Part shown: positions 1-64,000 of the stretch, in pieces
How positions within the stretch are numbered: the first letter of the stretch is position 1
Layout of the letters: each line of letters begins with the position of its first letter
Assembly (NCBI RefSeq): GCF_029542205.1
Contig: NZ_CP113783.1
Span: 3,587,001-3,651,000 of the forward strand
Direction of reading: 5' to 3'
DNA: 64,000 nt
Source: Pseudoxanthomonas sp. SE1
Lineage (GTDB): Bacteria; Pseudomonadota; Gammaproteobacteria; Xanthomonadales; Xanthomonadaceae
The notes under the pieces: model-generated
Databases searched by the model: none
What the model was told of the DNA's origin: nothing
Seen by the model: only the letters and a program-made list of their open reading frames with translations
Position numbers and translations under genes: made by a program

Positions 1-1
1 G

Positions 2-1153
2 CCGCGCGAGCGGGTGGAGCGCGCACTGGGCTCGGGCGTGATCGTCGATGCCACCCGCGGCTACGTGCTGACCAACCACCATGTGGTGGAGAACGCCGAC
101 GGCGTGTCGGTCACGCTGAGCGACGGCCGCCAGGTGGAAGCCGAGTTCATCGGTTCCGACCCGGATACCGACATCGCGTTGATCCGCATCCCCACCCAGG
201 GCCTGACGGCGGTGCCGATGGCGAACAGCGACCAGCTGCAGGTCGGCGACTTCGTGGTGGCGATGGGCAACCCCTACGGCCTGGGCCAGACGGTCACCTC
301 GGGCATCGTGTCGGCGGTGGGCCGCAGCGGCATCCCGGTGGCCGGCTACCAGAACTTCATCCAGACCGACGCCTCGATCAACCCCGGCAACTCCGGCGGC
401 GCATTGGTCGACCTGCAGGGCCGGCTGGTGGGCATCAACACCGCCAGCTTCAATCCGCGCGGCAGCATGGCCGGCAACATCGGCCTGGGCTTCGCGATCC
501 CGATCAACATGGCGCGCGGGATCATGGACCAGCTGATCGCCAACGACGGCGTGGTGCGCCGGGGCACGTTCGGGGTGGAATCGCAGGACGTGGACGAACG
601 CGTCGCCCGGGGCCTGGGCCTGGACGCCCCGCGTGGCGCGCTGCTCACGCGCGTGTATGCGGGCTCGGCCGCCGCCGCCGCGGGCCTGCAGCCCGGCGAC
701 GTGGTGCTGGCCGCCAACGGCCAGCGCATCGACAACCGCGCCGCGCTGCACAACTTCGAAGGCCTGCAGCCGGTGGGCGCGCGCGTGGCGCTGGAGGTAC
801 GCCGCGACGGCAAGCCACTGCAACTCGACGTGGCGTTGAAGGAAGGCGTGCGCAGTGCGGAAGGCGCCACCCTGGACGCACGCCTGACCGGCGCCACGCT
901 GAAGGAACTGGACGAATCCGCACGCCAGATACTGCGCAGCCAGGGCGCCAACGGTGGCGTGCAGGTCAGCAACGTGACGCGCAACAGCCGCGCGTGGAAC
1001 AGCGGGCTGCGCCCGGGCGACATCATCGTGGCGGGCAGCAGCGGCGAATTCGGCGACCTGCCCAGCTTCCGCGCCAGCTTCGAACGCAAGCCGGAGCAGC
1101 TGGTGTTGCAGATCCTGCGCGGGCGCGGCACCGGCCGCCTGCTGATGCGGTAA
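2..1153 (+). CDS. degQ: DegP/DegQ-family periplasmic serine endoprotease (5' end cut by window)
   Basis: Trypsin-like HtrA protease that degrades or holds misfolded envelope proteins in the periplasm. The reading frame is open from base 2, so the signal peptide and N-terminus lie outside the window. The catalytic triad is visible: His in TNHHVV, Asp in DPDTDIALI and Ser in NPGNSGGAL. Two PDZ-type regions follow (roughly the GVESQDVDERVA... block and the C-terminal block ending at GRLLMR), as in DegP/DegQ rather than single-PDZ DegS. The DegP versus DegQ choice cannot be settled without the N-terminal Q-linker. An imperfect hairpin follows the stop. Confidence 0.9.
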   Translation, partial: PRERVERALGSGVIVDATRGYVLTNHHVVENADGVSVTLSDGRQVEAEFIGSDPDTDIALIRIPTQGLTAVPMANSDQLQVGDFVVAMGNPYGLGQTVTSGIVSAVGRSGIPVAGYQNFIQTDASINPGNSGGALVDLQGRLVGINTASFNPRGSMAGNIGLGFAIPINMARGIMDQLIANDGVVRRGTFGVESQDVDERVARGLGLDAPRGALLTRVYAGSAAAAAGLQPGDVVLAANGQRIDNRAALHNFEGLQPVGARVALEVRRDGKPLQLDVALKEGVRSAEGATLDARLTGATLKELDESARQILRSQGANGGVQVSNVTRNSRAWNSGLRPGDIIVAGSSGEFGDLPSFRASFERKPEQLVLQILRGRGTGRLLMR

Positions 1154-1161
1154 TGCGCGGT

Positions 1162-1195
1162 GGCGGTGTGCGGGCATAACAGCCCGTTCACCGCC
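1162..1195 (+). terminator. Hairpin after degQ-like gene
   Basis: GGCGGTG pairs with CACCGCC, and an inner GGGC pairs with GCCC around a short loop. There is no T-run, so it may be a weak terminator or an mRNA-stabilising stem-loop. Confidence 0.35.
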
Positions 1196-1237
1196 GTGCA
1201 TTAGAGTGGCCCCATCCCCCGTCCACAGGAGCCCACC

Positions 1238-1606
1238 ATGACCATGCCCACCAATACCGATGCGCTGAAGTCCAACCTGGGCGAAGCCGGTTCGCACTTG
1301 GCGTCGGCCGCCGCAGCGGCCGGCGAAGCGATCAAGGGTGCCGCCAGCGCCGCGGGCGACGAACTTCGCCTGGGCAAGGCCAACGTGAAATCGGAACTGG
1401 CCGACACCGCGCTGTCCGGCATCGCCGCTGCCGAAGCCGGCGGTGGCGCCGCGCGTGAGCAGGTGGACGCGCTGATGGACAAGGGCCGCGACCTGATCGA
1501 CAGCGCCGCCGACCTGATCCGCGAGCGCCCGCTCGCTTCGTTCGGCGTGGCCTTCGCGGCCGGCTGGATCATCGCCAAGCTGGCGCGCAGCGGCGGCGAC
1601 AAGTAA
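1238..1606 (+). CDS. ElaB/YqjD-type DUF883 membrane-anchored protein
   Basis: Small protein of 122 residues with a long Ala/Gly/Glu-rich amphipathic helix region and a single C-terminal membrane anchor (LASFGVAFAAGWIIAKLA) preceded by RERP, the typical DUF883 C-terminus. E. coli ElaB/YqjD bind ribosomes and sit in the inner membrane in stationary phase; whether that applies here is inference. A CAGGAG ribosome site precedes the ATG. It heads a compact cluster with the next two genes, the same neighbourhood logic as yqjD-yqjE-yqjK in enterics. Confidence 0.75.
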   Translation: MTMPTNTDALKSNLGEAGSHLASAAAAAGEAIKGAASAAGDELRLGKANVKSELADTALSGIAAAEAGGGAAREQVDALMDKGRDLIDSAADLIRERPLASFGVAFAAGWIIAKLARSGGDK

Positions 1607-1615
1607 GCCGACCGC

Positions 1616-2122
1616 GTGAGCGACGCGCCCCGCGAGTCCGAAGCCGGTGCATCCGGCGACACGCCGCCACCGGATTTCGCCGACAGCCTGAAGCAGGTCG
1701 GCGCGGCCGGGCGTGCCGCGTACGGTTCCGCGAAAGACGCCGGCCGCGCGTTCCGTGGACTGGTATCGGCCGACTTCGCGCTGGCGCGCAGCGCCTTCGG
1801 CCGCGCGCTGGCATGGGCCTGCGTGGCGATCGTGTTCGGTGCCTCGGCCTGGTTGCTGGTCACCGGTGCGCTGATCGCGCTGATGCAGCGCTTCGGATTC
1901 TCCTGGCTGCAGGCGCTGTCGCTGGCGGCCTTCATCAGCCTGGCCATGACCGCGTTCGCGGCGTGGAAGGTAGGCCGCTACTTCGACTACACCGGCATGC
2001 ACGCCACCCGTCGCCAGTTGGCGAAGCTGGGGCTGTTCGACGAGGACGACGTGGTCGACGACGAGCCGCCCGCCGCCGGCACCGCGCACGACCCGCGCGC
2101 GGGCGACCACGGAGGCGCGTGA
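1616..2122 (+). CDS. YqjE-like phage-holin superfamily protein (DUF1469)
   Basis: Membrane protein of 168 residues starting at GTG. A hydrophilic N-terminal 60 residues is followed by two transmembrane hairpin segments (WACVAIVFGASAWLLVTGAL and LQALSLAAFISLAMTAFAAW) and an acidic tail, the pattern of the YqjE/holin-superfamily III proteins. It lies 9 bp after the DUF883 gene and its TGA overlaps the next ATG, so the three are probably co-translated. Biochemical role is unknown. Confidence 0.7.
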   Translation: MSDAPRESEAGASGDTPPPDFADSLKQVGAAGRAAYGSAKDAGRAFRGLVSADFALARSAFGRALAWACVAIVFGASAWLLVTGALIALMQRFGFSWLQALSLAAFISLAMTAFAAWKVGRYFDYTGMHATRRQLAKLGLFDEDDVVDDEPPAAGTAHDPRAGDHGGA

Positions 2123-2550
2123 TGCGGTTCGAGAAACTCCTGCAGCATGTGCAGCGCGCCGAGCATCGGGTCGAGTCGCGCGCGCTCCGCGCGGAATCGC
2201 AATGGGCGGCACTCAAGCAGGCGTGGCGCGACGGCTGGACACCGGGCCGCATCGTCATCGCCGGCGTGGTGAGCGGCTTCCTGGTGGGCCGCGCCGAACC
2301 CCTGCGCACGCTGACCGGCGCGCGCTGGATGCAGATGTTCACCGCCGTTTCCAGCTTCCTCGCCACCGCGCAGGCGGCCGCCGCCGCCGACACCGCCGAG
2401 CAGGCCGCCGACACGGCGCAGGACGCGCAGCAACAGGCCGAGGGCCTGGCCGACGACGAACCGATGGTGGACGAGGCGTTCGACGAGGATGAGATCGTGG
2501 TGACCGCGCCGCGTCCGGCTGAAGCGGCTACGGAGTTGTCCGAGCGCTGA
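2122..2550 (+). CDS. YqjK-position conserved hypothetical membrane-associated protein
   Basis: Predicted 142-residue protein starting at the ATG that overlaps the stop of the preceding gene by one base. The N-terminus is charged and helical, a weak hydrophobic segment follows (IVIAGVVSGFLVGRA), then an Ala-rich coiled-coil-like stretch rich in ADTA and AQDA, and a strongly acidic tail. Order and character match the third gene of yqjD-yqjE-yqjK-like clusters. No enzymatic motif was seen. Confidence 0.6.
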   Translation: MRFEKLLQHVQRAEHRVESRALRAESQWAALKQAWRDGWTPGRIVIAGVVSGFLVGRAEPLRTLTGARWMQMFTAVSSFLATAQAAAAADTAEQAADTAQDAQQQAEGLADDEPMVDEAFDEDEIVVTAPRPAEAATELSER

Positions 2551-2574
2551 GGTGTCTGCACGTTTGCGGGCGTT

Positions 2575-2722
2575 TGTAGGAGCGACGTGAGTCGCGACCG
2601 CAGAAGGAAGCTGCCCGGGAGCCCCACTGCCAGGTCGTGCCCAGCGGCCCGGGGTCGATTCCGGCCACGTCAGGCGCGAGGGCGGCTTGATTCGTGCGGT
2701 CGCGACTCACGTCGCTCCTACA
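2575..2722. repeat. Paired GTAGGAGCGACG repeat (148-bp unit)
   Basis: An outer copy TGTAGGAGCGACGTGAGTCG (2575-2602) faces its reverse complement at 2694-2722. The ends can pair; the interior of about 90 bp is unlike the interiors of the other units in this window although the unit length is the same. It resembles REP/BIME-type palindromes common in Xanthomonadaceae. Confidence 0.8.
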
Positions 2723-2840
2723 GGAGGCATTGCACAATCGCGCATCCACCCTGGCGGCAGACTGCCCATGACGACATCCGCTCCACCCGACGCATCCGCC
2801 GCCCCCCGTACCCCCGCCGCGCCCACGCGCCTCCACGCCG

Positions 2841-3860
2841 ATGCTCGTGCTGGCCACGCTGGCCGTGGGCTACACGCTATGGGCCGCGCAGGAGGTGTTG
2901 CTGCCGGTGCTGCTGGCCATGTTCTTCGCCCTGGTCGGCAACCCGATCATCCGCGTGCTGCGCCGGGTCTACGTGCCTCGCTCCCTGGGCGCACTGGTCG
3001 TGCTGCTCGGCGGCATGGCCGCGACCGGACTGCTGGCGCACAAGATGCTGCCTTCGGCGATGGAATGGGCACAGCAGGCCCCGCGCGAGATGCGCCAGCT
3101 CGCACCCAAGCTGCGCGAACTGACCAAGCCAGTGCAGGACGCCAACAAGGCGGCGGAGAACTTCGCCCGTGCCGCCGGCGGACAGACCGGCAGGCAACCG
3201 CAGGTGGTGCACACCGCACCGCAGGACGAGCCCTACCGCAAGCTGCTGGCCACGCCGCGTTTCCTCGCCTCGTTGCTGGCGGTGGTGCTGCTGACGTTCT
3301 TCTTCATGGTCTATGGCGAGAACCTGCAACGCAACGCGATAGCGCTGTTGCCGGGGCGGCAGCAGAAGAAGTTCACGGTGGACATCCTCCATTCCATCGA
3401 GCGCGAGGTATCGCGCTACGTGCTGACCATCAGCGTCATCAACACCGTGGTGGGCCTGGTGTTCGCCGGCGTGCTCTACCTGCTGGGGCTGCCACTGGCC
3501 GAGGCACTGCTGTGGGGCACGATGGCGGCGCTGTTGAACTTCGCACCCTACGTGGGCCCGCTGATCGGGATCGTGGCGATGCTGCTGGTGGGGTTCATCA
3601 GTTTCGAGGAACCGTTCCAGTCGATGCTGCCGGCGGTCGCCTACCTGGTGCTGCATACCATCGAGGGGCAGATCGTCACGCCGATCATCCTGGGCCGGCG
3701 GATGGCGCTGTCGCCCCTGGTGCTGATCCTGGCGCTGATGCTGTTCGGCTGGCTGTGGGGGATCATCGGGCTGCTGCTGGCGGTGCCGCTGCTGGTGTGC
3801 GTGAAGCTGGTGCTGGCGCGGGTGGAAGGGATGGAAGGGTGGGCGCGGCTGCTGGAGTGA
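2841..3860 (+). CDS. AI-2E family (PerM-like) membrane permease
   Basis: Polytopic inner-membrane protein of 339 residues with the family pattern: an N-terminal pair of helices, a hydrophilic loop at about 80-135, and a C-terminal set of helices including the YLVLHTIEGQIVTPIILGRR block that is a hallmark of AI-2E/PerM proteins. Substrate is uncertain; family members include autoinducer-2 exporters and Na+/H+ antiporters. The first in-frame ATG lacks a ribosome site. A better-placed ATG at 2768 is in another frame (see findings), so the true N-terminus is uncertain. Confidence 0.8.
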   Translation: MLVLATLAVGYTLWAAQEVLLPVLLAMFFALVGNPIIRVLRRVYVPRSLGALVVLLGGMAATGLLAHKMLPSAMEWAQQAPREMRQLAPKLRELTKPVQDANKAAENFARAAGGQTGRQPQVVHTAPQDEPYRKLLATPRFLASLLAVVLLTFFFMVYGENLQRNAIALLPGRQQKKFTVDILHSIEREVSRYVLTISVINTVVGLVFAGVLYLLGLPLAEALLWGTMAALLNFAPYVGPLIGIVAMLLVGFISFEEPFQSMLPAVAYLVLHTIEGQIVTPIILGRRMALSPLVLILALMLFGWLWGIIGLLLAVPLLVCVKLVLARVEGMEGWARLLE

Positions 3861-3889
3861 TTGCGCTGCCTTCGACTTCGAGGCTTTGA

Positions 3890-4683
3890 GCCCCTCTCCC
3901 GGCGGGAGAGGGGTTGGGGTGAGGGGCAACGAAGCCCGTGCCATCGATCTGCCTTGGTGGCCGCCACGTCCGCTTGAGCTTCTGCTTAAGGGCCTGGCGG
4001 GATGGGTCTTCTTTTCCTTCCTTATGGTGCCGCTCGCCGCGGGGGCGTCCTTTCTTTGCTTGTGCAAAGAAAGGACCAAAGAAACACACCCCAGGCGGCG
4101 CGCCCTCCGCGCTGCGCGCTCCGGGTCCGCGAGCGGGCCGGGAATTTCCGTAAGGCACATCCCTGTGCCATACGGAAACGCCGCCCATCCCGGGCGGCGC
4201 CCTTCGGGTTTTACCCGGCCCACTCGCCGTGCCTCATGGGGGCCTAAAGACAACACAAACAGCAAAAGAGCACGCGTCGAACCTTCAGGGACTGCTCTTG
4301 GGGGCCCCTGAGGTCCGGCAATCACGGCGGGACAAACCCGCAGGGCGGCGCACAGGTCGTGCGCCGTTTTCGTATGGACCAGGATGGCCCTTACGAAAAT
4401 TCCCGCCGGGACTGCGCACCCGCCGCACAGCGGCGGGCGGACCGCCGGGAGGTGTTTCTTTTGCCTGCTTTTCTTTGCACAAGCAAAGAAGTGCTCTTCA
4501 ACAGCCAAATGGCTGGTCAAAGTAGGGCCCCCGCGGCGAGCGGCACCATGCGTCAAAAGAAGACGGCCGATCCCGCAAGGCCATCGAGAAAGCCATCGCG
4601 GGCCTGGTGGACCGCCGTGACCGAGGGAGAAGCGGGCTTCGTTGCCCCTCGCCCCAACCCCTCTCCCGCAGGGAGAGGGGCTC
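3890..4683. repeat. Two inverted copies of a ~390-bp multi-hairpin dispersed element
   Basis: This 870-bp gene-free stretch (3861-4733) is almost entirely two copies of one element facing each other. Copy 1 (about 3890-4262) is on the minus strand and copy 2 (about 4292-4683) on the plus strand. The outer ends are GCCCCTCTCCC and GGGAGAGGGG stem-loops. Inside are four hairpins: GC stem A (4180-4198 and 4347-4365), long stem B (4144-4178 and about 4366-4400), stem C (4103-4125 and 4419-4437) and an AT-rich stem around TTTGCACAAGCAAA. Stem sequences differ between copies but still pair. Short ORFs inside are artefacts of the repeat. Confidence 0.85.
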
Positions 4684-4733
4684 GTACCGCGCCGGGTGAA
4701 GGTGGGTGCGGTGCCGCGTGTAAAATCGGCCCG

Positions 4734-5474
4734 ATGAGCTTCCCCGTCCGCGCCATCACCCTCGATCTCGACGACACCCTCTGGCCGTTCGCCCCCATCG
4801 GCGCCCGGATCGAGCGCGTCCTCGACGACTGGCTGCGCCAGCACAGCCCCGCCACCGCGGCGATGTTCCCGGTCGAGCGCATGCGCGCCGTGCGCGAACA
4901 GGTCTTCGCCGCCCACCCCCAGCACAAGCACGACCTCAGCATCCTGCGCCGGATGACGCTGGAACACGCGCTGCGCGAGAGCGGCGCCGACATGACCCTG
5001 CTCGATCCCGCATACGAAATCTTCTACGCCGCCCGCAACCAGGTGGAGTACTACCCGGATGCCTTCGCCGCACTGGAACGCATCGCCGCCCGCCTGCCGG
5101 TCGCGGCGGTGACCAACGGCAACGCCGACCTGCAGCGGATCGGCCTCGACCATCTGTTCGTCCACAAGATCCACTCGCGCGAGCACGGTGCCGCCAAGCC
5201 CGAGGCCAGCATCTTCCACGCGGCCTGCGACCTGCTCGGCGTGCCGCCGGGCGACGTACTGCACGTCGGCGACCATATCGAGATGGATGTCGTGGGCGCG
5301 GTGAACGCCGGGCTGCGCAGCTGCTGGATCAACCGCCCGGAAGACCACGGCGGGCGGCCGCAGCACTGGCCGCACGATGCCCTGCGCCCCGACCTGGAAT
5401 TCGCCACCCTCACCGCGCTGGCCGACTGGCTGGACGCCCACCCCGACTTCGCCACGGAACACGCCGCCGCATGA
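4734..5474 (+). CDS. HAD-superfamily hydrolase (YjjG/HAD-IA type)
   Basis: Predicted cytosolic phosphatase of 246 residues. HAD motif I is LDLDDTLW near residues 10-17 (both Asp present), motif II is AVTNGN, motif III is the Lys in HGAAKPEASIF, and motif IV is HVGDHIEMDV. A helical cap domain lies between motifs I and II, giving subclass IA. Relatives include nucleotidase YjjG and pyrimidine-salvage phosphatases, but the substrate cannot be read from sequence. The start was chosen because homology begins directly at MSFPVRAITLDLDDT; the upstream open frame is repeat. The stop overlaps the next start (ATGA). Confidence 0.85.
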   Translation: MSFPVRAITLDLDDTLWPFAPIGARIERVLDDWLRQHSPATAAMFPVERMRAVREQVFAAHPQHKHDLSILRRMTLEHALRESGADMTLLDPAYEIFYAARNQVEYYPDAFAALERIAARLPVAAVTNGNADLQRIGLDHLFVHKIHSREHGAAKPEASIFHAACDLLGVPPGDVLHVGDHIEMDVVGAVNAGLRSCWINRPEDHGGRPQHWPHDALRPDLEFATLTALADWLDAHPDFATEHAAA

Positions 5475-6841
5475 GCGCTGCCCTCGCCTATACCGACTCT
5501 TCCGCCAATGCCCGTCCGCTGCATGTACTGGAACGCACGCAGCTGGCCGCGTGGCGTGCCACGCAGTCGCCTTCGGTAAACGCATGGCTGGACGCACAGA
5601 ACTTCACCGCCGCGGCTGGATCGCTGCTCGCGCTGCCGGGCGAACAGGGCCTGGCTGGCGCAGTGATCGGCATCGGCGACGCGCTGGATCCGTATGCATA
5701 CGCGCATGCCCCGTTCGGCCTGCCGGCGGGCGACTGGGAGATCGCGGGCGAGCTGTCTGCCGATGCTCGCACCGCGCTGCAGCTCGGCTGGGGCCTGGGC
5801 AGCTACAGGTTCGACCGCTACAAGCAGCCGCCGCGCAAACCCGCGCGCCTGGTGCTGCCGCAGGCCGATGCCGAAGCGCTCGACCTGCTGGCCGCCAGCC
5901 TGCAGGTGCGCGACCTGGTCAACACGCCCACCGAGCACATGGGCCCGGACGATCTGGAAGCCGCGGTGCGCGAGCTAGCCACCACGCACGGCGCGCTGGT
6001 GGAGGTGGTCGCCGGTGATGCGTTGCTGACGCAGAACTTCCCCGCCATCCATGCGGTGGGTCGTGCCTCGCATCGCGCACCGCGGCTGATCGCGCTGCGC
6101 TGGGGCGACGCATCGCTGCCGCATGTCGCGCTGGTGGGCAAGGGCGTGTGCTTCGACACCGGCGGCCTGGACATCAAGCCGGCCGACGGCATGCGCAACA
6201 TGAAGAAGGACATGGGCGGCGCCGCGCACGCGATCGCGCTGGCCCGCCTGGTGATGGCGCGCAAGCTGCCGGTACGCCTGACCCTGCTGGTGCCTGCGGT
6301 GGAGAACAGCATCGGACCCAACGCCTTCCGCCCCGGCGAAGTGATCGCCACGCGCAAGGGCGTCAGCGTCGAGATCGACAACACCGATGCCGAAGGCCGC
6401 GTGATCCTGTGCGATGCGCTGACCTACGCCGGCGAGCAGGCGCCCGACCTGCTGCTGGACTTCGCCACGCTGACCGGCGCGGCCCGCATTGCGCTGGGCC
6501 CGGACCTGCCGGCGCTGTTCGCCAACGACGACAGCGTGGCCAACGACTGGATCGCCGCCGGCGAGCGCATGCGGGACCCGGTCTGGCGCATGCCGCTGTG
6601 GCGTCCGTACCTGCGCTACCTGACCAGCGGCATCGCCGACCTGGCCAATGCGGGCTCGCGCATGGCCGGCGCCGTCACCGCCGCGCTGTACCTGGAGCGC
6701 TTCGTGCCCGACGGGATGAAGTGGGCGCACCTGGACGTGTACGCGTGGAACGACAGCGACCGCGCCGGCCGCCCCGCCGGTGGCGAAGCCCTCGCGCTGC
6801 GCAGCGCGTACGCGATGCTGAAGGCGCGTTACGGCGGCTGA
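5471..6841 (+). CDS. M17 leucyl aminopeptidase family protein
   Basis: Cytosolic dizinc aminopeptidase of 456 residues. The catalytic C-terminal domain carries the M17 signatures GKGVCFDTGGLDIKP, MKKDMGGAA and NTDAEGRVILCDAL (the family motif NTDAEGRL with V for L), containing the metal ligands Lys, Asp and Glu and the bicarbonate-site Arg. The N-terminal domain is divergent, as in PepB-like members. It probably completes degradation of cytosolic peptides and overlaps the HAD gene by four bases, so the two are co-transcribed. The paired repeat begins 11 bp after the stop. Confidence 0.9.
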   Translation: MSAALAYTDSSANARPLHVLERTQLAAWRATQSPSVNAWLDAQNFTAAAGSLLALPGEQGLAGAVIGIGDALDPYAYAHAPFGLPAGDWEIAGELSADARTALQLGWGLGSYRFDRYKQPPRKPARLVLPQADAEALDLLAASLQVRDLVNTPTEHMGPDDLEAAVRELATTHGALVEVVAGDALLTQNFPAIHAVGRASHRAPRLIALRWGDASLPHVALVGKGVCFDTGGLDIKPADGMRNMKKDMGGAAHAIALARLVMARKLPVRLTLLVPAVENSIGPNAFRPGEVIATRKGVSVEIDNTDAEGRVILCDALTYAGEQAPDLLLDFATLTGAARIALGPDLPALFANDDSVANDWIAAGERMRDPVWRMPLWRPYLRYLTSGIADLANAGSRMAGAVTAALYLERFVPDGMKWAHLDVYAWNDSDRAGRPAGGEALALRSAYAMLKARYGG

Positions 6842-6851
6842 TCCTGCCTTC

Positions 6852-6998
6852 TGTAGGAGCGACGTAAGTCGCGACCGCACACCATCGGCGCTCCCGTTGT
6901 CGCGGATCACCGCGTAGTGCGCACGCAACGATTCGTGTCTATCGGATGGCTGCGTCGCGGTTCTGGGTCTGCGGTCGCGACTTACGTCGCTCCTACAG
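6852..6998. repeat. Paired GTAGGAGCGACG repeat (147-bp unit)
   Basis: Plus copy at 6852-6880 and inverted copy at 6970-6998. Both carry the variant GACGTAAGTC/GACTTACGTC at the centre, so the two ends of this unit match each other better than they match other units. It lies between convergent genes. Confidence 0.8.
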
Positions 6999-7016
6999 AA
7001 AGGCACGGCTGCGTGA

Positions 7017-7619
7017 TTACAACCAACCGCGCTGGCGCGCCAGGCGATAGGCCTCGATGCGGTTGGCGACACCGAGCTTGCCGATGGCTTCGGACAGATA
7101 GTTGCGTACCGTGCCCTGCGAGAGGTTGAGCTGCTTTGCGATGTCGCCGGCCGACTGCCCCTCGCCCGCCAGCCGCAGCACCTGCCGCTCGCGGTCGTTG
7201 AGCGGGTCGGCATCGGACCAGGCTTCCACCGCCAGCTGCGGATCGATCGCGCGTCCGCCACGATGCACCTTGCGCAGCGCCTCGGCGAGGTCCTCCGCTG
7301 GCGCATCCTTCAGCAGGTAACCCGAGACACCCGCATCCAGCGCGCGCCGCAGGAAGCCGCTGCGTGCGAACGTGGTGACGATGACCACCTTGCACGGCAG
7401 TTCCTGCCGCTGGATGCGCTGGGCCAGTTCCAGTCCGGTCAGGCCGGGCATTTCGATGTCGGTCACCAGCAGGTCGGGCTTGAGCCGTTGCAGTTCGCGC
7501 CATGCGGTCTCGCCATCGGCCGCGCTGCCTACGACGTCGATGTCGCTCTCCATGCCCAGCAGCGCGGTGAGTGCGCCGCGCACCATGGCCTGGTCTTCAG
7601 CTAGGAGCACGCGGATCAT
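7017..7619 (-). CDS. NarL/LuxR-family response regulator (DesR-like)
   Basis: Transcription factor of 200 residues. The receiver domain occupies about 1-120, with the acidic pair ED at 8-9, phospho-acceptor Asp54 in VTDIEMPG and a conserved Lys in LLKDAPAEDL. The C-terminal LuxR-type helix-turn-helix is DRERQVLRLAGEGQSAGDIAKQ followed by LSQGTVRNYLS. It should be phosphorylated by the neighbouring histidine kinase and act on the adjacent ABC transporter operon; a palindrome at 10813-10826 is a candidate site. Last gene of the minus-strand set. Confidence 0.9.
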   Translation of the reverse strand: MIRVLLAEDQAMVRGALTALLGMESDIDVVGSAADGETAWRELQRLKPDLLVTDIEMPGLTGLELAQRIQRQELPCKVVIVTTFARSGFLRRALDAGVSGYLLKDAPAEDLAEALRKVHRGGRAIDPQLAVEAWSDADPLNDRERQVLRLAGEGQSAGDIAKQLNLSQGTVRNYLSEAIGKLGVANRIEAYRLARQRGWL

Positions 7620-7694
7620 TTGAACGCCATCGCGGTAAGGTCGGTCGCCACGCTAGCAAATAACGTGCGCCTGGAGGGAGTGGGCACGGTTTCT

Positions 7695-7842
7695 TGTAGG
7701 AGCGACGTGAGTCGCGACCGCACGGCTTCAGCCGGTCGGTGCTGATCGAGATGACGGGGCCGCATGCATGCGGATGCGTCTTCATTTCACCACGATATCT
7801 CGCCGTTCAAGCCGTGCGGTCGCGACTCACGTCGCTCCTACA
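7695..7842. repeat. Paired GTAGGAGCGACG repeat (148-bp unit) overlapping the kinase 3' end
   Basis: Plus copy 7695-7722 and inverted copy 7814-7842, with the pairing extended inward by CGCACGGCTT/AAGCCGTGCG. The inverted copy contains the stop codon of the histidine kinase gene. Confidence 0.8.
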
Positions 7843-9029
7843 GTGCCTTCGATCGGCTTCGATGTGGCCGTGGGCTCCATCCCTTCCCCCGATGGCAACG
7901 GCAGCACGATCTCCACGCAGGTCCCCTGCCGCAGCGTGGAGTCGATGCGCAGGCGCCCGCCGCGCGCTTCCACACGCTCGTGCATGCCGCTCAGGCCATT
8001 GCCCGGCACGGCGGCGCTGCCGACGCCGTTGTCGCGGATGCGCAGTTGCACGTGCCCGTCGCTGCAGGCCAGGGTGACCTCGGCGAGCGTGGCGCGCGCG
8101 TGGCGCTGGATGTTGGTCACCGCCTCGCGCAGGCTCAAAGCAAGCACCGTCTCCAGATCGGCCGGCAGTGCCACGTCCTGCGCTTCGTAGCGCAGGGTGA
8201 CGCCGTCGGATTCGAGCAGCAGGCGGGCGGAGGCGAGTTCGGCCGCCAGCCCGGCTGCACGGATGCCGGTCACTGCGCGACGCACCTGCGCCAGCGCATC
8301 GCGGGCGACGCGGCTGACTTCGTTGATCTCGTTGCGGGCGGCCTGCGGGTCGCGGTCGATCAGTCGGCCGGCCAGGTCGGACTTCAACGCCACCAGCGAC
8401 AGCGTGTGCCCCAGCAGGTCGTGCAGGTCGCGGCCGATGCGCTCGCGTTCGGCCAGCGCGGCGAGCCGGCGCACTTCCTCGTGCGACAGTTTCAGCTCGG
8501 CACGCTTGCGCACGGTTTCGGACTGGAAGTAGTTGCCGGTGAACACGGCCACCGAGATGATGGCGGTCAGCACCGGTACGAACACCGGGAACCCCAGCCA
8601 CACCGACAGGCCATGGTAAGTGGCCAGCAATGCCGCCAGCACGGCCAGCCGCAGCCACACTGCGCCGGGCAGCAGCGCGACGAATGCGGCCGCGTAGATG
8701 ATGTAGGTGTTGGAGAAGGCGTTGTACGCCATCAAACCACAGCCCAGTGCAGCGATGCCGAACGTGCACAGCATCCGCGTCATCGCACTGCCACGGTAGG
8801 CGAGGAAGTACATCGGCAGGAATGTCGCGATCGATGCCAGCGTCGGCCACAGGCGCCACTGCAGGTTGCCGCCCCAGTCGCCACCGGAGGGCACCAGGAC
8901 AGGCATGAACAGGAACACCAGGTAGCCCAGCAGGAAGATGGGCATCCAGCCCAGGCCCAGCGCTTCGGGCACCAGGCGGTCGCGCAGGCGCGTCAGCGTG
9001 GACAGCAGGGGCGACGAAAGTTGCTTCAT
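7827..9029 (-). CDS. DesK-like sensor histidine kinase
   Basis: Membrane kinase of 400 residues. About six transmembrane helices occupy residues 28-170 with no large periplasmic domain, as in intramembrane-sensing DesK/LiaS-type kinases. The HisKA_3 motif DLHDLLGHTLS places the phosphorylated His at 203. The HATPase_c domain shows NIQRHARA (N box), DNGVG and GLSGMHERV. The start at MKQLSS follows AAGGAG at good spacing. The last residues (TVGAT) and stop are encoded by the dispersed repeat. Likely cotranscribed with the upstream ABC genes. Confidence 0.9.
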   Translation of the reverse strand: MKQLSSPLLSTLTRLRDRLVPEALGLGWMPIFLLGYLVFLFMPVLVPSGGDWGGNLQWRLWPTLASIATFLPMYFLAYRGSAMTRMLCTFGIAALGCGLMAYNAFSNTYIIYAAAFVALLPGAVWLRLAVLAALLATYHGLSVWLGFPVFVPVLTAIISVAVFTGNYFQSETVRKRAELKLSHEEVRRLAALAERERIGRDLHDLLGHTLSLVALKSDLAGRLIDRDPQAARNEINEVSRVARDALAQVRRAVTGIRAAGLAAELASARLLLESDGVTLRYEAQDVALPADLETVLALSLREAVTNIQRHARATLAEVTLACSDGHVQLRIRDNGVGSAAVPGNGLSGMHERVEARGGRLRIDSTLRQGTCVEIVLPLPSGEGMEPTATSKPIEGTVGAT

Positions 9030-9057
9030 GGACGACTCCTTGCGCCGGTGCTCCGGC

Positions 9058-9816
9058 TCACTGCACCAGGCGGCGGCGGGCCAGTACGAAGAACACGGCG
9101 GTGATGGCGGCCAGCACGGCCACGTGCAGCCCCAGCGGACGCCCCGCGCCCGCGCCGACGGCCTGTTGCGCGATGTGCGCCAGATGATACGCCGGCCATG
9201 CCGGCGCAATGGTCTGCAGCACCGACGGCAGCATCGTGAGCGGCACCCACAGGCCCGACAGGAACGCCATGGGCAGATAGATGAGATTGATCAGCGCAGG
9301 GGCGCCGCGCCCACTGACCAGCGTGCCGAGCCACAGGCCCAGCGCGCTGAAGGGCAGCACGCCGACCAGGCAGGTAATGGCCCATGCGATCCACTGCGCG
9401 GTCGACAGCTGCACGCCCGCCACGCCGGCCGCGAGGGTGGCCAGCAGCGCCAGGATGATCGCGGCAAACAGCAGGGCCATCGCCATCTTCGCCACCAGAT
9501 AGGCGCCCGGCGGCATCGGCTGCGCGCGCTTGAGCGTCAGCAGGCCCTGCTCGCGATCCATCGCCACGGTCACGCCGAAGCCGAACAGCGCCACGCCGAT
9601 CACCCCGAACACACCATAGCCCGCCAGCATGTACTGCGCGGCGGCCGGACCGCCCTTGCCACCGAGCAGCACACCGAACAGCAGGTAGAACACGGGCGGG
9701 AACAACAGGCACGGCAACGAGAACGACGGCGTGCGCAGCAGGCGGAGGAATTCGTAGCGCGCTTCGAGCACGTACGCGCGGGTGGAGGAAAACGGAACGG
9801 GAGCGATGGTGTCCAT
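9058..9816 (-). CDS. ABC-2 type transporter permease
   Basis: Membrane subunit of 252 residues with about six helices and the ABC-2 architecture: a cytosolic N-terminus MDTIAPVPFSSTRAY, then helices from FSLPCLLFPPVFYLLFG onward. Its ATG overlaps the stop of the ATPase gene by one base (TGATG), so translation is coupled. Together they form an exporter of the lipid-associated antibiotic or LnrLMN type, which is commonly paired with DesK/DesR-like regulators. Substrate is not known. Confidence 0.85.
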   Translation of the reverse strand: MDTIAPVPFSSTRAYVLEARYEFLRLLRTPSFSLPCLLFPPVFYLLFGVLLGGKGGPAAAQYMLAGYGVFGVIGVALFGFGVTVAMDREQGLLTLKRAQPMPPGAYLVAKMAMALLFAAIILALLATLAAGVAGVQLSTAQWIAWAITCLVGVLPFSALGLWLGTLVSGRGAPALINLIYLPMAFLSGLWVPLTMLPSVLQTIAPAWPAYHLAHIAQQAVGAGAGRPLGLHVAVLAAITAVFFVLARRRLVQ

Positions 9817-10733
9817 CAGGCGGCTTCCTTCTGTGCATCGCGGGTCAGGGCAAGGAACGCATCGGCCAGGCCGGCGCGCTGTACTTCCAGGTCGGACAGG
9901 GTGGCGTCCTCGGCCAGGAGGCGGCGCACGATGGGCTCGGCGGCTTCGGCGACGATCTCCAGCCGTTCGCCATCGTGCAGCGCGGCCTGCACGCCCGGCC
10001 ATGCCTGCACGCGAGCCACCGGCACCGCGCTGACGCAGCGGATGCGGCGGTGCGCAACGGTGGCGCGGATCTGTGCCACCGACCCCTCCGCGATGACACG
10101 CCCGTGATTCACCACCACCACGCGGTCGGCGAGTGCTTCCGCTTCTTCCAGGTAATGCGTCGTCAGCAGCACCGCGCAACCCTGCGCGCTGAGTTCGCGG
10201 ATCGCCTTCCACAACGTCTGCCGCGCATCGATGTCCAGCCCGGTGGTGGGTTCGTCGAGGAACAGCAGGTCCGGGCGGCCGCAGACGGCCAGCGCGAACT
10301 GCACGCGGCGCTGCTGGCCTCCGGACAGCTGGCCGTATCGGCGTTGCGCCAGGCCATCCAGCCCCGCCAGCGCGATGAGATCAGCCACGCTGCGCGGCTG
10401 CGGGTAATAGCTGCGCGTCAGGTCGATCAGCTCGCGTACCTTCAATGTGTCGGGCACGGCGGCAGCCTGCAGCATGACCCCGGTGCGACGGCGCGCCTCC
10501 AGCACCTGCGGCGGCAGGCCGAACAATTCGGCCGTGCCGGCATCCGGACGCTGCAGGCCGAGCAGCTGGCTGATCGCCGTGGTCTTGCCGGCGCCGTTCG
10601 GACCGAGCAGTGCGAGCACCTGGCCTGCAGGCAGCGCCAGATCCAGGCCATCCAGCGCCAGCGTCCTGCCGTAGTGGTGACGCACGCCGCGCAGGCGGGC
10701 CAGCGGGGCGGAGGTGAGGCTTGCCACGTTCAT
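9816..10733 (-). CDS. ABC transporter ATP-binding protein
   Basis: ATPase of 305 residues. Walker A is LLGPNGAGKTT (Lys50), the signature is LSGGQQRRVQFALA, Walker B is LLFLDEPTTGLD and the switch His is in LLTTHYLEEAEALAD. It belongs to the DrrA/CcmA-type subfamily of ABC-2 exporters. It is first in the operon ATPase-permease-kinase-regulator on the minus strand; a 14-bp palindrome lies 80 bp upstream of its ATG. Confidence 0.9.
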   Translation of the reverse strand: MNVASLTSAPLARLRGVRHHYGRTLALDGLDLALPAGQVLALLGPNGAGKTTAISQLLGLQRPDAGTAELFGLPPQVLEARRRTGVMLQAAAVPDTLKVRELIDLTRSYYPQPRSVADLIALAGLDGLAQRRYGQLSGGQQRRVQFALAVCGRPDLLFLDEPTTGLDIDARQTLWKAIRELSAQGCAVLLTTHYLEEAEALADRVVVVNHGRVIAEGSVAQIRATVAHRRIRCVSAVPVARVQAWPGVQAALHDGERLEIVAEAAEPIVRRLLAEDATLSDLEVQRAGLADAFLALTRDAQKEAA

Positions 10734-10812
10734 GCGAGGATCCCATCGGAAGGTGTCGCCATCGTGCCCCTGTGCGCCGACCGTGATGAGTGCGCCCTCT
10801 CAGGCGAATCAG

Positions 10813-10826
10813 GTGACAGGTGTCAC
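10813..10826. promoter_or_regulatory. Candidate operator palindrome GTGACA-GG-TGTCAC
   Basis: A perfect 6+2+6 palindrome, extendable imperfectly to about 20 bp, lies in the 233-bp divergent gap between the ABC/two-component operon and the efflux operon. It is a plausible binding site of the DesR-like regulator; this is inference from position and symmetry. Confidence 0.4.
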
Positions 10827-10966
10827 TGGGATGAGGGCTGACGCCAGCGCAGGATGTGCAACCTGGCGGGTCGGGATCCGCCTTCGCCGCATGAAGTGAC
10901 TTCCGGCAACTAGGCTTCCGTTACTCTTGCTGGTCACACTTCCCCGCATTCACCGTCTGGATACGC

Positions 10967-12211
10967 ATGAACACGTCTGCCGACCTGCTGAAGGAACTCC
11001 GCATCGACCGCAAGGCGCCGCCGCCGGCCCCGCCGTCGCGCCGTGGCCTGTGGATCACGCTGGGCGTGATCGTCGCGCTGCTGGTGCTGGCTGCCGCAGG
11101 CTGGGCGGTGTTTGGGAGAGAGAAAGCCATCGAGGTGCAGACCGCCCCGGTCGCCGCGCTGGGCAATGGCAACGCCGCCGCCACGGTACTTGATGCTTCG
11201 GGCTACGTGGTCGCGCGCCGCATGGCCACCGTGTCGGCCAAGGTCACCGGCAAGGTGCAGGAAGTGCTGATCGAGGAAGGCATGCGGGTGGAGGCCGGCC
11301 AGGTGCTGGCGCGCCTGGAACCGATCGACGCCGATGCCGACCGTGCCCTGGCGCAGAGCCAGCTGCAGGCCGCGCGCAGCCAGACCGGTGGCGTGCAGGC
11401 GCAACTGGTGGAAGCCGAGGCGAATGCGCGCCGGCTTTCGTCACTGGCCGCGCAGCAACTGGTGTCGAAGGCGCAGTACGACCAGGCAGTGGCGCAACGC
11501 GACCTGCTGCGTGCCCAGGTGCTGACGGCGCAACGCAATGAACGCTCCGCCGCCGACCGCCTGAAGATCGCCGACATCGGCCTGGACAACACCGTCGTGC
11601 GCGCGCCGTTCGCCGGCGTGGTGATCGCCAAGGCCGCGCAGCCGGGCGAGATCGTCTCGCCGCTGTCCGCCGGCGGCGGCTTCACCCGCACCGGCATAGG
11701 CACCATCGTCGACATGGATTCGCTGGAAGTGGAAGTAGAGGTCAACGAATCCTTCATCGGCCGCGTGCAGCCGAAGATGCCCATCCAGGCCACGTTGAAC
11801 GCCTACCCCGACTGGCAGATCCCGGGCGAAGTGATCGCCATCATTCCCACCGCCGACCGCAGCAAGGCGACGGTGAAGGTGCGCGTGGCGCTGAACGTGA
11901 AGGATCCGCGCGTCGTGCCGGACATGGGCGTGCGCGTGAGCTTTCTGGAATCGGCCAAACCGCAGGCCACGCAGGCGCCGAAGGGCGTGCGCGCACCGGC
12001 CGCCGCCGTGAGCGAGCGCGACGGCGCCCAGGTCGCCTTCGTGGTCGGCGACGACGATACGGTCGAACAGCGCACGCTGAAGGTCGGCGGCAAGCTCGGC
12101 GACGACGTCCAGGTGACCGACGGCCTGATCGCCGGCGAGACCGTCGTCATCGACGCCCCGGCCGAACTGAAGGACGGCGCCAAGGTGAAGCTGGCCGAGG
12201 AAGCCGAGTAA
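10967..12211 (+). CDS. MacA/HlyD-family periplasmic adaptor
   Basis: Membrane fusion protein of 414 residues. A short cytosolic tail precedes the single anchor (GLWITLGVIVALLVLAAAGWAVF). Next come a lipoyl half-motif (VSAKVTGKVQEVLIEEGMRV), an alpha-helical hairpin at about 125-205, the second lipoyl half (VVRAPFAGVVIAKAAQPGEIV) and beta-barrel and membrane-proximal domains. It links the inner-membrane ABC transporter encoded downstream to an outer-membrane channel. About 500 bp containing a dispersed repeat separate it from the ATPase gene, unusual for a tripartite operon. Confidence 0.88.
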   Translation: MNTSADLLKELRIDRKAPPPAPPSRRGLWITLGVIVALLVLAAAGWAVFGREKAIEVQTAPVAALGNGNAAATVLDASGYVVARRMATVSAKVTGKVQEVLIEEGMRVEAGQVLARLEPIDADADRALAQSQLQAARSQTGGVQAQLVEAEANARRLSSLAAQQLVSKAQYDQAVAQRDLLRAQVLTAQRNERSAADRLKIADIGLDNTVVRAPFAGVVIAKAAQPGEIVSPLSAGGGFTRTGIGTIVDMDSLEVEVEVNESFIGRVQPKMPIQATLNAYPDWQIPGEVIAIIPTADRSKATVKVRVALNVKDPRVVPDMGVRVSFLESAKPQATQAPKGVRAPAAAVSERDGAQVAFVVGDDDTVEQRTLKVGGKLGDDVQVTDGLIAGETVVIDAPAELKDGAKVKLAEEAE

Positions 12212-12297
12212 GGCCCCGCTGCAACGGCGCGCGTGAGGAAACCCACGCCGCGACGAATCACCGGGTAGTTGCTGGTTGCCTTTGCTCTTGCTCTGCC

Positions 12298-12511
12298 GGG
12301 GCCCCTGAGGTCCGGCAGGCACGGCAGGTCAAACCCCGCAGGGGCGGCGCACAGGACGTGCGCCGTTTCCGGATGACACAGGATGTGTCTTCCGGAAATT
12401 CCTGCCGGGACTGCGCACCCGTCGCTACGCGACGGGCGGACCGCCGGGGTGTGTTTCTTTTGCTTACTTTTCTTTGCACAAGCAAAGAAAAGTAAGGCCC
12501 CGCGGCAAGCG
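12298..12511 (+). repeat. Third copy of the multi-hairpin dispersed element
   Basis: The only notable content of the gap 12212-12721. It runs from GGGGCCCCTGAGGTCCGGCA to the AAAAGTAAGGCCCCGCGGCAAGCG end. Hairpins: A 12346-12364 (GGCGCAC/GTGCGCC), B about 12366-12397 (TTCCGGA.GACACA/TGTGTC.TCCGGAA), C 12418-12436 (CCCGTCGC/GCGACGGG) and D 12466-12493 (12-bp stem ACTTTTCTTTGC/GCAAAGAAAAGT). It lacks the CCCCTCTCCC tail seen in the copies near 4 kb. The remaining ~200 bp before the ATPase show nothing recognisable beyond a short leader. Confidence 0.85.
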
Positions 12512-12721
12512 CACCAGAACGATAAGCCGCATCAGCCAAGCAGCAACCCACATCAACCACGTCCAGCCAACCACCGCCAACGTGTCGAAAGCCGCCTCCC
12601 CGCTTCGTCGCACGAAAGACCGCGCACCGTCCGTCGATCAGGTCAGAAGCCGCCCTCATCGTCCGCAACGATCACCGTCCTGCCCGCGCCACATCCCGAA
12701 CCGCACCGAAGGAAACCACCC

Positions 12722-13411
12722 ATGTCCTCCCTCGTCTCCCTCCGCAACCTCACCAAGACCTACCAGCGCGGCCCCGAAAAGGTGCAGGTGCTGCACGGCA
12801 TCGACCTGGACATCCCGCACGGCGACTTCGTCGCCCTGATGGGCCCGTCCGGTTCCGGCAAGACCACGCTGCTCAACCTGATCGGCGGCCTGGATACGCC
12901 CACCGGCGGCGAGATCGAGATCGAAGGCCAGCGCATCGACCGGATGAACGATGGGCAGCTCGCGCACTGGCGCAGCTCGCATGTCGGGTTCGTGTTCCAG
13001 TTCTACAACCTGATGCCCACGCTGACCGCGCAGCGCAATGTCGAACTGCCGCTGCTGCTGACCAAGCTGGGCACGGCGCAGCGCAAGCGCAACGCAGAGA
13101 TCGCGCTGCAACTGGTGGGCTTGGCAGACCGCAAGTCGCATCGCCCCAATGAACTCTCCGGCGGCCAGCAACAGCGCGTGGCCATCGCGCGCGCCATCGT
13201 CTCCGACCCCACGTTCCTGATCTGCGACGAGCCCACCGGCGACCTGGACCGTCATTCGGCCGAGGAAATCCTCAACCTGCTGCAGATGCTCAACAAGGAA
13301 CACGGCAAGACCATCATCATGGTCACCCATGACCCGAAGGCCGCCGAGTACGCCACCCACACCATCCACCTGGACAAGGGCGAACTGGCCGATACACCGG
13401 CCGCGCACTGA
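12722..13411 (+). CDS. MacB/LolD-type ABC transporter ATPase
   Basis: Cytosolic ATPase of 229 residues. Walker A is MGPSGSGKTTLLNLIGG, the Q-loop is VFQFYNLMP, the signature is LSGGQQQRVAIARA, Walker B is FLICDEPTGDLD and the switch His is in MVTHDPKAAEYA. The ISGAQ/PTGDLD type places it with FtsE/LolD/MacB ATPases that energise mechanotransmitting permeases. It is followed at 11 bp by two FtsX-type permease genes. Confidence 0.92.
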   Translation: MSSLVSLRNLTKTYQRGPEKVQVLHGIDLDIPHGDFVALMGPSGSGKTTLLNLIGGLDTPTGGEIEIEGQRIDRMNDGQLAHWRSSHVGFVFQFYNLMPTLTAQRNVELPLLLTKLGTAQRKRNAEIALQLVGLADRKSHRPNELSGGQQQRVAIARAIVSDPTFLICDEPTGDLDRHSAEEILNLLQMLNKEHGKTIIMVTHDPKAAEYATHTIHLDKGELADTPAAH

Positions 13412-13422
13412 CGGAGGCGGTC

Positions 13423-14583
13423 ATGAAATATTTCTCGCTGATATGGGCCGCGCTGTTCCGCAGCAAGACGCGCACCGCGCTGACGCTGCTGTCGGTGGTG
13501 GCGGCGTTCCTGCTGTTCGGGCTGCTGGACTCGGTGCGCGTGGCGTTCACGTCCGGCGGCGGCGTGGCCGGCGCGGATCGCCTGGTGGTGTCGTCGCGGC
13601 TGTCGCTGACGCAGATGCTGCCACTGAACCTGGAGCAGAAGATCGCGTCCACCCCCGGGGTCAAGAACGTGGCCTACGCCGCGTGGTTCGGCGGCATCTA
13701 CAAGGACCCGCGGAATTTCTTCCCCAACTTCTCCGTCAGCGAAAACTACCTGTCGCTGTATCCGGAATACGTGGTGTCCGACGCGCAGATGAAGGCATGG
13801 CAGAACGACCGCACCGGCGCGATCGTCGGCGAATCACTGGCGAAGAAATTCGGCTGGAAGGTCGGCGACACCATTCCCCTGCAGGCCACCATCTTCCCGC
13901 AGAAGGATGGCAGCAACGCGTGGCCGCTGACGCTGCGTGGCACGTTCGTCGTCGCCGACGACAAGAAGAAGGGCGAGGAGAACCAGTTGTTGTTCCACTG
14001 GAAGTATTTCGACGAAGCCAACCAGTACGTCAACGGCCAGGTCGGCTGGTACATGGTCAAGCTGGACAACGTGGACCATGCCACACGGGTGGCGAAGGCG
14101 ATCGATGCGATCTCGGAGAATTCCGACCGCGAGACCAAGTCGCAGACCGAGCAGGCGTTCAACCAGTCCTTCCTCAAGCAGTTCGCGGACATCGGCTTCA
14201 TCGTTACCGCCATCATGGGCGCGGTGTTCTTCACCCTGCTGCTGCTGACCGGCAACACCATGGCGCAGGCCGTGCGTGACCGCGTGCCGGAACTGGCCAT
14301 CCTGAAGACGCTGGGCTTCACCAATGGCAGCGTGCTGGCGCTGGTGCTGGCCGAGTCGGTGCTGCTGGTGGTGCTGGGCGGACTGATCGGCATGGGACTG
14401 GCGGCCATCATGGTGCCGGTGCTGGCGGCGCTGACAGGCGGAGCACTGCCGATCGGTTCCATTCCTGTCGAGACATGGGTGATGGGCCTGGCCCTGATGG
14501 TGGGCATCGGCCTGGTGGTGGGGGCGTTGCCTTCGCTGCGCGCGATGCGCCTGAAGATCGTCGATGCACTGGCCGGCCGCTGA
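13423..14583 (+). CDS. FtsX/MacB-type ABC permease 1
   Basis: Inner-membrane protein of 386 residues. One N-terminal helix (TALTLLSVVAAFLLFGLLDSV) is followed by a periplasmic MacB_PCD domain of about 200 residues and three C-terminal helices of the FtsX domain (FIVTAIMGAVFFTLLLL, ALVLAESVLLVVLGGLIG and the last before LKIVDALAGR). This is the type VII (mechanotransmission) ABC topology. It probably forms a heterodimer with the next gene product; the adaptor upstream suggests export across both membranes. Confidence 0.88.
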   Translation: MKYFSLIWAALFRSKTRTALTLLSVVAAFLLFGLLDSVRVAFTSGGGVAGADRLVVSSRLSLTQMLPLNLEQKIASTPGVKNVAYAAWFGGIYKDPRNFFPNFSVSENYLSLYPEYVVSDAQMKAWQNDRTGAIVGESLAKKFGWKVGDTIPLQATIFPQKDGSNAWPLTLRGTFVVADDKKKGEENQLLFHWKYFDEANQYVNGQVGWYMVKLDNVDHATRVAKAIDAISENSDRETKSQTEQAFNQSFLKQFADIGFIVTAIMGAVFFTLLLLTGNTMAQAVRDRVPELAILKTLGFTNGSVLALVLAESVLLVVLGGLIGMGLAAIMVPVLAALTGGALPIGSIPVETWVMGLALMVGIGLVVGALPSLRAMRLKIVDALAGR

Positions 14584-14595
14584 GGAGAGAACGCG

Positions 14596-15909
14596 ATGAA
14601 GAAGAATTTCTGGATCGGGAACCTGATCGCGGTGGTCTGCATCGTCCTGGGACTGGTGGCGTGGATCATGTTGCCTTGGCAGGGCGTGCTGGGCGTCGTC
14701 GTGCTGCTGGGCTTGTGGCTGGCCTTCACCCGCACCGGCCGCGTCGCACTGGCGGCGACCCGCATCGGCATCGCCAGCCTGCCGCAGCGCTGGGGCGCAT
14801 CGTCGGTGATCATCGTGGGCATTGCCGGCGTGGTCGGCGTGCTGGTGGCGATGCTGGCGATGGGCGCGGGCTTCGAAGCCACGCTCAAGCAGACCGGCAA
14901 CGAGACCACCGCCATCCTGCTGCGCGGCGGTTCACAGGCAGAGACCAATTCCGTCATCACCCGCGACCAGTCGCCGCTGATCGGCAGTCTGCCCGGCATC
15001 GCGAAGGATGCGCAGGGCCGTGCGGTGGTGTCGGGCGAGCTGTCGCAGGTGGTCAACCTGCCCACCGCCAGCACCGGTGAGGATGCCAACGCGCAGTTCC
15101 GCGGTGTCAGCGATGCGGCATGGACCATCCGACCGAACATCAGGATCATCGAGGGCCGCAAGTTCAACGTGGGCGTGCGCGAGATCGTGGTGGGTCAGGG
15201 CGCGAAAGGCCAGTATCGCGGGCTGGACGTAGGCAAGACCATCAAGCTGGGCAATCAGGACTGGACGGTGGTGGGCGTGTTCGCCGCAGGCGACGCCTTC
15301 GACTCGGAGCTGTGGACGGATATCGAGACGCTCTCGTCGGCGTACGACCGGCGTGCCTTCCAGTCCGTCACCGTGGGACTGGACGGCAAGGAGGGTTTCG
15401 CGAAGCTGAAAGCCGCCCTGGACGACGACCCGCGGCTGAAGCTGGACGTACAGACCACGCAGGACTATTACTCCAAGCAGACCCGGCAACTGACCACGAT
15501 CATCACCTGGCTCAGCATCGTCATCGGCGCGATCATGGCGGTGGGTGCCGTGTTCGGCGCGTTGAACACGATGTACGCGGCGGTCGCCGGACGCGCACGC
15601 GAGATCGCCACCATGCGGGCGATCGGCTTCCGCGGACTGCCGGTGGTGATGGCGGTGATGCTGGAGACGATGCTGCTGGCCCTGCTGGGCGGCGTACTGG
15701 GCGGCCTGATCGCCTGGGCCATCTTCAATGGCTACAGCGTGGCGACGTTGGGGTCGAACTTCAGCCAGGTGGTATTCCAGTTCAAGGTCACGCCGGAACT
15801 GTTGTGGAGCGGCCTGAAGTGGGCGCTGGGCATCGGCCTGGTGGGCGGCCTGTTCCCCGCGTTGCGGGCAGCGCGCTTGCCGATCACGCAGGCGTTGCGG
15901 GCGATCTGA
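14596..15909 (+). CDS. FtsX/MacB-type ABC permease 2
   Basis: Predicted 437-residue permease, paralogous in layout to the preceding one. It differs by an extra N-terminal hydrophobic hairpin (LIAVVCIVLGLVAWIMLPW and the next), giving a longer leader before the usual helix, periplasmic domain and three-helix FtsX block (SIVIGAIMAVGAVFGALNTM near residue 310, then AREIATMRAIGFRGLPV). Two different permeases for one ATPase point to a heterodimeric transporter. A strong hairpin follows the stop. Confidence 0.86.
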   Translation: MKKNFWIGNLIAVVCIVLGLVAWIMLPWQGVLGVVVLLGLWLAFTRTGRVALAATRIGIASLPQRWGASSVIIVGIAGVVGVLVAMLAMGAGFEATLKQTGNETTAILLRGGSQAETNSVITRDQSPLIGSLPGIAKDAQGRAVVSGELSQVVNLPTASTGEDANAQFRGVSDAAWTIRPNIRIIEGRKFNVGVREIVVGQGAKGQYRGLDVGKTIKLGNQDWTVVGVFAAGDAFDSELWTDIETLSSAYDRRAFQSVTVGLDGKEGFAKLKAALDDDPRLKLDVQTTQDYYSKQTRQLTTIITWLSIVIGAIMAVGAVFGALNTMYAAVAGRAREIATMRAIGFRGLPVVMAVMLETMLLALLGGVLGGLIAWAIFNGYSVATLGSNFSQVVFQFKVTPELLWSGLKWALGIGLVGGLFPALRAARLPITQALRAI

Positions 15910-15919
15910 CCCGGGGTCC

Positions 15920-15947
15920 CGAGGGTGCCGGCACGGCCGGCACCCTC
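15920..15947. terminator. Convergent-gene hairpin terminator
   Basis: GAGGGTGCCGGC pairs perfectly with GCCGGCACCCTC around a three-base loop, between the permease stop and the convergent mocA stop. There is no long T-run on either side. Confidence 0.6.
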
Positions 15948-15953
15948 ACCGCG

Positions 15954-16562
15954 TCAGCGCATCGCCGGATCCAGCCATCCCTTCGCGATGGCTGCGACGA
16001 TGTCATCCGGGGTATCGATGTCGTGCGCCAGGTCGGGCGCTTCGCAGGCGGCGACGTCCGCACCGGCCGCATTGAGCACGTCACGCAATCCGCGATCGCC
16101 GTCCAGTGCCCACGCCTGGCGCAGCATCGCGGGCGACACCAGCGCGGGAATGCCGATCCGGTCTCCGAAGCGCGTGGCCGCGGTTCCCGCAACGGAGTGC
16201 TGCGCGGCCGACTGCAACGCCTGCAGGTGACGCAGTTCAAGTGCCGGCTGATCGCAGGCCATCAGCAGCGTCGCGCCCTCATCCCGCGCCAACGCTTCAG
16301 CCGCGAGCCGCACGCTCCCGGCCATGCCCGCCTGCCACGCCGTGTTGACGAGGCACTCCACCGGCAGGTCGCCCAGGGCGGCGCGCACCTCCTTCGCATG
16401 CGCGCCGACGATCACCAGCACGCGGCTCGCACCGGACGCGAGCGCGAGACGCGCCGCACGGTGCACCAGCGCCTCGCCATCTCGCGTCAGCAGTTGTTTC
16501 GGCTGTCCCAGTCGCGTGCTGCCGCCCGCCGCCAGCACGACCGCCGCATGCGATCCGCTCAC
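15954..16562 (-). CDS. MocA-like molybdenum cofactor nucleotidyltransferase
   Basis: Predicted 202-residue NTP-transferase that should attach CMP (or GMP) to molybdopterin before insertion into the hydroxylase encoded next door. The nucleotide-binding loop is VVLAAGGSTRLGQPKQLL, and the metal site is in LLMACDQPAL. A GTG start at 16562 is preferred because it overlaps the stop of xdhC (GTGA) and homology begins at HAAVVLAAGG. Cytidylyltransferase MocA serves xanthine-oxidase-family enzymes, which fits the divergent neighbour. Confidence 0.82.
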   Translation of the reverse strand: MSGSHAAVVLAAGGSTRLGQPKQLLTRDGEALVHRAARLALASGASRVLVIVGAHAKEVRAALGDLPVECLVNTAWQAGMAGSVRLAAEALARDEGATLLMACDQPALELRHLQALQSAAQHSVAGTAATRFGDRIGIPALVSPAMLRQAWALDGDRGLRDVLNAAGADVAACEAPDLAHDIDTPDDIVAAIAKGWLDPAMR

Positions 16563-17518
16563 GCCGGCTCGCCGTGATGCCATGCCTGCAGTTGCGCCGC
16601 GATGCTCAGCACGATCGCCTCCGGACCCTGCCCGCCCAGCTTCAAGCCGATCGGCGAGCGCAGCCGCGGCGACAGCAGCGCATGCAGGTGCGCGGGAATC
16701 ACCCGCAACAGATCCTCGCGCCGCCGCACCGGGCCCAGCAAACCGATGAAGGGAATCGCCGTCTCCGCCAGCGCCACCAGTGCTTCGCGATCGTGTTCGA
16801 AGTGGTGGTGCATCACCAGCGCGGCATCCGGCATGGGGTGCAGTGTTCGCAGCGCCTCGTCGGGCGACTGCATCCGCCACTCGTCCGCCACCTCATCCGC
16901 GGGTATCCAGCGCGCCCGCCGTTCCACCACGGTGACATGCCAGCCGAGTTGGCTCAGCCATGCCACCAGCATCCGTGTTTCCGGGCCGGCACCGAAGATC
17001 GCGACGCGCGATATGGGCGGCACCGTCACCTCGCCCAAGATCTCCGCCGTGACGGAGGCCGCGACAGGTAGCGTCCATGTCCGTTGCGTGCCGCCTGCAC
17101 GCGCGGACACGCCGCCGTCGGCGGTGAGCCGCAACGACAACGCACCCGCGCCCTGCCACCACGCCTGCACCAGCTGCGACCAACCCGGCAGCCGGTCCAG
17201 CGGCAACAACACCAGACGCAGCCGCCCGCGGCACCCGACCGCCGAGCCCGCGAACAGGTCCTCGTCGTCGCGCGTGTCGATCTCCATCGCATCGAGATGG
17301 CCGCCGGCCACCGCATGCCGCGCGCGGCGCGCGATTTCCGGCTCCAGGCAACCGCCGCTCAACCAGCCGGTCTGCGTGTCATCGGAAGCGAACACGGCCA
17401 TCGCCCCCAGCCGCACATAGGTCGAACCTTCGGTGGCGACGACGACGACCAGCGCGCTGCCGTCGCCTTCATCACTGGCGCGCGCGGACACTTCCAGCGG
17501 ATGGCGATGGACCGACAT
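16559..17518 (-). CDS. xdhC: XdhC/CoxI-family molybdoenzyme maturation factor
   Basis: Predicted 319-residue chaperone that binds, sulfurates and inserts Mo cofactor into xanthine-dehydrogenase-family enzymes. The N-terminal XdhC_CoxI domain has [19 protein letters not shown] and [13 protein letters not shown] (the conserved Cys). The C-terminal Rossmann domain has [13 protein letters not shown] and ends with the family block [23 protein letters not shown]. The ATG at 17518 is a reasonable start; in-frame GTGs lie just upstream. It is divergent from the hydroxylase genes it should serve and translationally coupled to mocA. Confidence 0.87.
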
Positions 17519-17689
17519 GCGCACCACGATGGCGCAAGCACCCGGCAGAAGGCAACGGTCGGCAGTCCCTCGGGGGCATCGGGCAAGCATGGCGCAGGAT
17601 CGTGCAAGCCGTGGCCTCCGGTTCCACTGGCACGCCACAGGGCCGCGGAGTATCGTCATCCGGTCCCACGCCGCCGCCAGGGAGACACC

Positions 17690-18145
17690 ATGAAGTTGAA
17701 CGTCAACGGTTCCGAGCGCGACATCGATGCGCCGGATGACATGCCGCTGTTGTGGGTCCTGCGCGACCTGATGGGATTGACGGGCACCAAGTTCGGTTGC
17801 GGCATCGCCCAGTGCGGTGCCTGCACCGTGCATGTCGATGGCTCGCCGCTCCGTGCCTGCATCACGCCCGCATCCGCTGTCGCCGGCAAGAAGATCACCA
17901 CCATCGAAGGCCTGTCCGCCGATGGCTCGCATCCCGTGCAGAAGGCATGGGCGGAACTGGACGTGGTGCAGTGCGGTTACTGCCAGTCCGGCCAGATCAT
18001 GTCGGCGGTGGCATTGCTCGCCGCGGTGCCCACGCCCACCGACAGCGACATCGACCACGCGCTGTCCGGCAACCTCTGCCGATGCGGCACGTACCAGCGC
18101 ATCCGCGCCGCCGTGCACCGCGCGGCGGAACTGGGCAAGGCCTGA
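17690..18145 (+). CDS. iorA: (2Fe-2S) small subunit of aldehyde/isoquinoline oxidoreductase
   Basis: Electron-transfer subunit of 151 residues with two [2Fe-2S] clusters. The plant-ferredoxin-type set is [17 protein letters not shown] with a later Cys in LRACITPA. The helical-domain set is [12 protein letters not shown] and [12 protein letters not shown]. The arrangement and length match IorA, the alpha subunit of isoquinoline 1-oxidoreductase. GGAGA lies at proper spacing before the ATG. It passes electrons from the molybdenum subunit towards the cytochrome encoded two genes on; substrate is not established. Confidence 0.88.
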
Positions 18146-18208
18146 TCCCACACCGCCACGGCAAGGCATGCCGTGGCTCCGATCCGATGTTCGACGGAGA
18201 TCGTGCCC

Positions 18209-20404
18209 GTGAACCTTGAACTGAAATCCTCGCGCCGCGGCTTCCTGCGTTCCACCGCCCTGGTGGGCGGCGGACTGGTCGTCGCCATCGCCGTGCCCGG
18301 CGCCCGACGCTTCGCCTGGGCCCAGGAGGCGCAGGCAGCGTCGGCCGCTGCGTTCGCACCGAACGCATTCCTGCGCATCGCCGCCGACGATTCGATCACC
18401 GTGCTGCTCGCGCATGCCGAGATGGGCCAGGGCATCTGGACCACGCTGCCGATGCTGATCGCCGAAGAGCTGGATGCCGACTGGTCGAAGATCCGTGTCG
18501 AGCATGGCCCGGCCGACAAGGCCTACACCAGTCCGGTGTTCGGCATGCAGGGCACCGGCGGCTCGACGACGACGTGGTCCGAGTTCGACCGCTATCGCCA
18601 GGCCGGCGCCGTCGCCCGCACCCTGTTGCTGCAGGCCGCCGCCGCGCGCCTCAACGTGCCGGTGACCGAACTGCGCACCGAGAATGGCGCCGTGGTGTCC
18701 GGCAGTCAGCGCCTGCGCTACGGCGAACTCGCCGATGCGGCAGGCAAACTGGCACCGCCCGATCCCAAGACGCTGACATTGCGCGACCCGAAGGACTGGA
18801 AGCTGATCGGCAAGGCGACCAAGCGGCTGGACACGCCGGAGAAGATCACCGGCAAGGCCGTGTTCGGCATGGACATCCAGTTCGAAGGCCTGCTGACCGC
18901 CGTGGTGCTGCGATCACCGGTGTTCGGCGGCAAGGTCAAATCGTTCGATGCCACCGCCGCCCGCGCCGTGCCTGGCGTGCGCGACGTGGTGCAGGTGCCC
19001 AGCGGCGTGGCCGTGGTGGCGAACCACTTCTGGGCGGCGAAGCTGGGCCGCGACGCCTTGCAGGTCGTGTGGGAAGCCGGCGACGGCGCCAAGCTCGACA
19101 GCGCGACGCTGCGGCAGGAATTCTCCCAACTGGCGACCACCGACGGGCCGACCGCCGCGCGTGCCGGCGACGTCATCGCCACGCTGAGCAAGGCCGCGAA
19201 GACCGTCGACGCCGAGTACGCCGTGCCCTACCTCGCCCACGCAGCGATGGAACCGCTGAACTGTACCGTCAGGATCGCCGACGGCGAATGCGATATCTGG
19301 TGCGGCACGCAGTTCCCCACCCTGGACCAGAACAGCTCCGCGAAGATCCTCGGCATTCCCCCCGAGAAAGTCCGCATCCACACACCTTTCCTCGGCGGTG
19401 GTTTCGGTCGCCGCGCCACGCCCGATTCGGACGTGGTGTCCGAAGCCGTGCACGTGGCCAAGGCTGCGAAAGCGCCGGTCAAGACGGTGTGGACGCGCGA
19501 GGACGACACGCGAGGCGGTTACTACCGCTCGGCGTTCGTCGAGAAGATCAAGGTCGGCCTGGGCGAAGACGGCTTCCCGACGGCATGGCACCAGGTGATG
19601 GTGGGCCAGTCGATCATGGCCGGCACCTTCATGGAAGCGATGATGGTCAAGGACGGCATCGATGCCACCTCGACCGAAGGCGTCGCCAATTCGCCCTACG
19701 TGCTGGGCACGCCCGTGCACCGCGTCGACCTGCATTCGCCCAGGACCGGCATTCCCGTGTTGTGGTGGAGGTCGGTGGGGCACAGCGTCAACGGTTTCGT
19801 GATGGAAAGCGTCGTCGACGAACTGGCGCATGCGGCGGGCAAGGATCCGGTGGAGTACCGGCGCGCCCTGCTGAAAGACCATCCGCGCCATCTCGCCGCG
19901 CTGAACCTGGCCGCCGAGAAAGCGGGCTGGTCGACGCCCGCCACCCAGGGGCGCGGGCGCGGCATCGCCGTGCACGAGTCGTTCGGCAGCTACGTCGCGC
20001 AGGTCGCCGAGGTCTCCGTCGAGGACGGCCAGATCCGCGTGCACCGCGTGGTGTGCGCGATCGATTGCGGCGTAGCGGTCAATCCGTCCGCGGTGGAAGC
20101 GCAGATGGAGTCCGGCATCGTGTTCGGACTCGGCGCGACGCTGCATTCCGCGCTGACGCTGAAGGAGGGCCAGGTGCAGGAATCGAATTACCACGACTAC
20201 CGCGTGCTGCGCATGCACGAGATGCCGAAGATCGAGGTCCACATCGTGCCGAGCACCGACCGGATGGGCGGCGTGGGCGAACCCGGGACGCCCCCGATCG
20301 CGCCGGCCGTGGCGAACGCGGTGTTCGCCCTGACCGGTCAGCGCCTGCGCGAGCTGCCCCTGCAGCTTCCCGTCGCATCCGCCACCCCCACGCCGACCGC
20401 CTGA
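18209..20404 (+). CDS. iorB: Molybdopterin-binding large subunit (isoquinoline 1-oxidoreductase type)
   Basis: Catalytic subunit of 731 residues from a GTG start chosen for GGAGA nine bases upstream. It begins with a Tat-type signal ([16 protein letters not shown]), so the folded holoenzyme is periplasmic, with the small subunit probably carried along. Cofactor-binding landmarks include [22 protein letters not shown] and VGEPGTPP, whose Glu is the expected catalytic base. The fused FAD domain of xanthine dehydrogenase is absent, typical of the IorB branch. An equally good name is xanthine dehydrogenase family molybdopterin-binding subunit. Confidence 0.87.
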
Positions 20405-20415
20405 GGAGACCGCCC

Positions 20416-20997
20416 ATGCGCATCGCACTGATGGCCTTGACCGTGCTTCTGCTTACCGCCTGCGGCCCGCGCATCAGCGAGGAACAGAAGGCGCAGGCGC
20501 TCACCGCTTTCGCCACCGTCGAGAAGGTGTTCCAGCACCCCCGCTGCAGCAACTGCCACATTCCAGGCGACCAGCCGCTGCAGTTCGATGCGCAGACACC
20601 GCACGCGATGAACGTCGCGCGCGGACCCGACGGCAAGGGCGCCCCCGGCCTGCCCTGCTCCACCTGCCACGCCGAGCAGAACGCGCCGGCCAGCTACGGC
20701 CCGCACGCGCCGCCCGGCGCCCCGCACTGGCAGCTGCCGCCACCGGACCATAAGATGGCGTGGATCGGCCTGCCCGCCGACCAGCTGTGCGCGATGATCC
20801 AGGACAAGAAGCGCAACGGCGGCCGGGACTTCGCCGCGCTCACCAAGCACGTGGCGGAAGACAAGCTGGTGCTCTGGGGTTGGAACCCAGGCGGCGAACG
20901 CGCGCCGGTGCCGGTACCGCACGACCAGTTCGTTGCCGCATTCAAGACCTGGGCCGATGCGGGTGGACCCTGCCCCGCGCCGGCTACGCAAGGCTAG
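20416..20997 (+). CDS. Dihaem c-type cytochrome lipoprotein
   Basis: Predicted 193-residue lipoprotein: the signal MRIALMALTVLLLTAC has a lipobox LTAC. Two haem-attachment motifs, CSNCH and CSTCH, lie near residues 45 and 77. A GGAG site precedes the ATG, 11 bp after the large subunit, so it belongs to the same operon and is the probable electron acceptor of the hydroxylase on the periplasmic face. No other recognisable domain; the C-terminal half (ALTKHVAEDKLVLWGWNPG) is typical of isoquinoline-oxidoreductase-associated cytochromes. Confidence 0.82.
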   Translation: MRIALMALTVLLLTACGPRISEEQKAQALTAFATVEKVFQHPRCSNCHIPGDQPLQFDAQTPHAMNVARGPDGKGAPGLPCSTCHAEQNAPASYGPHAPPGAPHWQLPPPDHKMAWIGLPADQLCAMIQDKKRNGGRDFAALTKHVAEDKLVLWGWNPGGERAPVPVPHDQFVAAFKTWADAGGPCPAPATQG

Positions 20998-21020
20998 GAC
21001 TCAGGCGCTCCGGCGCCCTC

Positions 21021-21085
21021 GTAGAGCCGAGCTTGCCCGGCTCACATCCTCGGTCCCACGAGCAGAGGTGCAAGCTCCGCGCTAT
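21021..21085. repeat. SMAG-like GTAG repeat pair
   Basis: GTAGAGCCGAGCTTGCCCGGCT (21021-21042) is a hairpin starting with GTAG, and an inverted relative (AGCAGAGG..CTCCGCGCT) follows at about 21061-21083. It resembles the SMAG elements of Stenotrophomonas. The TAG stop of rarD lies at its inner edge. Confidence 0.65.
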
Positions 21086-21987
21086 GCCGCCGCCATGTCC
21101 CGGCGACGCGCGCGCCACAGGCCGTCGCTGGCGAAGATCAGCAGCCCCGTCCAGATGGACGCGAAGCCGATCGCACGCGCGATGCCGAATGCTTCCTGGA
21201 ACACCAGCACGCCGATCAGGAACTGGATGCTCGGCGCGATGTACTGCAACAGACCGACCACCGACAACGGAATGCGCCGCACGCCATAGGCGAAACCGAT
21301 CAGCGGCACCGCCGTCACCACGCCGCCGAACACCAGCAGCAGGTCGTTCTTCCAGCCATAGCCGCTGACGAAGCCACCGCCGTGGCCGAACTCGCCCCAC
21401 ACCACATACGCCAGCGCAGGCAGGAACAGGTACAGGCTCTCTACGCCCAGCCCGGCGACCGGATCCACCGCGACCAGCTTGCGCACCAGTCCGTACAGGC
21501 CGAACGAGAACGCCAGCCCCAGCGCGATCCACGGCGGCGAGCCCGCCTGCAGCGTCAGCCAGGCCACGCCGGCCAGGGCGAAACCCACCGCGACCCACTG
21601 CGCAGGCGTCAGGCGCTCGCGCAGCACCAGCACCCCAAGCACCACGTTGATCAGCGGATTGATGAAATAACCCAGGCTGGTTTCCACCACGTGGCCCGCG
21701 TTCACCGCCCAGATGTAGAGGCCCCAGTTGAAGGCGATCAGCAGGCTGCTGACACCCAGCCACGGCACGGCGCGCGGTTGCGCACGCACCTGCCTCCACC
21801 AGCCGCGTCCGTTCTTCAGCAACAACCAGCCGATCACCAGCACCGCGCTCCACACGATGCGGTGCGCGATGATCTGGAACGATGGCACCGCCTTGAGCAG
21901 ATGCCAGTACAGCGGCACCACGCCCCAGATCAGGAAGGTGCCGGCGGTGATCGCCAGTCCTTTGCGGTCGATGGGTGCCGTACTCAT
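21082..21987 (-). CDS. rarD: RarD-type EamA permease
   Basis: Inner-membrane protein of 301 residues with ten predicted helices in two EamA repeats. The N-terminus GTFLIWGVVPLYWHLLKAVP followed by AHRIVWSA is diagnostic of the RarD family (formerly linked with chloramphenicol phenotype; transported metabolite uncertain). Its start overlaps the stop of the preceding EamA gene (ATGA), so the two are translationally coupled. The 3' end runs into a SMAG-like repeat. Confidence 0.9.
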   Translation of the reverse strand: MSTAPIDRKGLAITAGTFLIWGVVPLYWHLLKAVPSFQIIAHRIVWSAVLVIGWLLLKNGRGWWRQVRAQPRAVPWLGVSSLLIAFNWGLYIWAVNAGHVVETSLGYFINPLINVVLGVLVLRERLTPAQWVAVGFALAGVAWLTLQAGSPPWIALGLAFSFGLYGLVRKLVAVDPVAGLGVESLYLFLPALAYVVWGEFGHGGGFVSGYGWKNDLLLVFGGVVTAVPLIGFAYGVRRIPLSVVGLLQYIAPSIQFLIGVLVFQEAFGIARAIGFASIWTGLLIFASDGLWRARRRDMAAA

Positions 21988-22892
21988 TTCGCTTGCCGCG
22001 CGCGCGCCAGGGTGATGACCACCACGCCCGCCAGGATCACCACCATGGCGCCGATGTCATGCGTGGTGAACGTCTCGCCGGCGATGAAGGCGCCCAGCGC
22101 CACCGCGATCACCGGGTTGACGTAGGCATAGCTGCCCACCAGCACCGGACGCGCGTGATGCAGCAACCAGACGTACGCGGTGAACGCGATGATCGAGCCG
22201 AACACCGCCAGGTACGCGACCGCCAGCGCGCCGCTGAGCGTCCAGTCCGCCGTGTGGAAACGTTCGCCGTGCAGCAGCCCGGCGACCACCAGCATCACGC
22301 CCGCGGCCAGCATCTGTGCCGCGGCCGTCATGAACGGCGACGGCAGGTCGCGGCCGCGCGACCACACCGAGCCGTAGGCCCACGCGATCGGCGCGATCAG
22401 CAGCAACACCAGGCCGACCGGCGAACCCGTGAGCGAACTGCCTGCATTGAGCCACACCACGCCGGCGAAGCCGACGATGATGCCCAACCACTCGCCCTTC
22501 GTCGGATGCTGGCCACGCATGGCACCGAACAGCCCCATCCACAACGGCATCGACGCCACCGCGACGGCGGCCAGGCCGGACGACACGGTCTGTTCGGCCA
22601 GCACCACCATGCCGTTGCCCATCAACAGCAGCAACGCGCCCATCACCAGCAGATTCTTCCACTGCGCACGCGTGGGAGGCGCGACGCCGCGCCACAGCAG
22701 GAACAGGAACATCACCAGGCCGGCAACGACGAAACGGCTGCCGGATACCATCAGCAGCGGCGGAAAGCCGCCTTCCAGCGCGAAGCGGATACCCAGGTAG
22801 GTCGAGCCCCAGACCACATAGACGATGGCCAGGGCGGCAGCGACGGCTAACCCGCCACGCGCAGGCGCGGCGGCGGAAACGGATGAGGTCAT
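21984..22892 (-). CDS. YedA-like EamA family drug/metabolite transporter
   Basis: Predicted 302-residue permease with ten helices in two EamA repeats; VYVVWGSTYLGIRFALE near the start and MPLWMGLFGA are typical of YedA-type DMT exporters. The ATG at 22892 is preferred over an upstream TTG, though no clear ribosome site is seen. It is upstream of and coupled to rarD, forming a two-permease operon. The substrate is unknown. Confidence 0.85.
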   Translation of the reverse strand: MTSSVSAAAPARGGLAVAAALAIVYVVWGSTYLGIRFALEGGFPPLLMVSGSRFVVAGLVMFLFLLWRGVAPPTRAQWKNLLVMGALLLLMGNGMVVLAEQTVSSGLAAVAVASMPLWMGLFGAMRGQHPTKGEWLGIIVGFAGVVWLNAGSSLTGSPVGLVLLLIAPIAWAYGSVWSRGRDLPSPFMTAAAQMLAAGVMLVVAGLLHGERFHTADWTLSGALAVAYLAVFGSIIAFTAYVWLLHHARPVLVGSYAYVNPVIAVALGAFIAGETFTTHDIGAMVVILAGVVVITLARARQAK

Positions 22893-23036
22893 GGGGGGAA
22901 CCGTGGGGAGTGCGGTATGAGGCAATTCTAGGCCAGGCGCGGACCGAAGGCGTGGCGAAAATGTCCTCGTCCGATTGAAACCTTTCCGGCCCGGCTTGAA
23001 TTGCGTTCAAGCCTGTTGTCGAACCGGTGGTCCCGG

Positions 23037-23175
23037 TTGTTGGAGCGACGTCAGTCGCGGCAAGCGCGGGACAGGCCCGATGCCCGACCGCAACACGGAG
23101 GCTCCCACGGCTGGACTTCCCGACCCCTCAAGCTCTCCGACCCGGGCGCGCATCGCGACTCGCGTCGCTCCCACA
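23037..23175. repeat. Divergent paired GGAGCGACG repeat (~139 bp)
   Basis: A more diverged member of the paired family: TTGGAGCGACGTCAGTCGCG near 23040-23060 and inverted CGCGACTCGCGTCGCTCCCA at about 23154-23174. It occupies most of the gap between yedA and the AraC-Ogt gene and ends 12 bp from the latter's stop. Confidence 0.7.
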
Positions 23176-23187
23176 GTGCATGCCGGC

Positions 23188-24042
23188 TCAGCCACGCTCG
23201 CGCGCCAGCAACTGCTGCTTGCGCGGCAAGCCCCAGCGATAGCCACCGAGCGAACCATCGCCCCGGATCACGCGATGGCAGGGAACGACCACCGCGATGC
23301 GGTTGCGCGCGCATGCGCTGGCCACGGCGCGTGCCGAGCGCGGCGCGCCCAGCGATTCCGCCAGCCCGGCATAACTGACGGTCTCGCCCGCCGGAATCTT
23401 CATCAGCGCGTCCCACACGCGCTGCTGGAAGCCCGTACCCAGCAGGTCCACCGGCACCTCGGCGTCGCCACCCGCCAACCGTTCCGCCACCGCACGCAGA
23501 CGCGGTGCGAGGAAGTCGTCGCGCCCCGCCTCGACACGTTCGAGCTGCGCCAGAGGAAACTCCTCCCGCAGCCGTCGTTCCAGTGCATCGTCGTCGCCAC
23601 CCAGTTCCACCGCGCAGATACCGCGCTCGGTGGCGGCCACCAGCGTGCGGCCGAGCACGGTGTCGACGAGTGTCCAGCGGATCGCAACGCCACGGCCGCC
23701 TGCGCGGTAGATGGCCGGCGTCATGCCGAGTTTCGCCGCACCCTGCTCGTACAATCGCGATGGCGAACCATAGCCGGCGTCGTACAGCGCGGTGGTGACA
23801 TCGCGCCCTTCGCGCAGGGCGCTCTTCAGCGTGCCCAGCTTCTTGCGGGCCAGATACTCGGCGGGACTCAGGCCAAAGCGCGCGCGAAAACGACGCTGCA
23901 AATGCGAAGCACTGAGGCCGGTGTGCGTGGCCAGATCCGACAGCGAGGGTTCACCCTCGTCGAGCAGGCGACGCGCCCGATCCAGCGGATCGGCAGCGAT
24001 GGCGGTGGGAACGGGGAGTGATCGGCGCGACATGGTGTCCAT
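23188..24042 (-). CDS. AraC domain plus O6-alkylguanine-DNA methyltransferase (Ada-like, no zinc domain)
   Basis: Predicted 284-residue protein. Residues about 25-115 form an AraC-type helix-turn-helix (LATHTGLSASHLQRRFRARFGLSPAEYLARKK). The C-terminal methyltransferase domain contains the active-site motif VVPCHRVI near residue 250, with GTGFQQRVWDAL and PAGETVSYAGLA before it. The domains correspond to E. coli Ada without the N-terminal Cys4 zinc domain that senses methylphosphotriesters, so self-activation by that route is not expected. It repairs O6-alkylguanine. An internal Met (MSRRS, 23033 bases from the left edge plus 1 kb, i.e. 24033) is an alternative start. Confidence 0.88.
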   Translation of the reverse strand: MDTMSRRSLPVPTAIAADPLDRARRLLDEGEPSLSDLATHTGLSASHLQRRFRARFGLSPAEYLARKKLGTLKSALREGRDVTTALYDAGYGSPSRLYEQGAAKLGMTPAIYRAGGRGVAIRWTLVDTVLGRTLVAATERGICAVELGGDDDALERRLREEFPLAQLERVEAGRDDFLAPRLRAVAERLAGGDAEVPVDLLGTGFQQRVWDALMKIPAGETVSYAGLAESLGAPRSARAVASACARNRIAVVVPCHRVIRGDGSLGGYRWGLPRKQQLLARERG

Positions 24043-24146
24043 GCGCCCAGACTACGGCGCGCGCGACGGCGGGACTATCCGGATCTTGCGCCCCGGCGCC
24101 GGGAGCGTCGGGCTTGCTCGACTCTCCCTGCAACCGCGGCAACGGC

Positions 24147-24168
24147 AGCGGAGCACGCTCCGCTCTAC
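24147..24168 (-). repeat. SMAG-like GTAG repeat
   Basis: Read on the minus strand it is GTAGAGCGGAGCGTGCTCCGCT, a perfect short hairpin beginning with GTAG. It starts one base after the stop codon of the tail-specific protease. A weaker hairpin of similar style (GGGAGCGTCGGG..CTCGACTCTCCC) lies at about 24103-24129. Confidence 0.7.
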
Positions 24169-24169
24169 C

Positions 24170-26350
24170 TCACTCCGCCCAGCGACCCGGACCCGGCGAA
24201 TCGGGCAGTACCTGCGCCGACAGTTTGCGGTCCTGGCCCAGGACGCTGATGGCATCGGAGAGGATGGCGGCGGATTCGCGCAGCAGCGGGTCCGGACGCT
24301 TGTCGGCCAGCTTCTCGCGTTGCGCATCCTTCACGATGTCGCGCTCGGAAGCACCCAGCCCGTCATCGGCCAGGTCCTCGGCCAGCGGATCCAATGCCAG
24401 GCCCAGCGCCTTGCGCTCGGCCTGCCGCTGCTTGCGCTGCGTTTCCTGGCGGTCACGCTCCGCGCGGCGTTCGGCTTCGTTGAGCGAAACATACTTCTTC
24501 GCCGCTTCGGCACGGAACTGCGCCACGTCTTCCGACCACCACTGGAACTCCTTGTCCTTGGCCGAACGCGCCGCGTGCAAGGCCTCCAGGCGGGGCAGCA
24601 ACGGCGCGAAGTTGCCGTACTGCGTATGTGGCACGGCGGCGATGCGGGTCCACGGCAATGCGTTGTCGTAGGTGTTCTCGCCGTACTCGCTGGCGTCCAC
24701 GCTGACCGGGAACGCGATGTCCGGTACCACGCCCTTGTGCTGGGTGCTGCCACCCGCCACGCGGAAGAACTGGGCGATGGTCAGCTTCACGGAACCGAAG
24801 CGCGGCGCTTCGTTGGCAGGCCAGCGGTCCAGGTCGACCATGTTCTGCACGGTGCCCTTGCCGAAGCTGGTTTCACCGATTACCAGGCCGCGGCCGTAAT
24901 CCTGGATGGCACCGGCGAAGATCTCCGAAGCCGAGGCCGAACCGCGGTTGATCAGCACCGCCAGTGGACCTTCCCAGGCCACACCGGTCTTGCGGTCGCT
25001 GTTGACGGTCACGCGGCCACCGGACTCGCGCACCTGCACGACCGGACCCTTGTCGATGAACAGGCCGGTGAGTTCGACCGCCTCGTCCAGCGAGCCACCG
25101 CCGTTGTTGCGCAGATCCATGACGACGCCATCCACGCCCTGTTCCTTGAACTGCACCAGCAGCTTGGCGATGTCGCGGGTGGCGGAATTGAAGTCGTTCG
25201 GGTTGCGGCGACGGCCTTCGAAATCCTGGTAGAACGCCGGCAGCTTGATCACGCCGATGCGGCGCTCGGCCTCGCCCGCGCTGGCGGGCAGGGTGATGGT
25301 TTCCGCCTTCGCGGCCTGCTCTTCCAGCTTGACCTTCTGGCGCGTGATGGTGACCTGCGCATGCTTGCCATCGATGCCGGCCTCGACCGGGATGTATTCG
25401 ATGCGGACCTGGGTGTCCTTCTTGCCGCGGATCTGGGCCACCACATCGTCGATGCGCCAGCCGATCACGTCGGTCAGCGGCCCGGACTTGCCCTGCCCGA
25501 CGGCGACGATGCGGTCGCCCACCTTGAGCTTGCCGCTCAGGTCGGCCGGACCGCCCGGCACGATCTCGCGGACGGCGACCAGGTCGTCCTGCCGCTGCAG
25601 CACGGCGCCGATGCCTTCCAGCGAGAGCGACATCGACTGGTTGAAGTTCTCCGCCGTGCGCGGCGTGAAGTAATCCGTGTGCGGATCGATCGCACTGGTG
25701 TAGGCGTTGAGGAAGGTCTGGAAGACGTCCTCGGTCTTCAGTTCGTTGATGCTGCGCTGCAGGTTGGCGTAGCGCTTGTCCAGCGTCTTGCGGATGTCAT
25801 CGGGCTTCTTGCCGGCCAGCTTCAGGCGCAGCCAGTCGTTCATCACCGACTTCTTCCAGATCGCATCCAGGGCCTTGCCATCGGCGGCCCACGGCGCATC
25901 CTCTCGATCGTACTCCCAGCGCTCGTCGCCGTTGAAGTCGAAGTCCTGCTTCAGCAGCGCGCGTGCGAACGCCACGCGCTGGCCGACCCGCTGCTTGTAG
26001 ACGGTGAAGATCTCATAGGCCGGCGCAAGATCGCCGCTGCGGATCGCATCATCCATCTTGGTCCTGTAGGGCGAGAAGCGCTCCACGTCCGCAGCGGTGA
26101 AGAACTGCTTGCCGCCATCCAGGGCTTCGAAATAGCGCTTGAAGACATCCTGCGACAGCGTGTCGTCCAGCGGCCGCGGACGGTACGCATAGCGGCTGTC
26201 GGACAGCAGGCCGTAGACCAGCTTGGACGTGTTGGACTGGTCGGTGGTCGGTGCCACCGCGACCGCGCCGCCGTCGCCGCGCGCAAGCAGCGCAAGCGGG
26301 GTCGAGAGGGCCAGGGCCAACAGCAGGAGGGGGGCTTTCTTCAGTGTCAT
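24170..26350 (-). CDS. prc: Carboxy-terminal (tail-specific) processing protease
   Basis: S41-family periplasmic protease of 726 residues. An N-terminal signal (KKAPLLLLALALSTPLALLA) precedes the tail-specific protease N-terminal domain. The PDZ domain lies near residues 230-320 (VREIVPGGPADLSGKLKVGDRIVAVG). The catalytic Ser is in GSASASEIFAGAIQDYG and the Lys in GETSFGKGTVQN. A long charged C-terminal helix region is DUF3340-like. Expected roles are processing penicillin-binding proteins and turnover of lipoproteins and tagged envelope proteins. Length fits the family (about 680-730). Confidence 0.93.
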   Translation of the reverse strand: MTLKKAPLLLLALALSTPLALLARGDGGAVAVAPTTDQSNTSKLVYGLLSDSRYAYRPRPLDDTLSQDVFKRYFEALDGGKQFFTAADVERFSPYRTKMDDAIRSGDLAPAYEIFTVYKQRVGQRVAFARALLKQDFDFNGDERWEYDREDAPWAADGKALDAIWKKSVMNDWLRLKLAGKKPDDIRKTLDKRYANLQRSINELKTEDVFQTFLNAYTSAIDPHTDYFTPRTAENFNQSMSLSLEGIGAVLQRQDDLVAVREIVPGGPADLSGKLKVGDRIVAVGQGKSGPLTDVIGWRIDDVVAQIRGKKDTQVRIEYIPVEAGIDGKHAQVTITRQKVKLEEQAAKAETITLPASAGEAERRIGVIKLPAFYQDFEGRRRNPNDFNSATRDIAKLLVQFKEQGVDGVVMDLRNNGGGSLDEAVELTGLFIDKGPVVQVRESGGRVTVNSDRKTGVAWEGPLAVLINRGSASASEIFAGAIQDYGRGLVIGETSFGKGTVQNMVDLDRWPANEAPRFGSVKLTIAQFFRVAGGSTQHKGVVPDIAFPVSVDASEYGENTYDNALPWTRIAAVPHTQYGNFAPLLPRLEALHAARSAKDKEFQWWSEDVAQFRAEAAKKYVSLNEAERRAERDRQETQRKQRQAERKALGLALDPLAEDLADDGLGASERDIVKDAQREKLADKRPDPLLRESAAILSDAISVLGQDRKLSAQVLPDSPGPGRWAE

Positions 26351-26559
26351 TGCGTACTCATGGCCGGGAGGCCCGTCAGGCTGGAACGGATTGCGGATTC
26401 GACACGCCGACAGTGCACAAAGTTGCGTGCGTTGTCATCTGCCTTTGGGCAGCCTATAGGCCGGAACGTAGGAAAAGGTGAACCGTGGCCGTGCCGTGGC
26501 CTGGATGCGGATACGGCGACGCCGCCAGGAGGGTCGGCGTCACGGTTCCGGAACGGGGC

Positions 26560-27576
26560 TCAGCCCGCCTGTTGCGCGGCGTGGGCCGCCTGCGCGGCCT
26601 GCTGGTCGGCGTGGTAGGACGAACGGACCAGGGGGCCGGACGCCACATGGCTGAAGCCCAGCGCGTTGCCGTACAGCTCCAGTTCCTTGAACTCTTCCGG
26701 GGTCCAGTAGCGCAGCACCGGATGGTGGTGGGCCGTGGGCTGCAGGTACTGGCCGATGGTCACCATGTCCACGTCGTGCGCGCGCAGGTCGCGCAGCGTG
26801 GCCTGCACCTGCTCCATGGTTTCGCCCAGCCCCAGCATGATGCCGGACTTGGTGGGCAGGTGCGGGTGCTGCTGCTTGAACCGCTGCAGCAGCGTCAGCG
26901 ACCACTGGTAGTCGGCGCCGGGGCGGACGTTCGGGTACAGGTCCGGCACGGTTTCGATGTTGTGGTTGAACACGTCCGGCGGATTCACCGCCAGGATGTC
27001 CAGCGCGCGGTCCATGCGGCCCTTGCCGCGGAAATCCGGGGTCAGTATCTCGATGCGGGTCGCGGGCGAGTGTTCGCGGATGGCGGCGATGCAGTCGACG
27101 AAATGCTGGGCACCGCCGTCGCGCAGGTCATCGCGATCCACGCTGGTCACCACCACGTACTTCAGGCCCATGTCGGCGACGGTATGCGCAAGGCTCAGCG
27201 GCTCGGACGCGTCGGGCGGCTTCGGACGGCCATGGGCGACGTCGCAGAACGAGCAGCGCCGCGTGCAGACTTCGCCGAGGATCATGAAGGTGGCCGTGCC
27301 ATGGCCGAAGCACTCATGGATGTTCGGGCAGCTGGCTTCTTCGCAGACGGTGACCAGGCGGTTCTCGCGCAGTTTTGCCTTCAGCTTGGCCACCGATCCG
27401 TCGGAAGGGATGCGGACCCGGATCCATGACGGCTTGCGAAGTACCGGCGCGTCCGCGAACTGGACCGGCGAACGCCCGATCTTGTCGCCCCCCAGCTGTT
27501 TGGCGCCCGTCTCCAGGGGAGCAGGCGAAGAACTGACGACCTGGAGCGGAATAACGCGTGCGGGGGTATCGGTCAT
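26560..27576 (-). CDS. lipA: Lipoyl synthase
   Basis: Radical-SAM enzyme of 338 residues that inserts two sulfurs into octanoyl-lipoyl domains. Auxiliary cluster ligands are in [12 protein letters not shown]; the radical-SAM motif is CTRRCSFC; the C-terminal RSSYHAD carries the Ser ligand of the auxiliary cluster. The N-terminus is extended by about 60 residues relative to minimal LipA. lipB, often directly upstream in gammaproteobacteria, is not found in the window; a 485-bp gap lies upstream instead. Confidence 0.95.
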
Positions 27577-27758
27577 GGGCCAATTCTACCGCTTTCGCCT
27601 CTCGCCCTCGGGGCACCTCATGTCATCCACCTCCCGACGCATGGGAACGACGCCCGGGCAGAGGCCCTGGGTCACGGCGGGAGGCGATATGACTGCATCG
27701 CGCGTGGGCCGGCATTGCGTAGCGGGCCCGGGGTCCTCGATGTCTGGGCGACAGGCAC

Positions 27759-27793
27759 AAAAAAGCCCGCAATGGCTAGGCCACTGCGGGCTT
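27759..27793 (-). terminator. Intrinsic terminator (minus strand)
   Basis: Read on the minus strand, AAGCCCGCA...TGCGGGCTT forms a 9-bp stem with inner TGGC/GCCA pairing and is followed by TTTTTTG. It lies 270 bp beyond the nearest minus-strand gene end, so it may serve a separate transcript. Confidence 0.8.
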
Positions 27794-27890
27794 GCTCCCT
27801 CCCCCACGTCGGGATGCGGAGCCATCGTGAAGGGTCCGTTACGCGTCTTGCACGCTGCACTGCAAAACAGAACCGGACAGTTCAGCGCAT
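27759..27890 (-). ncRNA. Candidate small RNA ending in the 27.76-kb terminator
   Basis: The gap 27577-28061 holds no credible gene. On the minus strand a hairpin GCTCCGCATCCC..GGGAGC (27794-27822) sits directly before a strong intrinsic terminator, and the flanking DNA is less GC-rich than its surroundings. Such tandem stem-loops separated from any CDS suggest an independent sRNA; the 5' end is a guess. A 62-codon ORF at 27839-28027 (minus) is an alternative product. Confidence 0.3.
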
Positions 27891-28061
27891 ACCCGTGTCA
27901 TGTCACAAATATGAATGGACGCCAAACCCGCGCCACTGCTGCGTGTTACCGATATCAGACCAATTCGGGGGCACTGTGCAGGAATTCCGGTTACGTTCTT
28001 CACTGCATTTACCTGAACAGGCGACATCCTTTCCGGGCGCGCAACGACCGCGCGAGCCGGG

Positions 28062-30254
28062 CTATTCCAGATAGTGGCGGCGGCCGTCGTACCAGGCCCG
28101 GGCCCGGACGAGGTGGAACCTGCGTTGCGCTCCCTGCATCTCCACGCCGACGCTCAACGCACGCCACTTGGCATAGAGGTCACCCTGCCGCTGGGGCCCC
28201 TGCAGCCGCATCCGCGCCCGCATTTCATAGCGGTCATTGCGTGCCTGCAGGCGGTCCAGCACCAGCACATCGTCCTGCCACTGCACGCGCCCGTCGACAT
28301 GTGCCTGTCCCGCATCGACCAGTCTGTAGACCCAGGCCGGGTATTCCTTCTTCCGCGAGAACAGGGCGAGCAGGAAGCCCACGTCCTTCATCGTCACGTC
28401 GGCAAGTCCGCCCGCACTGAGTGGACGATCGATGTCCAGCCGGGCGCGCCCCAGCGTGGCGCGGGCCCACCACCCCGTACGGGTATCGCCATCGGGTTCA
28501 CGGAAACTGACGTTGCGTACCTGCAGCGTGCTGCCGTCGGCCACGAACAGATGGCGCTTCAGGTCGGCCCGGTGCAGGCGCAACGCCAGATCGACATCGC
28601 CCCGAAGCTGGATGCCGGCAAGGAACATGCGCGTGCCCCGCCCGGCGATGCGCAGCGAACCCCGCCCCACCTCGCCGGCGGCATCCAGCGACAGGTCACC
28701 GCTGAGATAGCCGGCACCGCCGTCGAACCGCATGTGGCGCCGCGGCAGGAACGGGTTGTAGACCCGCAGGTCCGGCACCGTGGCATCGTCGAACACCACG
28801 CGCGCCTTCAGCGTCTCGCGCACCCGCCTGCCGTCGTCGGCATTCACCGACAGGCGCAGGTTGCGCCCGCGCACGTACGGCTTGCCCGGTGCTTCAACGG
28901 CGGCGACGTCGAACGTCTCCATCACGGCCTTGAGCCGCGGCAGCAGCTCGCCGCTGTCGCCGGCATCAAGCCGGATGTCCGCGCGGGCGCGCCCACGGAT
29001 CCGGTTGCCCATCACGTCGACGACCGCGTCCACGCCCGGCACTTCGATGCGACTGCCCGGCGCGAGCTTTCCGTCCGCCACCTGCACGTCGGCACTGATC
29101 GCGCCGGCACCGTCGAGCTTCAGCCATGGCGCCTGCGGGAAAAGCCCGGACAACCAGCGAAGCGAATCGAAGTGCCAGGCACCGATCACATGGCCCGAGG
29201 TACGTGGCAGGAGACTGGCGAAGTCGCGCACAGGCACGCGCCGGCCGCGCAGACGCACGTCCGCCTCCACCGCCAGCCTGCCATCGGCCTGCGGCGGCAC
29301 CGTCGCCTTGATCGCGATGTCCTGGTCCACGGCCACATCGATGCCCAGGATGTCATTGCGCACCGCGCCCGCGATGTCGTTGCCGGCGACGGCCATCGTC
29401 CATTGCGCGCGGCCACCCGGCGCGAGCAGGCCACGCTCGAACGCCAGGGCGATGTCCGCCCTGCCTTCGCCAGGCACCAGCCTGACCGCCACCTCGCCAC
29501 GCGGACTGACGGCCACGTTCAAACCGGACGTGCGGCCGCCGAGCCTCAGGTCCAGCCGCGTCTTGAGCAGCTTGTCGAGCCCGGCGGCCTCCTCGCGCCG
29601 ATGCCGATCGAGGGCGAAGCCGGCATGCAGGGTCGTCTCGCGCAACACCTCGGCGCCCTCGCGGGTCACCCGTGCGCCGGTCATGTCGAACGTCGAGGGC
29701 GTCAGTTCCATCGGTCCACCGCGCAACTGCTTGTAGAACCCGACCTGGGCGCGGCCTTCGCCTTCGAGCACCCACGCATCGAATGCGCCACGACGCACCG
29801 AATCGCTGGCGATGCGGTCGAACTGGAGCTCCCAACCGCCCGCGCGCGGTGGTGGCGGTGCCAGTTCGCCTGCGGCACGCCGGACTGCGCCACGGACGTC
29901 GTCCGCGCGCACCTCGGGCACATGCAGCCGGCGCGAAAGCAGCGGCCACAATGCGATGCGGCCTTCCACGCGCGTGGCTTGCGCGTTCCAGGCGATGCGC
30001 CGCGCCTGACCTTGCAGGGTGACATCGGTCAGGCTCACCCGCCCCGGCCACCAGGTACTGCCGGATGCCCACTGCATCCGGAAACGTTCCGGCTTGCGGT
30101 TCAGGGCGGCTTCGCCCAGCGCCGTGTTGAGGAACACATTGCCTGCGAGCAGATAGAGCGCATAAGGAGCGAAGAGGGCCAGCAGCCCCCACTGCAGCCA
30201 GCACAGGGGTTTACCGCGAAGGGATGTCCTTTCCATCCGCACAGGATGCCGCAT
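28062..30254 (-). CDS. AsmA/TamB-like envelope protein (YdbH-type candidate)
   Basis: Predicted 730-residue protein with one N-terminal membrane anchor (LQWGLLALFAPYALYLLAGNVFL) and otherwise a long series of beta-strands with repeated patterns such as G.L....D and V.DV.LR, typical of AsmA/TamB/YdbH proteins that bridge the inner and outer membranes and move lipids. Landmarks include ASGSTWWPGRVSLTDVTL near the start. Family membership is judged from architecture, so function is inference. The start could also be the internal Met seven codons later. Confidence 0.55.
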   Translation of the reverse strand: MRHPVRMERTSLRGKPLCWLQWGLLALFAPYALYLLAGNVFLNTALGEAALNRKPERFRMQWASGSTWWPGRVSLTDVTLQGQARRIAWNAQATRVEGRIALWPLLSRRLHVPEVRADDVRGAVRRAAGELAPPPPRAGGWELQFDRIASDSVRRGAFDAWVLEGEGRAQVGFYKQLRGGPMELTPSTFDMTGARVTREGAEVLRETTLHAGFALDRHRREEAAGLDKLLKTRLDLRLGGRTSGLNVAVSPRGEVAVRLVPGEGRADIALAFERGLLAPGGRAQWTMAVAGNDIAGAVRNDILGIDVAVDQDIAIKATVPPQADGRLAVEADVRLRGRRVPVRDFASLLPRTSGHVIGAWHFDSLRWLSGLFPQAPWLKLDGAGAISADVQVADGKLAPGSRIEVPGVDAVVDVMGNRIRGRARADIRLDAGDSGELLPRLKAVMETFDVAAVEAPGKPYVRGRNLRLSVNADDGRRVRETLKARVVFDDATVPDLRVYNPFLPRRHMRFDGGAGYLSGDLSLDAAGEVGRGSLRIAGRGTRMFLAGIQLRGDVDLALRLHRADLKRHLFVADGSTLQVRNVSFREPDGDTRTGWWARATLGRARLDIDRPLSAGGLADVTMKDVGFLLALFSRKKEYPAWVYRLVDAGQAHVDGRVQWQDDVLVLDRLQARNDRYEMRARMRLQGPQRQGDLYAKWRALSVGVEMQGAQRRFHLVRARAWYDGRRHYLE

Positions 30255-30284
30255 CCACGCCCCGGCAAGAACAGCGGCATGGAA

Positions 30285-31802
30285 TCAAGCGGCGGCAAAG
30301 TGGCCATGGAAGCCCAACGGCACGGTATACGGCAGCCACGCCTGGGCAACAGGTCCCGCTTCCACGCGGCCCGCATCGAGCACCGCGATGCCGCTGCGGC
30401 CACGCGCGGCATCCAGCAGCGTGCCCACCAGCCAGCCGTCGTCGGGGCGCGTGCTGCCGGGACGCGGCACGAACAGGTGCTCTTCCACCAGCACGTCGCG
30501 ACCATAGTCATGTACCTGGTGCCGGTCACGCGCCACATCGAAAGCGCCGACGCCGTTGAAGTACGGCGCGGTCGAAGCGCTCGCGTGCACGGGCGCGTAC
30601 AGCCGCGCGGGGCCGCGGGACAGCGTGCGCGCATCGAACACGGGAAACTCGATGCCGGCGACGCCCGTCTCCTGCCAGCGGGCATCGCCACGGCGCAGGT
30701 CGAGCACGAGTTCACGCAACGGCCCCTTTCCGCCATGCACATCGCCATCGCCGTTCATCGCCGCCTTCAAGGGCGAGCGTGCCTCTTCCACATCCGGATG
30801 CTGCACAGCGCGCAGCACGATGCGGCCATCGCGCTCGTACGCATCGCCGAAATGATAGATCGCCGCGAAGTCGGCCTCGAACCAGCGCGCCTGCGCCGGC
30901 GCGTGCTTGTCCACCACCGCGATGCGCAGCGGCTGGTCCGGCCTGAAGCGCAGGCGCTCGAAGAACGCACCGGCACCGTCCAGGTAGCGGAACGGGATCA
31001 GGACAAACACCAGATGGCGATCGGTCATCGCGAAACTGTGCAGATAGCCGGGCACGGGTGTCTCCAGCACGTCGGCCGACGCCAGCGTACCGTCGCGGCC
31101 GATGTGCCACACCACCAGGCCGTTGCCGCCCATCATCGAGATGGAGCCGAAATTCCACACCGAGCCGTCTCGGTCCACCAGCGGATGCGCCGAGAACGGG
31201 ATCGCCGCCAGGTCCGCCCGCCACGTCACCGGGCCGAGCGTGGTCAGCTGGTCGGGATCCAGTTCGAACGCAGAGCCGGCCTCGCACAGCGCGAACAGGC
31301 GGCCATTGATCATCGTCACCGAAGTGTTGGCCGCGTTCGCATCGTCGTTGTTGCGGATCGGCTGCATGTCCGGAACGGACGTGCCGGCGACGGGGTACAG
31401 GAACCGCCCGGCCGCCTGTTCGCGGGTGAACTTGGGCGTGGCCACCATGCGCGCGCGATGGGTCAGCGTGCCATCACCGTTGAAGCGCCACCCGTGGACC
31501 ATGCCGTCGCCATCGAACCAGTGCTCGTAGCGGAAGCCCGCGCGCTCGGTCCAGGCGGGCCCATTGCGGTACAGCGTGCCGCTGAATCCCGTCGGCAGCC
31601 GTCCTTCGACCTGCACGGTTTCCGGGCCCAGGGTTTCGGACTGCACCGACTTCCAGCCGGCCAGCCACCGGTGTTCCCGCAGGCCGGCGGCGAAGCGGGC
31701 GGGATCGGCGGCCAGCGCGTCCTGGCCGCGCAGCAAGGCCGGCGCGATGGCGAGCGCGGTGGCTCCGGACAGGAGGTTGCGAAGGAAGCGACGGCGTTCC
31801 AT
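30285..31802 (-). CDS. Tat-exported carotenoid oxygenase family protein
   Basis: Predicted 505-residue iron(II) dioxygenase with the seven-bladed propeller pattern of carotenoid/lignostilbene oxygenases: LPTGFSGTLYRNGPAWTE and HWFDGDGMVHGWRF near residues 65-100, SAHPLVDRDGSVWNFG, GYLHSFAMTDRH and the final GFHGHF, each holding a candidate Fe-ligand His. The N-terminus MERRRFLRNLLSGATAL looks like a Tat signal, so the enzyme probably acts in the periplasm. The start lies 11 bp from the end of the DUF2141 gene. Likely substrates are carotenoids or stilbenes; none can be assigned. Confidence 0.85.
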   Translation of the reverse strand: MERRRFLRNLLSGATALAIAPALLRGQDALAADPARFAAGLREHRWLAGWKSVQSETLGPETVQVEGRLPTGFSGTLYRNGPAWTERAGFRYEHWFDGDGMVHGWRFNGDGTLTHRARMVATPKFTREQAAGRFLYPVAGTSVPDMQPIRNNDDANAANTSVTMINGRLFALCEAGSAFELDPDQLTTLGPVTWRADLAAIPFSAHPLVDRDGSVWNFGSISMMGGNGLVVWHIGRDGTLASADVLETPVPGYLHSFAMTDRHLVFVLIPFRYLDGAGAFFERLRFRPDQPLRIAVVDKHAPAQARWFEADFAAIYHFGDAYERDGRIVLRAVQHPDVEEARSPLKAAMNGDGDVHGGKGPLRELVLDLRRGDARWQETGVAGIEFPVFDARTLSRGPARLYAPVHASASTAPYFNGVGAFDVARDRHQVHDYGRDVLVEEHLFVPRPGSTRPDDGWLVGTLLDAARGRSGIAVLDAGRVEAGPVAQAWLPYTVPLGFHGHFAAA

Positions 31803-31813
31803 GGCCTCGCTCC

Positions 31814-32248
31814 TCAGTGCAGCGCGATGTCGATGGCGACATCCTGCGTACCGATGTCGAAACGGGCCTCGTCCCAGGTCGGCTTGCGCATCACGCGCGG
31901 ATTGTTGCTGAAGCCGTAGCCTTCGGTCGGCATGCCGATCATGTTGCTGTCGAGCTTGCCGTTGCCGTTCTCGTCGTGCGTGACCATCACCGCGTATGTG
32001 CCGGGTTTGACGTCCTTGAAGACAAACGTGGCTTGCGGACCGGCAGGCGTCGCAGTGGTCGCCTGCACCGGCCGCGCCTTGCCGTCCCACCCTTCCGAAG
32101 AATCGACCAGGGCCGCTTTCACCAAACCGGTCTGCGCGCGCACATCGCGCAGCACGACGGTCAGGTCGGCGGCCAGGGCGCCGGGCGCGCAGGCACTGGC
32201 GGCGATCAGGGTGGCGAAGATGAGCGTGTGTCGGGCGAAGCGGTCCAT
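31814..32248 (-). CDS. DUF2141 secreted protein
   Basis: Small secreted protein of 144 residues. The signal peptide ends near ACAPGALAADL. The mature part has the DUF2141 pattern: VKAALVDS, FKDVKPGTYAVMVTHDENGNGKLDSN and GYGFSNN. It is the first gene of the pair with the carotenoid oxygenase. DUF2141 proteins often accompany carotenoid metabolism genes, which fits, but their role is unknown. The Cys in ASACAPG could make it a lipoprotein, though the lipobox is imperfect. Confidence 0.78.
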   Translation of the reverse strand: MDRFARHTLIFATLIAASACAPGALAADLTVVLRDVRAQTGLVKAALVDSSEGWDGKARPVQATTATPAGPQATFVFKDVKPGTYAVMVTHDENGNGKLDSNMIGMPTEGYGFSNNPRVMRKPTWDEARFDIGTQDVAIDIALH

Positions 32249-32345
32249 GGCGGACTCCGGCGGCGGGAATGTGGCGCCAGTCTGCGAGGCGTGCCCACGC
32301 CGTGTCAGTTGCCACCCGTCATCCGTCGGACCTGCCGGAAGTCAC

Positions 32346-34700
32346 TCATGCCTGCATCGCCATCCCGAGCTCCCGCGCCGCCACGGGCCGGCCCAACAGG
32401 AATCCCTGCACCGACATGCAGCCCAGCGCACGCAGGGCTTCAAGCTGTTGTTCGTTCTCCACGCCCTCCGCCGTGACCGACAGTTCCAGGGCATCCGAGA
32501 GCTGGATGATCGCCGCGATGATCGACCGGGTGGTGTCGCGGGTCTCCTGCTGCAGTCCGGCCGCGAACGACTGGTCGAGCTTGATATGGTCGAACGGCAA
32601 CTCGCGCAGTTGCGCCATCGACGAATAGCCCACGCCGAAATCATCGATGGCGATACGGATGCCAACCCCCCTGAGCCGCGCCAGGGCCTGCCGGACAGAG
32701 GCGGGATCCTTCGCGAGCGCAGATTCGGTGATCTCCAGTTCCAGCCGGTCCGCCGGCAAGCCCACGCGATGCAGGATGTCGAGCACCGAGGGCACGAAGG
32801 GTGGCCATGCCAGCTGGACGGCCGACACGTTGACCGCCAGCGACGTGGTGCTGCTCCAGGCCAGCGCATCGCGACAGGCGCGCTCCAGCACCCACATGCC
32901 GATGGGAACGATCAGGCCGGACTCCTCGGCGGCGGGAATGAAATCCGCGGGACTGATGCGCCCATGCAGCGGGTGCCTCCATCGCGCCAGCGCTTCGTAA
33001 CCACGTACCTGCAGGGTATCGGCAGCATGCAACGCCATGTAGTCGATCTCGAGCTGGCCGTTGTCGGCCGCGACCGCCAGGTCGCTGACCAGCGCCAGGC
33101 GCTCGCGCACGTGCTCGCTCATCCGCGGCTCGTACAGGCGGACGGTATCGCGGCCTTCGCCCTTGGCGACATACAGGGCGGTGTCGGCACGCCGCAGGAG
33201 TTCATCCAGCGGCTCGACGGAAGCCGGGAACAGCGCTACGCCAATGCTCGCCCTGACATCGATCCTGAACCCGTTGACCCACTCCGGCTGGCGCAGGACC
33301 TGCAACACATGGTCGAGGCAGCGCAGCGCGACCTGCGCGGCCGACGCCGCCGGCAGGTCGCGCAGCAGCAGGGCGAATTCATCGCCTCCCAGGCGCGCCA
33401 GCGCATCGCCCGGACGGCACACCTGCTGCAGGCGCCGCGCGACGGTGCACAGCAGCTGGTCGCCCACCATGTGGCCGAGGCTGTCATTGACGTTCTTGAA
33501 ATTGTCCAGATCGATCAGGGCCAGCGCCGCACGGGTATCGTCGCGGCCCCGGGGCGCCTGTGCGAGGAACTGCCGGCGATTGGGCAGGCCCGTCAACGCA
33601 TCGTGATGGGCGAGGTGGTGGAGATGCCGTTCGCGCTGCAGCGCCTCCACTTCGCGCAGCCTCGCGTCGGACACGTCGCAGCCCACGCCACGCCAACCGG
33701 TCCAGGTGCCTGCCTGGGTGTGCACCGGCCGCGCACTGATACTCCAACTGCGCGGTTCGCGACCGACGACGGCCTCCACCACCACCCCTGAAAAGGCCTG
33801 CGGAGACTGCAGGCTGGATTGCAGCGCATCCACGCCGACATGCCGGTCGCTGCCCACCTCCAGCAACCGTCGCGGTGCGAACAGGGCGGGCAGCGTGCGT
33901 CCTTCCAGTCTGCCGCCCGCCTGCCCCAGCACCTGCGCCAATCGTGGCCCCACGCGGACGAGCACGCCCTCCCGGTCGCTCTCCCACAGCCAGTCGTTCG
34001 CATTGCTTTCGAACTCGCGCAGCAACAGGCCGATGATCTGCTGCTGCCGTTCGGCCGCCATCTCGGCTTCGATACGCCTCACCAGCGTGCGCGAAATGAA
34101 CAACAAGGCAATCGTCAGCATCACGGCGTAGCAGCACAACTGCGCGATGGTCATCCCCTGCGCCAGGAATTCCAGCTGGCCCACCATCAGGCAGGCCGCG
34201 ACGGTCAGGATGACCAGCCACAGGAATGCCACCAGCGGCGCCGTGATGCCCACCAGCACGCCCGTGGCAATCAGACCCGGCGTGTACGCGGCCAGCAGCA
34301 GTCGGCTGCCGTCACTCGCTGCCAGCGGCGCAGCGAGATACAGGCCGGCGCCGCATGCGCACGCGCACAGGACGCACCAGAACGCGGACAGCCCGAGGTC
34401 GCCGTTCGTGAAAGCGGTCCTGTCCCTGCCATCCGCCCGCCGGAGGCGACTGACGGCATGCCCGGCCCATCCGAGGTGCGTGACCAGCAGGCACAGCACC
34501 CATGCCTGCCATGCATGTCCGGCAAGGAACGGCGCCATGACATAAGCCACCCCCGCGCCGGTCAGCAGATTGGAGGCCACGTACCACGGGACTACCCGGA
34601 ACAGATGGCGGAGCTGTCGATCCAGCAGCACCGCCTGCGCTTCCGCATCGGCATCGGGCAGCGCCCAGCACCTGCGCACGTCCTCCCACAACGTCGGCAT
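32346..34700 (-). CDS. Membrane GGDEF-EAL cyclic-di-GMP signalling protein with PAS
   Basis: Predicted 784-residue protein. Six or seven transmembrane helices occupy about 35-205, a PAS-like domain lies at about 215-345, GGDEF at about 355-520 and EAL at about 530-780. The cyclase motif is intact (RLGGDEFALLL) with an inhibitory I-site RPGD exactly five residues before it. EAL catalytic residues appear complete: YEALARW, NVSAVQL, LEITES, DDFGVGYS, IKLDQSF, AEGVENE and VQGFLLGRP. However, the usual YQP substrate-contact motif reads YMA. Probably bifunctional or mainly one activity; monocistronic. Confidence 0.9.
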   Translation of the reverse strand: MPTLWEDVRRCWALPDADAEAQAVLLDRQLRHLFRVVPWYVASNLLTGAGVAYVMAPFLAGHAWQAWVLCLLVTHLGWAGHAVSRLRRADGRDRTAFTNGDLGLSAFWCVLCACACGAGLYLAAPLAASDGSRLLLAAYTPGLIATGVLVGITAPLVAFLWLVILTVAACLMVGQLEFLAQGMTIAQLCCYAVMLTIALLFISRTLVRRIEAEMAAERQQQIIGLLLREFESNANDWLWESDREGVLVRVGPRLAQVLGQAGGRLEGRTLPALFAPRRLLEVGSDRHVGVDALQSSLQSPQAFSGVVVEAVVGREPRSWSISARPVHTQAGTWTGWRGVGCDVSDARLREVEALQRERHLHHLAHHDALTGLPNRRQFLAQAPRGRDDTRAALALIDLDNFKNVNDSLGHMVGDQLLCTVARRLQQVCRPGDALARLGGDEFALLLRDLPAASAAQVALRCLDHVLQVLRQPEWVNGFRIDVRASIGVALFPASVEPLDELLRRADTALYVAKGEGRDTVRLYEPRMSEHVRERLALVSDLAVAADNGQLEIDYMALHAADTLQVRGYEALARWRHPLHGRISPADFIPAAEESGLIVPIGMWVLERACRDALAWSSTTSLAVNVSAVQLAWPPFVPSVLDILHRVGLPADRLELEITESALAKDPASVRQALARLRGVGIRIAIDDFGVGYSSMAQLRELPFDHIKLDQSFAAGLQQETRDTTRSIIAAIIQLSDALELSVTAEGVENEQQLEALRALGCMSVQGFLLGRPVAARELGMAMQA

Positions 34701-34815
34701 ATCCCTCTCCCGCTGGGCCTGAGGACGACGCGGCGAAGACCGGCGTTGCGGCGACAGGACCCATCGACCCTATCGCCGCGGCGGTGCCGGAAAGGACACT
34801 GTTCGAGGCGCTGCG

Positions 34816-35883
34816 TTACGCCGCCTTGGCCAGCGAGCGCCGGGACCGCACGGCCAGCGCCAACCGCTGCAGCACGTCGGCCGAGGCCTCCCAGTCCAGG
34901 CATCCATCGGTGATGCTTTGCCCATGAACCAGCGGCTTGCCGGCGACCAGTTCCTGCCGTCCGCCCACCAGATGGCTCTCCACCATCACGCCGACGATGC
35001 GCTTTTCACCCGCACGCAGCTGGGTGGCGATGTCGTCGATCACCGCCGGCTGGTTGTCGGGGTTCTTGCCGCTGTTGGCATGGCTGGCATCGACCATCAG
35101 GCGCGCCGGCAGGCCTGCCTTGGCCAGCACCTGGCTCGCCGCCTCGATACTGTCGGCATCGAAGTTCGGCGTTTTCCCGCCGCGCAGGATCACGTGGCAG
35201 TCCGGGTTGCCCGCCGTCGCCGCGATGGCGGAACGCCCTTCCTTCGTCACGGCCAGGAAATGATGTGGATGCGACGCCGCCCCCACCGCGTCCACCGCGA
35301 TCCTGACGTTGCCGTCGGTCCCGTTCTTGAACCCCACTGGACACGACAGGCCGCTGGCCATCTCGCGGTGCACCTGGCTTTCGGTCGTGCGCGCCCCGAT
35401 CGCACCCCACGCCACCAGATCGCTGATGTACTGCGGCGAGATGGTGTCGAGGTATTCGCAACCCGCCGGCAGGCCGAGGGCATTGATGTCGCGCAGCAGG
35501 GCGCGCGCCAGCCGCAGTCCACGATTGATGTCGAAGCTGCCGTCCAGCGCCGGGTCGTTGATCAGCCCCTTCCAGCCCACGGTGGTGCGCGGTTTCTCGA
35601 AGTACACGCGCATGACGATTTCCAGCTCGCCGGCCAGCGCGTCGCGCAACGGCTTCAGCCGGTTCGCGTACTCCATCGCCGATACAGGGTCATGGATCGA
35701 GCAGGGGCCGATCACCACGATCAGGCGATCATCGCGTCCGTGCAGGATGTGGTGCAGCGCGCCGCGCGCGTCGGACACGGTCTGCGACACCGCATCGTCG
35801 CAGGGCAGTTCGCCGATCACGGCGGCGGGCGTCACCAGCTCATCGAGTTTGCGGATGCGCAGGTCGTCGGTATGGGGGGGCAT
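34816..35883 (-). CDS. aroG: Class I 3-deoxy-7-phosphoheptulonate (DAHP) synthase
   Basis: First enzyme of the shikimate pathway, joining phosphoenolpyruvate and erythrose 4-phosphate; 355 residues. Family blocks are VVIGPCSIHDP, MRVYFEKPRTTVGWKGLINDP, GARTTESQVHREMASGLS, GFKNGTDGN and MVDASHANSGKN. An ATG at 35883 is used because GGAGA precedes it and the upstream open frame passes through a terminator. Which amino acid feedback-inhibits it is not clear. Expression is probably controlled by the leader peptide and terminator directly upstream. Confidence 0.93.
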   Translation of the reverse strand: MPPHTDDLRIRKLDELVTPAAVIGELPCDDAVSQTVSDARGALHHILHGRDDRLIVVIGPCSIHDPVSAMEYANRLKPLRDALAGELEIVMRVYFEKPRTTVGWKGLINDPALDGSFDINRGLRLARALLRDINALGLPAGCEYLDTISPQYISDLVAWGAIGARTTESQVHREMASGLSCPVGFKNGTDGNVRIAVDAVGAASHPHHFLAVTKEGRSAIAATAGNPDCHVILRGGKTPNFDADSIEAASQVLAKAGLPARLMVDASHANSGKNPDNQPAVIDDIATQLRAGEKRIVGVMVESHLVGGRQELVAGKPLVHGQSITDGCLDWEASADVLQRLALAVRSRRSLAKAA

Positions 35884-35901
35884 GGGGGTTCTCCGGGTCA
35901 A

Positions 35902-35931
35902 CAAAAAAGCCGCCAGGTTCGCTGGCGGCTT
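35902..35931 (-). terminator. Attenuator terminator ahead of aroG
   Basis: On the minus strand AAGCCGCCAG-CGAAC-CTGGCGGCTT forms a 10-bp stem followed by a run of six T. It lies between the leader peptide stop and the aroG start, the classical position of an attenuator. The leader segment GGCGG (35980-35984) could pair with its CCGCC arm as an antiterminator. Confidence 0.85.
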
Positions 35932-35956
35932 CAAGGGGATTCTTCTGGTGTCTTAC

Positions 35957-36040
35957 CTAGAATGAACACATCCTCGCTTCCGCCGTCGGCATCGGAAAGC
36001 CGTAGTACCAGAACCAATAGCGGGTGCGGGTCGCGTTCAT
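35957..36040 (-). CDS. aroG leader peptide (aromatic-rich, 27 residues)
   Basis: A short ORF of 28 codons including TAG. Its codons 8-15 read TAT TGG TTC TGG TAC TAC GGC TTT, i.e. Tyr-Trp-Phe-Trp-Tyr-Tyr-Gly-Phe (36019 to 35996), six of them consecutive aromatic codons. It is followed by a strong intrinsic terminator and then DAHP synthase. Ribosome stalling when charged Tyr, Trp or Phe tRNA is scarce should favour the antiterminator and allow aroG transcription. No clear Shine-Dalgarno precedes it. Confidence 0.8.
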   Translation of the reverse strand: MNATRTRYWFWYYGFPMPTAEARMCSF

Positions 36041-36190
36041 TCGCGGCTAGAGATAACACGCCGTTTCCATGATGGCGACTGTTTCATCTGCAACGTGGCG
36101 GCGGCGGGACGACCGGCGGTGGCCGATGCGCCGGCATTGCGGCGTTGGTCGGCATGTCCGCATCGAGGACGACGCCTTCAGAGGTGCGCC

Positions 36191-37504
36191 ATGGGAATGA
36201 CCCGTCGACACTTGCTTGCGGCGCCGGCCGCACTCGCCGCCGGCTCGCTGTTGCCGGAAGGCCTGCTGGCGGCGGTGGCCGCGCAGACACCGACGTTGCC
36301 CGACCTTGCCGACTGGAACGCAGTGCGCGCCCAGTTCGCACTGGACCCAGGCTACCTGCATTTCGCCTCGTTCTTCATCGCCAGCCATCCCGCACCGGTG
36401 CGCGAGGCGCTGGAGGGCTACCGCCGCGCGATCGACGCCAATCCGTTCCTGTTCGTGGAACGCGCGATGTTCGAGGACGACGCGCACAACCTGCCGCTGC
36501 AGGTCTGCGCGGAAGTGGCGGACTACCTGGGCGGGCGCGGCGAGGATGTCTGCCTGACACGCAGCACGACCGAAGGGCTGGCGCTGGTCTACCACGGCCT
36601 GCCGCTGCAACGTGGCGACGAAATACTGACCACCGTGCACGACCATTATTCGCACCATGAATCGATCCGCCTGGCGACCGCGCGGGCGGGCGCCTCGATG
36701 CGCAAGGCGACACTGTTCAAGCAGGCACGCGAGGCCAGCGTCGACGAGATCGTCGGCAACCTGGAGGCCGCCATCCGCCCGCAGACGAAAGTGGTGGGCG
36801 TGACGTGGGTGCACTCCAGCACCGGCATCCGCCTGCCGATCCGCGAGATCAGCGCGATGCTGCGCAACCTGCCACAAGCCCCGCTGCTTGTCGTCGATGG
36901 CGTGCATGGACTGGGCGCCGCGGACGAGACCATCGCTCGCATGGGCGCCGACTACTTCTGTGCCGGTACGCACAAGTGGATGTTCGGGCCGCGCGGCACC
37001 GGCATCGTATGGGCGAACGCGGCGAACTGGGCACGCCTGCAGCCGTTGGTGCCCAACTTCACGGAGTTGGAGAGCTACACCGCCTGGACCGAGGACCGCG
37101 CGCCGAACAGCCCCGGCAACGCGGCGCGCATGTCACCCGGCGGCTTCCATGCCTTCGAGCACCAGTGGGCATTGGCGACCGCGTTCCGCATGCATCGCGG
37201 GATGGGCCGCGTGCGTGTCGCGTCACGCATTGCCGCGCTGAACACGCAACTCAAGACCGGCATGGCGACACTGCCCAAGGTCAGGCTGCACACCCCCCAG
37301 TCGGAGGCCCTGTCCGCCGGACTGGTGGCCTTCGAGATCGAAGGCGTGGCGCCGACCGATGTGGTGAAGCAACTCCTCGCGCGGCGCATCATCGCCAGCA
37401 CCAGCCCCTACGCCGTGAGCTACGCCCGGTTGGCACCCAGCCTGGTCAACACGCCGGAGGAAGTGGATGAAGCCTTGCGCGCCTTGCGCTCGATCGCCGG
37501 CTGA
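36191..37504 (+). CDS. Tat-type class V aminotransferase (isopenicillin N epimerase-like)
   Basis: PLP enzyme of 437 residues. The N-terminus MGMTRRHLLAAPAALAAGSLL is a Tat-like signal, suggesting periplasmic location, which is uncommon for PLP enzymes. The PLP-Lys is in CAGTHKWMFGPRGTGIVW, and the cofactor Asp is in LLVVDGVHGLGAAD. The family includes cysteine desulfurase-like and isopenicillin N epimerase-like proteins; the reaction here is unknown. A second Met two codons later is an alternative start. It is divergent from the aroG leader and convergent with groL. Confidence 0.82.
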   Translation: MGMTRRHLLAAPAALAAGSLLPEGLLAAVAAQTPTLPDLADWNAVRAQFALDPGYLHFASFFIASHPAPVREALEGYRRAIDANPFLFVERAMFEDDAHNLPLQVCAEVADYLGGRGEDVCLTRSTTEGLALVYHGLPLQRGDEILTTVHDHYSHHESIRLATARAGASMRKATLFKQAREASVDEIVGNLEAAIRPQTKVVGVTWVHSSTGIRLPIREISAMLRNLPQAPLLVVDGVHGLGAADETIARMGADYFCAGTHKWMFGPRGTGIVWANAANWARLQPLVPNFTELESYTAWTEDRAPNSPGNAARMSPGGFHAFEHQWALATAFRMHRGMGRVRVASRIAALNTQLKTGMATLPKVRLHTPQSEALSAGLVAFEIEGVAPTDVVKQLLARRIIASTSPYAVSYARLAPSLVNTPEEVDEALRALRSIAG

Positions 37505-37512
37505 CCGGCAAA

Positions 37513-37538
37513 CAAAAAACCCCGCCTCGCGGCGGGGT
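37513..37538 (-). terminator. groL terminator
   Basis: On the minus strand ACCCCGCC-GCGA-GGCGGGGT is followed by TTTTT, 34 bp after the groL stop; classic intrinsic terminator. Its stem also lies just after the convergent aminotransferase gene. Confidence 0.88.
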
Positions 37539-37571
37539 CTTCGTGGAACGGTGACGCGGGAAGCCGACTTC

Positions 37572-39640
<2,069 letters not shown>

Positions 39641-39687
39641 TTCAATCCTCTTAAGTGATTGATTGGACTGGGAAAGGGGCGGCGATG

Positions 39688-39714
39688 TTAGCACTCCCCC
39701 ACGGAGACTGCCAA
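39688..39714. promoter_or_regulatory. CIRCE operator for HrcA upstream of groSL
   Basis: TTAGCACTC, nine bases, then GACTGCCAA: a perfect left arm and 7 of 9 matches in the right arm to the CIRCE consensus TTAGCACTC-N9-GAGTGCTAA. It is centred about 60 bp upstream of the groS ATG. HrcA repression of groESL is therefore expected; hrcA itself is not in the window. The right arm doubles as TTGGCA, a possible -35 on the minus strand. Confidence 0.85.
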
Positions 39715-39724
39715 CGCCACGGGT

Positions 39725-39745
39725 ACAAAAACCCGGCCAGGCCGG
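39725..39745 (-). terminator. Compact hairpin with T-run upstream of groS
   Basis: On the minus strand CCCGGCC-T-GGCCGGG is followed by TTTTTG. No minus-strand gene ends nearby, so it may insulate groSL from antisense transcription of the divergent cutA region. Confidence 0.55.
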
Positions 39746-39844
39746 GATGCGTTGGATATCGGGGTGCCCGGCGTGGTTTCAAGGGGGTGTGCGCATATCC
39801 GTCGCACCGGGTGCCGGGGCGGGGTCTGCGATAATCGCCGCCCC

Positions 39845-40177
39845 ATGCCCGTCTTCCTGATCCTGTCGACCTGTCCCGATGCCGATACCGCCCAGCGGTT
39901 GGCGCGGGCGCTGGTGGACGAGCGCTTGGCCGCCTGCGTCAGCGTGCTACCGGGCGTGGTGTCGACCTATCGCTGGCAGGGCCGGGTGGAACAGGCCAAC
40001 GAGGTCCAGCTGCTGGCGAAGACCAGCGCCGACCGGCGCGATGCGCTGATGGCCCGGCTGGCCGAACTGCACCCGTATGAACTGCCGGAGATCCTGGCGG
40101 TCGAAACCGCCGGCCTGCCCGCCTACCTGGACTGGGTCGCTGTCGAAACCCGGGCCGATGCCCGTGCCCCCGAGTGA
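39845..40177 (+). CDS. cutA: Divalent-cation tolerance protein CutA
   Basis: Predicted 110-residue trimeric ferredoxin-like protein. Family landmarks: ILSTCPDADTAQRLARALVDERLAACVSVLPGV, YRWQGRVEQANEVQLLAKT and HPYELPEILAV. CutA1 binds copper and related cations; its physiological role is uncertain. In many gammaproteobacteria cutA precedes dsbD, exactly as here, with 4 bp between the genes. Confidence 0.95.
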   Translation: MPVFLILSTCPDADTAQRLARALVDERLAACVSVLPGVVSTYRWQGRVEQANEVQLLAKTSADRRDALMARLAELHPYELPEILAVETAGLPAYLDWVAVETRADARAPE

Positions 40178-40181
40178 CCCG

Positions 40182-42473
40182 ATGACGCTGATCCGTACCC
40201 TGCTCGCCTGCCTGCTGCCCCTCGCCTCGCTGATCGCGCCCGCCGCATCCGCCGCGATCACCCAGGACGACCTGCTGCCGGTGGACGAGGCCTTCGTGCT
40301 GACGGCCAGCGCGCCTGCACGCGACCGCATCGAGATCCGCTGGAAGATCACCGACGGGTATTACCTTTACCGGCATCGCACCAGCGTGGAGGCCGACGCG
40401 GGCTTCGCCGCGCAGCCGCTGCAGTTGCCGAAGGGCAAAGCCTATCGCGACGAGTTCTTCGGCGACGTCGAAACCTACCGCGGCGAGCTGCTTGCGACCC
40501 TGCCCGGCCGGCCGACGGCGACCACCGACAGCATCACGCTGAAGATCAAGTACCAGGGCTGCGCCGACGCCGGCATCTGCTACCCACCGCAGACGCGCAC
40601 GCTGAACGTCGCGCTGCCTCCCGCCGGGAACAGCGCCTTCGTGCCGCTGGGATCGGGCGCGCTCACCGGCAACCTGCTCGGCCAGAAGCAGCAGGCCGGC
40701 ATCGACGCGCTGCCGCTGCCGGCGGAACAGGCGTTCGCCTTCGAGGCGATCACGTTCAACGGCGACGAACTGCTGCTGCGCTTCACGCCGGCACGCGGCT
40801 ACTACGTCTACCGCGACCGCACCTCGATGGCGCTGGAGGGTGCGCACGGTATCGCCTTGCAGGCGCCGCGCTGGCCGAAGGGCGCTGCACATCGCGACGA
40901 ACACTTCGGCGACGTCACCGTCTACTTCGACCAGGCCGAAGTGCCGGTGCCGCTGAAGCGCGATCACGCCCGTGCCGCCACCGCGACGCTGCGGGTGACG
41001 TTCCAGGGCTGCCAGAAGGACGGCATCTGCTATCCCCCGATGACGCGACGGGTGACGCTGTCGATCCCGGCCGGGACGATCACGCCCGCCAGCACGCCCG
41101 ACATGCCCGCGCCGGCCACCGTCGCACCGCTGCCGACCGCGACAGCACCGGTCGACGACGCCGGCGCCACTCCGGATGCGACGACGTCGACAGCGTCCAT
41201 CGCGACCGACGTGGAACGCACGCGCCCGCCCGAAGACGTGCTGGCACGCAACCAGCGCGGCGCCACCTCGCTGCTTGTCGCATTGGCACTCGCGCTGGCC
41301 GGTGGCCTGATCCTCAACCTGATGCCGTGCGTGTTGCCGATCCTGTCGCTGAAGGCGCTGTCGCTGGCCGAAAGCGGGCGCGATGGCGGCGATGCCCGCC
41401 GGCGCGCGCTCTGGTACACGGCCGGCGTGCTCGTTAGCTTCGTCGCCGTCGGCGCGCTGGCCATCGCGCTGCGCGCAGCGGGCCAGGCGCTGGGCTGGGG
41501 CTTCCAACTGCAGCAGCCGTGGGTGGTGGGGCTGCTCGCGTACGTGATGTTCGCGGTGGGTTTGAGCCTGTCGGGCGTGTTCGCGATCGGGCATCGACTG
41601 GCTGGAACCGGTCACGGACTGGCGTCGCGTCGCGGCCCGGTCGGCGACTTCTTCACCGGCGTGCTGGCGGTGGTCGTGGCCAGTCCGTGCACGGCACCCT
41701 TCATGGGCGTGGCGCTCGCGTACGCGTTCACGGCTCCCACGCCGCTGGCGCTGCTGGTCTTCGCGGTGCTCGGCCTGGGGCTCGCCCTGCCGTTCCTGCT
41801 GATCGGCTTCGTGCCGGCGCTGGCGAGCCGCCTGCCGCGTCCCGGCGCGTGGATGGACACGCTGAAGCAGATGCTGGCCTTCCCGATGTACCTGACGGCG
41901 GTATGGCTGCTGTGGGTGCTGGGCAAGCAGCGCGGCATCGATGCGGTGGGCTTGGCGCTGGTTGGCCTGGTGGTGCTGGCGCTGGGGCTGTGGTGGTTCC
42001 AGCGCGCGCGCTTCGCCGCTCCGCCGCTGCAGCGCGCGCTGGCGCTGGCACTCACTGTCTCCGCACTGGTGCCGCTGGCGATGCTGCACCGGCTGCCGGC
42101 GGAGATCGCGGCGGCCCCGACGTCCGAAGGCCACGTGGGCTATTCGGCGGAACGCCTGGCGGCGTTGCGTGCGGAGGGTCGCATCGTGTTCGTCGACATG
42201 ACCGCCGACTGGTGCGTCACTTGCAAGGCCAATGAAAAGGCCGTGCTGAACACCGACGCCTTCCGCGGCCTGCTGGCAGAGCACGATGCCGTGATGATGA
42301 CGGGCGACTGGACGAACGTGGACCCGGCCATCACCGCTTTCCTTGAGGAACACGGTGCGGTCGGGGTGCCACTGTACGTGATGTATCCGCGCGGCGGCGG
42401 TGCCGGCGAAGTCCTGCCGACCGTGCTGACCCAGGACGGCATGCGCCGGGCCTTCGAGCGCGCCGCGCGATGA
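40182..42473 (+). CDS. dsbD: Thiol:disulfide interchange protein DsbD with duplicated N-terminal domain
   Basis: Transmembrane electron conduit of 763 residues passing reductant from cytosolic thioredoxin to periplasmic partners. The signal is LLACLLPLASLIAPAASA. Two successive DsbD-alpha domains follow, each with the redox pair: YQGCADAGICYPP and FQGCQKDGICYPP. The eight-helix core has LMPCVLPILSLKAL and VASPCTAPFMG Cys residues. The C-terminal thioredoxin domain has DMTADWCVTCKANE. E. coli DsbD has 565 residues and one alpha domain. The stop overlaps the next start (ATGA). Confidence 0.94.
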   Translation: MTLIRTLLACLLPLASLIAPAASAAITQDDLLPVDEAFVLTASAPARDRIEIRWKITDGYYLYRHRTSVEADAGFAAQPLQLPKGKAYRDEFFGDVETYRGELLATLPGRPTATTDSITLKIKYQGCADAGICYPPQTRTLNVALPPAGNSAFVPLGSGALTGNLLGQKQQAGIDALPLPAEQAFAFEAITFNGDELLLRFTPARGYYVYRDRTSMALEGAHGIALQAPRWPKGAAHRDEHFGDVTVYFDQAEVPVPLKRDHARAATATLRVTFQGCQKDGICYPPMTRRVTLSIPAGTITPASTPDMPAPATVAPLPTATAPVDDAGATPDATTSTASIATDVERTRPPEDVLARNQRGATSLLVALALALAGGLILNLMPCVLPILSLKALSLAESGRDGGDARRRALWYTAGVLVSFVAVGALAIALRAAGQALGWGFQLQQPWVVGLLAYVMFAVGLSLSGVFAIGHRLAGTGHGLASRRGPVGDFFTGVLAVVVASPCTAPFMGVALAYAFTAPTPLALLVFAVLGLGLALPFLLIGFVPALASRLPRPGAWMDTLKQMLAFPMYLTAVWLLWVLGKQRGIDAVGLALVGLVVLALGLWWFQRARFAAPPLQRALALALTVSALVPLAMLHRLPAEIAAAPTSEGHVGYSAERLAALRAEGRIVFVDMTADWCVTCKANEKAVLNTDAFRGLLAEHDAVMMTGDWTNVDPAITAFLEEHGAVGVPLYVMYPRGGGAGEVLPTVLTQDGMRRAFERAAR

Positions 42474-43063
42474 AGGCGACGACCTCGCGCGTGCTGCTGG
42501 TGGCGGTGGCCGCCGGCGGCCTGGGCCTGCTGGCCAGCCTCTGGTTCAACGGCAATCCGTTCTGGCGCACGCAGGTGGGCGAGCGCGCCCTGCACGCGGC
42601 CACGAACGCCACCGCGCCCGCCCCGCCGGCCGGCGTCACGCCCGCGGGCATCGGCGATCCGATGCCGGCCATCGCGCTGCCAGGGCTGGATGGCGCGATC
42701 GTCGACCTGCGCACGCGCTATGCGGGCAGGCGATTGCTGATCAACGTCTGGGCGAGCTGGTGCGGACCATGCATCGAGGAGATGCCGGAACTCGATCGCT
42801 TCGCCGCTTCACAGGGCGCCGATGGCGTGCAGGTGATCGGTCTTGCGCTGGACACGCCGGAAGGCGTGCGCGATTTCACTGCGAAGATCCCGGTGCGCTA
42901 TCCGATCGTGCTCGATACGCCGGGCCCGGCCGACGCCAGCGTCTGGTTGGGCAACGCCAAGGGCGTACTGCCCTACACCGTGCTGGTGGATGCCGATGGC
43001 CGCATCGCGCGACAGAAAGTCGGCCCCTTCACCCACGGCGAGATCGGTGGTTGGGTGGATTGA
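42470..43063 (+). CDS. TlpA/ResA-like membrane-anchored thioredoxin
   Basis: Predicted 197-residue periplasmic disulfide reductase held by an N-terminal anchor (VLLVAVAAGGLGLLASLWF). The AhpC/TSA-like thioredoxin fold carries the active site NVWASWCGPCIEEMPEL, and a cis-Pro is expected in GVLPYTVLVD. It overlaps dsbD by four bases and so is probably one of its electron acceptors, working in thiol homeostasis or cytochrome c maturation. Confidence 0.9.
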   Translation: MKATTSRVLLVAVAAGGLGLLASLWFNGNPFWRTQVGERALHAATNATAPAPPAGVTPAGIGDPMPAIALPGLDGAIVDLRTRYAGRRLLINVWASWCGPCIEEMPELDRFAASQGADGVQVIGLALDTPEGVRDFTAKIPVRYPIVLDTPGPADASVWLGNAKGVLPYTVLVDADGRIARQKVGPFTHGEIGGWVD

Positions 43064-43087
43064 CCATATCGACGCGCGGCGCGTCGC

Positions 43088-43345
43088 TCACTCTTCTTCC
43101 TCATCGCGCGGCGTCCGGCGATCGCTCGGCCGCACGCGACCGCCCTTTGCGCCGATGCGCGCCATGTGCGCGCGGTCCTGACTGACCTTCGCACCTCCTT
43201 TCTTGCCGGCTTCGCGCGCATCCTCGCTGCCGAACCGATGCGCGTGGCCGCGCTTCTGCGCCGCACGGCCGCCCTTGCGTGCGATCTCCTTGCGTTGCTC
43301 CGGCGTAAGCAGCGCGAATCCCCATCTGCGCTTCTTGTCAGCCAT
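43088..43345 (-). CDS. KGG-repeat general stress protein (YciG/GsiB-like)
   Basis: Very hydrophilic protein of 85 residues, Lys/Arg/Gly-rich with the repeated KGG motif: ARKGGRAAQKRG, AREAGKKGGAKVSQ and ARIGAKGGRVR. The first repeat is preceded by WGFALLTPEQRKEIA, standard for the bacterial stress-induced KGG family. Such proteins are intrinsically disordered and induced by stress; mechanism unknown. The acidic tail is DEEEE. Monocistronic and convergent with tlpA. Confidence 0.85.
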   Translation of the reverse strand: MADKKRRWGFALLTPEQRKEIARKGGRAAQKRGHAHRFGSEDAREAGKKGGAKVSQDRAHMARIGAKGGRVRPSDRRTPRDEEEE

Positions 43346-43650
43346 CGCAACCGGACGGACAAGCGAACGCGACCGCGTGACGCATCGCGTCGAATGCGAT
43401 GAGCATGTGAATGCCGTTCACGCACATGACTCGATGTGACGCAGTGCACGCATGCCCACATCACTGGCTTGTTGCTGAAGCGGACTCAGCCGAAATCGTC
43501 GTGACGCTCTCGCACTCTTTATGATCGGGGCACACGACAAACACGCATGTCCGCGTTTCTCCGCGAACCACCCTGTTGCGTCCGTCGATGACGGACCTGA
43601 TCGCGCCCTGCGATCGCCTTTCCCCCCGTGCAAGCGAGAAGGTCTTTCCC

Positions 43651-44031
43651 ATGACCAAGGCTGTCCCCATGAAACTCCCCGACGATTTCCAGTGGGTGGA
43701 AGCAACGCCCGACGACGACTGGAGCGGCGCGCGCCTGGATCTCGATGGACATCCCATACTGGAAGTAAGTGCATGCCGTGGCGGCTGGCTGGTGGTCGTC
43801 CTGCTGGACGACCCCCGGCAGCCGCAGGCCAACGTCGCCGTACGCTCCGTGCCGGCAGGCATGCGCTGGTCGGCACGCTGGGCGCTGTCGCGCGCCGACC
43901 GCCTGCGCGTGCTGGCGGCCCGCCGGAACGCGCAACGCCCCGTCGCGCGCCAGACGCAGCCTTCACCCGCGCCGTCGTTGGTCTCTGGCCCGCTGCCCTA
44001 CGCGCGCGAGGAAGAAACACTGGATGCGTGA
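43651..44031 (+). CDS. Hypothetical protein, 126 residues
   Basis: Not recognised. The ATG follows GAGAAGG at good spacing and the reading frame has normal codon bias. The body from KLPDDFQWVEATPDDDWSGARL to ARRNAQRPVAR looks like a compact beta-rich domain with hydrophobic strands (GGWLVVVLLDD), then a Pro/Gln-rich tail. No signal peptide or membrane segment. The 305-bp gap before it (43346-43650) shows only a possible -10-like TATGAT near 43520 and no other feature. It lies convergent to the polysaccharide cluster. Confidence 0.55.
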   Translation: MTKAVPMKLPDDFQWVEATPDDDWSGARLDLDGHPILEVSACRGGWLVVVLLDDPRQPQANVAVRSVPAGMRWSARWALSRADRLRVLAARRNAQRPVARQTQPSPAPSLVSGPLPYAREEETLDA

Positions 44032-44048
44032 TGCGCATCGGCCCACGA

Positions 44049-45158
44049 TCAGTTGCCGCGGTCGAAGTTGTATTGCGCCGCGGCCGCATTGCTGATGATG
44101 CCGGACAAGGGCAGCAGCTGGGTCAGGAAGCGGTTCCAGCGCGTCACGCCTGCCGGGCCCACCCATACGACGTCGCCCGGTCGCAGCGGGAAGCGGTCCG
44201 CCATGGTGAAGGCGACCGGTGACGCGGCATCGAGGTGGTACACCGTCGCCTGCTCGTGCGAATCGTCCTCCATGCCCCGGATCACGTAGACCGCTCCGCC
44301 CTTGGCCGTTACCGGATTCAGTCCGCCGGTGCGGCCGAGGGCCTGGGTCAGGCTCATGTCGGTGGTCTTGAAGGTCAGCGCCTGCGGGCGCAGCACTTCG
44401 CCGATCACATAGACCTGCTTCCGATCGTTGAACGGCATGTGCAGCCGGTCGCCCGGCTTCAGGTACACGTCGGCGGCGACCTTGCCGCCACGATTCAACG
44501 CATCCAGGTCGAGCGGATAGTCGGTGCCGTCGCGCGTCAGCACGAAGCCGGACAGATCGGCTTCTTCGACATCGATGCGCGCGCGGCCGACCGCCTGTGC
44601 CAGCGTCAGCGGCACCGTGGTGAACTCCTGGGGCGTGGTGTCCTCGAACGCGCCCTGCAGCGTGACCCGTGCGCCATGGCCGACCACGTTCACGTCGACC
44701 TGCGGGGATTTCAGATACTGGCTCAGCCGGCTCGCAAGGGTGCTGCGCACCTGCTCGATCGTCATGTCGGTGACGTTGAGCTTGCCGGCGTACGGAAAGA
44801 AGAAGCTTCCGTCGGGCTGCACCAGACGCCCGTTGGTGGCGGCCTGCTGCTGGTTGCCTGCCGGCGTCGTGAGCTCGGGGTGGTCCCATACGGTGACGAT
44901 CAGGGTATCGCCGGGCTGGATGCGATACGCCTCGGGCCGATACTGCGCGAGCGCCGGCGGCAGCACGACGGCCGTGCGCGGCGCGGCGACCAGCGCTTGC
45001 GTGATCGGCACCATGCGGACATCGCTCTGCGCTTCACCCTCGCCGCTCGGCACGCTGGCACCGCGCATCATGCGCTGGCCGGGACCGAGTGAGCACGCGG
45101 AGAGCGCGGCGACGATGGCTGCGGCGAGCAGGACTTGGACAGGACGCTGGATGTTCAC
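44049..45158 (-). CDS. Wza/GumB-type polysaccharide export lipoprotein
   Basis: Outer-membrane polysaccharide export protein of about 369 residues. The GTG start at 45158 (next to another GTG) is preferred because it gives a clean lipoprotein signal VNIQRPVQVLLAAAIVAALSAC and has GAGG eight bases upstream. The Poly_export domain begins YRIQPGDTLIVTVWDHPEL, and two SLBB-type segments follow (VTLQGAFEDTT and VYVIGEVLRPQ). It should form the periplasm-spanning exit channel with the tyrosine kinase encoded at 55.7-58 kb. Last gene of the minus-strand cluster. Confidence 0.9.
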   Translation of the reverse strand: MNIQRPVQVLLAAAIVAALSACSLGPGQRMMRGASVPSGEGEAQSDVRMVPITQALVAAPRTAVVLPPALAQYRPEAYRIQPGDTLIVTVWDHPELTTPAGNQQQAATNGRLVQPDGSFFFPYAGKLNVTDMTIEQVRSTLASRLSQYLKSPQVDVNVVGHGARVTLQGAFEDTTPQEFTTVPLTLAQAVGRARIDVEEADLSGFVLTRDGTDYPLDLDALNRGGKVAADVYLKPGDRLHMPFNDRKQVYVIGEVLRPQALTFKTTDMSLTQALGRTGGLNPVTAKGGAVYVIRGMEDDSHEQATVYHLDAASPVAFTMADRFPLRPGDVVWVGPAGVTRWNRFLTQLLPLSGIISNAAAAQYNFDRGN

Positions 45159-45274
45159 CACCGGATACCTCACTGTTTCGGTTGCGGCACCCATGCCATG
45201 CACGGGATGCGGACGTTCACTGGATCGTCGCAACGGTGGCGTGAAGAGAACGGCGGAAGCAGCCCAACGGTGGA

Positions 45275-46036
45275 TTAATGCGCGTGCGCGCCGGCCCATG
45301 CGGCCGCCAGCGCGGCGAATTCCTTGAATGCGCGCCCGCTGCGCCATAGCGCGCGTCGCGACGGCAGCCAACGCTCGCGCAGGCCGACCGCAGGGCGCCC
45401 TTCCGGCACGGGCACCGGCGTGACATCGGCGCCGGCCTGCGTGAAGAGCAGCGCCGCACGCGGCATGTGCAGCGCCGATGTCACCAGCAGCACATGGCGC
45501 CCGCCATGTTCTCCCGCAAGCGCAGTACTGAAGCGCGCATTGTCGCGCGTGTCGTGGCTGTGTTCCTCCAGCACGAGGGCATCTTCCGGAACACCGAGGC
45601 GCCCGATCGCGTCCGCCATCCTGCGCGCTTCGGTGGTCTTGCCGACTCCACCACCGCTGAGGATCACCTTGGGCGCCTTCCCCGCATGCCAGGCGCGTGC
45701 GCCGGCGGCGAGGCGGCTGCTGCGCAGGCGCGCCGGATCCACGTCTTCGCGATCCAGCCAGGCATAGTTGCTGCCGCCGCCCAGCACGACGATGGCGTCC
45801 GCCGGGGGCAATGCCGCCGTGTCGCGGACGGCATAACGCTGCTCCAGCGTGCCGCGCAACGTGTCGGACGCAAGCGGGAGCGACCACAGCGCCGACCATG
45901 CCAGCGCCATGCCCGCGATGCCGGCGGCGGCCCTGCGCCGCCGCAGCATCCATGCGACCGCGGCGATTGCCAGCAGGCACAGCGAAAACACCGGCGGGTA
46001 GCTCAACGACACCACGAGGTCGGCCAATGCTTTCAT
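45275..46036 (-). CDS. YdcF/ElyC-family (DUF218) membrane protein
   Basis: Predicted 253-residue protein with two N-terminal helices (PPVFSLCLLAIAAVAWML and AAAGIAGMALAWSALWSLPLA) and a DUF218 domain: ADAIVVLGGGSNYAW, KVILSGGGVGKTTEARRMADA, EEHSHDTRDNA and LLVTSALHMPRA. E. coli relatives ElyC and SanA affect envelope polysaccharide metabolism through lipid-carrier balance, consistent with a place inside a polysaccharide cluster. It begins just before the epsG-like stop, with which it nearly overlaps. Confidence 0.85.
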   Translation of the reverse strand: MKALADLVVSLSYPPVFSLCLLAIAAVAWMLRRRRAAAGIAGMALAWSALWSLPLASDTLRGTLEQRYAVRDTAALPPADAIVVLGGGSNYAWLDREDVDPARLRSSRLAAGARAWHAGKAPKVILSGGGVGKTTEARRMADAIGRLGVPEDALVLEEHSHDTRDNARFSTALAGEHGGRHVLLVTSALHMPRAALLFTQAGADVTPVPVPEGRPAVGLRERWLPSRRALWRSGRAFKEFAALAAAWAGAHAH

Positions 46037-46046
46037 CGCATGGCCC

Positions 46047-47105
46047 TCAGATGACGATGCCACGGCTGACATAGAAGAACAGCACCCCGCAGGCCGCACC
46101 CAGGCCGGCGCCGAGCAGCAGCGGTTGTCGCAGCGGCGCGAGCCGGCTGTAGCAGCCGGCAGCCGCCAGGATCAGCGACACGGCGAGCCAGCCCGGCAGC
46201 AGATAGCGGTTGGAGAAATAGCCCCAGCCGATCGCGAAGAACGGCAGCACCATGACAAGGTAGACCGACGCGCTTTCCTGTAGCGGTCTGCGCGCCGCCG
46301 GCTGTATCCAGGGGGACACCGCCAGCATCACCAGGTACCAGAACATCGTGAACACCGCGAAATCGATCCGCACCCCCGCACGGTAGTTGTCGTTGGCGGT
46401 GTATTCCATGACCGTCGCGTACAACGTCGGCGACATGGTGCCCACGGCCTTCATCGACAGTCCGCTGACGTAGGCGAGGAACGCCAGCACGGCCATCGCG
46501 CGCAGCAGGTTGGGCTTCAACAGCAGCGCCGGTGCGCAGGCCAGATACAGAAGCGAGGAGACATGCAGGCTGGCGGCAAGCACCCCGAGCAGCACGAACC
46601 CCCGCCACCGGCGCTGCCGGAAGCACAGCAATGCGGCGAACACGAGCGGTGCCGCCAGGCCCTGGCGGATGGCGTTGATCGACGCGTTGACGAACATCGG
46701 CGAGATGAACAGCAACAGCAGCGAGGCGCACAGCAGCGTGGGATACGCCTGCGTCGGCGGGAATGCGCGGTGGTTGATCCGCACCGCGATGGCGACGCCC
46801 GCCAGCAACAGCGCGAACAGCACCGCCTGGTATCCCGGCACGCCGAGGCCCAGCAGGCGCAGGCCGTAGCTCAGGTACGCGAAACCGGGCTCCAGGCGCG
46901 TCTCCGGGACGCCCTGGTCCAGGCTCTCGAAGAAGCCCGCATAGGTTGCCGTGTCCGAGCCGATGTCCAGGGGGCGGCTGCCCACCAGCCAGCAGCCGAA
47001 CATAGCCACGACGAGCAGCCACGCGACGCCGAGCCAGCGCTCCGCGTTCGCATGGGGGCTGCGGGCAGGTCGCAGATACGGGAGCGCAGTGCCGGAAGCC
47101 TTCAT
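46047..47105 (-). CDS. EpsG-like polysaccharide polymerase (Wzy role)
   Basis: Inner-membrane protein of 352 residues with about ten helices. Typical EpsG features are IGSDTATYAGFFESL (periplasmic acidic loop), RINHRAFPPTQAYPTLL, and INAIRQGLAAPLVFAALLCF, the conserved N-RQ signature. EpsG family members polymerise lipid-linked repeat units. No other Wzy candidate is in the cluster. The gene starts 4 bp after the glycosyltransferase stop. Confidence 0.8.
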   Translation of the reverse strand: MKASGTALPYLRPARSPHANAERWLGVAWLLVVAMFGCWLVGSRPLDIGSDTATYAGFFESLDQGVPETRLEPGFAYLSYGLRLLGLGVPGYQAVLFALLLAGVAIAVRINHRAFPPTQAYPTLLCASLLLLFISPMFVNASINAIRQGLAAPLVFAALLCFRQRRWRGFVLLGVLAASLHVSSLLYLACAPALLLKPNLLRAMAVLAFLAYVSGLSMKAVGTMSPTLYATVMEYTANDNYRAGVRIDFAVFTMFWYLVMLAVSPWIQPAARRPLQESASVYLVMVLPFFAIGWGYFSNRYLLPGWLAVSLILAAAGCYSRLAPLRQPLLLGAGLGAACGVLFFYVSRGIVI

Positions 47106-47109
47106 GCGC

Positions 47110-47952
47110 TCACCGCGTCGCCGCTGGCCGCATCAGCATCAACATGCGCCGGCGTCCGCGCCGCACCAGTCCCACACCGCGTGCGAACCAATGCTCGCCA
47201 CGCGTGACCAGCCCGGCGGCCAGTAGTTCCCGGCGCACTTCCTTGCCGGCCCGGTGCATCGCATCCAGATCGCCGCTGAGTCCGGCCGCGCCGAAGGTGG
47301 GCTTGTGCCAATAGGCGAGGACCTGGTTGAGCTTGACGCAGCGATAGCCGGAGAAGCCGATCTGCGCCCAGAGCAGGAAATCCTCCACCCGTCGGAAGCG
47401 CTCGTTGAAGCGGAACGGCAGGTCGCGACGCAGGACCACCGAGGCCGTGGGGAACGGATTGTTGAGCAGCAGCCGGCGGCGCCCGATCACCCGTGCCCGC
47501 ACGGTGCCGCGCAGCGGCTCCGGCGCGGCACCGCGGGGAGCGACCTTCATGCGGTGCGCGATCAGCGCGATGCGGGGATCGCGCTCGAGTTCGGCCATCT
47601 GCCAGGCAAGCTTGTCCGGGGCCCAGGTATCGTCGGCATCGAGGAAGGCGATGTACGGCTGCACCGCCTGCCGCCAGCCGAGATTGCGCGCGCGCGAGGG
47701 TCCGCCGTTCGGCGACGACGCGATCACTTTCACCCAACCTTCGGGATAGTCGGCCGCCACGCGGTGCAGGGCGTCGAGTGTGTCGTCGCCACTGGCATCG
47801 TCCACCAGCAGCACTTCTGCCGGGCGCCGTGCCTGGGCTGCCACCGACGCCACCGCATCGCCGATGGTGTCGCCGCAGCGGTAGCACGGCACCACCACGC
47901 TCACCGGCGCGGTCGCACCGGCGCTGGAGTCGGACTGGATGTGGTCGTTCAT
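47110..47952 (-). CDS. GT-A family 2 glycosyltransferase
   Basis: Predicted 280-residue cytosolic enzyme. The nucleotide-sugar fold starts VSVVVPCYRCGDTIGDAVASV; the metal site is in YIAFLDADDTWAPDKL; RRVEDFLLWAQ is a likely catalytic-region acidic segment. GT2 proteins of this kind add one sugar of the repeat unit using an inverting mechanism. The start overlaps the pyruvyl-transferase stop (ATGA). Confidence 0.87.
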   Translation of the reverse strand: MNDHIQSDSSAGATAPVSVVVPCYRCGDTIGDAVASVAAQARRPAEVLLVDDASGDDTLDALHRVAADYPEGWVKVIASSPNGGPSRARNLGWRQAVQPYIAFLDADDTWAPDKLAWQMAELERDPRIALIAHRMKVAPRGAAPEPLRGTVRARVIGRRRLLLNNPFPTASVVLRRDLPFRFNERFRRVEDFLLWAQIGFSGYRCVKLNQVLAYWHKPTFGAAGLSGDLDAMHRAGKEVRRELLAAGLVTRGEHWFARGVGLVRRGRRRMLMLMRPAATR

Positions 47953-49091
47953 GCCTGGGCCCATGGTGCGCATTGGAAGATGTCCGCTGCCCGACGCGCG
48001 TAAGCGGTGCGTGAAACGCCCGGCCGCCGTTCGCCTGCGAGCAAGGCGGGCAATGCGTCGCTGAACGGGTTGTCGGTATCCGCTGCCGTGACCCGCAACG
48101 ATGCATGCAGGCCTATGTCGTCGGCGAAGTCGCGGCATTTGGGGTGATAGTCGATGATCATGAACGGGACGTCCTGCAGGTAGGCCACGATCGCCCCGTG
48201 CAGGCGCGCGCTCACCACCACATCACATGCTGCCAGGGCCCCGACGGTGCGCAGCGGATCCTGGCTCGCATACGCATGCCATTCCGCCGGTACGCCCTCG
48301 CTGCGCAGCCGCTCCACCAGGCGCTGCGCGAGCGCGCGATCGCCATGTCGGGGATGTTCGTTCAGGCTGAACACGTCGACGATGACATCGCGGAAGCGTC
48401 GCAGCCCTGCCAGGGTGGCGATCAGGTGTTCTTCCCAGCGCCGCCGCAAGGGCGCCGCGTACTCGCCATGCTCCGGGTACCGACAGGGCGCCACGCCGAT
48501 GCGCACCGGCGCACCCGCCGCCTTCTCGGGCTCGTCGTCGTCCATCGAAGATCCGACGGGCGGCAGCAGTGCGGCCAGATCGCATCCCGCATGGGTGATC
48601 GCATCCAGCCCCATCTTCTTCGCGAGACGATGCGAGCGCTCGTCGCGCACCGACAGGTAGCGGAAGCGCTGCAGGAATCCGGCGACCGAATCCTCGTCGC
48701 GCGCGCTCTCGAACGGTCCGATCGACACACCCACCGCCGCAAGCTGCACGCCTCGCTCCACCGCCGACAGCATCATCGGTTTACGGAACGATTCGCGCGC
48801 TGTGATCACCGAGCCCCCGCCCATCACCAGCACATCGCAGTCGTGGAGTCCCCGCGCGAAGCTGAGCCACCGGCTGGCCTTGCCGACCAGGCCCGTGCCG
48901 CCGTACCAGTTCGCCGGATAGCGCCGCGGCACGGTGCTGCGCGCGGGCGCCGCCGCCAGTGGCGGCCCCACCACCCTCGGTACCGCATGCCAGTACGCCC
49001 GCGCCGCGCGCGCGCAGAGCACGCCGAACAGGTCGTCGCCGAAGTTGCGCATGCCGTAGTAGCCCGTGAAGGCCGTGCGCAGCGACGTCAT
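47949..49091 (-). CDS. Polysaccharide pyruvyl transferase family protein
   Basis: Predicted 380-residue enzyme that would place a ketal-linked pyruvate on a sugar of the repeat unit using phosphoenolpyruvate. Family landmarks: TGYYGMRNFGDDLFGVL near the start, DVLVMGGGSVITA, IGPFESARDEDSV and the C-terminal VVVSARLHGAIVAYLQDVPFMIIDYHPK with the conserved RLH. It is coupled on both sides by 4-base overlaps. A pyruvyl group would make the polymer acidic. Confidence 0.88.
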   Translation of the reverse strand: MTSLRTAFTGYYGMRNFGDDLFGVLCARAARAYWHAVPRVVGPPLAAAPARSTVPRRYPANWYGGTGLVGKASRWLSFARGLHDCDVLVMGGGSVITARESFRKPMMLSAVERGVQLAAVGVSIGPFESARDEDSVAGFLQRFRYLSVRDERSHRLAKKMGLDAITHAGCDLAALLPPVGSSMDDDEPEKAAGAPVRIGVAPCRYPEHGEYAAPLRRRWEEHLIATLAGLRRFRDVIVDVFSLNEHPRHGDRALAQRLVERLRSEGVPAEWHAYASQDPLRTVGALAACDVVVSARLHGAIVAYLQDVPFMIIDYHPKCRDFADDIGLHASLRVTAADTDNPFSDALPALLAGERRPGVSRTAYARRAADIFQCAPWAQA

Positions 49092-50392
49092 GGCACACCC
49101 CGCAGCACGGCGGCGCGCCGCGCACCGTGGTACATCGCCAGCAGCAGCAGGACTTCCGCCCCCAGCGTGGCGAACGCCGCGCCCATGGCGCCGTGCGCGG
49201 GGATCAGCAGCAGATTGAGCAGCGCCGCTGCAATGGCGGCCGCCAGCATCGCGCCCACGCGGTAGGCCATCTGGCCTTCTGTCAGCAGGACGGCACCGAC
49301 GGCGGTGGACACGAAGCGCACCGGCACGCATACCGCCAGCAACATCAGCAGCGGCTGCAGCCCCGCATAGCGTTCGCCGAACACGCGGACCGCCTCACCC
49401 GACACCGCCGCCAGCACTGCCCCGACCAGCAGGCCGCTCGCGAGCATGCCGACGCAGCCTGCGCGGTATACCTGCCGGAAGCGCGCGCGATCGTGCACCG
49501 CCCATCGGTGCAGGCGCGCAAGCAGGAACTTCTGGTACACCGTGGCGGGGAACAGGTAGATCGCCGTCATCACCGCCAGCGCGATGCCGAAAACGCCGGC
49601 CTCCGCGTCGCCGCGCAGGTACTTCAGCAATACCGTACCGATCTGGAAGAACACCGGATACAGCACCGCGGCCACGCCATACGGCCACGCCAGACGGAAG
49701 AGCGCCCGCGCGTCGGGCGGTGCGATATCGCGCGCCAGCGTGGCATCGCGCGGACCGTGGCCCTTCAACGACCATTCGCAGCGATGCATCGCCTGCCATT
49801 GCGGCAGCGCCAGTGCCCACGCGACGATCGCCAGCATGGCGTGGCCCCAGGCGACGGCATGGATCGACATCGACAGTCCCGCCACGGCAAGCAACGCGAT
49901 CGCCAACCGGCCCGCCGGCATCAGCAGTTGCCAGCCGGCGAGTGCGGCATGCCGCTCCTCCAGGCGCAGCTTGCTGCCGATCTGCTCGACCGCCAGCAGG
50001 CCGAGGATGAAGGGCGCAAGGACCAGCAGCATGTGGCGCGTCTGCGCGTCCACCGGCGGCCCGGCGAGGGCCCACGCCACGATGCCGCCCACCGCCAATG
50101 CGCTTGTGACGGCAATGAAGCGCGTCGATGCGGGCTGCCAACGTTCGGCGGACCAGCCCTCGGCGCCGTGCGCCTTCAACCGGAACTGGGAGAGGCCGAA
50201 GCCCGCCAGGGGCGCGATCAGACTGACCGTCGCCAGCGATGACGCGAACAGGCCGTACTGCGCCGGGCCGAAGTGACGCGCAAGCAGCACCTGGGCGAAG
50301 AACACCATCGCCGCGCCTCCCGCCGTCGCCAACGACAGCACGGACAGCGCAGCGAGCGCCGGACGCCACGGCACGGGCAAGGCCAGGCTCAT
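49088..50392 (-). CDS. Wzx-type oligosaccharide flippase
   Basis: Polytopic membrane protein of 434 residues with about twelve helices and the PST/MVF pattern (AMVFFAQVLLARHFGPAQYGLFASSLATVSLIAPLAGFGL at the start is characteristic). It should translocate undecaprenyl-linked repeat units to the periplasmic leaflet for the EpsG-like polymerase. ATGA overlaps occur at both ends. Confidence 0.86.
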   Translation of the reverse strand: MSLALPVPWRPALAALSVLSLATAGGAAMVFFAQVLLARHFGPAQYGLFASSLATVSLIAPLAGFGLSQFRLKAHGAEGWSAERWQPASTRFIAVTSALAVGGIVAWALAGPPVDAQTRHMLLVLAPFILGLLAVEQIGSKLRLEERHAALAGWQLLMPAGRLAIALLAVAGLSMSIHAVAWGHAMLAIVAWALALPQWQAMHRCEWSLKGHGPRDATLARDIAPPDARALFRLAWPYGVAAVLYPVFFQIGTVLLKYLRGDAEAGVFGIALAVMTAIYLFPATVYQKFLLARLHRWAVHDRARFRQVYRAGCVGMLASGLLVGAVLAAVSGEAVRVFGERYAGLQPLLMLLAVCVPVRFVSTAVGAVLLTEGQMAYRVGAMLAAAIAAALLNLLLIPAHGAMGAAFATLGAEVLLLLAMYHGARRAAVLRGVP

Positions 50393-51540
50393 GCGGCCGC
50401 CGCAAGCGGCTGCGGCAGCAGCTCGTCGTAGACCTCGCACGTCCGGCGGATCACCGCGCGTTCGTCGAAATCGGCCAGTGCCTTCTCCCGCGCACGCGCG
50501 CCCAGCTGGTGCAGCAGCGTGCGATCGTCGTCCAACCGCGCCAGCACCTGCGCCAGAGACTCCGCGCTGCGCGGCAGCACGTGCAGCCCGTCATGGCCAT
50601 CGCGCGTCACCACTTCACGGCAGCCGGGCAGGTTGGTGGTGACCAGCGCAACGCTGCAGGCGGCGGCTTCGATCAGGCTCTTCGGCACGCCCTCGCGGTA
50701 GTAGCTGGGCAGGGCCATCACGTGCACGCCGCGGAGCAGCGCGGGCATGTCGTCCACATGGCCAAGCCAGGTCACCAGCCCCTGCGCCTGCCACTCTTCG
50801 ACTTCGGCGCGCGTGACCGAGCCCGGATTGCCCTCGTCCGGCATGCCGGCCAGCAGGAACCGTACGTCGCGACCTTCCGCACGCAGGCGCGCGGAGGCCT
50901 CGGCGTACTCGCACACGCCCTTTTCCTTCAGGAGACGGGCCGCCAGCAACACCCGCAGCGCACCGTCGCCGGCCTGGCGACCTTCCGTGTTGAAGCGTGC
51001 GATGTCGACGCCGGAACTCCGGATCAGGCGGATGTGCTGCGGCGGCGCCAGGCGCAGGGAATGGAAGGCCTGCGCATCGTCGGGGTTCTGCAGGATCACG
51101 CGCGACCGTTCGCTGCCCAGGGCCACGCGCATCAACGCCGACACCACCGGCCGAAGCACGCGCGCCTTCATTCCGTCGCTGGCGAAGACGTAGCCGAGCC
51201 CCGTCACCGCATTGACATACGCGGGCACGTTCGCTGCGCGCGCGGCGAGTGCGCCATACACGGCGCACTTGAGCGTGAAGCTGTGCAGCAGATCGGGGCG
51301 CTCCTCTCGCAGCAGCGCGACAAGGCCCGCCAGCGTTCCCGCCTCGCGCAGCGGATTCAGGCTGGCGCGCTGCATGCGCAGCGGCACCCAGCGCACGCCG
51401 TGCTGCGCGAAGCGTGGACCGAATTCGCCCGGCGGGGAAACCATCACCACGTCCACCCCGCGGGCCTGCAATGCGCGCGCCGTGGACAGACGGAAGTTGT
51501 AGAGGTACCAGTCGGTGTTGGCGAACAGGACGAATTTCAA
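50389..51540 (-). CDS. GT-B family 4 glycosyltransferase
   Basis: Predicted 383-residue retaining glycosyltransferase. A TTG start is proposed at 51540 since GGAG lies six bases upstream and homology starts at LKFVLFANTDWYLYNFRLS. The donor-site region is LPSYYREGVPKSLIEAAAC followed by TNLPGCREVV, the E-x7-E-like block of GT4. The N-terminal domain resembles PglA/EpsD-type enzymes that add the second sugar to lipid-linked intermediates. The gene overlaps the flippase start. Confidence 0.85.
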   Translation of the reverse strand: MKFVLFANTDWYLYNFRLSTARALQARGVDVVMVSPPGEFGPRFAQHGVRWVPLRMQRASLNPLREAGTLAGLVALLREERPDLLHSFTLKCAVYGALAARAANVPAYVNAVTGLGYVFASDGMKARVLRPVVSALMRVALGSERSRVILQNPDDAQAFHSLRLAPPQHIRLIRSSGVDIARFNTEGRQAGDGALRVLLAARLLKEKGVCEYAEASARLRAEGRDVRFLLAGMPDEGNPGSVTRAEVEEWQAQGLVTWLGHVDDMPALLRGVHVMALPSYYREGVPKSLIEAAACSVALVTTNLPGCREVVTRDGHDGLHVLPRSAESLAQVLARLDDDRTLLHQLGARAREKALADFDERAVIRRTCEVYDELLPQPLAAAA

Positions 51541-51643
51541 GACGGGCTCCGCGCGGGTCGATCTCCGGATTCTAGGAAACGCCTCCCCGAAACCCATTGA
51601 CGCACTCACCACAACACACCCGCACACGTGAACACGAAAACGG

Positions 51644-51668
51644 AAGAGGCGGCTTGCCGCCGCCTCTT
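51644..51668 (-). terminator. Hairpin between beta-helix gene and GT4 gene
   Basis: AAGAGGCGGC and GCCGCCTCTT form a perfect 10-bp stem with a 5-base loop, 22 bp downstream of the beta-helix stop. On the minus strand it is followed by CCGTTTTCG; on the plus strand by TATCC. It may partially separate the operon into two transcription levels. Confidence 0.6.
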
Positions 51669-51689
51669 TATCCGCTCTTCACCCGCCGA

Positions 51690-52925
51690 TCACTTTGCGT
51701 ACTGGTTCGTCGTCACGCGGATGTCGGTGGCCGTGGACACTTTCGCGATATGCGCCCCATTGCCCTTGTTGCCACCCACCAGTCCCGTCAACGCGACCAA
51801 TGGGTTCTCCACCGTGTTCACGCCATGCAGGCGCGTGTGGTTGTTCCGGAACACGTTGCCGCTCACCTGGTAGTTGTAGGTGCCCGAACCCAGCATCATG
51901 CCGACAAGATGGTTGTGCCGGATCGTGTTGAGCGCCACGTACCCGCTCTCCGGCCCGATGGTCAGGATGCCGTGCCCACCGTTGTACTCGATAGTGCAGC
52001 GCTTGACGGTCACGCCCTTGACGCGCTTGTAGAGCAGCAGGCCATTGCCGGCGTTGCCGCGGATCAGGCAGTTCTCGATGTGCACCGTCGAGGTGGTGCG
52101 GGCGTCGTTGGAGTCCGGCTCCACATCGATGCCGCACTCGGGCGCGATGCCCCGCGTATCGCTGAACTCGCTGTCGTACACCTTCACGTTGTTGGCGCAA
52201 CCGATCGTCAGGCCCTGGCGGCGATTGCCGGTGCTCACGATGTTGGCGATCACCACGTCATTGCACGGAATGGTCGGCGCGTTGGTCACCATGGCTCCGC
52301 CGATGGAGACGCCGTCGCCCCAGCACCGCGAGATGTGCATGTCGCGCAAGGTCACGCGGGACGATCCACGGATCATGATGCCGTGGCCCCACTCGCCGGT
52401 GGTGCCCAGGTGGTTGTCGCGGTCGCCGATGATGCGACCGCCGGAGATCTCGACGTTGCTGACCTTGTAGGCCATCAGCACGTAGGCGCGTTCCTGGTCG
52501 TTGCGCTTCGCCCGCAGCACGGCGCCGTCCGCCAGCTGCAGGTGCATGTTGCTGCGCAGGCGCACGTTGCGGGTCGGATCGATCACGTAGTCGCCGGCCG
52601 GCACGTGGATCGTGCCACCGGTCGAGGGCAGCGCATCGATGGCGGCCTGGAACGAGGTGGTGTCGTCGCGCGCGCCGTCGCCGGCCGCGCCCCAGTCCCG
52701 CACACTCAGCGTCGCCGTACCGCGTGCACGCGCCGGCGGGTCGTAGACCGCTGTCGCCGACATCGAGAGCGCTGGCATGTTGCCCGCCATGACGGCGCCG
52801 AGCGCGCGCGGGATGCCGCAGGCCACGCCGATGGCGGGCAACGCGACGAGCATCGACTTGCGCAGGAAATCGCGCCGAGGCATCCCAGCCTCGCGCACGT
52901 CGTGCACGAGAACATTCTTCTTCAC
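51690..52925 (-). CDS. Tat-exported right-handed beta-helix protein 1
   Basis: Predicted 411-residue protein. A GTG start at 52925 follows AGGGG at eight bases and yields an N-terminus with a Tat motif ([23 protein letters not shown]). The mature part has the pectate-lyase-superfamily N-cap [25 protein letters not shown] and then repeated strands ([54 protein letters not shown]). No catalytic residues of a known lyase family were identified. In a polysaccharide cluster such proteins are usually lyases, hydrolases or epimerases acting on the polymer. Confidence 0.78.
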
Positions 52926-53131
52926 AAACGTTACCCCTCGCGGGCAGGTGCCCGTCGGAAAAATTGCCATGTGAGCGTCGCGTGCGACCCGCGACGAGGG
53001 CGACTATAGCGACGGATACGCAACCACCGGTTAACGTGTCGGCGTATCTGTGAACCCCTTCAAACACTTCCCGCATGCACAGGCTTTTCACGCGAACGCC
53101 GTCACGCATCTTCACGCGCGCGATCGTGGTT

Positions 53132-53209
53132 GAGTCCGCTTCTCCAGCGCGGATGAGTCCGCTTGTGCGAAGCGGATGCGTCCGCTTGCGGCGACGGATG
53201 CGTCCGCTT
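53132..53209. repeat. Four tandem copies of a ~23-bp palindromic unit
   Basis: G(A/C)GTCCGCTT recurs at 53132, 53155, 53178 and 53200 (periods 23, 23, 22). The second unit reads TCCGCTT-GTGCG-AAGCGGA, so the unit is itself a hairpin. The 319-bp gap 52926-53244 between the two beta-helix genes contains nothing else recognisable. Confidence 0.75.
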
Positions 53210-53244
53210 CGTACATGCGCTAGCGCCCCTGCGCCCGGAACAGG

Positions 53245-54294
53245 TCATTCGAACCGGTTGTTCCGTTCCACGCGAACGCGCGTCGCGGACTTCGCCACGT
53301 CGACGTGCATCCATCCCTTCATCGCCTGCGGCCGCTGCTTGCGCAGGCCCGCGGCGTTGCCGGAAAAGCGGTTGCCCGCCACGGCGATGTCGTGCCCGCC
53401 ACCCCGTACCACGATGCCGCGCAGGCCGTTGTCGGCGATGTCGTTGTCTTCGATCACGCACTGCTCGCCGCCGCGGATCAGCACGCCGTCGCCCCGGTTG
53501 CCGCGGATGACGCAACGGCGGACGGCGATGCGACGCCCACGTTCGTAGACCTGCAGGCCCGCCCCGTGGTTGCCGCGCAGCGTGCAGGCCTCGATGCCGA
53601 TGTCCTCCGCGCCGTCGCCGGGGTCGGGCTCGATATCGATGCCGCAGCCCGGCAGCGTGCCGTGCGTGGCGAGGAAGTGGGACCGCAGGACGCGGACGCG
53701 GCGTGAGCGTCCGATCGTCAGGCCCTGCCGGCGGTTCCCCGCACAGACGACATCCTCGATGCGGATGTCCCGGCTGGGTACCACGCGCGCGCCGCTGATG
53801 CCGCCGATGGAGATGCCATCGCCCCAGCATCGGGTGATGTGGAGGTCGCGCAGCAGCACCTGTTCCGCACCCCGCACCATGATGCCGTGGCCCCACTCGC
53901 CGGCATTGGAACGGTGATGGTCGCGGTCGCCGACGATCCTGCCACCGCTGACCTGCACGTCATGCACGCCTTCGAGCAGGAGCACATACGCCCGGGGGGC
54001 CGCGTTCGCGCGCGCGATCAAGCGCGTGTCCGGCGCCATGGACAGGCGGGTACGCGAACGCAGGCGCAGGCTGCGTTCGGGATCGATCACGTAGTTGCCC
54101 GGCCCCAGCGCCAGCGTGCCGCCGGCGGGCAACGCATCGATAGCGGCCTGCAGGGCGCGCGTGTCGTCGCTAATCCCGTCGCCGCGCACGCCGAAGTCGC
54201 GCGCATCCAGGGTCCTTGCGCGGACTGCGGGCAGGACCGAGGCGAGCAGCAGGCCCGTCCCGGCGCCCATCATGCGGCGGCGGGACAGCCGCAT
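53245..54294 (-). CDS. Tat-exported right-handed beta-helix protein 2
   Basis: Predicted 349-residue paralogue of the preceding protein. Tat-like N-terminus MRLSRRRMMGAGTGLLLASVLPA; then [69 protein letters not shown] and LHITRCWGDGISIGG, nearly colinear with protein 1. It is shorter at both ends. The start overlaps the stop of the asparagine-synthase-like gene (TGATG). Probably acts with protein 1 on the polymer in the periplasm. Confidence 0.78.
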   Translation of the reverse strand: MRLSRRRMMGAGTGLLLASVLPAVRARTLDARDFGVRGDGISDDTRALQAAIDALPAGGTLALGPGNYVIDPERSLRLRSRTRLSMAPDTRLIARANAAPRAYVLLLEGVHDVQVSGGRIVGDRDHHRSNAGEWGHGIMVRGAEQVLLRDLHITRCWGDGISIGGISGARVVPSRDIRIEDVVCAGNRRQGLTIGRSRRVRVLRSHFLATHGTLPGCGIDIEPDPGDGAEDIGIEACTLRGNHGAGLQVYERGRRIAVRRCVIRGNRGDGVLIRGGEQCVIEDNDIADNGLRGIVVRGGGHDIAVAGNRFSGNAAGLRKQRPQAMKGWMHVDVAKSATRVRVERNNRFE

Positions 54295-55727
54295 CAGGCC
54301 GCCATCGATTCGCGACGCGGCGCCGTGGCGCTGCCCGCGGCCTGCGACGCATGCGCCATCAGCCACGGCAGCACCACGGCCAGCAGATAGAACTTCGATG
54401 CGTGGTACTTGTTGTCCAGGTGCCGGCGATTGCGCTCCAGCCATGACGGCGCGCCGGGCAGCAGGTCGCGGGCCTGGCCGGCGAAGGCATGCACCTGCTC
54501 GAACCGCCGCGCCGCCAGCGCGCAGACATCGAAGCGGAAGCTGCCCTTGCGCTGCACGTAGGGCAGGTTCCCGAAGCGCGCCGCGATATGCCGACGGATG
54601 AGGACCTTGTTGAGTCCGGTCTCCGGGTCCACCTTCTGCCTGCGCGGCACTTCGTGATGGATCCACTCGCGCAGCGCGCGATCGCAGAACGGATACGCGG
54701 CGCCGAGACCGGCGCCATGCGCCGTGTACAGGCCTTTGGCGAAGGCGCCGGCCGATCCGGCGATGGACATCGACATGTCGCGCCATTCCCATGCGCTGGT
54801 GGCGGAGGCGATTTCCTTCCTGAACAACGACAGCCGCCCCCGCGAATGCCGCGCGATGTCGCGACCGAACAGCGCATCCACCTCGGCATCGCTGAAGCGC
54901 GAACCGGGGAACACGCGCTCGATGGGTGTCATCTGCAGCGTGCCGAGCGCGAAACACAACGGGAAGCTGCCCGACACGCCGGGCAACCCGGTGGCGTCGA
55001 ACGGCAGTCGCAGACCGCGCGCAAGGCGCACCGTCAGTTGCTGCTGCAGATCGACCGGCGTGCCGAAGTAGCTGTCGGCGCCCAGGCCGTCGATGACGCC
55101 ATCGCCACCGCAGGACGCCACTTCGGTCGCCAGATCGGCATAGGACAGCAGGGCGAAATCCGCCGTCAGCAGCGGCATGCGTGCGGCGAGCGCCAGATAG
55201 CGGTCGTATGCGCGCGCGGCGTCGCATACCAGCACCTCATGGCGCAACCCGAGCCGGGTGGCGACCTGGCGCGCCGAATCCAGTTCGTTCTCCTCGCGTC
55301 CGCCGAGATACGTGATGCAGGCGGCGTCCGGGCGCGCTTCGGCCAGCGCGATGGCCAGCGTGGTGGAATCCTTGCCGCCGCTCTGCAACTGCCAGGGCGA
55401 GCGCATGCCGGCGCACGTGCGGGTGATCGCATCGCACAGCATGCGGTGGTAAACCGCGATCCAGTCCTGTGGCCGGTCCGCGACTTCCGGCACTTCGCCC
55501 GCATTGCGGAACTTGAAACGGAAGTCCGGCGCGGCGCGCATGTCCTGGTCCGCCGAGAACCCGAACGTCACCAGCTTGACGCCCTCGTAGATGGAATGCG
55601 GTGGATACACGAACGCATTGCGCAGCAGGTCGGCCACCGACACCGGATCGATCCTGTGGTACTCCGGGTGACGGTCCAGCACCGAGAAGTCCGGCGTGCC
55701 GTAGTACGGCGACATCGTGATCTGCAT
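54294..55727 (-). CDS. Asparagine-synthase-like amidotransferase lacking the glutaminase domain
   Basis: Predicted 477-residue protein equivalent to the C-terminal ATP-pyrophosphatase half of AsnB. The PP-loop is WQLQSGGKDSTTLAIAL near residue 125-140, and a conserved DGLGADSYFG block follows (VIDGLGADSYFG). The N-terminus starts MQITMSPYYGTPDF with no Cys2 and no Ntn-hydrolase domain, so it needs ammonia or a partner. GGAGG precedes the ATG. In surface-polysaccharide loci such enzymes amidate uronic acids; this role is inference. Confidence 0.75.
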   Translation of the reverse strand: MQITMSPYYGTPDFSVLDRHPEYHRIDPVSVADLLRNAFVYPPHSIYEGVKLVTFGFSADQDMRAAPDFRFKFRNAGEVPEVADRPQDWIAVYHRMLCDAITRTCAGMRSPWQLQSGGKDSTTLAIALAEARPDAACITYLGGREENELDSARQVATRLGLRHEVLVCDAARAYDRYLALAARMPLLTADFALLSYADLATEVASCGGDGVIDGLGADSYFGTPVDLQQQLTVRLARGLRLPFDATGLPGVSGSFPLCFALGTLQMTPIERVFPGSRFSDAEVDALFGRDIARHSRGRLSLFRKEIASATSAWEWRDMSMSIAGSAGAFAKGLYTAHGAGLGAAYPFCDRALREWIHHEVPRRQKVDPETGLNKVLIRRHIAARFGNLPYVQRKGSFRFDVCALAARRFEQVHAFAGQARDLLPGAPSWLERNRRHLDNKYHASKFYLLAVVLPWLMAHASQAAGSATAPRRESMAA

Positions 55728-55740
55728 CGAAGCCGCCTCC

Positions 55741-57999
55741 CTACCGGCCCGCACCGGCGCGCGGCGCCGGGAGGTACTCGTAGTAGGTATAGGCGTACTC
55801 GCCCGCACCACGCTTCTCCACGCCGTTGAAGATGGCGCCCTTCACTTCCACCCCGTTCTGTTCCAGGCGCTGCTTGGCCAGTGCGATCTCGCGCTGCTGG
55901 TTCAGGCCGAAGCGCACGACCATCAGGCAGGTCCCCGCGTGATGGCCGATGACCGCCGCGTCCGTGACCGCCAGCACCGGCGGCGTATCGATCAGCACGA
56001 TGTCGTACTCGCCCGAGACGCGCTTGAGCAGGTCGCTGAAATTCCCGTGCATCAGCAGTTCCGACGGGTTGGACGGAATCGCACCGCGGGAGATGAAGGA
56101 CAGGTTCTCGGCGCCTGCGACACGGCGGACCGCATCGTCCAGCGGAATGCGGCCGGCGATGACATCGGACAGGCCGTTTTCCCAGCGCACGCCCACCGCG
56201 TCGTGCAGCGTGCCGCGGCGCATGTCGGCATCGATCAGCAGCACCCGCTGCCCGGTCTGGGCGATGGCCACCGCCAGGTTGGCGCAGATGAAGGTCTTGC
56301 CCACGCCCGGGCTGGGCGCCGAGATCATCAGCAGGTTGTTGCGGGTGCGCATCCGCGCGAAATGCAGGCTGGTCCGCAGCGAGCGCAACGCCTCCATCGC
56401 CAGGTCGGCCGGCGCATTCAGCGCCAGCAGCCGCGACCTGCCATCGCGGCGACGGTGGCCCATGCGCCGGGTCAGCGCCTGGCCCTTCTTGCTCAGCGGA
56501 ATCGACGCGTACACCGGCAGGCCCAGCAACTCGATATCGACCGGGTCTTCCACGCCACGACGGAACATCTGCTGCAGCAGCACCACGACCACCATCACCA
56601 CCAGGCCGAGCAGCGTGCCGACCGCCAGCACCGGCAGCGGCTTGGGCCAGGCGGGGCTGTTGAGGTTGACGGCGGCCGGATCGATCACGCGGGCGTTGCC
56701 CACGGCGCTGGCCTTGGCGATCTCCAGTTGCTGGGCCTGGTCCAGCAGGTTGGCGTAGGTCTGGTTGGTGACCTCGACGTCGCGGTTCAGGCGGAACAGC
56801 ACCTGCTGCGTGTCCGGCAGGTCGTGGATCCGGCCCTGGAGGCGGTTGCGCTCACCCTGGAACCGGCTGATCTGGTCCTGCAGCGCGCGGTAGGTCGGAT
56901 GGGCCGCCGTGTAGCGGTTCTCCACCTCCGTCATCTTGATGCGCAGCTGCTGGATGCTGGAGTCCAGCGCGATGGTCTGGTCGAGCAGCGCGCGGTTCTG
57001 CGTCTCCACGTCCAGCGTCTGGGTGCGCGTCTGGAAGGCGGTCAGCGCCGCCTGCGCCTTGGCCAGATCCTCGCGCACTTTCGGCAGCTGCTCGGTGACG
57101 AACTCCAGCCGGCTGGCCGCTTCGGCCGATGTCCTTGCGACGTTCTGGCGCACGTAGGCCCCGGTGACCTCATCCAGCACGCGACGCGCACGCTCGGGGT
57201 CGGCATGCGCGTAGGTCAGGCCGATCACGCCGGAGTTGCGACCCAGTTCGGTGGCCGTGATGTTCTCCTTGAGCGCCGCCATCACCGCCGACGGATCATG
57301 GCGCGTCACCTGGAACCGCATGCCCGGGTTGGCGCTGAGCCTGCGCACCTGCATCGCCACGCCCCCCGCGCTCACCGGTTCGCCGACGCGGCCGCGCGCA
57401 AGCACGGTTCCCTGCGCGGACAGCACGTAGGCGCCTTCGCGTCCTGCCGTCAGCTCCAGCGGCACGCCCATCAGGTGCGCCGGCACGTCGAGCCGGGTGA
57501 TGTCGAGGACCTCGCCGCCCCACCCGTACTTCGACAGGCCGAACCAGGGCGCCGCCAGCTCGCCGGGGCTCGCCCGCTCATGGCGCCGGGCGAGGAAGTC
57601 GCCGACCGCCGGCAGATGCACCGCCTTCACGTCGACATCCAGGTCCATGTTCGAGATGGCTTCGCCGATCACCCGGCGCGAGGTCAGCAGCTGCACCTCG
57701 GTGGTACCGGGCGTGGGAACCGCGGGCGGCGCCTGCATGGCCGTGTTCTGGCTGATGCCGGGCGGGATCGCCGGGCGGCTCTCCACCTGGACCACCGCAT
57801 TGGCTTCGTACTGGGGCGTGACCACCGCCAGGTAAGCGACGCTCGCCAGCACGAAGGCGGCCGTGCCGAAGAGGATGAACTTCTTCCTGGCCGCCAGCGT
57901 CGAGACCAGTGCCGGGATGTCGACGTCGTCGCCGCGCAGGGATGCCGCCGCCGGAACCGGCCCGTCCGGGCCGCGTCGCGTGATCAACTGCGTCGCCAT
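55741..57999 (-). CDS. Wzc/GumC-type polysaccharide co-polymerase and tyrosine autokinase
   Basis: Inner-membrane protein of 752 residues. Two membrane helices near 42-60 and 455-475 flank a periplasmic Wzz/GNVR domain with long coiled coils (about 265-425). The cytosolic BY-kinase domain has Walker A SAPSPGVGKTF (Lys568), Walker A' VLLIDADMRRG (586-596) and Walker B IVLIDTPPV. The C-terminal Tyr cluster YAYTYYEY is the autophosphorylation tail. It controls chain length and export with the Wza-like lipoprotein. Confidence 0.94.
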   Translation of the reverse strand: MATQLITRRGPDGPVPAAASLRGDDVDIPALVSTLAARKKFILFGTAAFVLASVAYLAVVTPQYEANAVVQVESRPAIPPGISQNTAMQAPPAVPTPGTTEVQLLTSRRVIGEAISNMDLDVDVKAVHLPAVGDFLARRHERASPGELAAPWFGLSKYGWGGEVLDITRLDVPAHLMGVPLELTAGREGAYVLSAQGTVLARGRVGEPVSAGGVAMQVRRLSANPGMRFQVTRHDPSAVMAALKENITATELGRNSGVIGLTYAHADPERARRVLDEVTGAYVRQNVARTSAEAASRLEFVTEQLPKVREDLAKAQAALTAFQTRTQTLDVETQNRALLDQTIALDSSIQQLRIKMTEVENRYTAAHPTYRALQDQISRFQGERNRLQGRIHDLPDTQQVLFRLNRDVEVTNQTYANLLDQAQQLEIAKASAVGNARVIDPAAVNLNSPAWPKPLPVLAVGTLLGLVVMVVVVLLQQMFRRGVEDPVDIELLGLPVYASIPLSKKGQALTRRMGHRRRDGRSRLLALNAPADLAMEALRSLRTSLHFARMRTRNNLLMISAPSPGVGKTFICANLAVAIAQTGQRVLLIDADMRRGTLHDAVGVRWENGLSDVIAGRIPLDDAVRRVAGAENLSFISRGAIPSNPSELLMHGNFSDLLKRVSGEYDIVLIDTPPVLAVTDAAVIGHHAGTCLMVVRFGLNQQREIALAKQRLEQNGVEVKGAIFNGVEKRGAGEYAYTYYEYLPAPRAGAGR

Positions 58000-58072
58000 G
58001 ATTCACCTCGCTTGCATGTCGTGTCGTGGGCGCGCCGTCGTTCGCGGCGCGCGGATGGATGGGATACGGCCT

Positions 58073-60433
58073 TCATGACGCGGCCCGGGCGCCCAGCCGT
58101 TCGCCCAAGTCGGAACGGGCAGCGCGCGGCGCGCTAGCGGTGCGCAGGCCTGCCAGCGCGTCGAGCACCGGCGCACAGCGGTCGTCGCGGGGGATGTCCA
58201 GGTCCGGCACATCGCACAGCGATACGTAGACCGCATCGTCGCCCAGCAAAGCCAGCACGCGGCCGGCGATCGCCACGGGTGTCGTACCGATGGCGACGGC
58301 GTCGTCCCCGCCGCCGGTCTCTTCCTGCGCGAGCAGCACGGGCTTGCCCAGCAGACGGCGTGGCGGTGGCGCTCCCGCCCCCACCAGTACCAGGTGCGCG
58401 CGCTCGAGCAGATAGGCCCATGCAAGGAAATCGTCGACGTCCAGGGGATGCACGTTGGCGAACGTGTGCAGCGGATCGCCGCCTTCGCCGGGCGCCACCC
58501 CCACCCCGCCGACCCAGACGATGTCCACGTCGGGCCTGCGGCGCGCGACCATCGCCAGCGCGTCCGAGAAGGCGCCCTGTCCCGGCCCGCCGCCACGCGC
58601 GCTGACGGCCATCAGCAGCGGTGCATTGCCGCGCAGGAAGCCGAAGCCTGCGGCCAGCGAGCGCGCCAGGTCGGCGTCGCGACGGATCTGGCGCAGCGCG
58701 GTACGCAGCGCGTCATCCGCCACGTCCGCCTGCACGAGGATGCTCTCGCGCGGCACGCCTTCGCCCCTCAGGCGGCGGCCCGTCAGTTCGCTTGGCGCGA
58801 CGTGCAGCGCGGCCAGCGACTGCACGATGCGCCGGCTCGCCTCGCTCGGCCAATGCTGCGTGCCGGAAGCCGGCGCATCGGCGTCCACGCAGACCAGCGG
58901 CACATCGCGTGCGTGCGCTGCCAGGCTCATCGCAAAGGTCATCGGTGCGTCGCCGGGAACCACGATCACGTCCGGATTCGTGTCGCCGATCAGTTGCTGC
59001 ATCTCGGCCTGCGCATCGCCATAGGCGACCGGCCCAGCGCATTCCACGGACACGCTGGCCTGCGCTTCCAATCCGAACATCTGCAGCAGGTGCCCGGCAC
59101 CACCGCCCTGCCCTTCCGCCAGGCAGACGGTTGCCTGGAAACGCGCATCATCAGCCAGGCGCCGTGCGATCGGCGCCACGCCGGCACCCTCGCACGACGC
59201 ATTCACCAGGCAGAGCGCATGCAGGGGCGCATCGTCGCCTCGCACGATGCCGGACATCGTCGTGCGTCCTCCTGCCAGCGCTTCGAACGGGCGGGGGTCC
59301 AGCGGCCGCACCGATACCGGCGCATGATTCAGGTCGCCATCGTCCGGGACATCGCGATGGCCCCGACGCATGCCTCGCGCCGGTGCGCTACCGGACATCC
59401 GGCGCTGCACCACCTCCAGCATGCGCGGAAAGCCGACGACATAGGCCACGGCGGTGGCGATGAACACGAGGAAACTCAGCGGCTGCGCCACGTTGCGCAG
59501 CGCGTGGCCGAGCAGCGCCAGGGCCGCGCCCATCGAGACGATGATCCACAGCGACGCCTGTACCGACACACCGCGGTCGACCAGCAGGTGATGCACGTGC
59601 TGGCGGTCCGCCGCGAACGGCGAGCGTCCGCGCCGCATGCGGCGGTACATCACCGCCGCGGTGTCCATCAGCGGCAGGGCCACGCACCACAGCACCTCGA
59701 CGGGCACCAGCCTGCCCACGCGCGGATGGCTCAGGTGGATCAGGCTCCAGCCCACCAGGAATCCGATCACCGTGCTGCCGGCGTCGCCCATGAAGATCTT
59801 GCGGCCGTCGGGCCAGCCCAGGTTGACGAACACGTACGGGATCAGCGACGCGAACAGGATCTGCAGCATCAGCGTCGTGCCCACGCCGGGCGCGCCGTCG
59901 TGCGCGAACAGGAGGATGGCCGCGATGGACACCATCGCCGTGGATGCAGCGAGGCCATCGATCCCGTCCATCATGTTGAACGCATTCATCAGCCCGATCA
60001 CCGCGATGAGGGTGACCGGGATACCGAGCAAACCCAGCCGCAGGTCGAACACCGGGATGAGGCCGCCGACGTGGTCGAGGTAGAAGCCGGTACTGAGGAT
60101 CACCAGTCCGACGATGGCGGCTTCCACCAGCAGGCGCGTACGCACGCTCAGGTGGCTGATGTCGTCGGCCACGCCGATCGCCACGATCAACGCGCTACCC
60201 ATCATCAGGCTCATCACGAAGCGGTCGACGTAGCCCAGGTAGCCCAGGCCCACCAGCGTGCCCACGAAGAAGCAGATGCCGCCGATCACCGGGACCCGGC
60301 CCACGTGCTGCTTGCGGCCCGCGGGGCGATCCACCAGGCCGACCCGCCGGGCCCATGGCCTCATCGAGAATATGGTGAACAACGTGGCGGCGAGCGCGAT
60401 GGCGCCCGCCGCGACGACCCTTGCATTCTCCAT
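58073..60433 (-). CDS. WecA-type polyprenyl-phosphate sugar-1-phosphate transferase fused to a degenerate WecB-like domain
   Basis: Predicted 786-residue fusion. Residues 1-345 are a complete PNPT enzyme of eleven helices: VADD (88-91), NMMDGIDGLA (153-162), IFMGDAGS (213-220) and HVHH (279-282), all needed for transfer of a sugar phosphate to undecaprenyl phosphate. After a linker (345-400), residues about 405-770 align along their length with UDP-GlcNAc 2-epimerase (APIARRLADDARFQATVCLAE, PDVIVVPGDAPMTFAMSLAAH, HWPSEASRR, LHVAPSELTGRRLRGEGV, LLGKPVLLA). There HVEAG reads CVDAD, the HRRE motif reads SARG, and DSGGIQEE reads GAGAPPPR, so catalysis is unlikely. It probably initiates the repeat unit. 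Confidence 0.85.
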   Translation of the reverse strand: MENARVVAAGAIALAATLFTIFSMRPWARRVGLVDRPAGRKQHVGRVPVIGGICFFVGTLVGLGYLGYVDRFVMSLMMGSALIVAIGVADDISHLSVRTRLLVEAAIVGLVILSTGFYLDHVGGLIPVFDLRLGLLGIPVTLIAVIGLMNAFNMMDGIDGLAASTAMVSIAAILLFAHDGAPGVGTTLMLQILFASLIPYVFVNLGWPDGRKIFMGDAGSTVIGFLVGWSLIHLSHPRVGRLVPVEVLWCVALPLMDTAAVMYRRMRRGRSPFAADRQHVHHLLVDRGVSVQASLWIIVSMGAALALLGHALRNVAQPLSFLVFIATAVAYVVGFPRMLEVVQRRMSGSAPARGMRRGHRDVPDDGDLNHAPVSVRPLDPRPFEALAGGRTTMSGIVRGDDAPLHALCLVNASCEGAGVAPIARRLADDARFQATVCLAEGQGGGAGHLLQMFGLEAQASVSVECAGPVAYGDAQAEMQQLIGDTNPDVIVVPGDAPMTFAMSLAAHARDVPLVCVDADAPASGTQHWPSEASRRIVQSLAALHVAPSELTGRRLRGEGVPRESILVQADVADDALRTALRQIRRDADLARSLAAGFGFLRGNAPLLMAVSARGGGPGQGAFSDALAMVARRRPDVDIVWVGGVGVAPGEGGDPLHTFANVHPLDVDDFLAWAYLLERAHLVLVGAGAPPPRRLLGKPVLLAQEETGGGDDAVAIGTTPVAIAGRVLALLGDDAVYVSLCDVPDLDIPRDDRCAPVLDALAGLRTASAPRAARSDLGERLGARAAS

Positions 60434-60615
60434 CTGTCACCCAGGGTTGCTGTGGCTGGAATGCCCCAAGGAACCCTGGTCCGTTCGGGATCCTGCGCGT
60501 CAACACGGGGCGCTGTTGAGTGACCCGAGGCTACGGACAGGAATTTGATGAGCGCATGAAATGGGCTGCGGCGCGTAACGGTCCAGTCAGGAAGATGGAG
60601 AGCAATCGCAGGCGC

Positions 60616-61074
60616 TCAGCCCGCCAGGCGGGGCTCCCGCGCGCACCATTCCGACACGCAGTGCTCGATCACCGCGAACGCGCGCTCGAAATCTTCCGGG
60701 GTCCCGCCGACAGGATCGTCGATCTCCTTCGAGATTCCCCAGCGCCCGAGCAGGTGCATGCGTGCTCGCGCGTCCGGCGCGAGCGCACGCAGCGCCTGGA
60801 GATGCCGTCGCTGCATGGCCAGTACGAGATCGTCAGGTCCGATGGACGCGGGATCGAACGGACGCGCAACCGGATCCAGCACGCGAAGGCCGTGCGCCTC
60901 AAGGACCGCGCCGGCACGCGCATCGATGGCGCGGCCAGGCTGGGCAGCCAGACCAGAGGCGAGGACCCGGCAGCGGCCCGCGGGCACCCTGGCATGGAAC
61001 AGCGCCGCCGCGATCGGACTGCGGCACAGGTTGCCCATGCATACGACGTGTAAGGTAAACACCCGAGTGCCCAT
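60616..61074 (-). CDS. Low-molecular-weight protein-tyrosine phosphatase (Wzb-like)
   Basis: Predicted 152-residue cytosolic phosphatase. The P-loop is VVCMGNLCRSPIAAALF (C-x5-R), and the general-acid Asp is in EIDDPVGGTPEDFERA, both complete. It should dephosphorylate the tyrosine autokinase tail, allowing cycles of polymerisation and export. An in-frame ATG at 61089 and a GTG at 61065 are alternative starts. It lies 182 bp upstream of the WecA fusion and points the same way. Confidence 0.88.
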   Translation of the reverse strand: MGTRVFTLHVVCMGNLCRSPIAAALFHARVPAGRCRVLASGLAAQPGRAIDARAGAVLEAHGLRVLDPVARPFDPASIGPDDLVLAMQRRHLQALRALAPDARARMHLLGRWGISKEIDDPVGGTPEDFERAFAVIEHCVSEWCAREPRLAG

Positions 61075-61275
61075 GCCATGTAGGGCCATCCAGCCTAGGG
61101 CACAGCCCGGCCCGGCGTGCGAATCCGGCGTGAGGCCGGTACACGCATGCCCCTGCCGGCAGCGCGCGCACCGGGCCGCCCGATTCAAACAAACGCTTAA
61201 AACGATAGAAACTTCGGCGAACTGGACAGCATCGCCGGCTTCAAGCAGACTGCCGCCCTTCCGCTGGAGGCGTCG

Positions 61276-61716
61276 ATGGCGAAGCTGCTGGTCCTGCATG
61301 GCCCCAACCTCAACCTGCTCGGCACCCGCGAGCCGGAGGTCTATGGCCATGCGACGCTGGCGGACATCGATCTGGCGCTGACGGCGCAGGCCCAGGTCGC
61401 CGGGCATCAGCTTGCGACGTTCCAGTCCAATGCCGAGCACGCGCTGGTCGACCGCATCCAGGCGGCCCGCACCGATGGCACCGCCTTCATCCTGATCAAC
61501 CCCGCCGCCTTCACCCACACCTCGGTCGCGATCCGCGACGCGCTGGCGGCGGTGGCCCTGCCCTTCATCGAAATCCACCTGTCCAACCCGCACACCCGCG
61601 AGCCGTTCCGCCACACCAGCTATGTCAGCGACAAGGCGGTCGGCGTGGTCTGCGGCTTCGGGGCGGACAGCTACCGCTATGCGCTGGATGCCGCCCTGCT
61701 GCGGCTGCCCGCCTGA
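61276..61716 (+). CDS. aroQ: Type II 3-dehydroquinate dehydratase
   Basis: Shikimate-pathway enzyme of 146 residues forming a dodecamer. Motifs: [19 protein letters not shown] at the start, with the catalytic Tyr in [46 protein letters not shown] with the catalytic His. It is the first gene of aroQ-accB-accC, a widely conserved gammaproteobacterial order. GCTGGAGG lies 6 bases before the ATG. Confidence 0.96.
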
Positions 61717-61762
61717 TTTTCCCTTTGTTCCGCGCGGAACAACGTTCAACCACGAGGCTCCC

Positions 61763-62239
61763 ATGGATCTCCGCAAAATCAAGAAACTGATCGACCTGCT
61801 GGAAGAGTCGAACCTGGCCGAAATCGAGATCAAGGAGGGCGAAGAGTCCGTACGCCTGGCGCGTACGCCCAAGGGCGGCTACGCCGTGCCGGCACCGGCC
61901 CCCGCCGCCTATGCCGAACCGCGCCCCGCCGCGCCGATGCCGATGAGTTCGCCCACCGAAGCCTCCACCGGCGGCACGGCCAAGGCCGGCAACGCCCTGC
62001 CCGACGGCCACGTGGTGCGCGCACCGATGGTCGGCACGTTCTATGCCTCGCCGTCGCCGGACAAGCCTGCGTTCGTCGCCGTCGGCCAGTCGGTGAAGGC
62101 CGGCGAGACGCTGGCGATCATCGAAGCCATGAAGATGTTCAACCCCATCGAAGCCGACGTCTCCGGCACGGTGCTGTCGATCCTGGCCGAGAGCGGCCAG
62201 CCGATCGAGTTCGATCAGCCGCTGTTCGTGATCGGCTGA
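61763..62239 (+). CDS. accB: Biotin carboxyl carrier protein of acetyl-CoA carboxylase
   Basis: Carrier subunit of 158 residues. The N-terminal dimerisation segment is [20 protein letters not shown], followed by a Pro/Ala-rich linker and the biotinyl domain with EAMKMFN (biotinylated Lys) and the [20 protein letters not shown] thumb region. Works with AccC for the first half-reaction of fatty-acid synthesis. Confidence 0.97.
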
Positions 62240-62249
62240 GGCCTGCCCC

Positions 62250-63617
62250 ATGCTGGACAAGGTCGTTATCGCCAACCGGGGTGAGATCGCGCTGCGCATC
62301 CTGCGCGCCTGCCACACCCTCGGCATCCGCACGGTCGCGGTGCACTCCACCGTCGACCGCAACCTCAAGCACGTGGCCATGGCGGACGAATCCGTCTGCA
62401 TCGGACCCGCCGCGTCCAAGGACAGCTACCTCAACATCCCGGCGATCATCGCCGCGGCCGAGGTGACCGACGCGCAGGCCATCCATCCCGGTTACGGCTT
62501 CCTGTCGGAGAACGCCGACTTCGCCGAGCGCGTGGAGCAGTCCGGTTTCATCTTCATCGGCCCCAAGGCCGACACCATCCGCATGATGGGCGACAAGGTG
62601 GAAGCCATCCGCGCCATGAAGGCGGCAGGCGTGCCGTGCGTACCCGGCAGTGGCGGGCCGCTGGGCGAAGACATCGTGGCCAACACCAAGATCGCGCGCG
62701 AGATCGGCTATCCGGTGATCATCAAGGCCGCGGGCGGTGGCGGCGGTCGTGGCATGCGCGTGGTGCATGTCGAGGGCGCGCTGAAGGCCGCCATCGAGAC
62801 CACCAAGTCAGAAGCCAAGGCCGCGTTCGGCAACGGCGAGGTCTACATGGAGAAATTCCTGGAGAATCCGCGCCACGTGGAGATCCAGGTGCTGGCCGAT
62901 GGCCAGGGCAACGCCATCCACCTGGGCGAGCGCGACTGCTCGATGCAGCGCCGCCACCAGAAGGTGGTGGAGGAAGCGCCCGCGCCCGGCATCACCGACG
63001 AACAGCGCGCGGAGATCGGCAAGGTCTGCGTGGAAGCCTGCCTGCGCATCGGCTACCGCGGCGCGGGTACGTTCGAGTTCCTGTACGAGGACGGCCGCTT
63101 CTACTTCATCGAGATGAACACCCGCATCCAGGTGGAGCATCCCGTCACCGAGCGCATCACCGGCATCGACCTGGTCTGCGAACAGCTGCGCATCGCGGCC
63201 GGGCAGAAACTGACCATCAAGCAGAGCGACATCGTGCTGCGCGGGCATGCGATCGAGTGCCGCATCAATGCGGAAGACCCGGACACCTTCATGCCGCACC
63301 CGGGCCTGATCCAGCACTTCCATCCGCCGGGCGGACCGGGCGTGCGCGTCGACACGCACATCTACGAAGGCTACCGCGTGCCGCCGAACTACGATTCGAT
63401 GATCGCCAAGCTCATCGTGCACGGCCCGGACCGCGAAACCGCCATCGCCCGCATGCGCGTGGCGCTGAGCGAGATGGTGATCGACGGCATCAAGACGAAT
63501 ATCCCCCTGCAACAGCGCATCATGCGCGACCAGGGATTCCAGGCCGGCGGACAGAACATCCACTACCTGGAAAAGCGCCTGGCCGAGCGCAAGAGCAAGA
63601 CGATCTCGCTGGTCTGA
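62250..63617 (+). CDS. accC: Biotin carboxylase subunit of acetyl-CoA carboxylase
   Basis: ATP-grasp enzyme of 455 residues, normal length (E. coli 449). Landmarks: [47 protein letters not shown] (glycine-rich ATP loop), [30 protein letters not shown] and [14 protein letters not shown] with the catalytic residues. 10 bp after accB. A bidirectional terminator follows. Confidence 0.98.
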
Positions 63618-63722
63618 GGCACTGATGCATCGCCCCTCGCATCCGCGCGGGGCGGATGCATATGGCCGAAGACGGTTGCAGGACACCGTCGGCGACGGAT
63701 GCCTTGCGTCCGCACAAAACAG

Positions 63723-63752
63723 AAAGGCCGGGATGGCGACATCCCGGCCTTT
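63723..63752. terminator. Bidirectional terminator after accC
   Basis: AAAGGCCGGGAT-GGCGAC-ATCCCGGCCTTT is a perfect 12-bp stem placed between accC and the convergent partial gene; the minus-strand side continues with CTGTTTT. Confidence 0.85.
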
Positions 63753-63782
63753 CATCGTCCGTGGCCATCGGTGGCCTGGGGC

Positions 63783-64000
63783 TCAGCGCTCCGCAGGCGC
63801 CCGCTGTGTGCCAGGCACCGTCCGCACGCCGAGTGGCGAGGACGGATCGGTGATCCGCACCAGTTCCGAAGAGCCGTCCGCCCATACCACCCGGATCGTG
63901 CTGCCTGGCGCCAGCGTGGAGAACGGTGTGCCGCTGCGTGCGCGATAGAGCGCGGCGACCTGGCTGGCACCGAGCCGGCGTGCATCGTCCGGCGCGTGGA
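63783..64000 (-). CDS. C-terminal fragment of an unidentified protein (runs off window)
   Basis: An open frame enters from the right edge and ends with TGA at 63783-63785; no start is present. The last 70 or so residues read as ordinary protein: HAPDDARRLGASQVAALYRA, SGTPFSTLAPGSTIRVVWADG, SSELVRITDPSSPLGVRTVPG. The codon use is normal, with GC-rich third positions, and a shared terminator with accC lies just beyond. Family not recognised. Confidence 0.6.
   Translation of the reverse strand, partial: HAPDDARRLGASQVAALYRARSGTPFSTLAPGSTIRVVWADGSSELVRITDPSSPLGVRTVPGTQRAPAER

Follow-up and report, generated by a model that had tools for sequence, protein, structure and literature searches.

A WecA-type initiating transferase fused to a degenerate UDP-GlcNAc 2-epimerase domain that may persist as a structural module in Pseudoxanthomonas and Lysobacter

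In a stretch of 64,000 nucleotides from Pseudoxanthomonas sp. SE1 (hereafter the window), an exopolysaccharide gene cluster contains one gene that encodes two domains in a single chain (Table 1): a PNPT domain followed by a domain resembling the epimerase WecB, the same order as in WecA-WecB fusions with an intact epimerase. The genome, a 100% complete single contig of 4.23 Mb, contains no second PF02350 protein above the cut-off and no match to WecC (NF008286, E ≤ 1e-60). The initial annotation of this DNA had described a WecA-type PNPT protein beside wzc, whose fused WecB-like domain has lost the residues of its active site; profiles and residue mapping agree with this description, and a wzc-like gene is indeed the immediate neighbour.

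Table 1. Features of the fusion gene and of the surrounding exopolysaccharide cluster; positions are those of the window.
Feature	Position	Strand	Remarks
wzb-like low-molecular-weight tyrosine phosphatase (start inferred)	60616..61074	-	PF01451
Fusion gene (PNPT + pseudo-epimerase)	58073..60433	-	786 residues
PNPT domain (WecA/MraY-type GlcNAc-1-P transferase), residues 1-345	59399..60433	-	
Linker, residues 346-401, low model confidence	59231..59398	-	pLDDT <50 at 348-398; omega 0.378 (window pair)
Pseudo-epimerase N-lobe, residues 402-570	58724..59230	-	three interface-equivalent helices by alignment
Inter-lobe helices and degenerate nucleotide-binding C-lobe, residues 571-748	58190..58723	-	approximately the stretch absent in 13 excised relatives
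Final helix region, residues 749-764	58142..58189	-	kept in excised forms
C-terminal tail, residues 765-786	58076..58141	-	last letters AAS
wzc-like polysaccharide co-polymerase / tyrosine kinase	55741..57999	-	WZC_N, GNVR, Wzz, AAA_31
Asparagine-synthase-like protein, marker gene of the dead-domain cluster type	54294..55811	-	PF00733
Right-handed beta-helix protein (start inferred)	53245..54294	-	PF13229
Right-handed beta-helix protein	51690..52970	-	PF13229
GT4-type glycosyltransferase	50389..51627	-	PF13692, PF00534
Wzx-type flippase	49088..50440	-	PF01943
Polysaccharide pyruvyl transferase (real start probably internal)	47949..49331	-	PF04230
GT2 glycosyltransferase	47110..48138	-	PF00535
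EpsG-family protein, probable polymerase (Wzy role inferred)	46047..47105	-	PF14897
DUF218 protein	45275..46099	-	PF02698
Wza-type export protein (real start probably internal)	44049..45980	-	PF02563, SLBB_2

The N-terminal part has an MraY-like fold, passes PF00953 (98.3 bits, curated cut-off 27) and carries the conserved acidic and His motifs of PNPT enzymes (DD, NAFNMxDGIDGLA, FMGDAGS and DRQHxHH); it stays under the curated cut-off of TIGR02380, the profile for the WecA of ECA (268.4 bits against 326.05). Judging from these motifs, the PNPT half is probably the initiator of the repeat unit, transferring GlcNAc-1-P onto undecaprenyl phosphate. The C-terminal domain passes PF02350 (55.6 bits, curated cut-off 30.6), stays under that of TIGR00236 (71.9 bits against 210.15), and matches the non-hydrolysing UDP-GlcNAc 2-epimerase WecB in fold, the comparison that the initial annotation had proposed as a check. 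If the usual topology of WecA applies here, the domain is cytoplasmic. The tail of the dead and excised forms described below often ends in AS, VS or AP and is possibly a binding peptide; in 10 of 11 intact loci the last two letters are AA. In WecB-type structures the last helix folds back onto the N-lobe, according to PMC10622841 and PMC11464976.

The residues for catalysis, substrate binding and allosteric control (E. coli numbering, from PMC11464976) were mapped by alignment, in which the columns of H213, S290 and E296 lie in gapped loops and are alignment-dependent. Only three of the 15 key residues are found in the window protein (D95, R135, R214). Catalytic D95, E117, E131 and H213 correspond to D, D, S and A (one of four kept), the other substrate residues R10, K15, R135, S290 and E296 to S, G, R, G and P (one of five, the last two being alignment-dependent), and allosteric Q42, H43, Q45, Q69, R214 and H241 to G, Q, G, a gap, R and G (one of six). 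Fifty-nine pseudo rows, which include near-duplicates and, as P0001, the window protein itself or nearly so, retain 1-7 of the 15; 30 intact rows retain 14-15, so that the ranges have no overlap (P0147 and P0055 are counted as intact, and no conclusion depends on either). Judged by these residues, the pseudo domain should have no epimerase activity, and a warning concerning annotation is appropriate: several such proteins are named UDP-GlcNAc 2-epimerase in databases, an activity that should be absent.

The initial annotation had suggested a UDP-sugar sensor, which would bind UDP-GlcNAc or another nucleotide sugar and control initiation. The fold belongs to an enzyme family partly under allosteric regulation, and some key residues persist in the pseudo rows (R135 in 59/59, D95 and E296 in 34/59 each); against this, R10 and H241 are retained in none of the 59, Q69 in one, K15 in two, H213 in three and S290 in eight. 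Alternatively, the GT-B-like domain might have become a different catalyst in the lineage of the window, such as a glycosyltransferase. Of the C-terminal columns, however, 52 are at least 90% conserved in the pseudo rows, and 44 of these hold the same residue as in the intact forms; most of the eight changes are conservative, those at 515 (H to C) and 633 (H to R) being the exceptions, which argues against such a new enzyme.

A domain-architecture search, likewise proposed beforehand, revealed that PNPT-epimerase fusions recur: in 43 of the 247 genomes of the family searched at E ≤ 1e-30, as well as among database proteins, several of which derive from named isolates. Nine of these genomes contain an intact epimerase, 26 a dead full-length and seven a shortened domain; in one (G024; 83% complete, 6% contaminated) the gene is open at the contig end, and it stands outside the group counts. 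Not counted as relatives are 36 further matching genomes, with ≤39% identity to the PNPT part or with the epimerase part only, including the few long open frames among them (e.g. G212). A frameshift, gene-prediction or assembly artefact was considered and dropped; with this many carriers, named isolates among them, it can hardly be the explanation. Named dead forms come from Pseudoxanthomonas and Lysobacter (e.g. P. indica, L. arenosi, L. dokdonensis), named intact ones from L. enzymogenes, other Lysobacter and Luteimonas. The core PNPT motifs occur in every compared row with small variations, such as HLHY in many intact rows. In the PNPT tree (82 rows, calculated without 21 near-duplicate rows, L046 and six stand-alone WecB), dead and shortened forms constitute a single clade (99/98), and the minimum number of changes between intact and dead is one. 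The intact forms lie outside, the nearest of them, L054, with weak support (88/75). Other arrangements were seen as well: P0147, a PNPT-WecB fusion of 748 aa with a very long PNPT branch (5.56), is possibly an independent fusion event; P0064, P0094 and P0142 join the WecB domain to UDP-sugar dehydrogenase domains (827 aa) or to a Wzz domain (743 and 699 aa); and in enterobacterial loci (L062, L077, L092 and others) both halves match within about 3.3 kb, an order from which a fusion could arise.

Intact and dead forms occur in different gene surroundings. In all nine genomes with an intact fusion wecC lies directly behind it (NF008286 above cut-off; first identified in L036), and in the L. salinisoli locus L054 a WecC-like frame, read by eye, is directly downstream. 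WecC is above cut-off in five of the 33 genomes with dead or excised forms, each time at most about 11 kb from a separate full WecB; a separate WecB scores >250 bits in 10 of these 33 and 155 bits in G099, and 22 have no second match above cut-off. In the loci compared (from a set of 80, 13 of them, L049-L061, being examined by script), the order is wzb-fusion-wzc for dead and wzb-wzc-fusion for intact forms, and the dead-form arrangement is followed mostly by asparagine-synthase-like and beta-helix genes. The initial annotation's other suggestion, a scaffold for the Wzc kinase, may or may not apply: adjacency to wzc is conserved in the dead forms, but likewise in the intact fusions. The asparagine-synthase-like gene (E ≤ 1e-20) is found in 34 of the 247 genomes, and these are precisely the ones whose fusion is dead, excised or cut (G024); since the dead forms are one clade, its association and that of WecC amount to about one evolutionary event. 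The gene is single in the window and stands twice in tandem in G002, G132, G039, G075, G127, G146, G074 and G012. A link to WecG was also tried, but PF03808 above cut-off in five of 42 genomes decided nothing.

In a metagenome-assembled locus outside the clade (L057, Lysobacterales, 10001-20399), an unfused WecA adjoins the same type of exopolysaccharide genes (identities: asparagine synthase 62%, GT4 61%, Wzx 58%, EpsG 54%, pyruvyl and beta-helix genes 51%); the pathway can therefore probably run without the domain, and L057 represents a natural control without it. This locus favours the main rival of a functional reading, a folded relict: the domain would have no function of its own, selection keeping it merely soluble and harmless to the PNPT half. 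A stop codon behind the PNPT part would, however, remove such a relict at once, yet no PNPT-only member of >39% identity was present among the matches in the 247 genomes (E ≤ 1e-30), an observation which is not decisive.

Thirteen relatives lack 167-182 residues by internal in-frame deletion, corresponding approximately to the nucleotide-binding lobe. A plain C-terminal truncation was rejected for these short forms, as the alignments show internal deletions. In all 13 (P0157, from Lysobacter silvisoli, being L041, and the near-identical L047 and P0161 both counted; P0160, with 349 aa and no PNPT domain listed, and P0180 left out; P0164 and P0165 absent from the tree) the N-lobe continues directly into the final-helix region, and among the relatives compared no clade member was seen without N-lobe and final helix. 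The excisions apparently have four origins, two of them being single long-branch rows (L029, L048). For a relict they would be removal steps tolerated only at lobe boundaries, and the sheer loss of so many residues in 13 proteins agrees with that; the uniform junction in all of them argues against it. A nucleotide-sugar sensor is difficult to reconcile with relatives that have lost the nucleotide-binding lobe, and we regard it as quite unlikely, the more so given the 3/15 key residues of the window protein. That this lobe is dispensable in relatives also speaks against a new enzyme.

Constraint was estimated as omega (NG86 on close pairs, without correction for base composition). Three pairs of intact fusions gave 0.038 for the N-lobe, 0.110 for the C-lobe and 0.215 for the PNPT half; seven pairs of dead forms sharing no branch gave 0.192 (0.158-0.229), 0.320 (0.277-0.370) and 0.135 (0.112-0.160), respectively, and 0.405 (0.308-0.525) for the linker. 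Constraint on the dead domain is thus weaker than on the intact enzyme, as a relict would predict, yet clearly present: purifying selection is ongoing. In the window's lineage it spans both lobes at about the omega of the PNPT half, against the relict: the window pair (L006/L007) has 0.140 for PNPT, 0.141 (0.077-0.235) for the N-lobe and 0.101 (0.054-0.177) for the C-lobe, the linker's 95% interval (0.160-0.848) overlapping that of the N-lobe. This constrained C-lobe is an argument for a sensor or a new enzyme in the window's lineage; weighed against the conserved columns and the dispensable lobe, we consider the new enzyme very unlikely. In the two excised pairs (PNPT 0.262) the N-lobe, at 0.381 (0.281-0.512), is not clearly tighter than the linker at 0.694 (0.295-1.224), the intervals overlapping, which again suits a relict. 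The final helix, with 0.431 in full-length dead forms, is not below the linker, although final-helix and tail values come from few codons. Taking both sides together, the folded relict is rather unlikely, but it deserves the most attention among the alternatives.

The N-lobe is also the lobe of dimerisation in a solved 2-epimerase: in T. thermophilus the interface consists mainly of three N-lobe helices, according to PMC10622841. Their alignment equivalents in the window protein are at about 468-485, 496-508 and 530-541, the individual interface positions (475, 500, 504, 536) being mapped by counting from D95 rather than by superposition. Three mapped positions are hydrophobic in 59/59 dead and 7/7 excised rows, while position 475, which corresponds to Leu78 with some uncertainty, has Q in 16 of the 59. 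Position 507 is Tyr in 29/30 intact and His in 45/59 pseudo rows. Positions 478, 481 and 482 are hydrophobic throughout (59/59 and 7/7), but as they were chosen by helix pattern and not from the paper they were not counted. By entropy, helices 2 (1.10) and 3 (1.33) vary less than the remaining N-lobe (1.55), and helix 1 (1.92) does not. Interface-helix conservation was rejected as a proof of dimerisation, the result being mixed; hydrophobicity says little here, because buried helices stay hydrophobic for folding alone.

We propose that the dead epimerase domain is kept as a structural part, its N-lobe keeping the initiating enzyme dimeric or in a complex, and from the sequence comparisons we assign this explanation as a whole a probability of roughly 0.55. 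The ancestor would have been a WecA-WecB fusion that still had its epimerase site and, together with a neighbouring WecC, probably served a ManNAcA-type polysaccharide. One lineage would then have taken the fusion into a different Wzx/Wzy exopolysaccharide cluster without WecC; here the epimerase has lost its catalytic, substrate and allosteric residues and would be retained as a non-catalytic module. Of this, the comparisons themselves show that one clade has lost the key residues, that purifying selection goes on, and that only the nucleotide-binding lobe was removed, repeatedly and in frame. N-lobe and final helix would then mediate a dimer or complex of the initiating transferase, and the putative N-lobe module possibly serves as a scaffold near Wzc. 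A structural role fits better than UDP-sugar sensing, because the active site is dead, the nucleotide-binding lobe has been lost in several lineages and the N-lobe is retained. Against a pure N-lobe model it should be noted that in most of the listed pairs of genus g39 constraint on the C-lobe exceeds that on the N-lobe, and that the C-lobe is not looser in the window pair. More tentatively, and with less confidence than in the structural role as such, one may think of a dedicated oligomerisation or docking module: the site would have been lost once and the lobe then excised independently on about four occasions, with almost identical boundaries each time, and the remaining half-epimerase (N-lobe plus final helix) might control how the transferase assembles with further copies of itself or with Wzc. 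One bacterial family offers a series from intact-site fusion through dead conserved domain to excised half-domain, each in sequenced genomes, which makes the role of a pseudoenzyme domain after the loss of catalysis directly testable, at a possible control point of the first committed step in exopolysaccharide synthesis.

The initial annotation knew of no described family with this architecture. Concerning publications this still holds: no WecA-WecB fusion or pseudo 2-epimerase was found among the literature matches listed (coverage lying mostly outside subscription journals), and in PMC10294653 WecA is present only as a deletion background. By contrast, genomes of Lysobacter, Pseudoxanthomonas and Luteimonas commonly carry this architecture, some of them in forms with an intact epimerase site. 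These intact fusions (Lysobacter enzymogenes, other Lysobacter, Luteimonas aquatica, Luteimonas salinisoli; rows P0034, P0038-P0053, L030-L038, L051, L054) are the closest known systems: they share the PNPT-linker-epimerase order and wzb and wzc as neighbours, but differ in their key residues, in wecC being next to them and in gene order, whereas the window fusion has neither intact site nor adjacent wecC. WecA itself (PF00953 / TIGR02380) shares the N-terminal domain with core motifs and MraY-like fold; the window protein scores below the TIGR02380 cut-off, bears an extra domain and sits in an exopolysaccharide cluster. From WecB/MnaA (PF02350 / TIGR00236) the window domain differs by the loss of most catalytic, substrate and allosteric residues and by its score below the TIGR00236 cut-off. 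XAC4296, reportedly a lytic transglycosylase-epimerase fusion of Xanthomonadaceae, is, by description, another epimerase fusion of the same bacterial family with a different partner. Further precedents, which are not evidence for our case, concern the proposed principle. In the PNPT enzyme MraY, dimerisation is coupled to carrier-lipid binding (PMC9046198). Phosphorylation by CapAB modulates the capsule enzymes CapM and CapE in S. aureus (PMC6441080), an example of a tyrosine-kinase complex acting on capsule enzymes, although with other proteins and without a dead-domain fusion. The tyrosine pseudokinase EcpK, a proposed scaffold in the Wzx/Wzy exopolysaccharide pathway of Myxococcus (PMC12004946), is a protein of another kind that forms a separate chain, acts on the co-polymerase and is experimentally supported; like the window domain, it is a dead enzyme that a Wzx/Wzy pathway has retained, and it is proposed to act via protein-protein contact.
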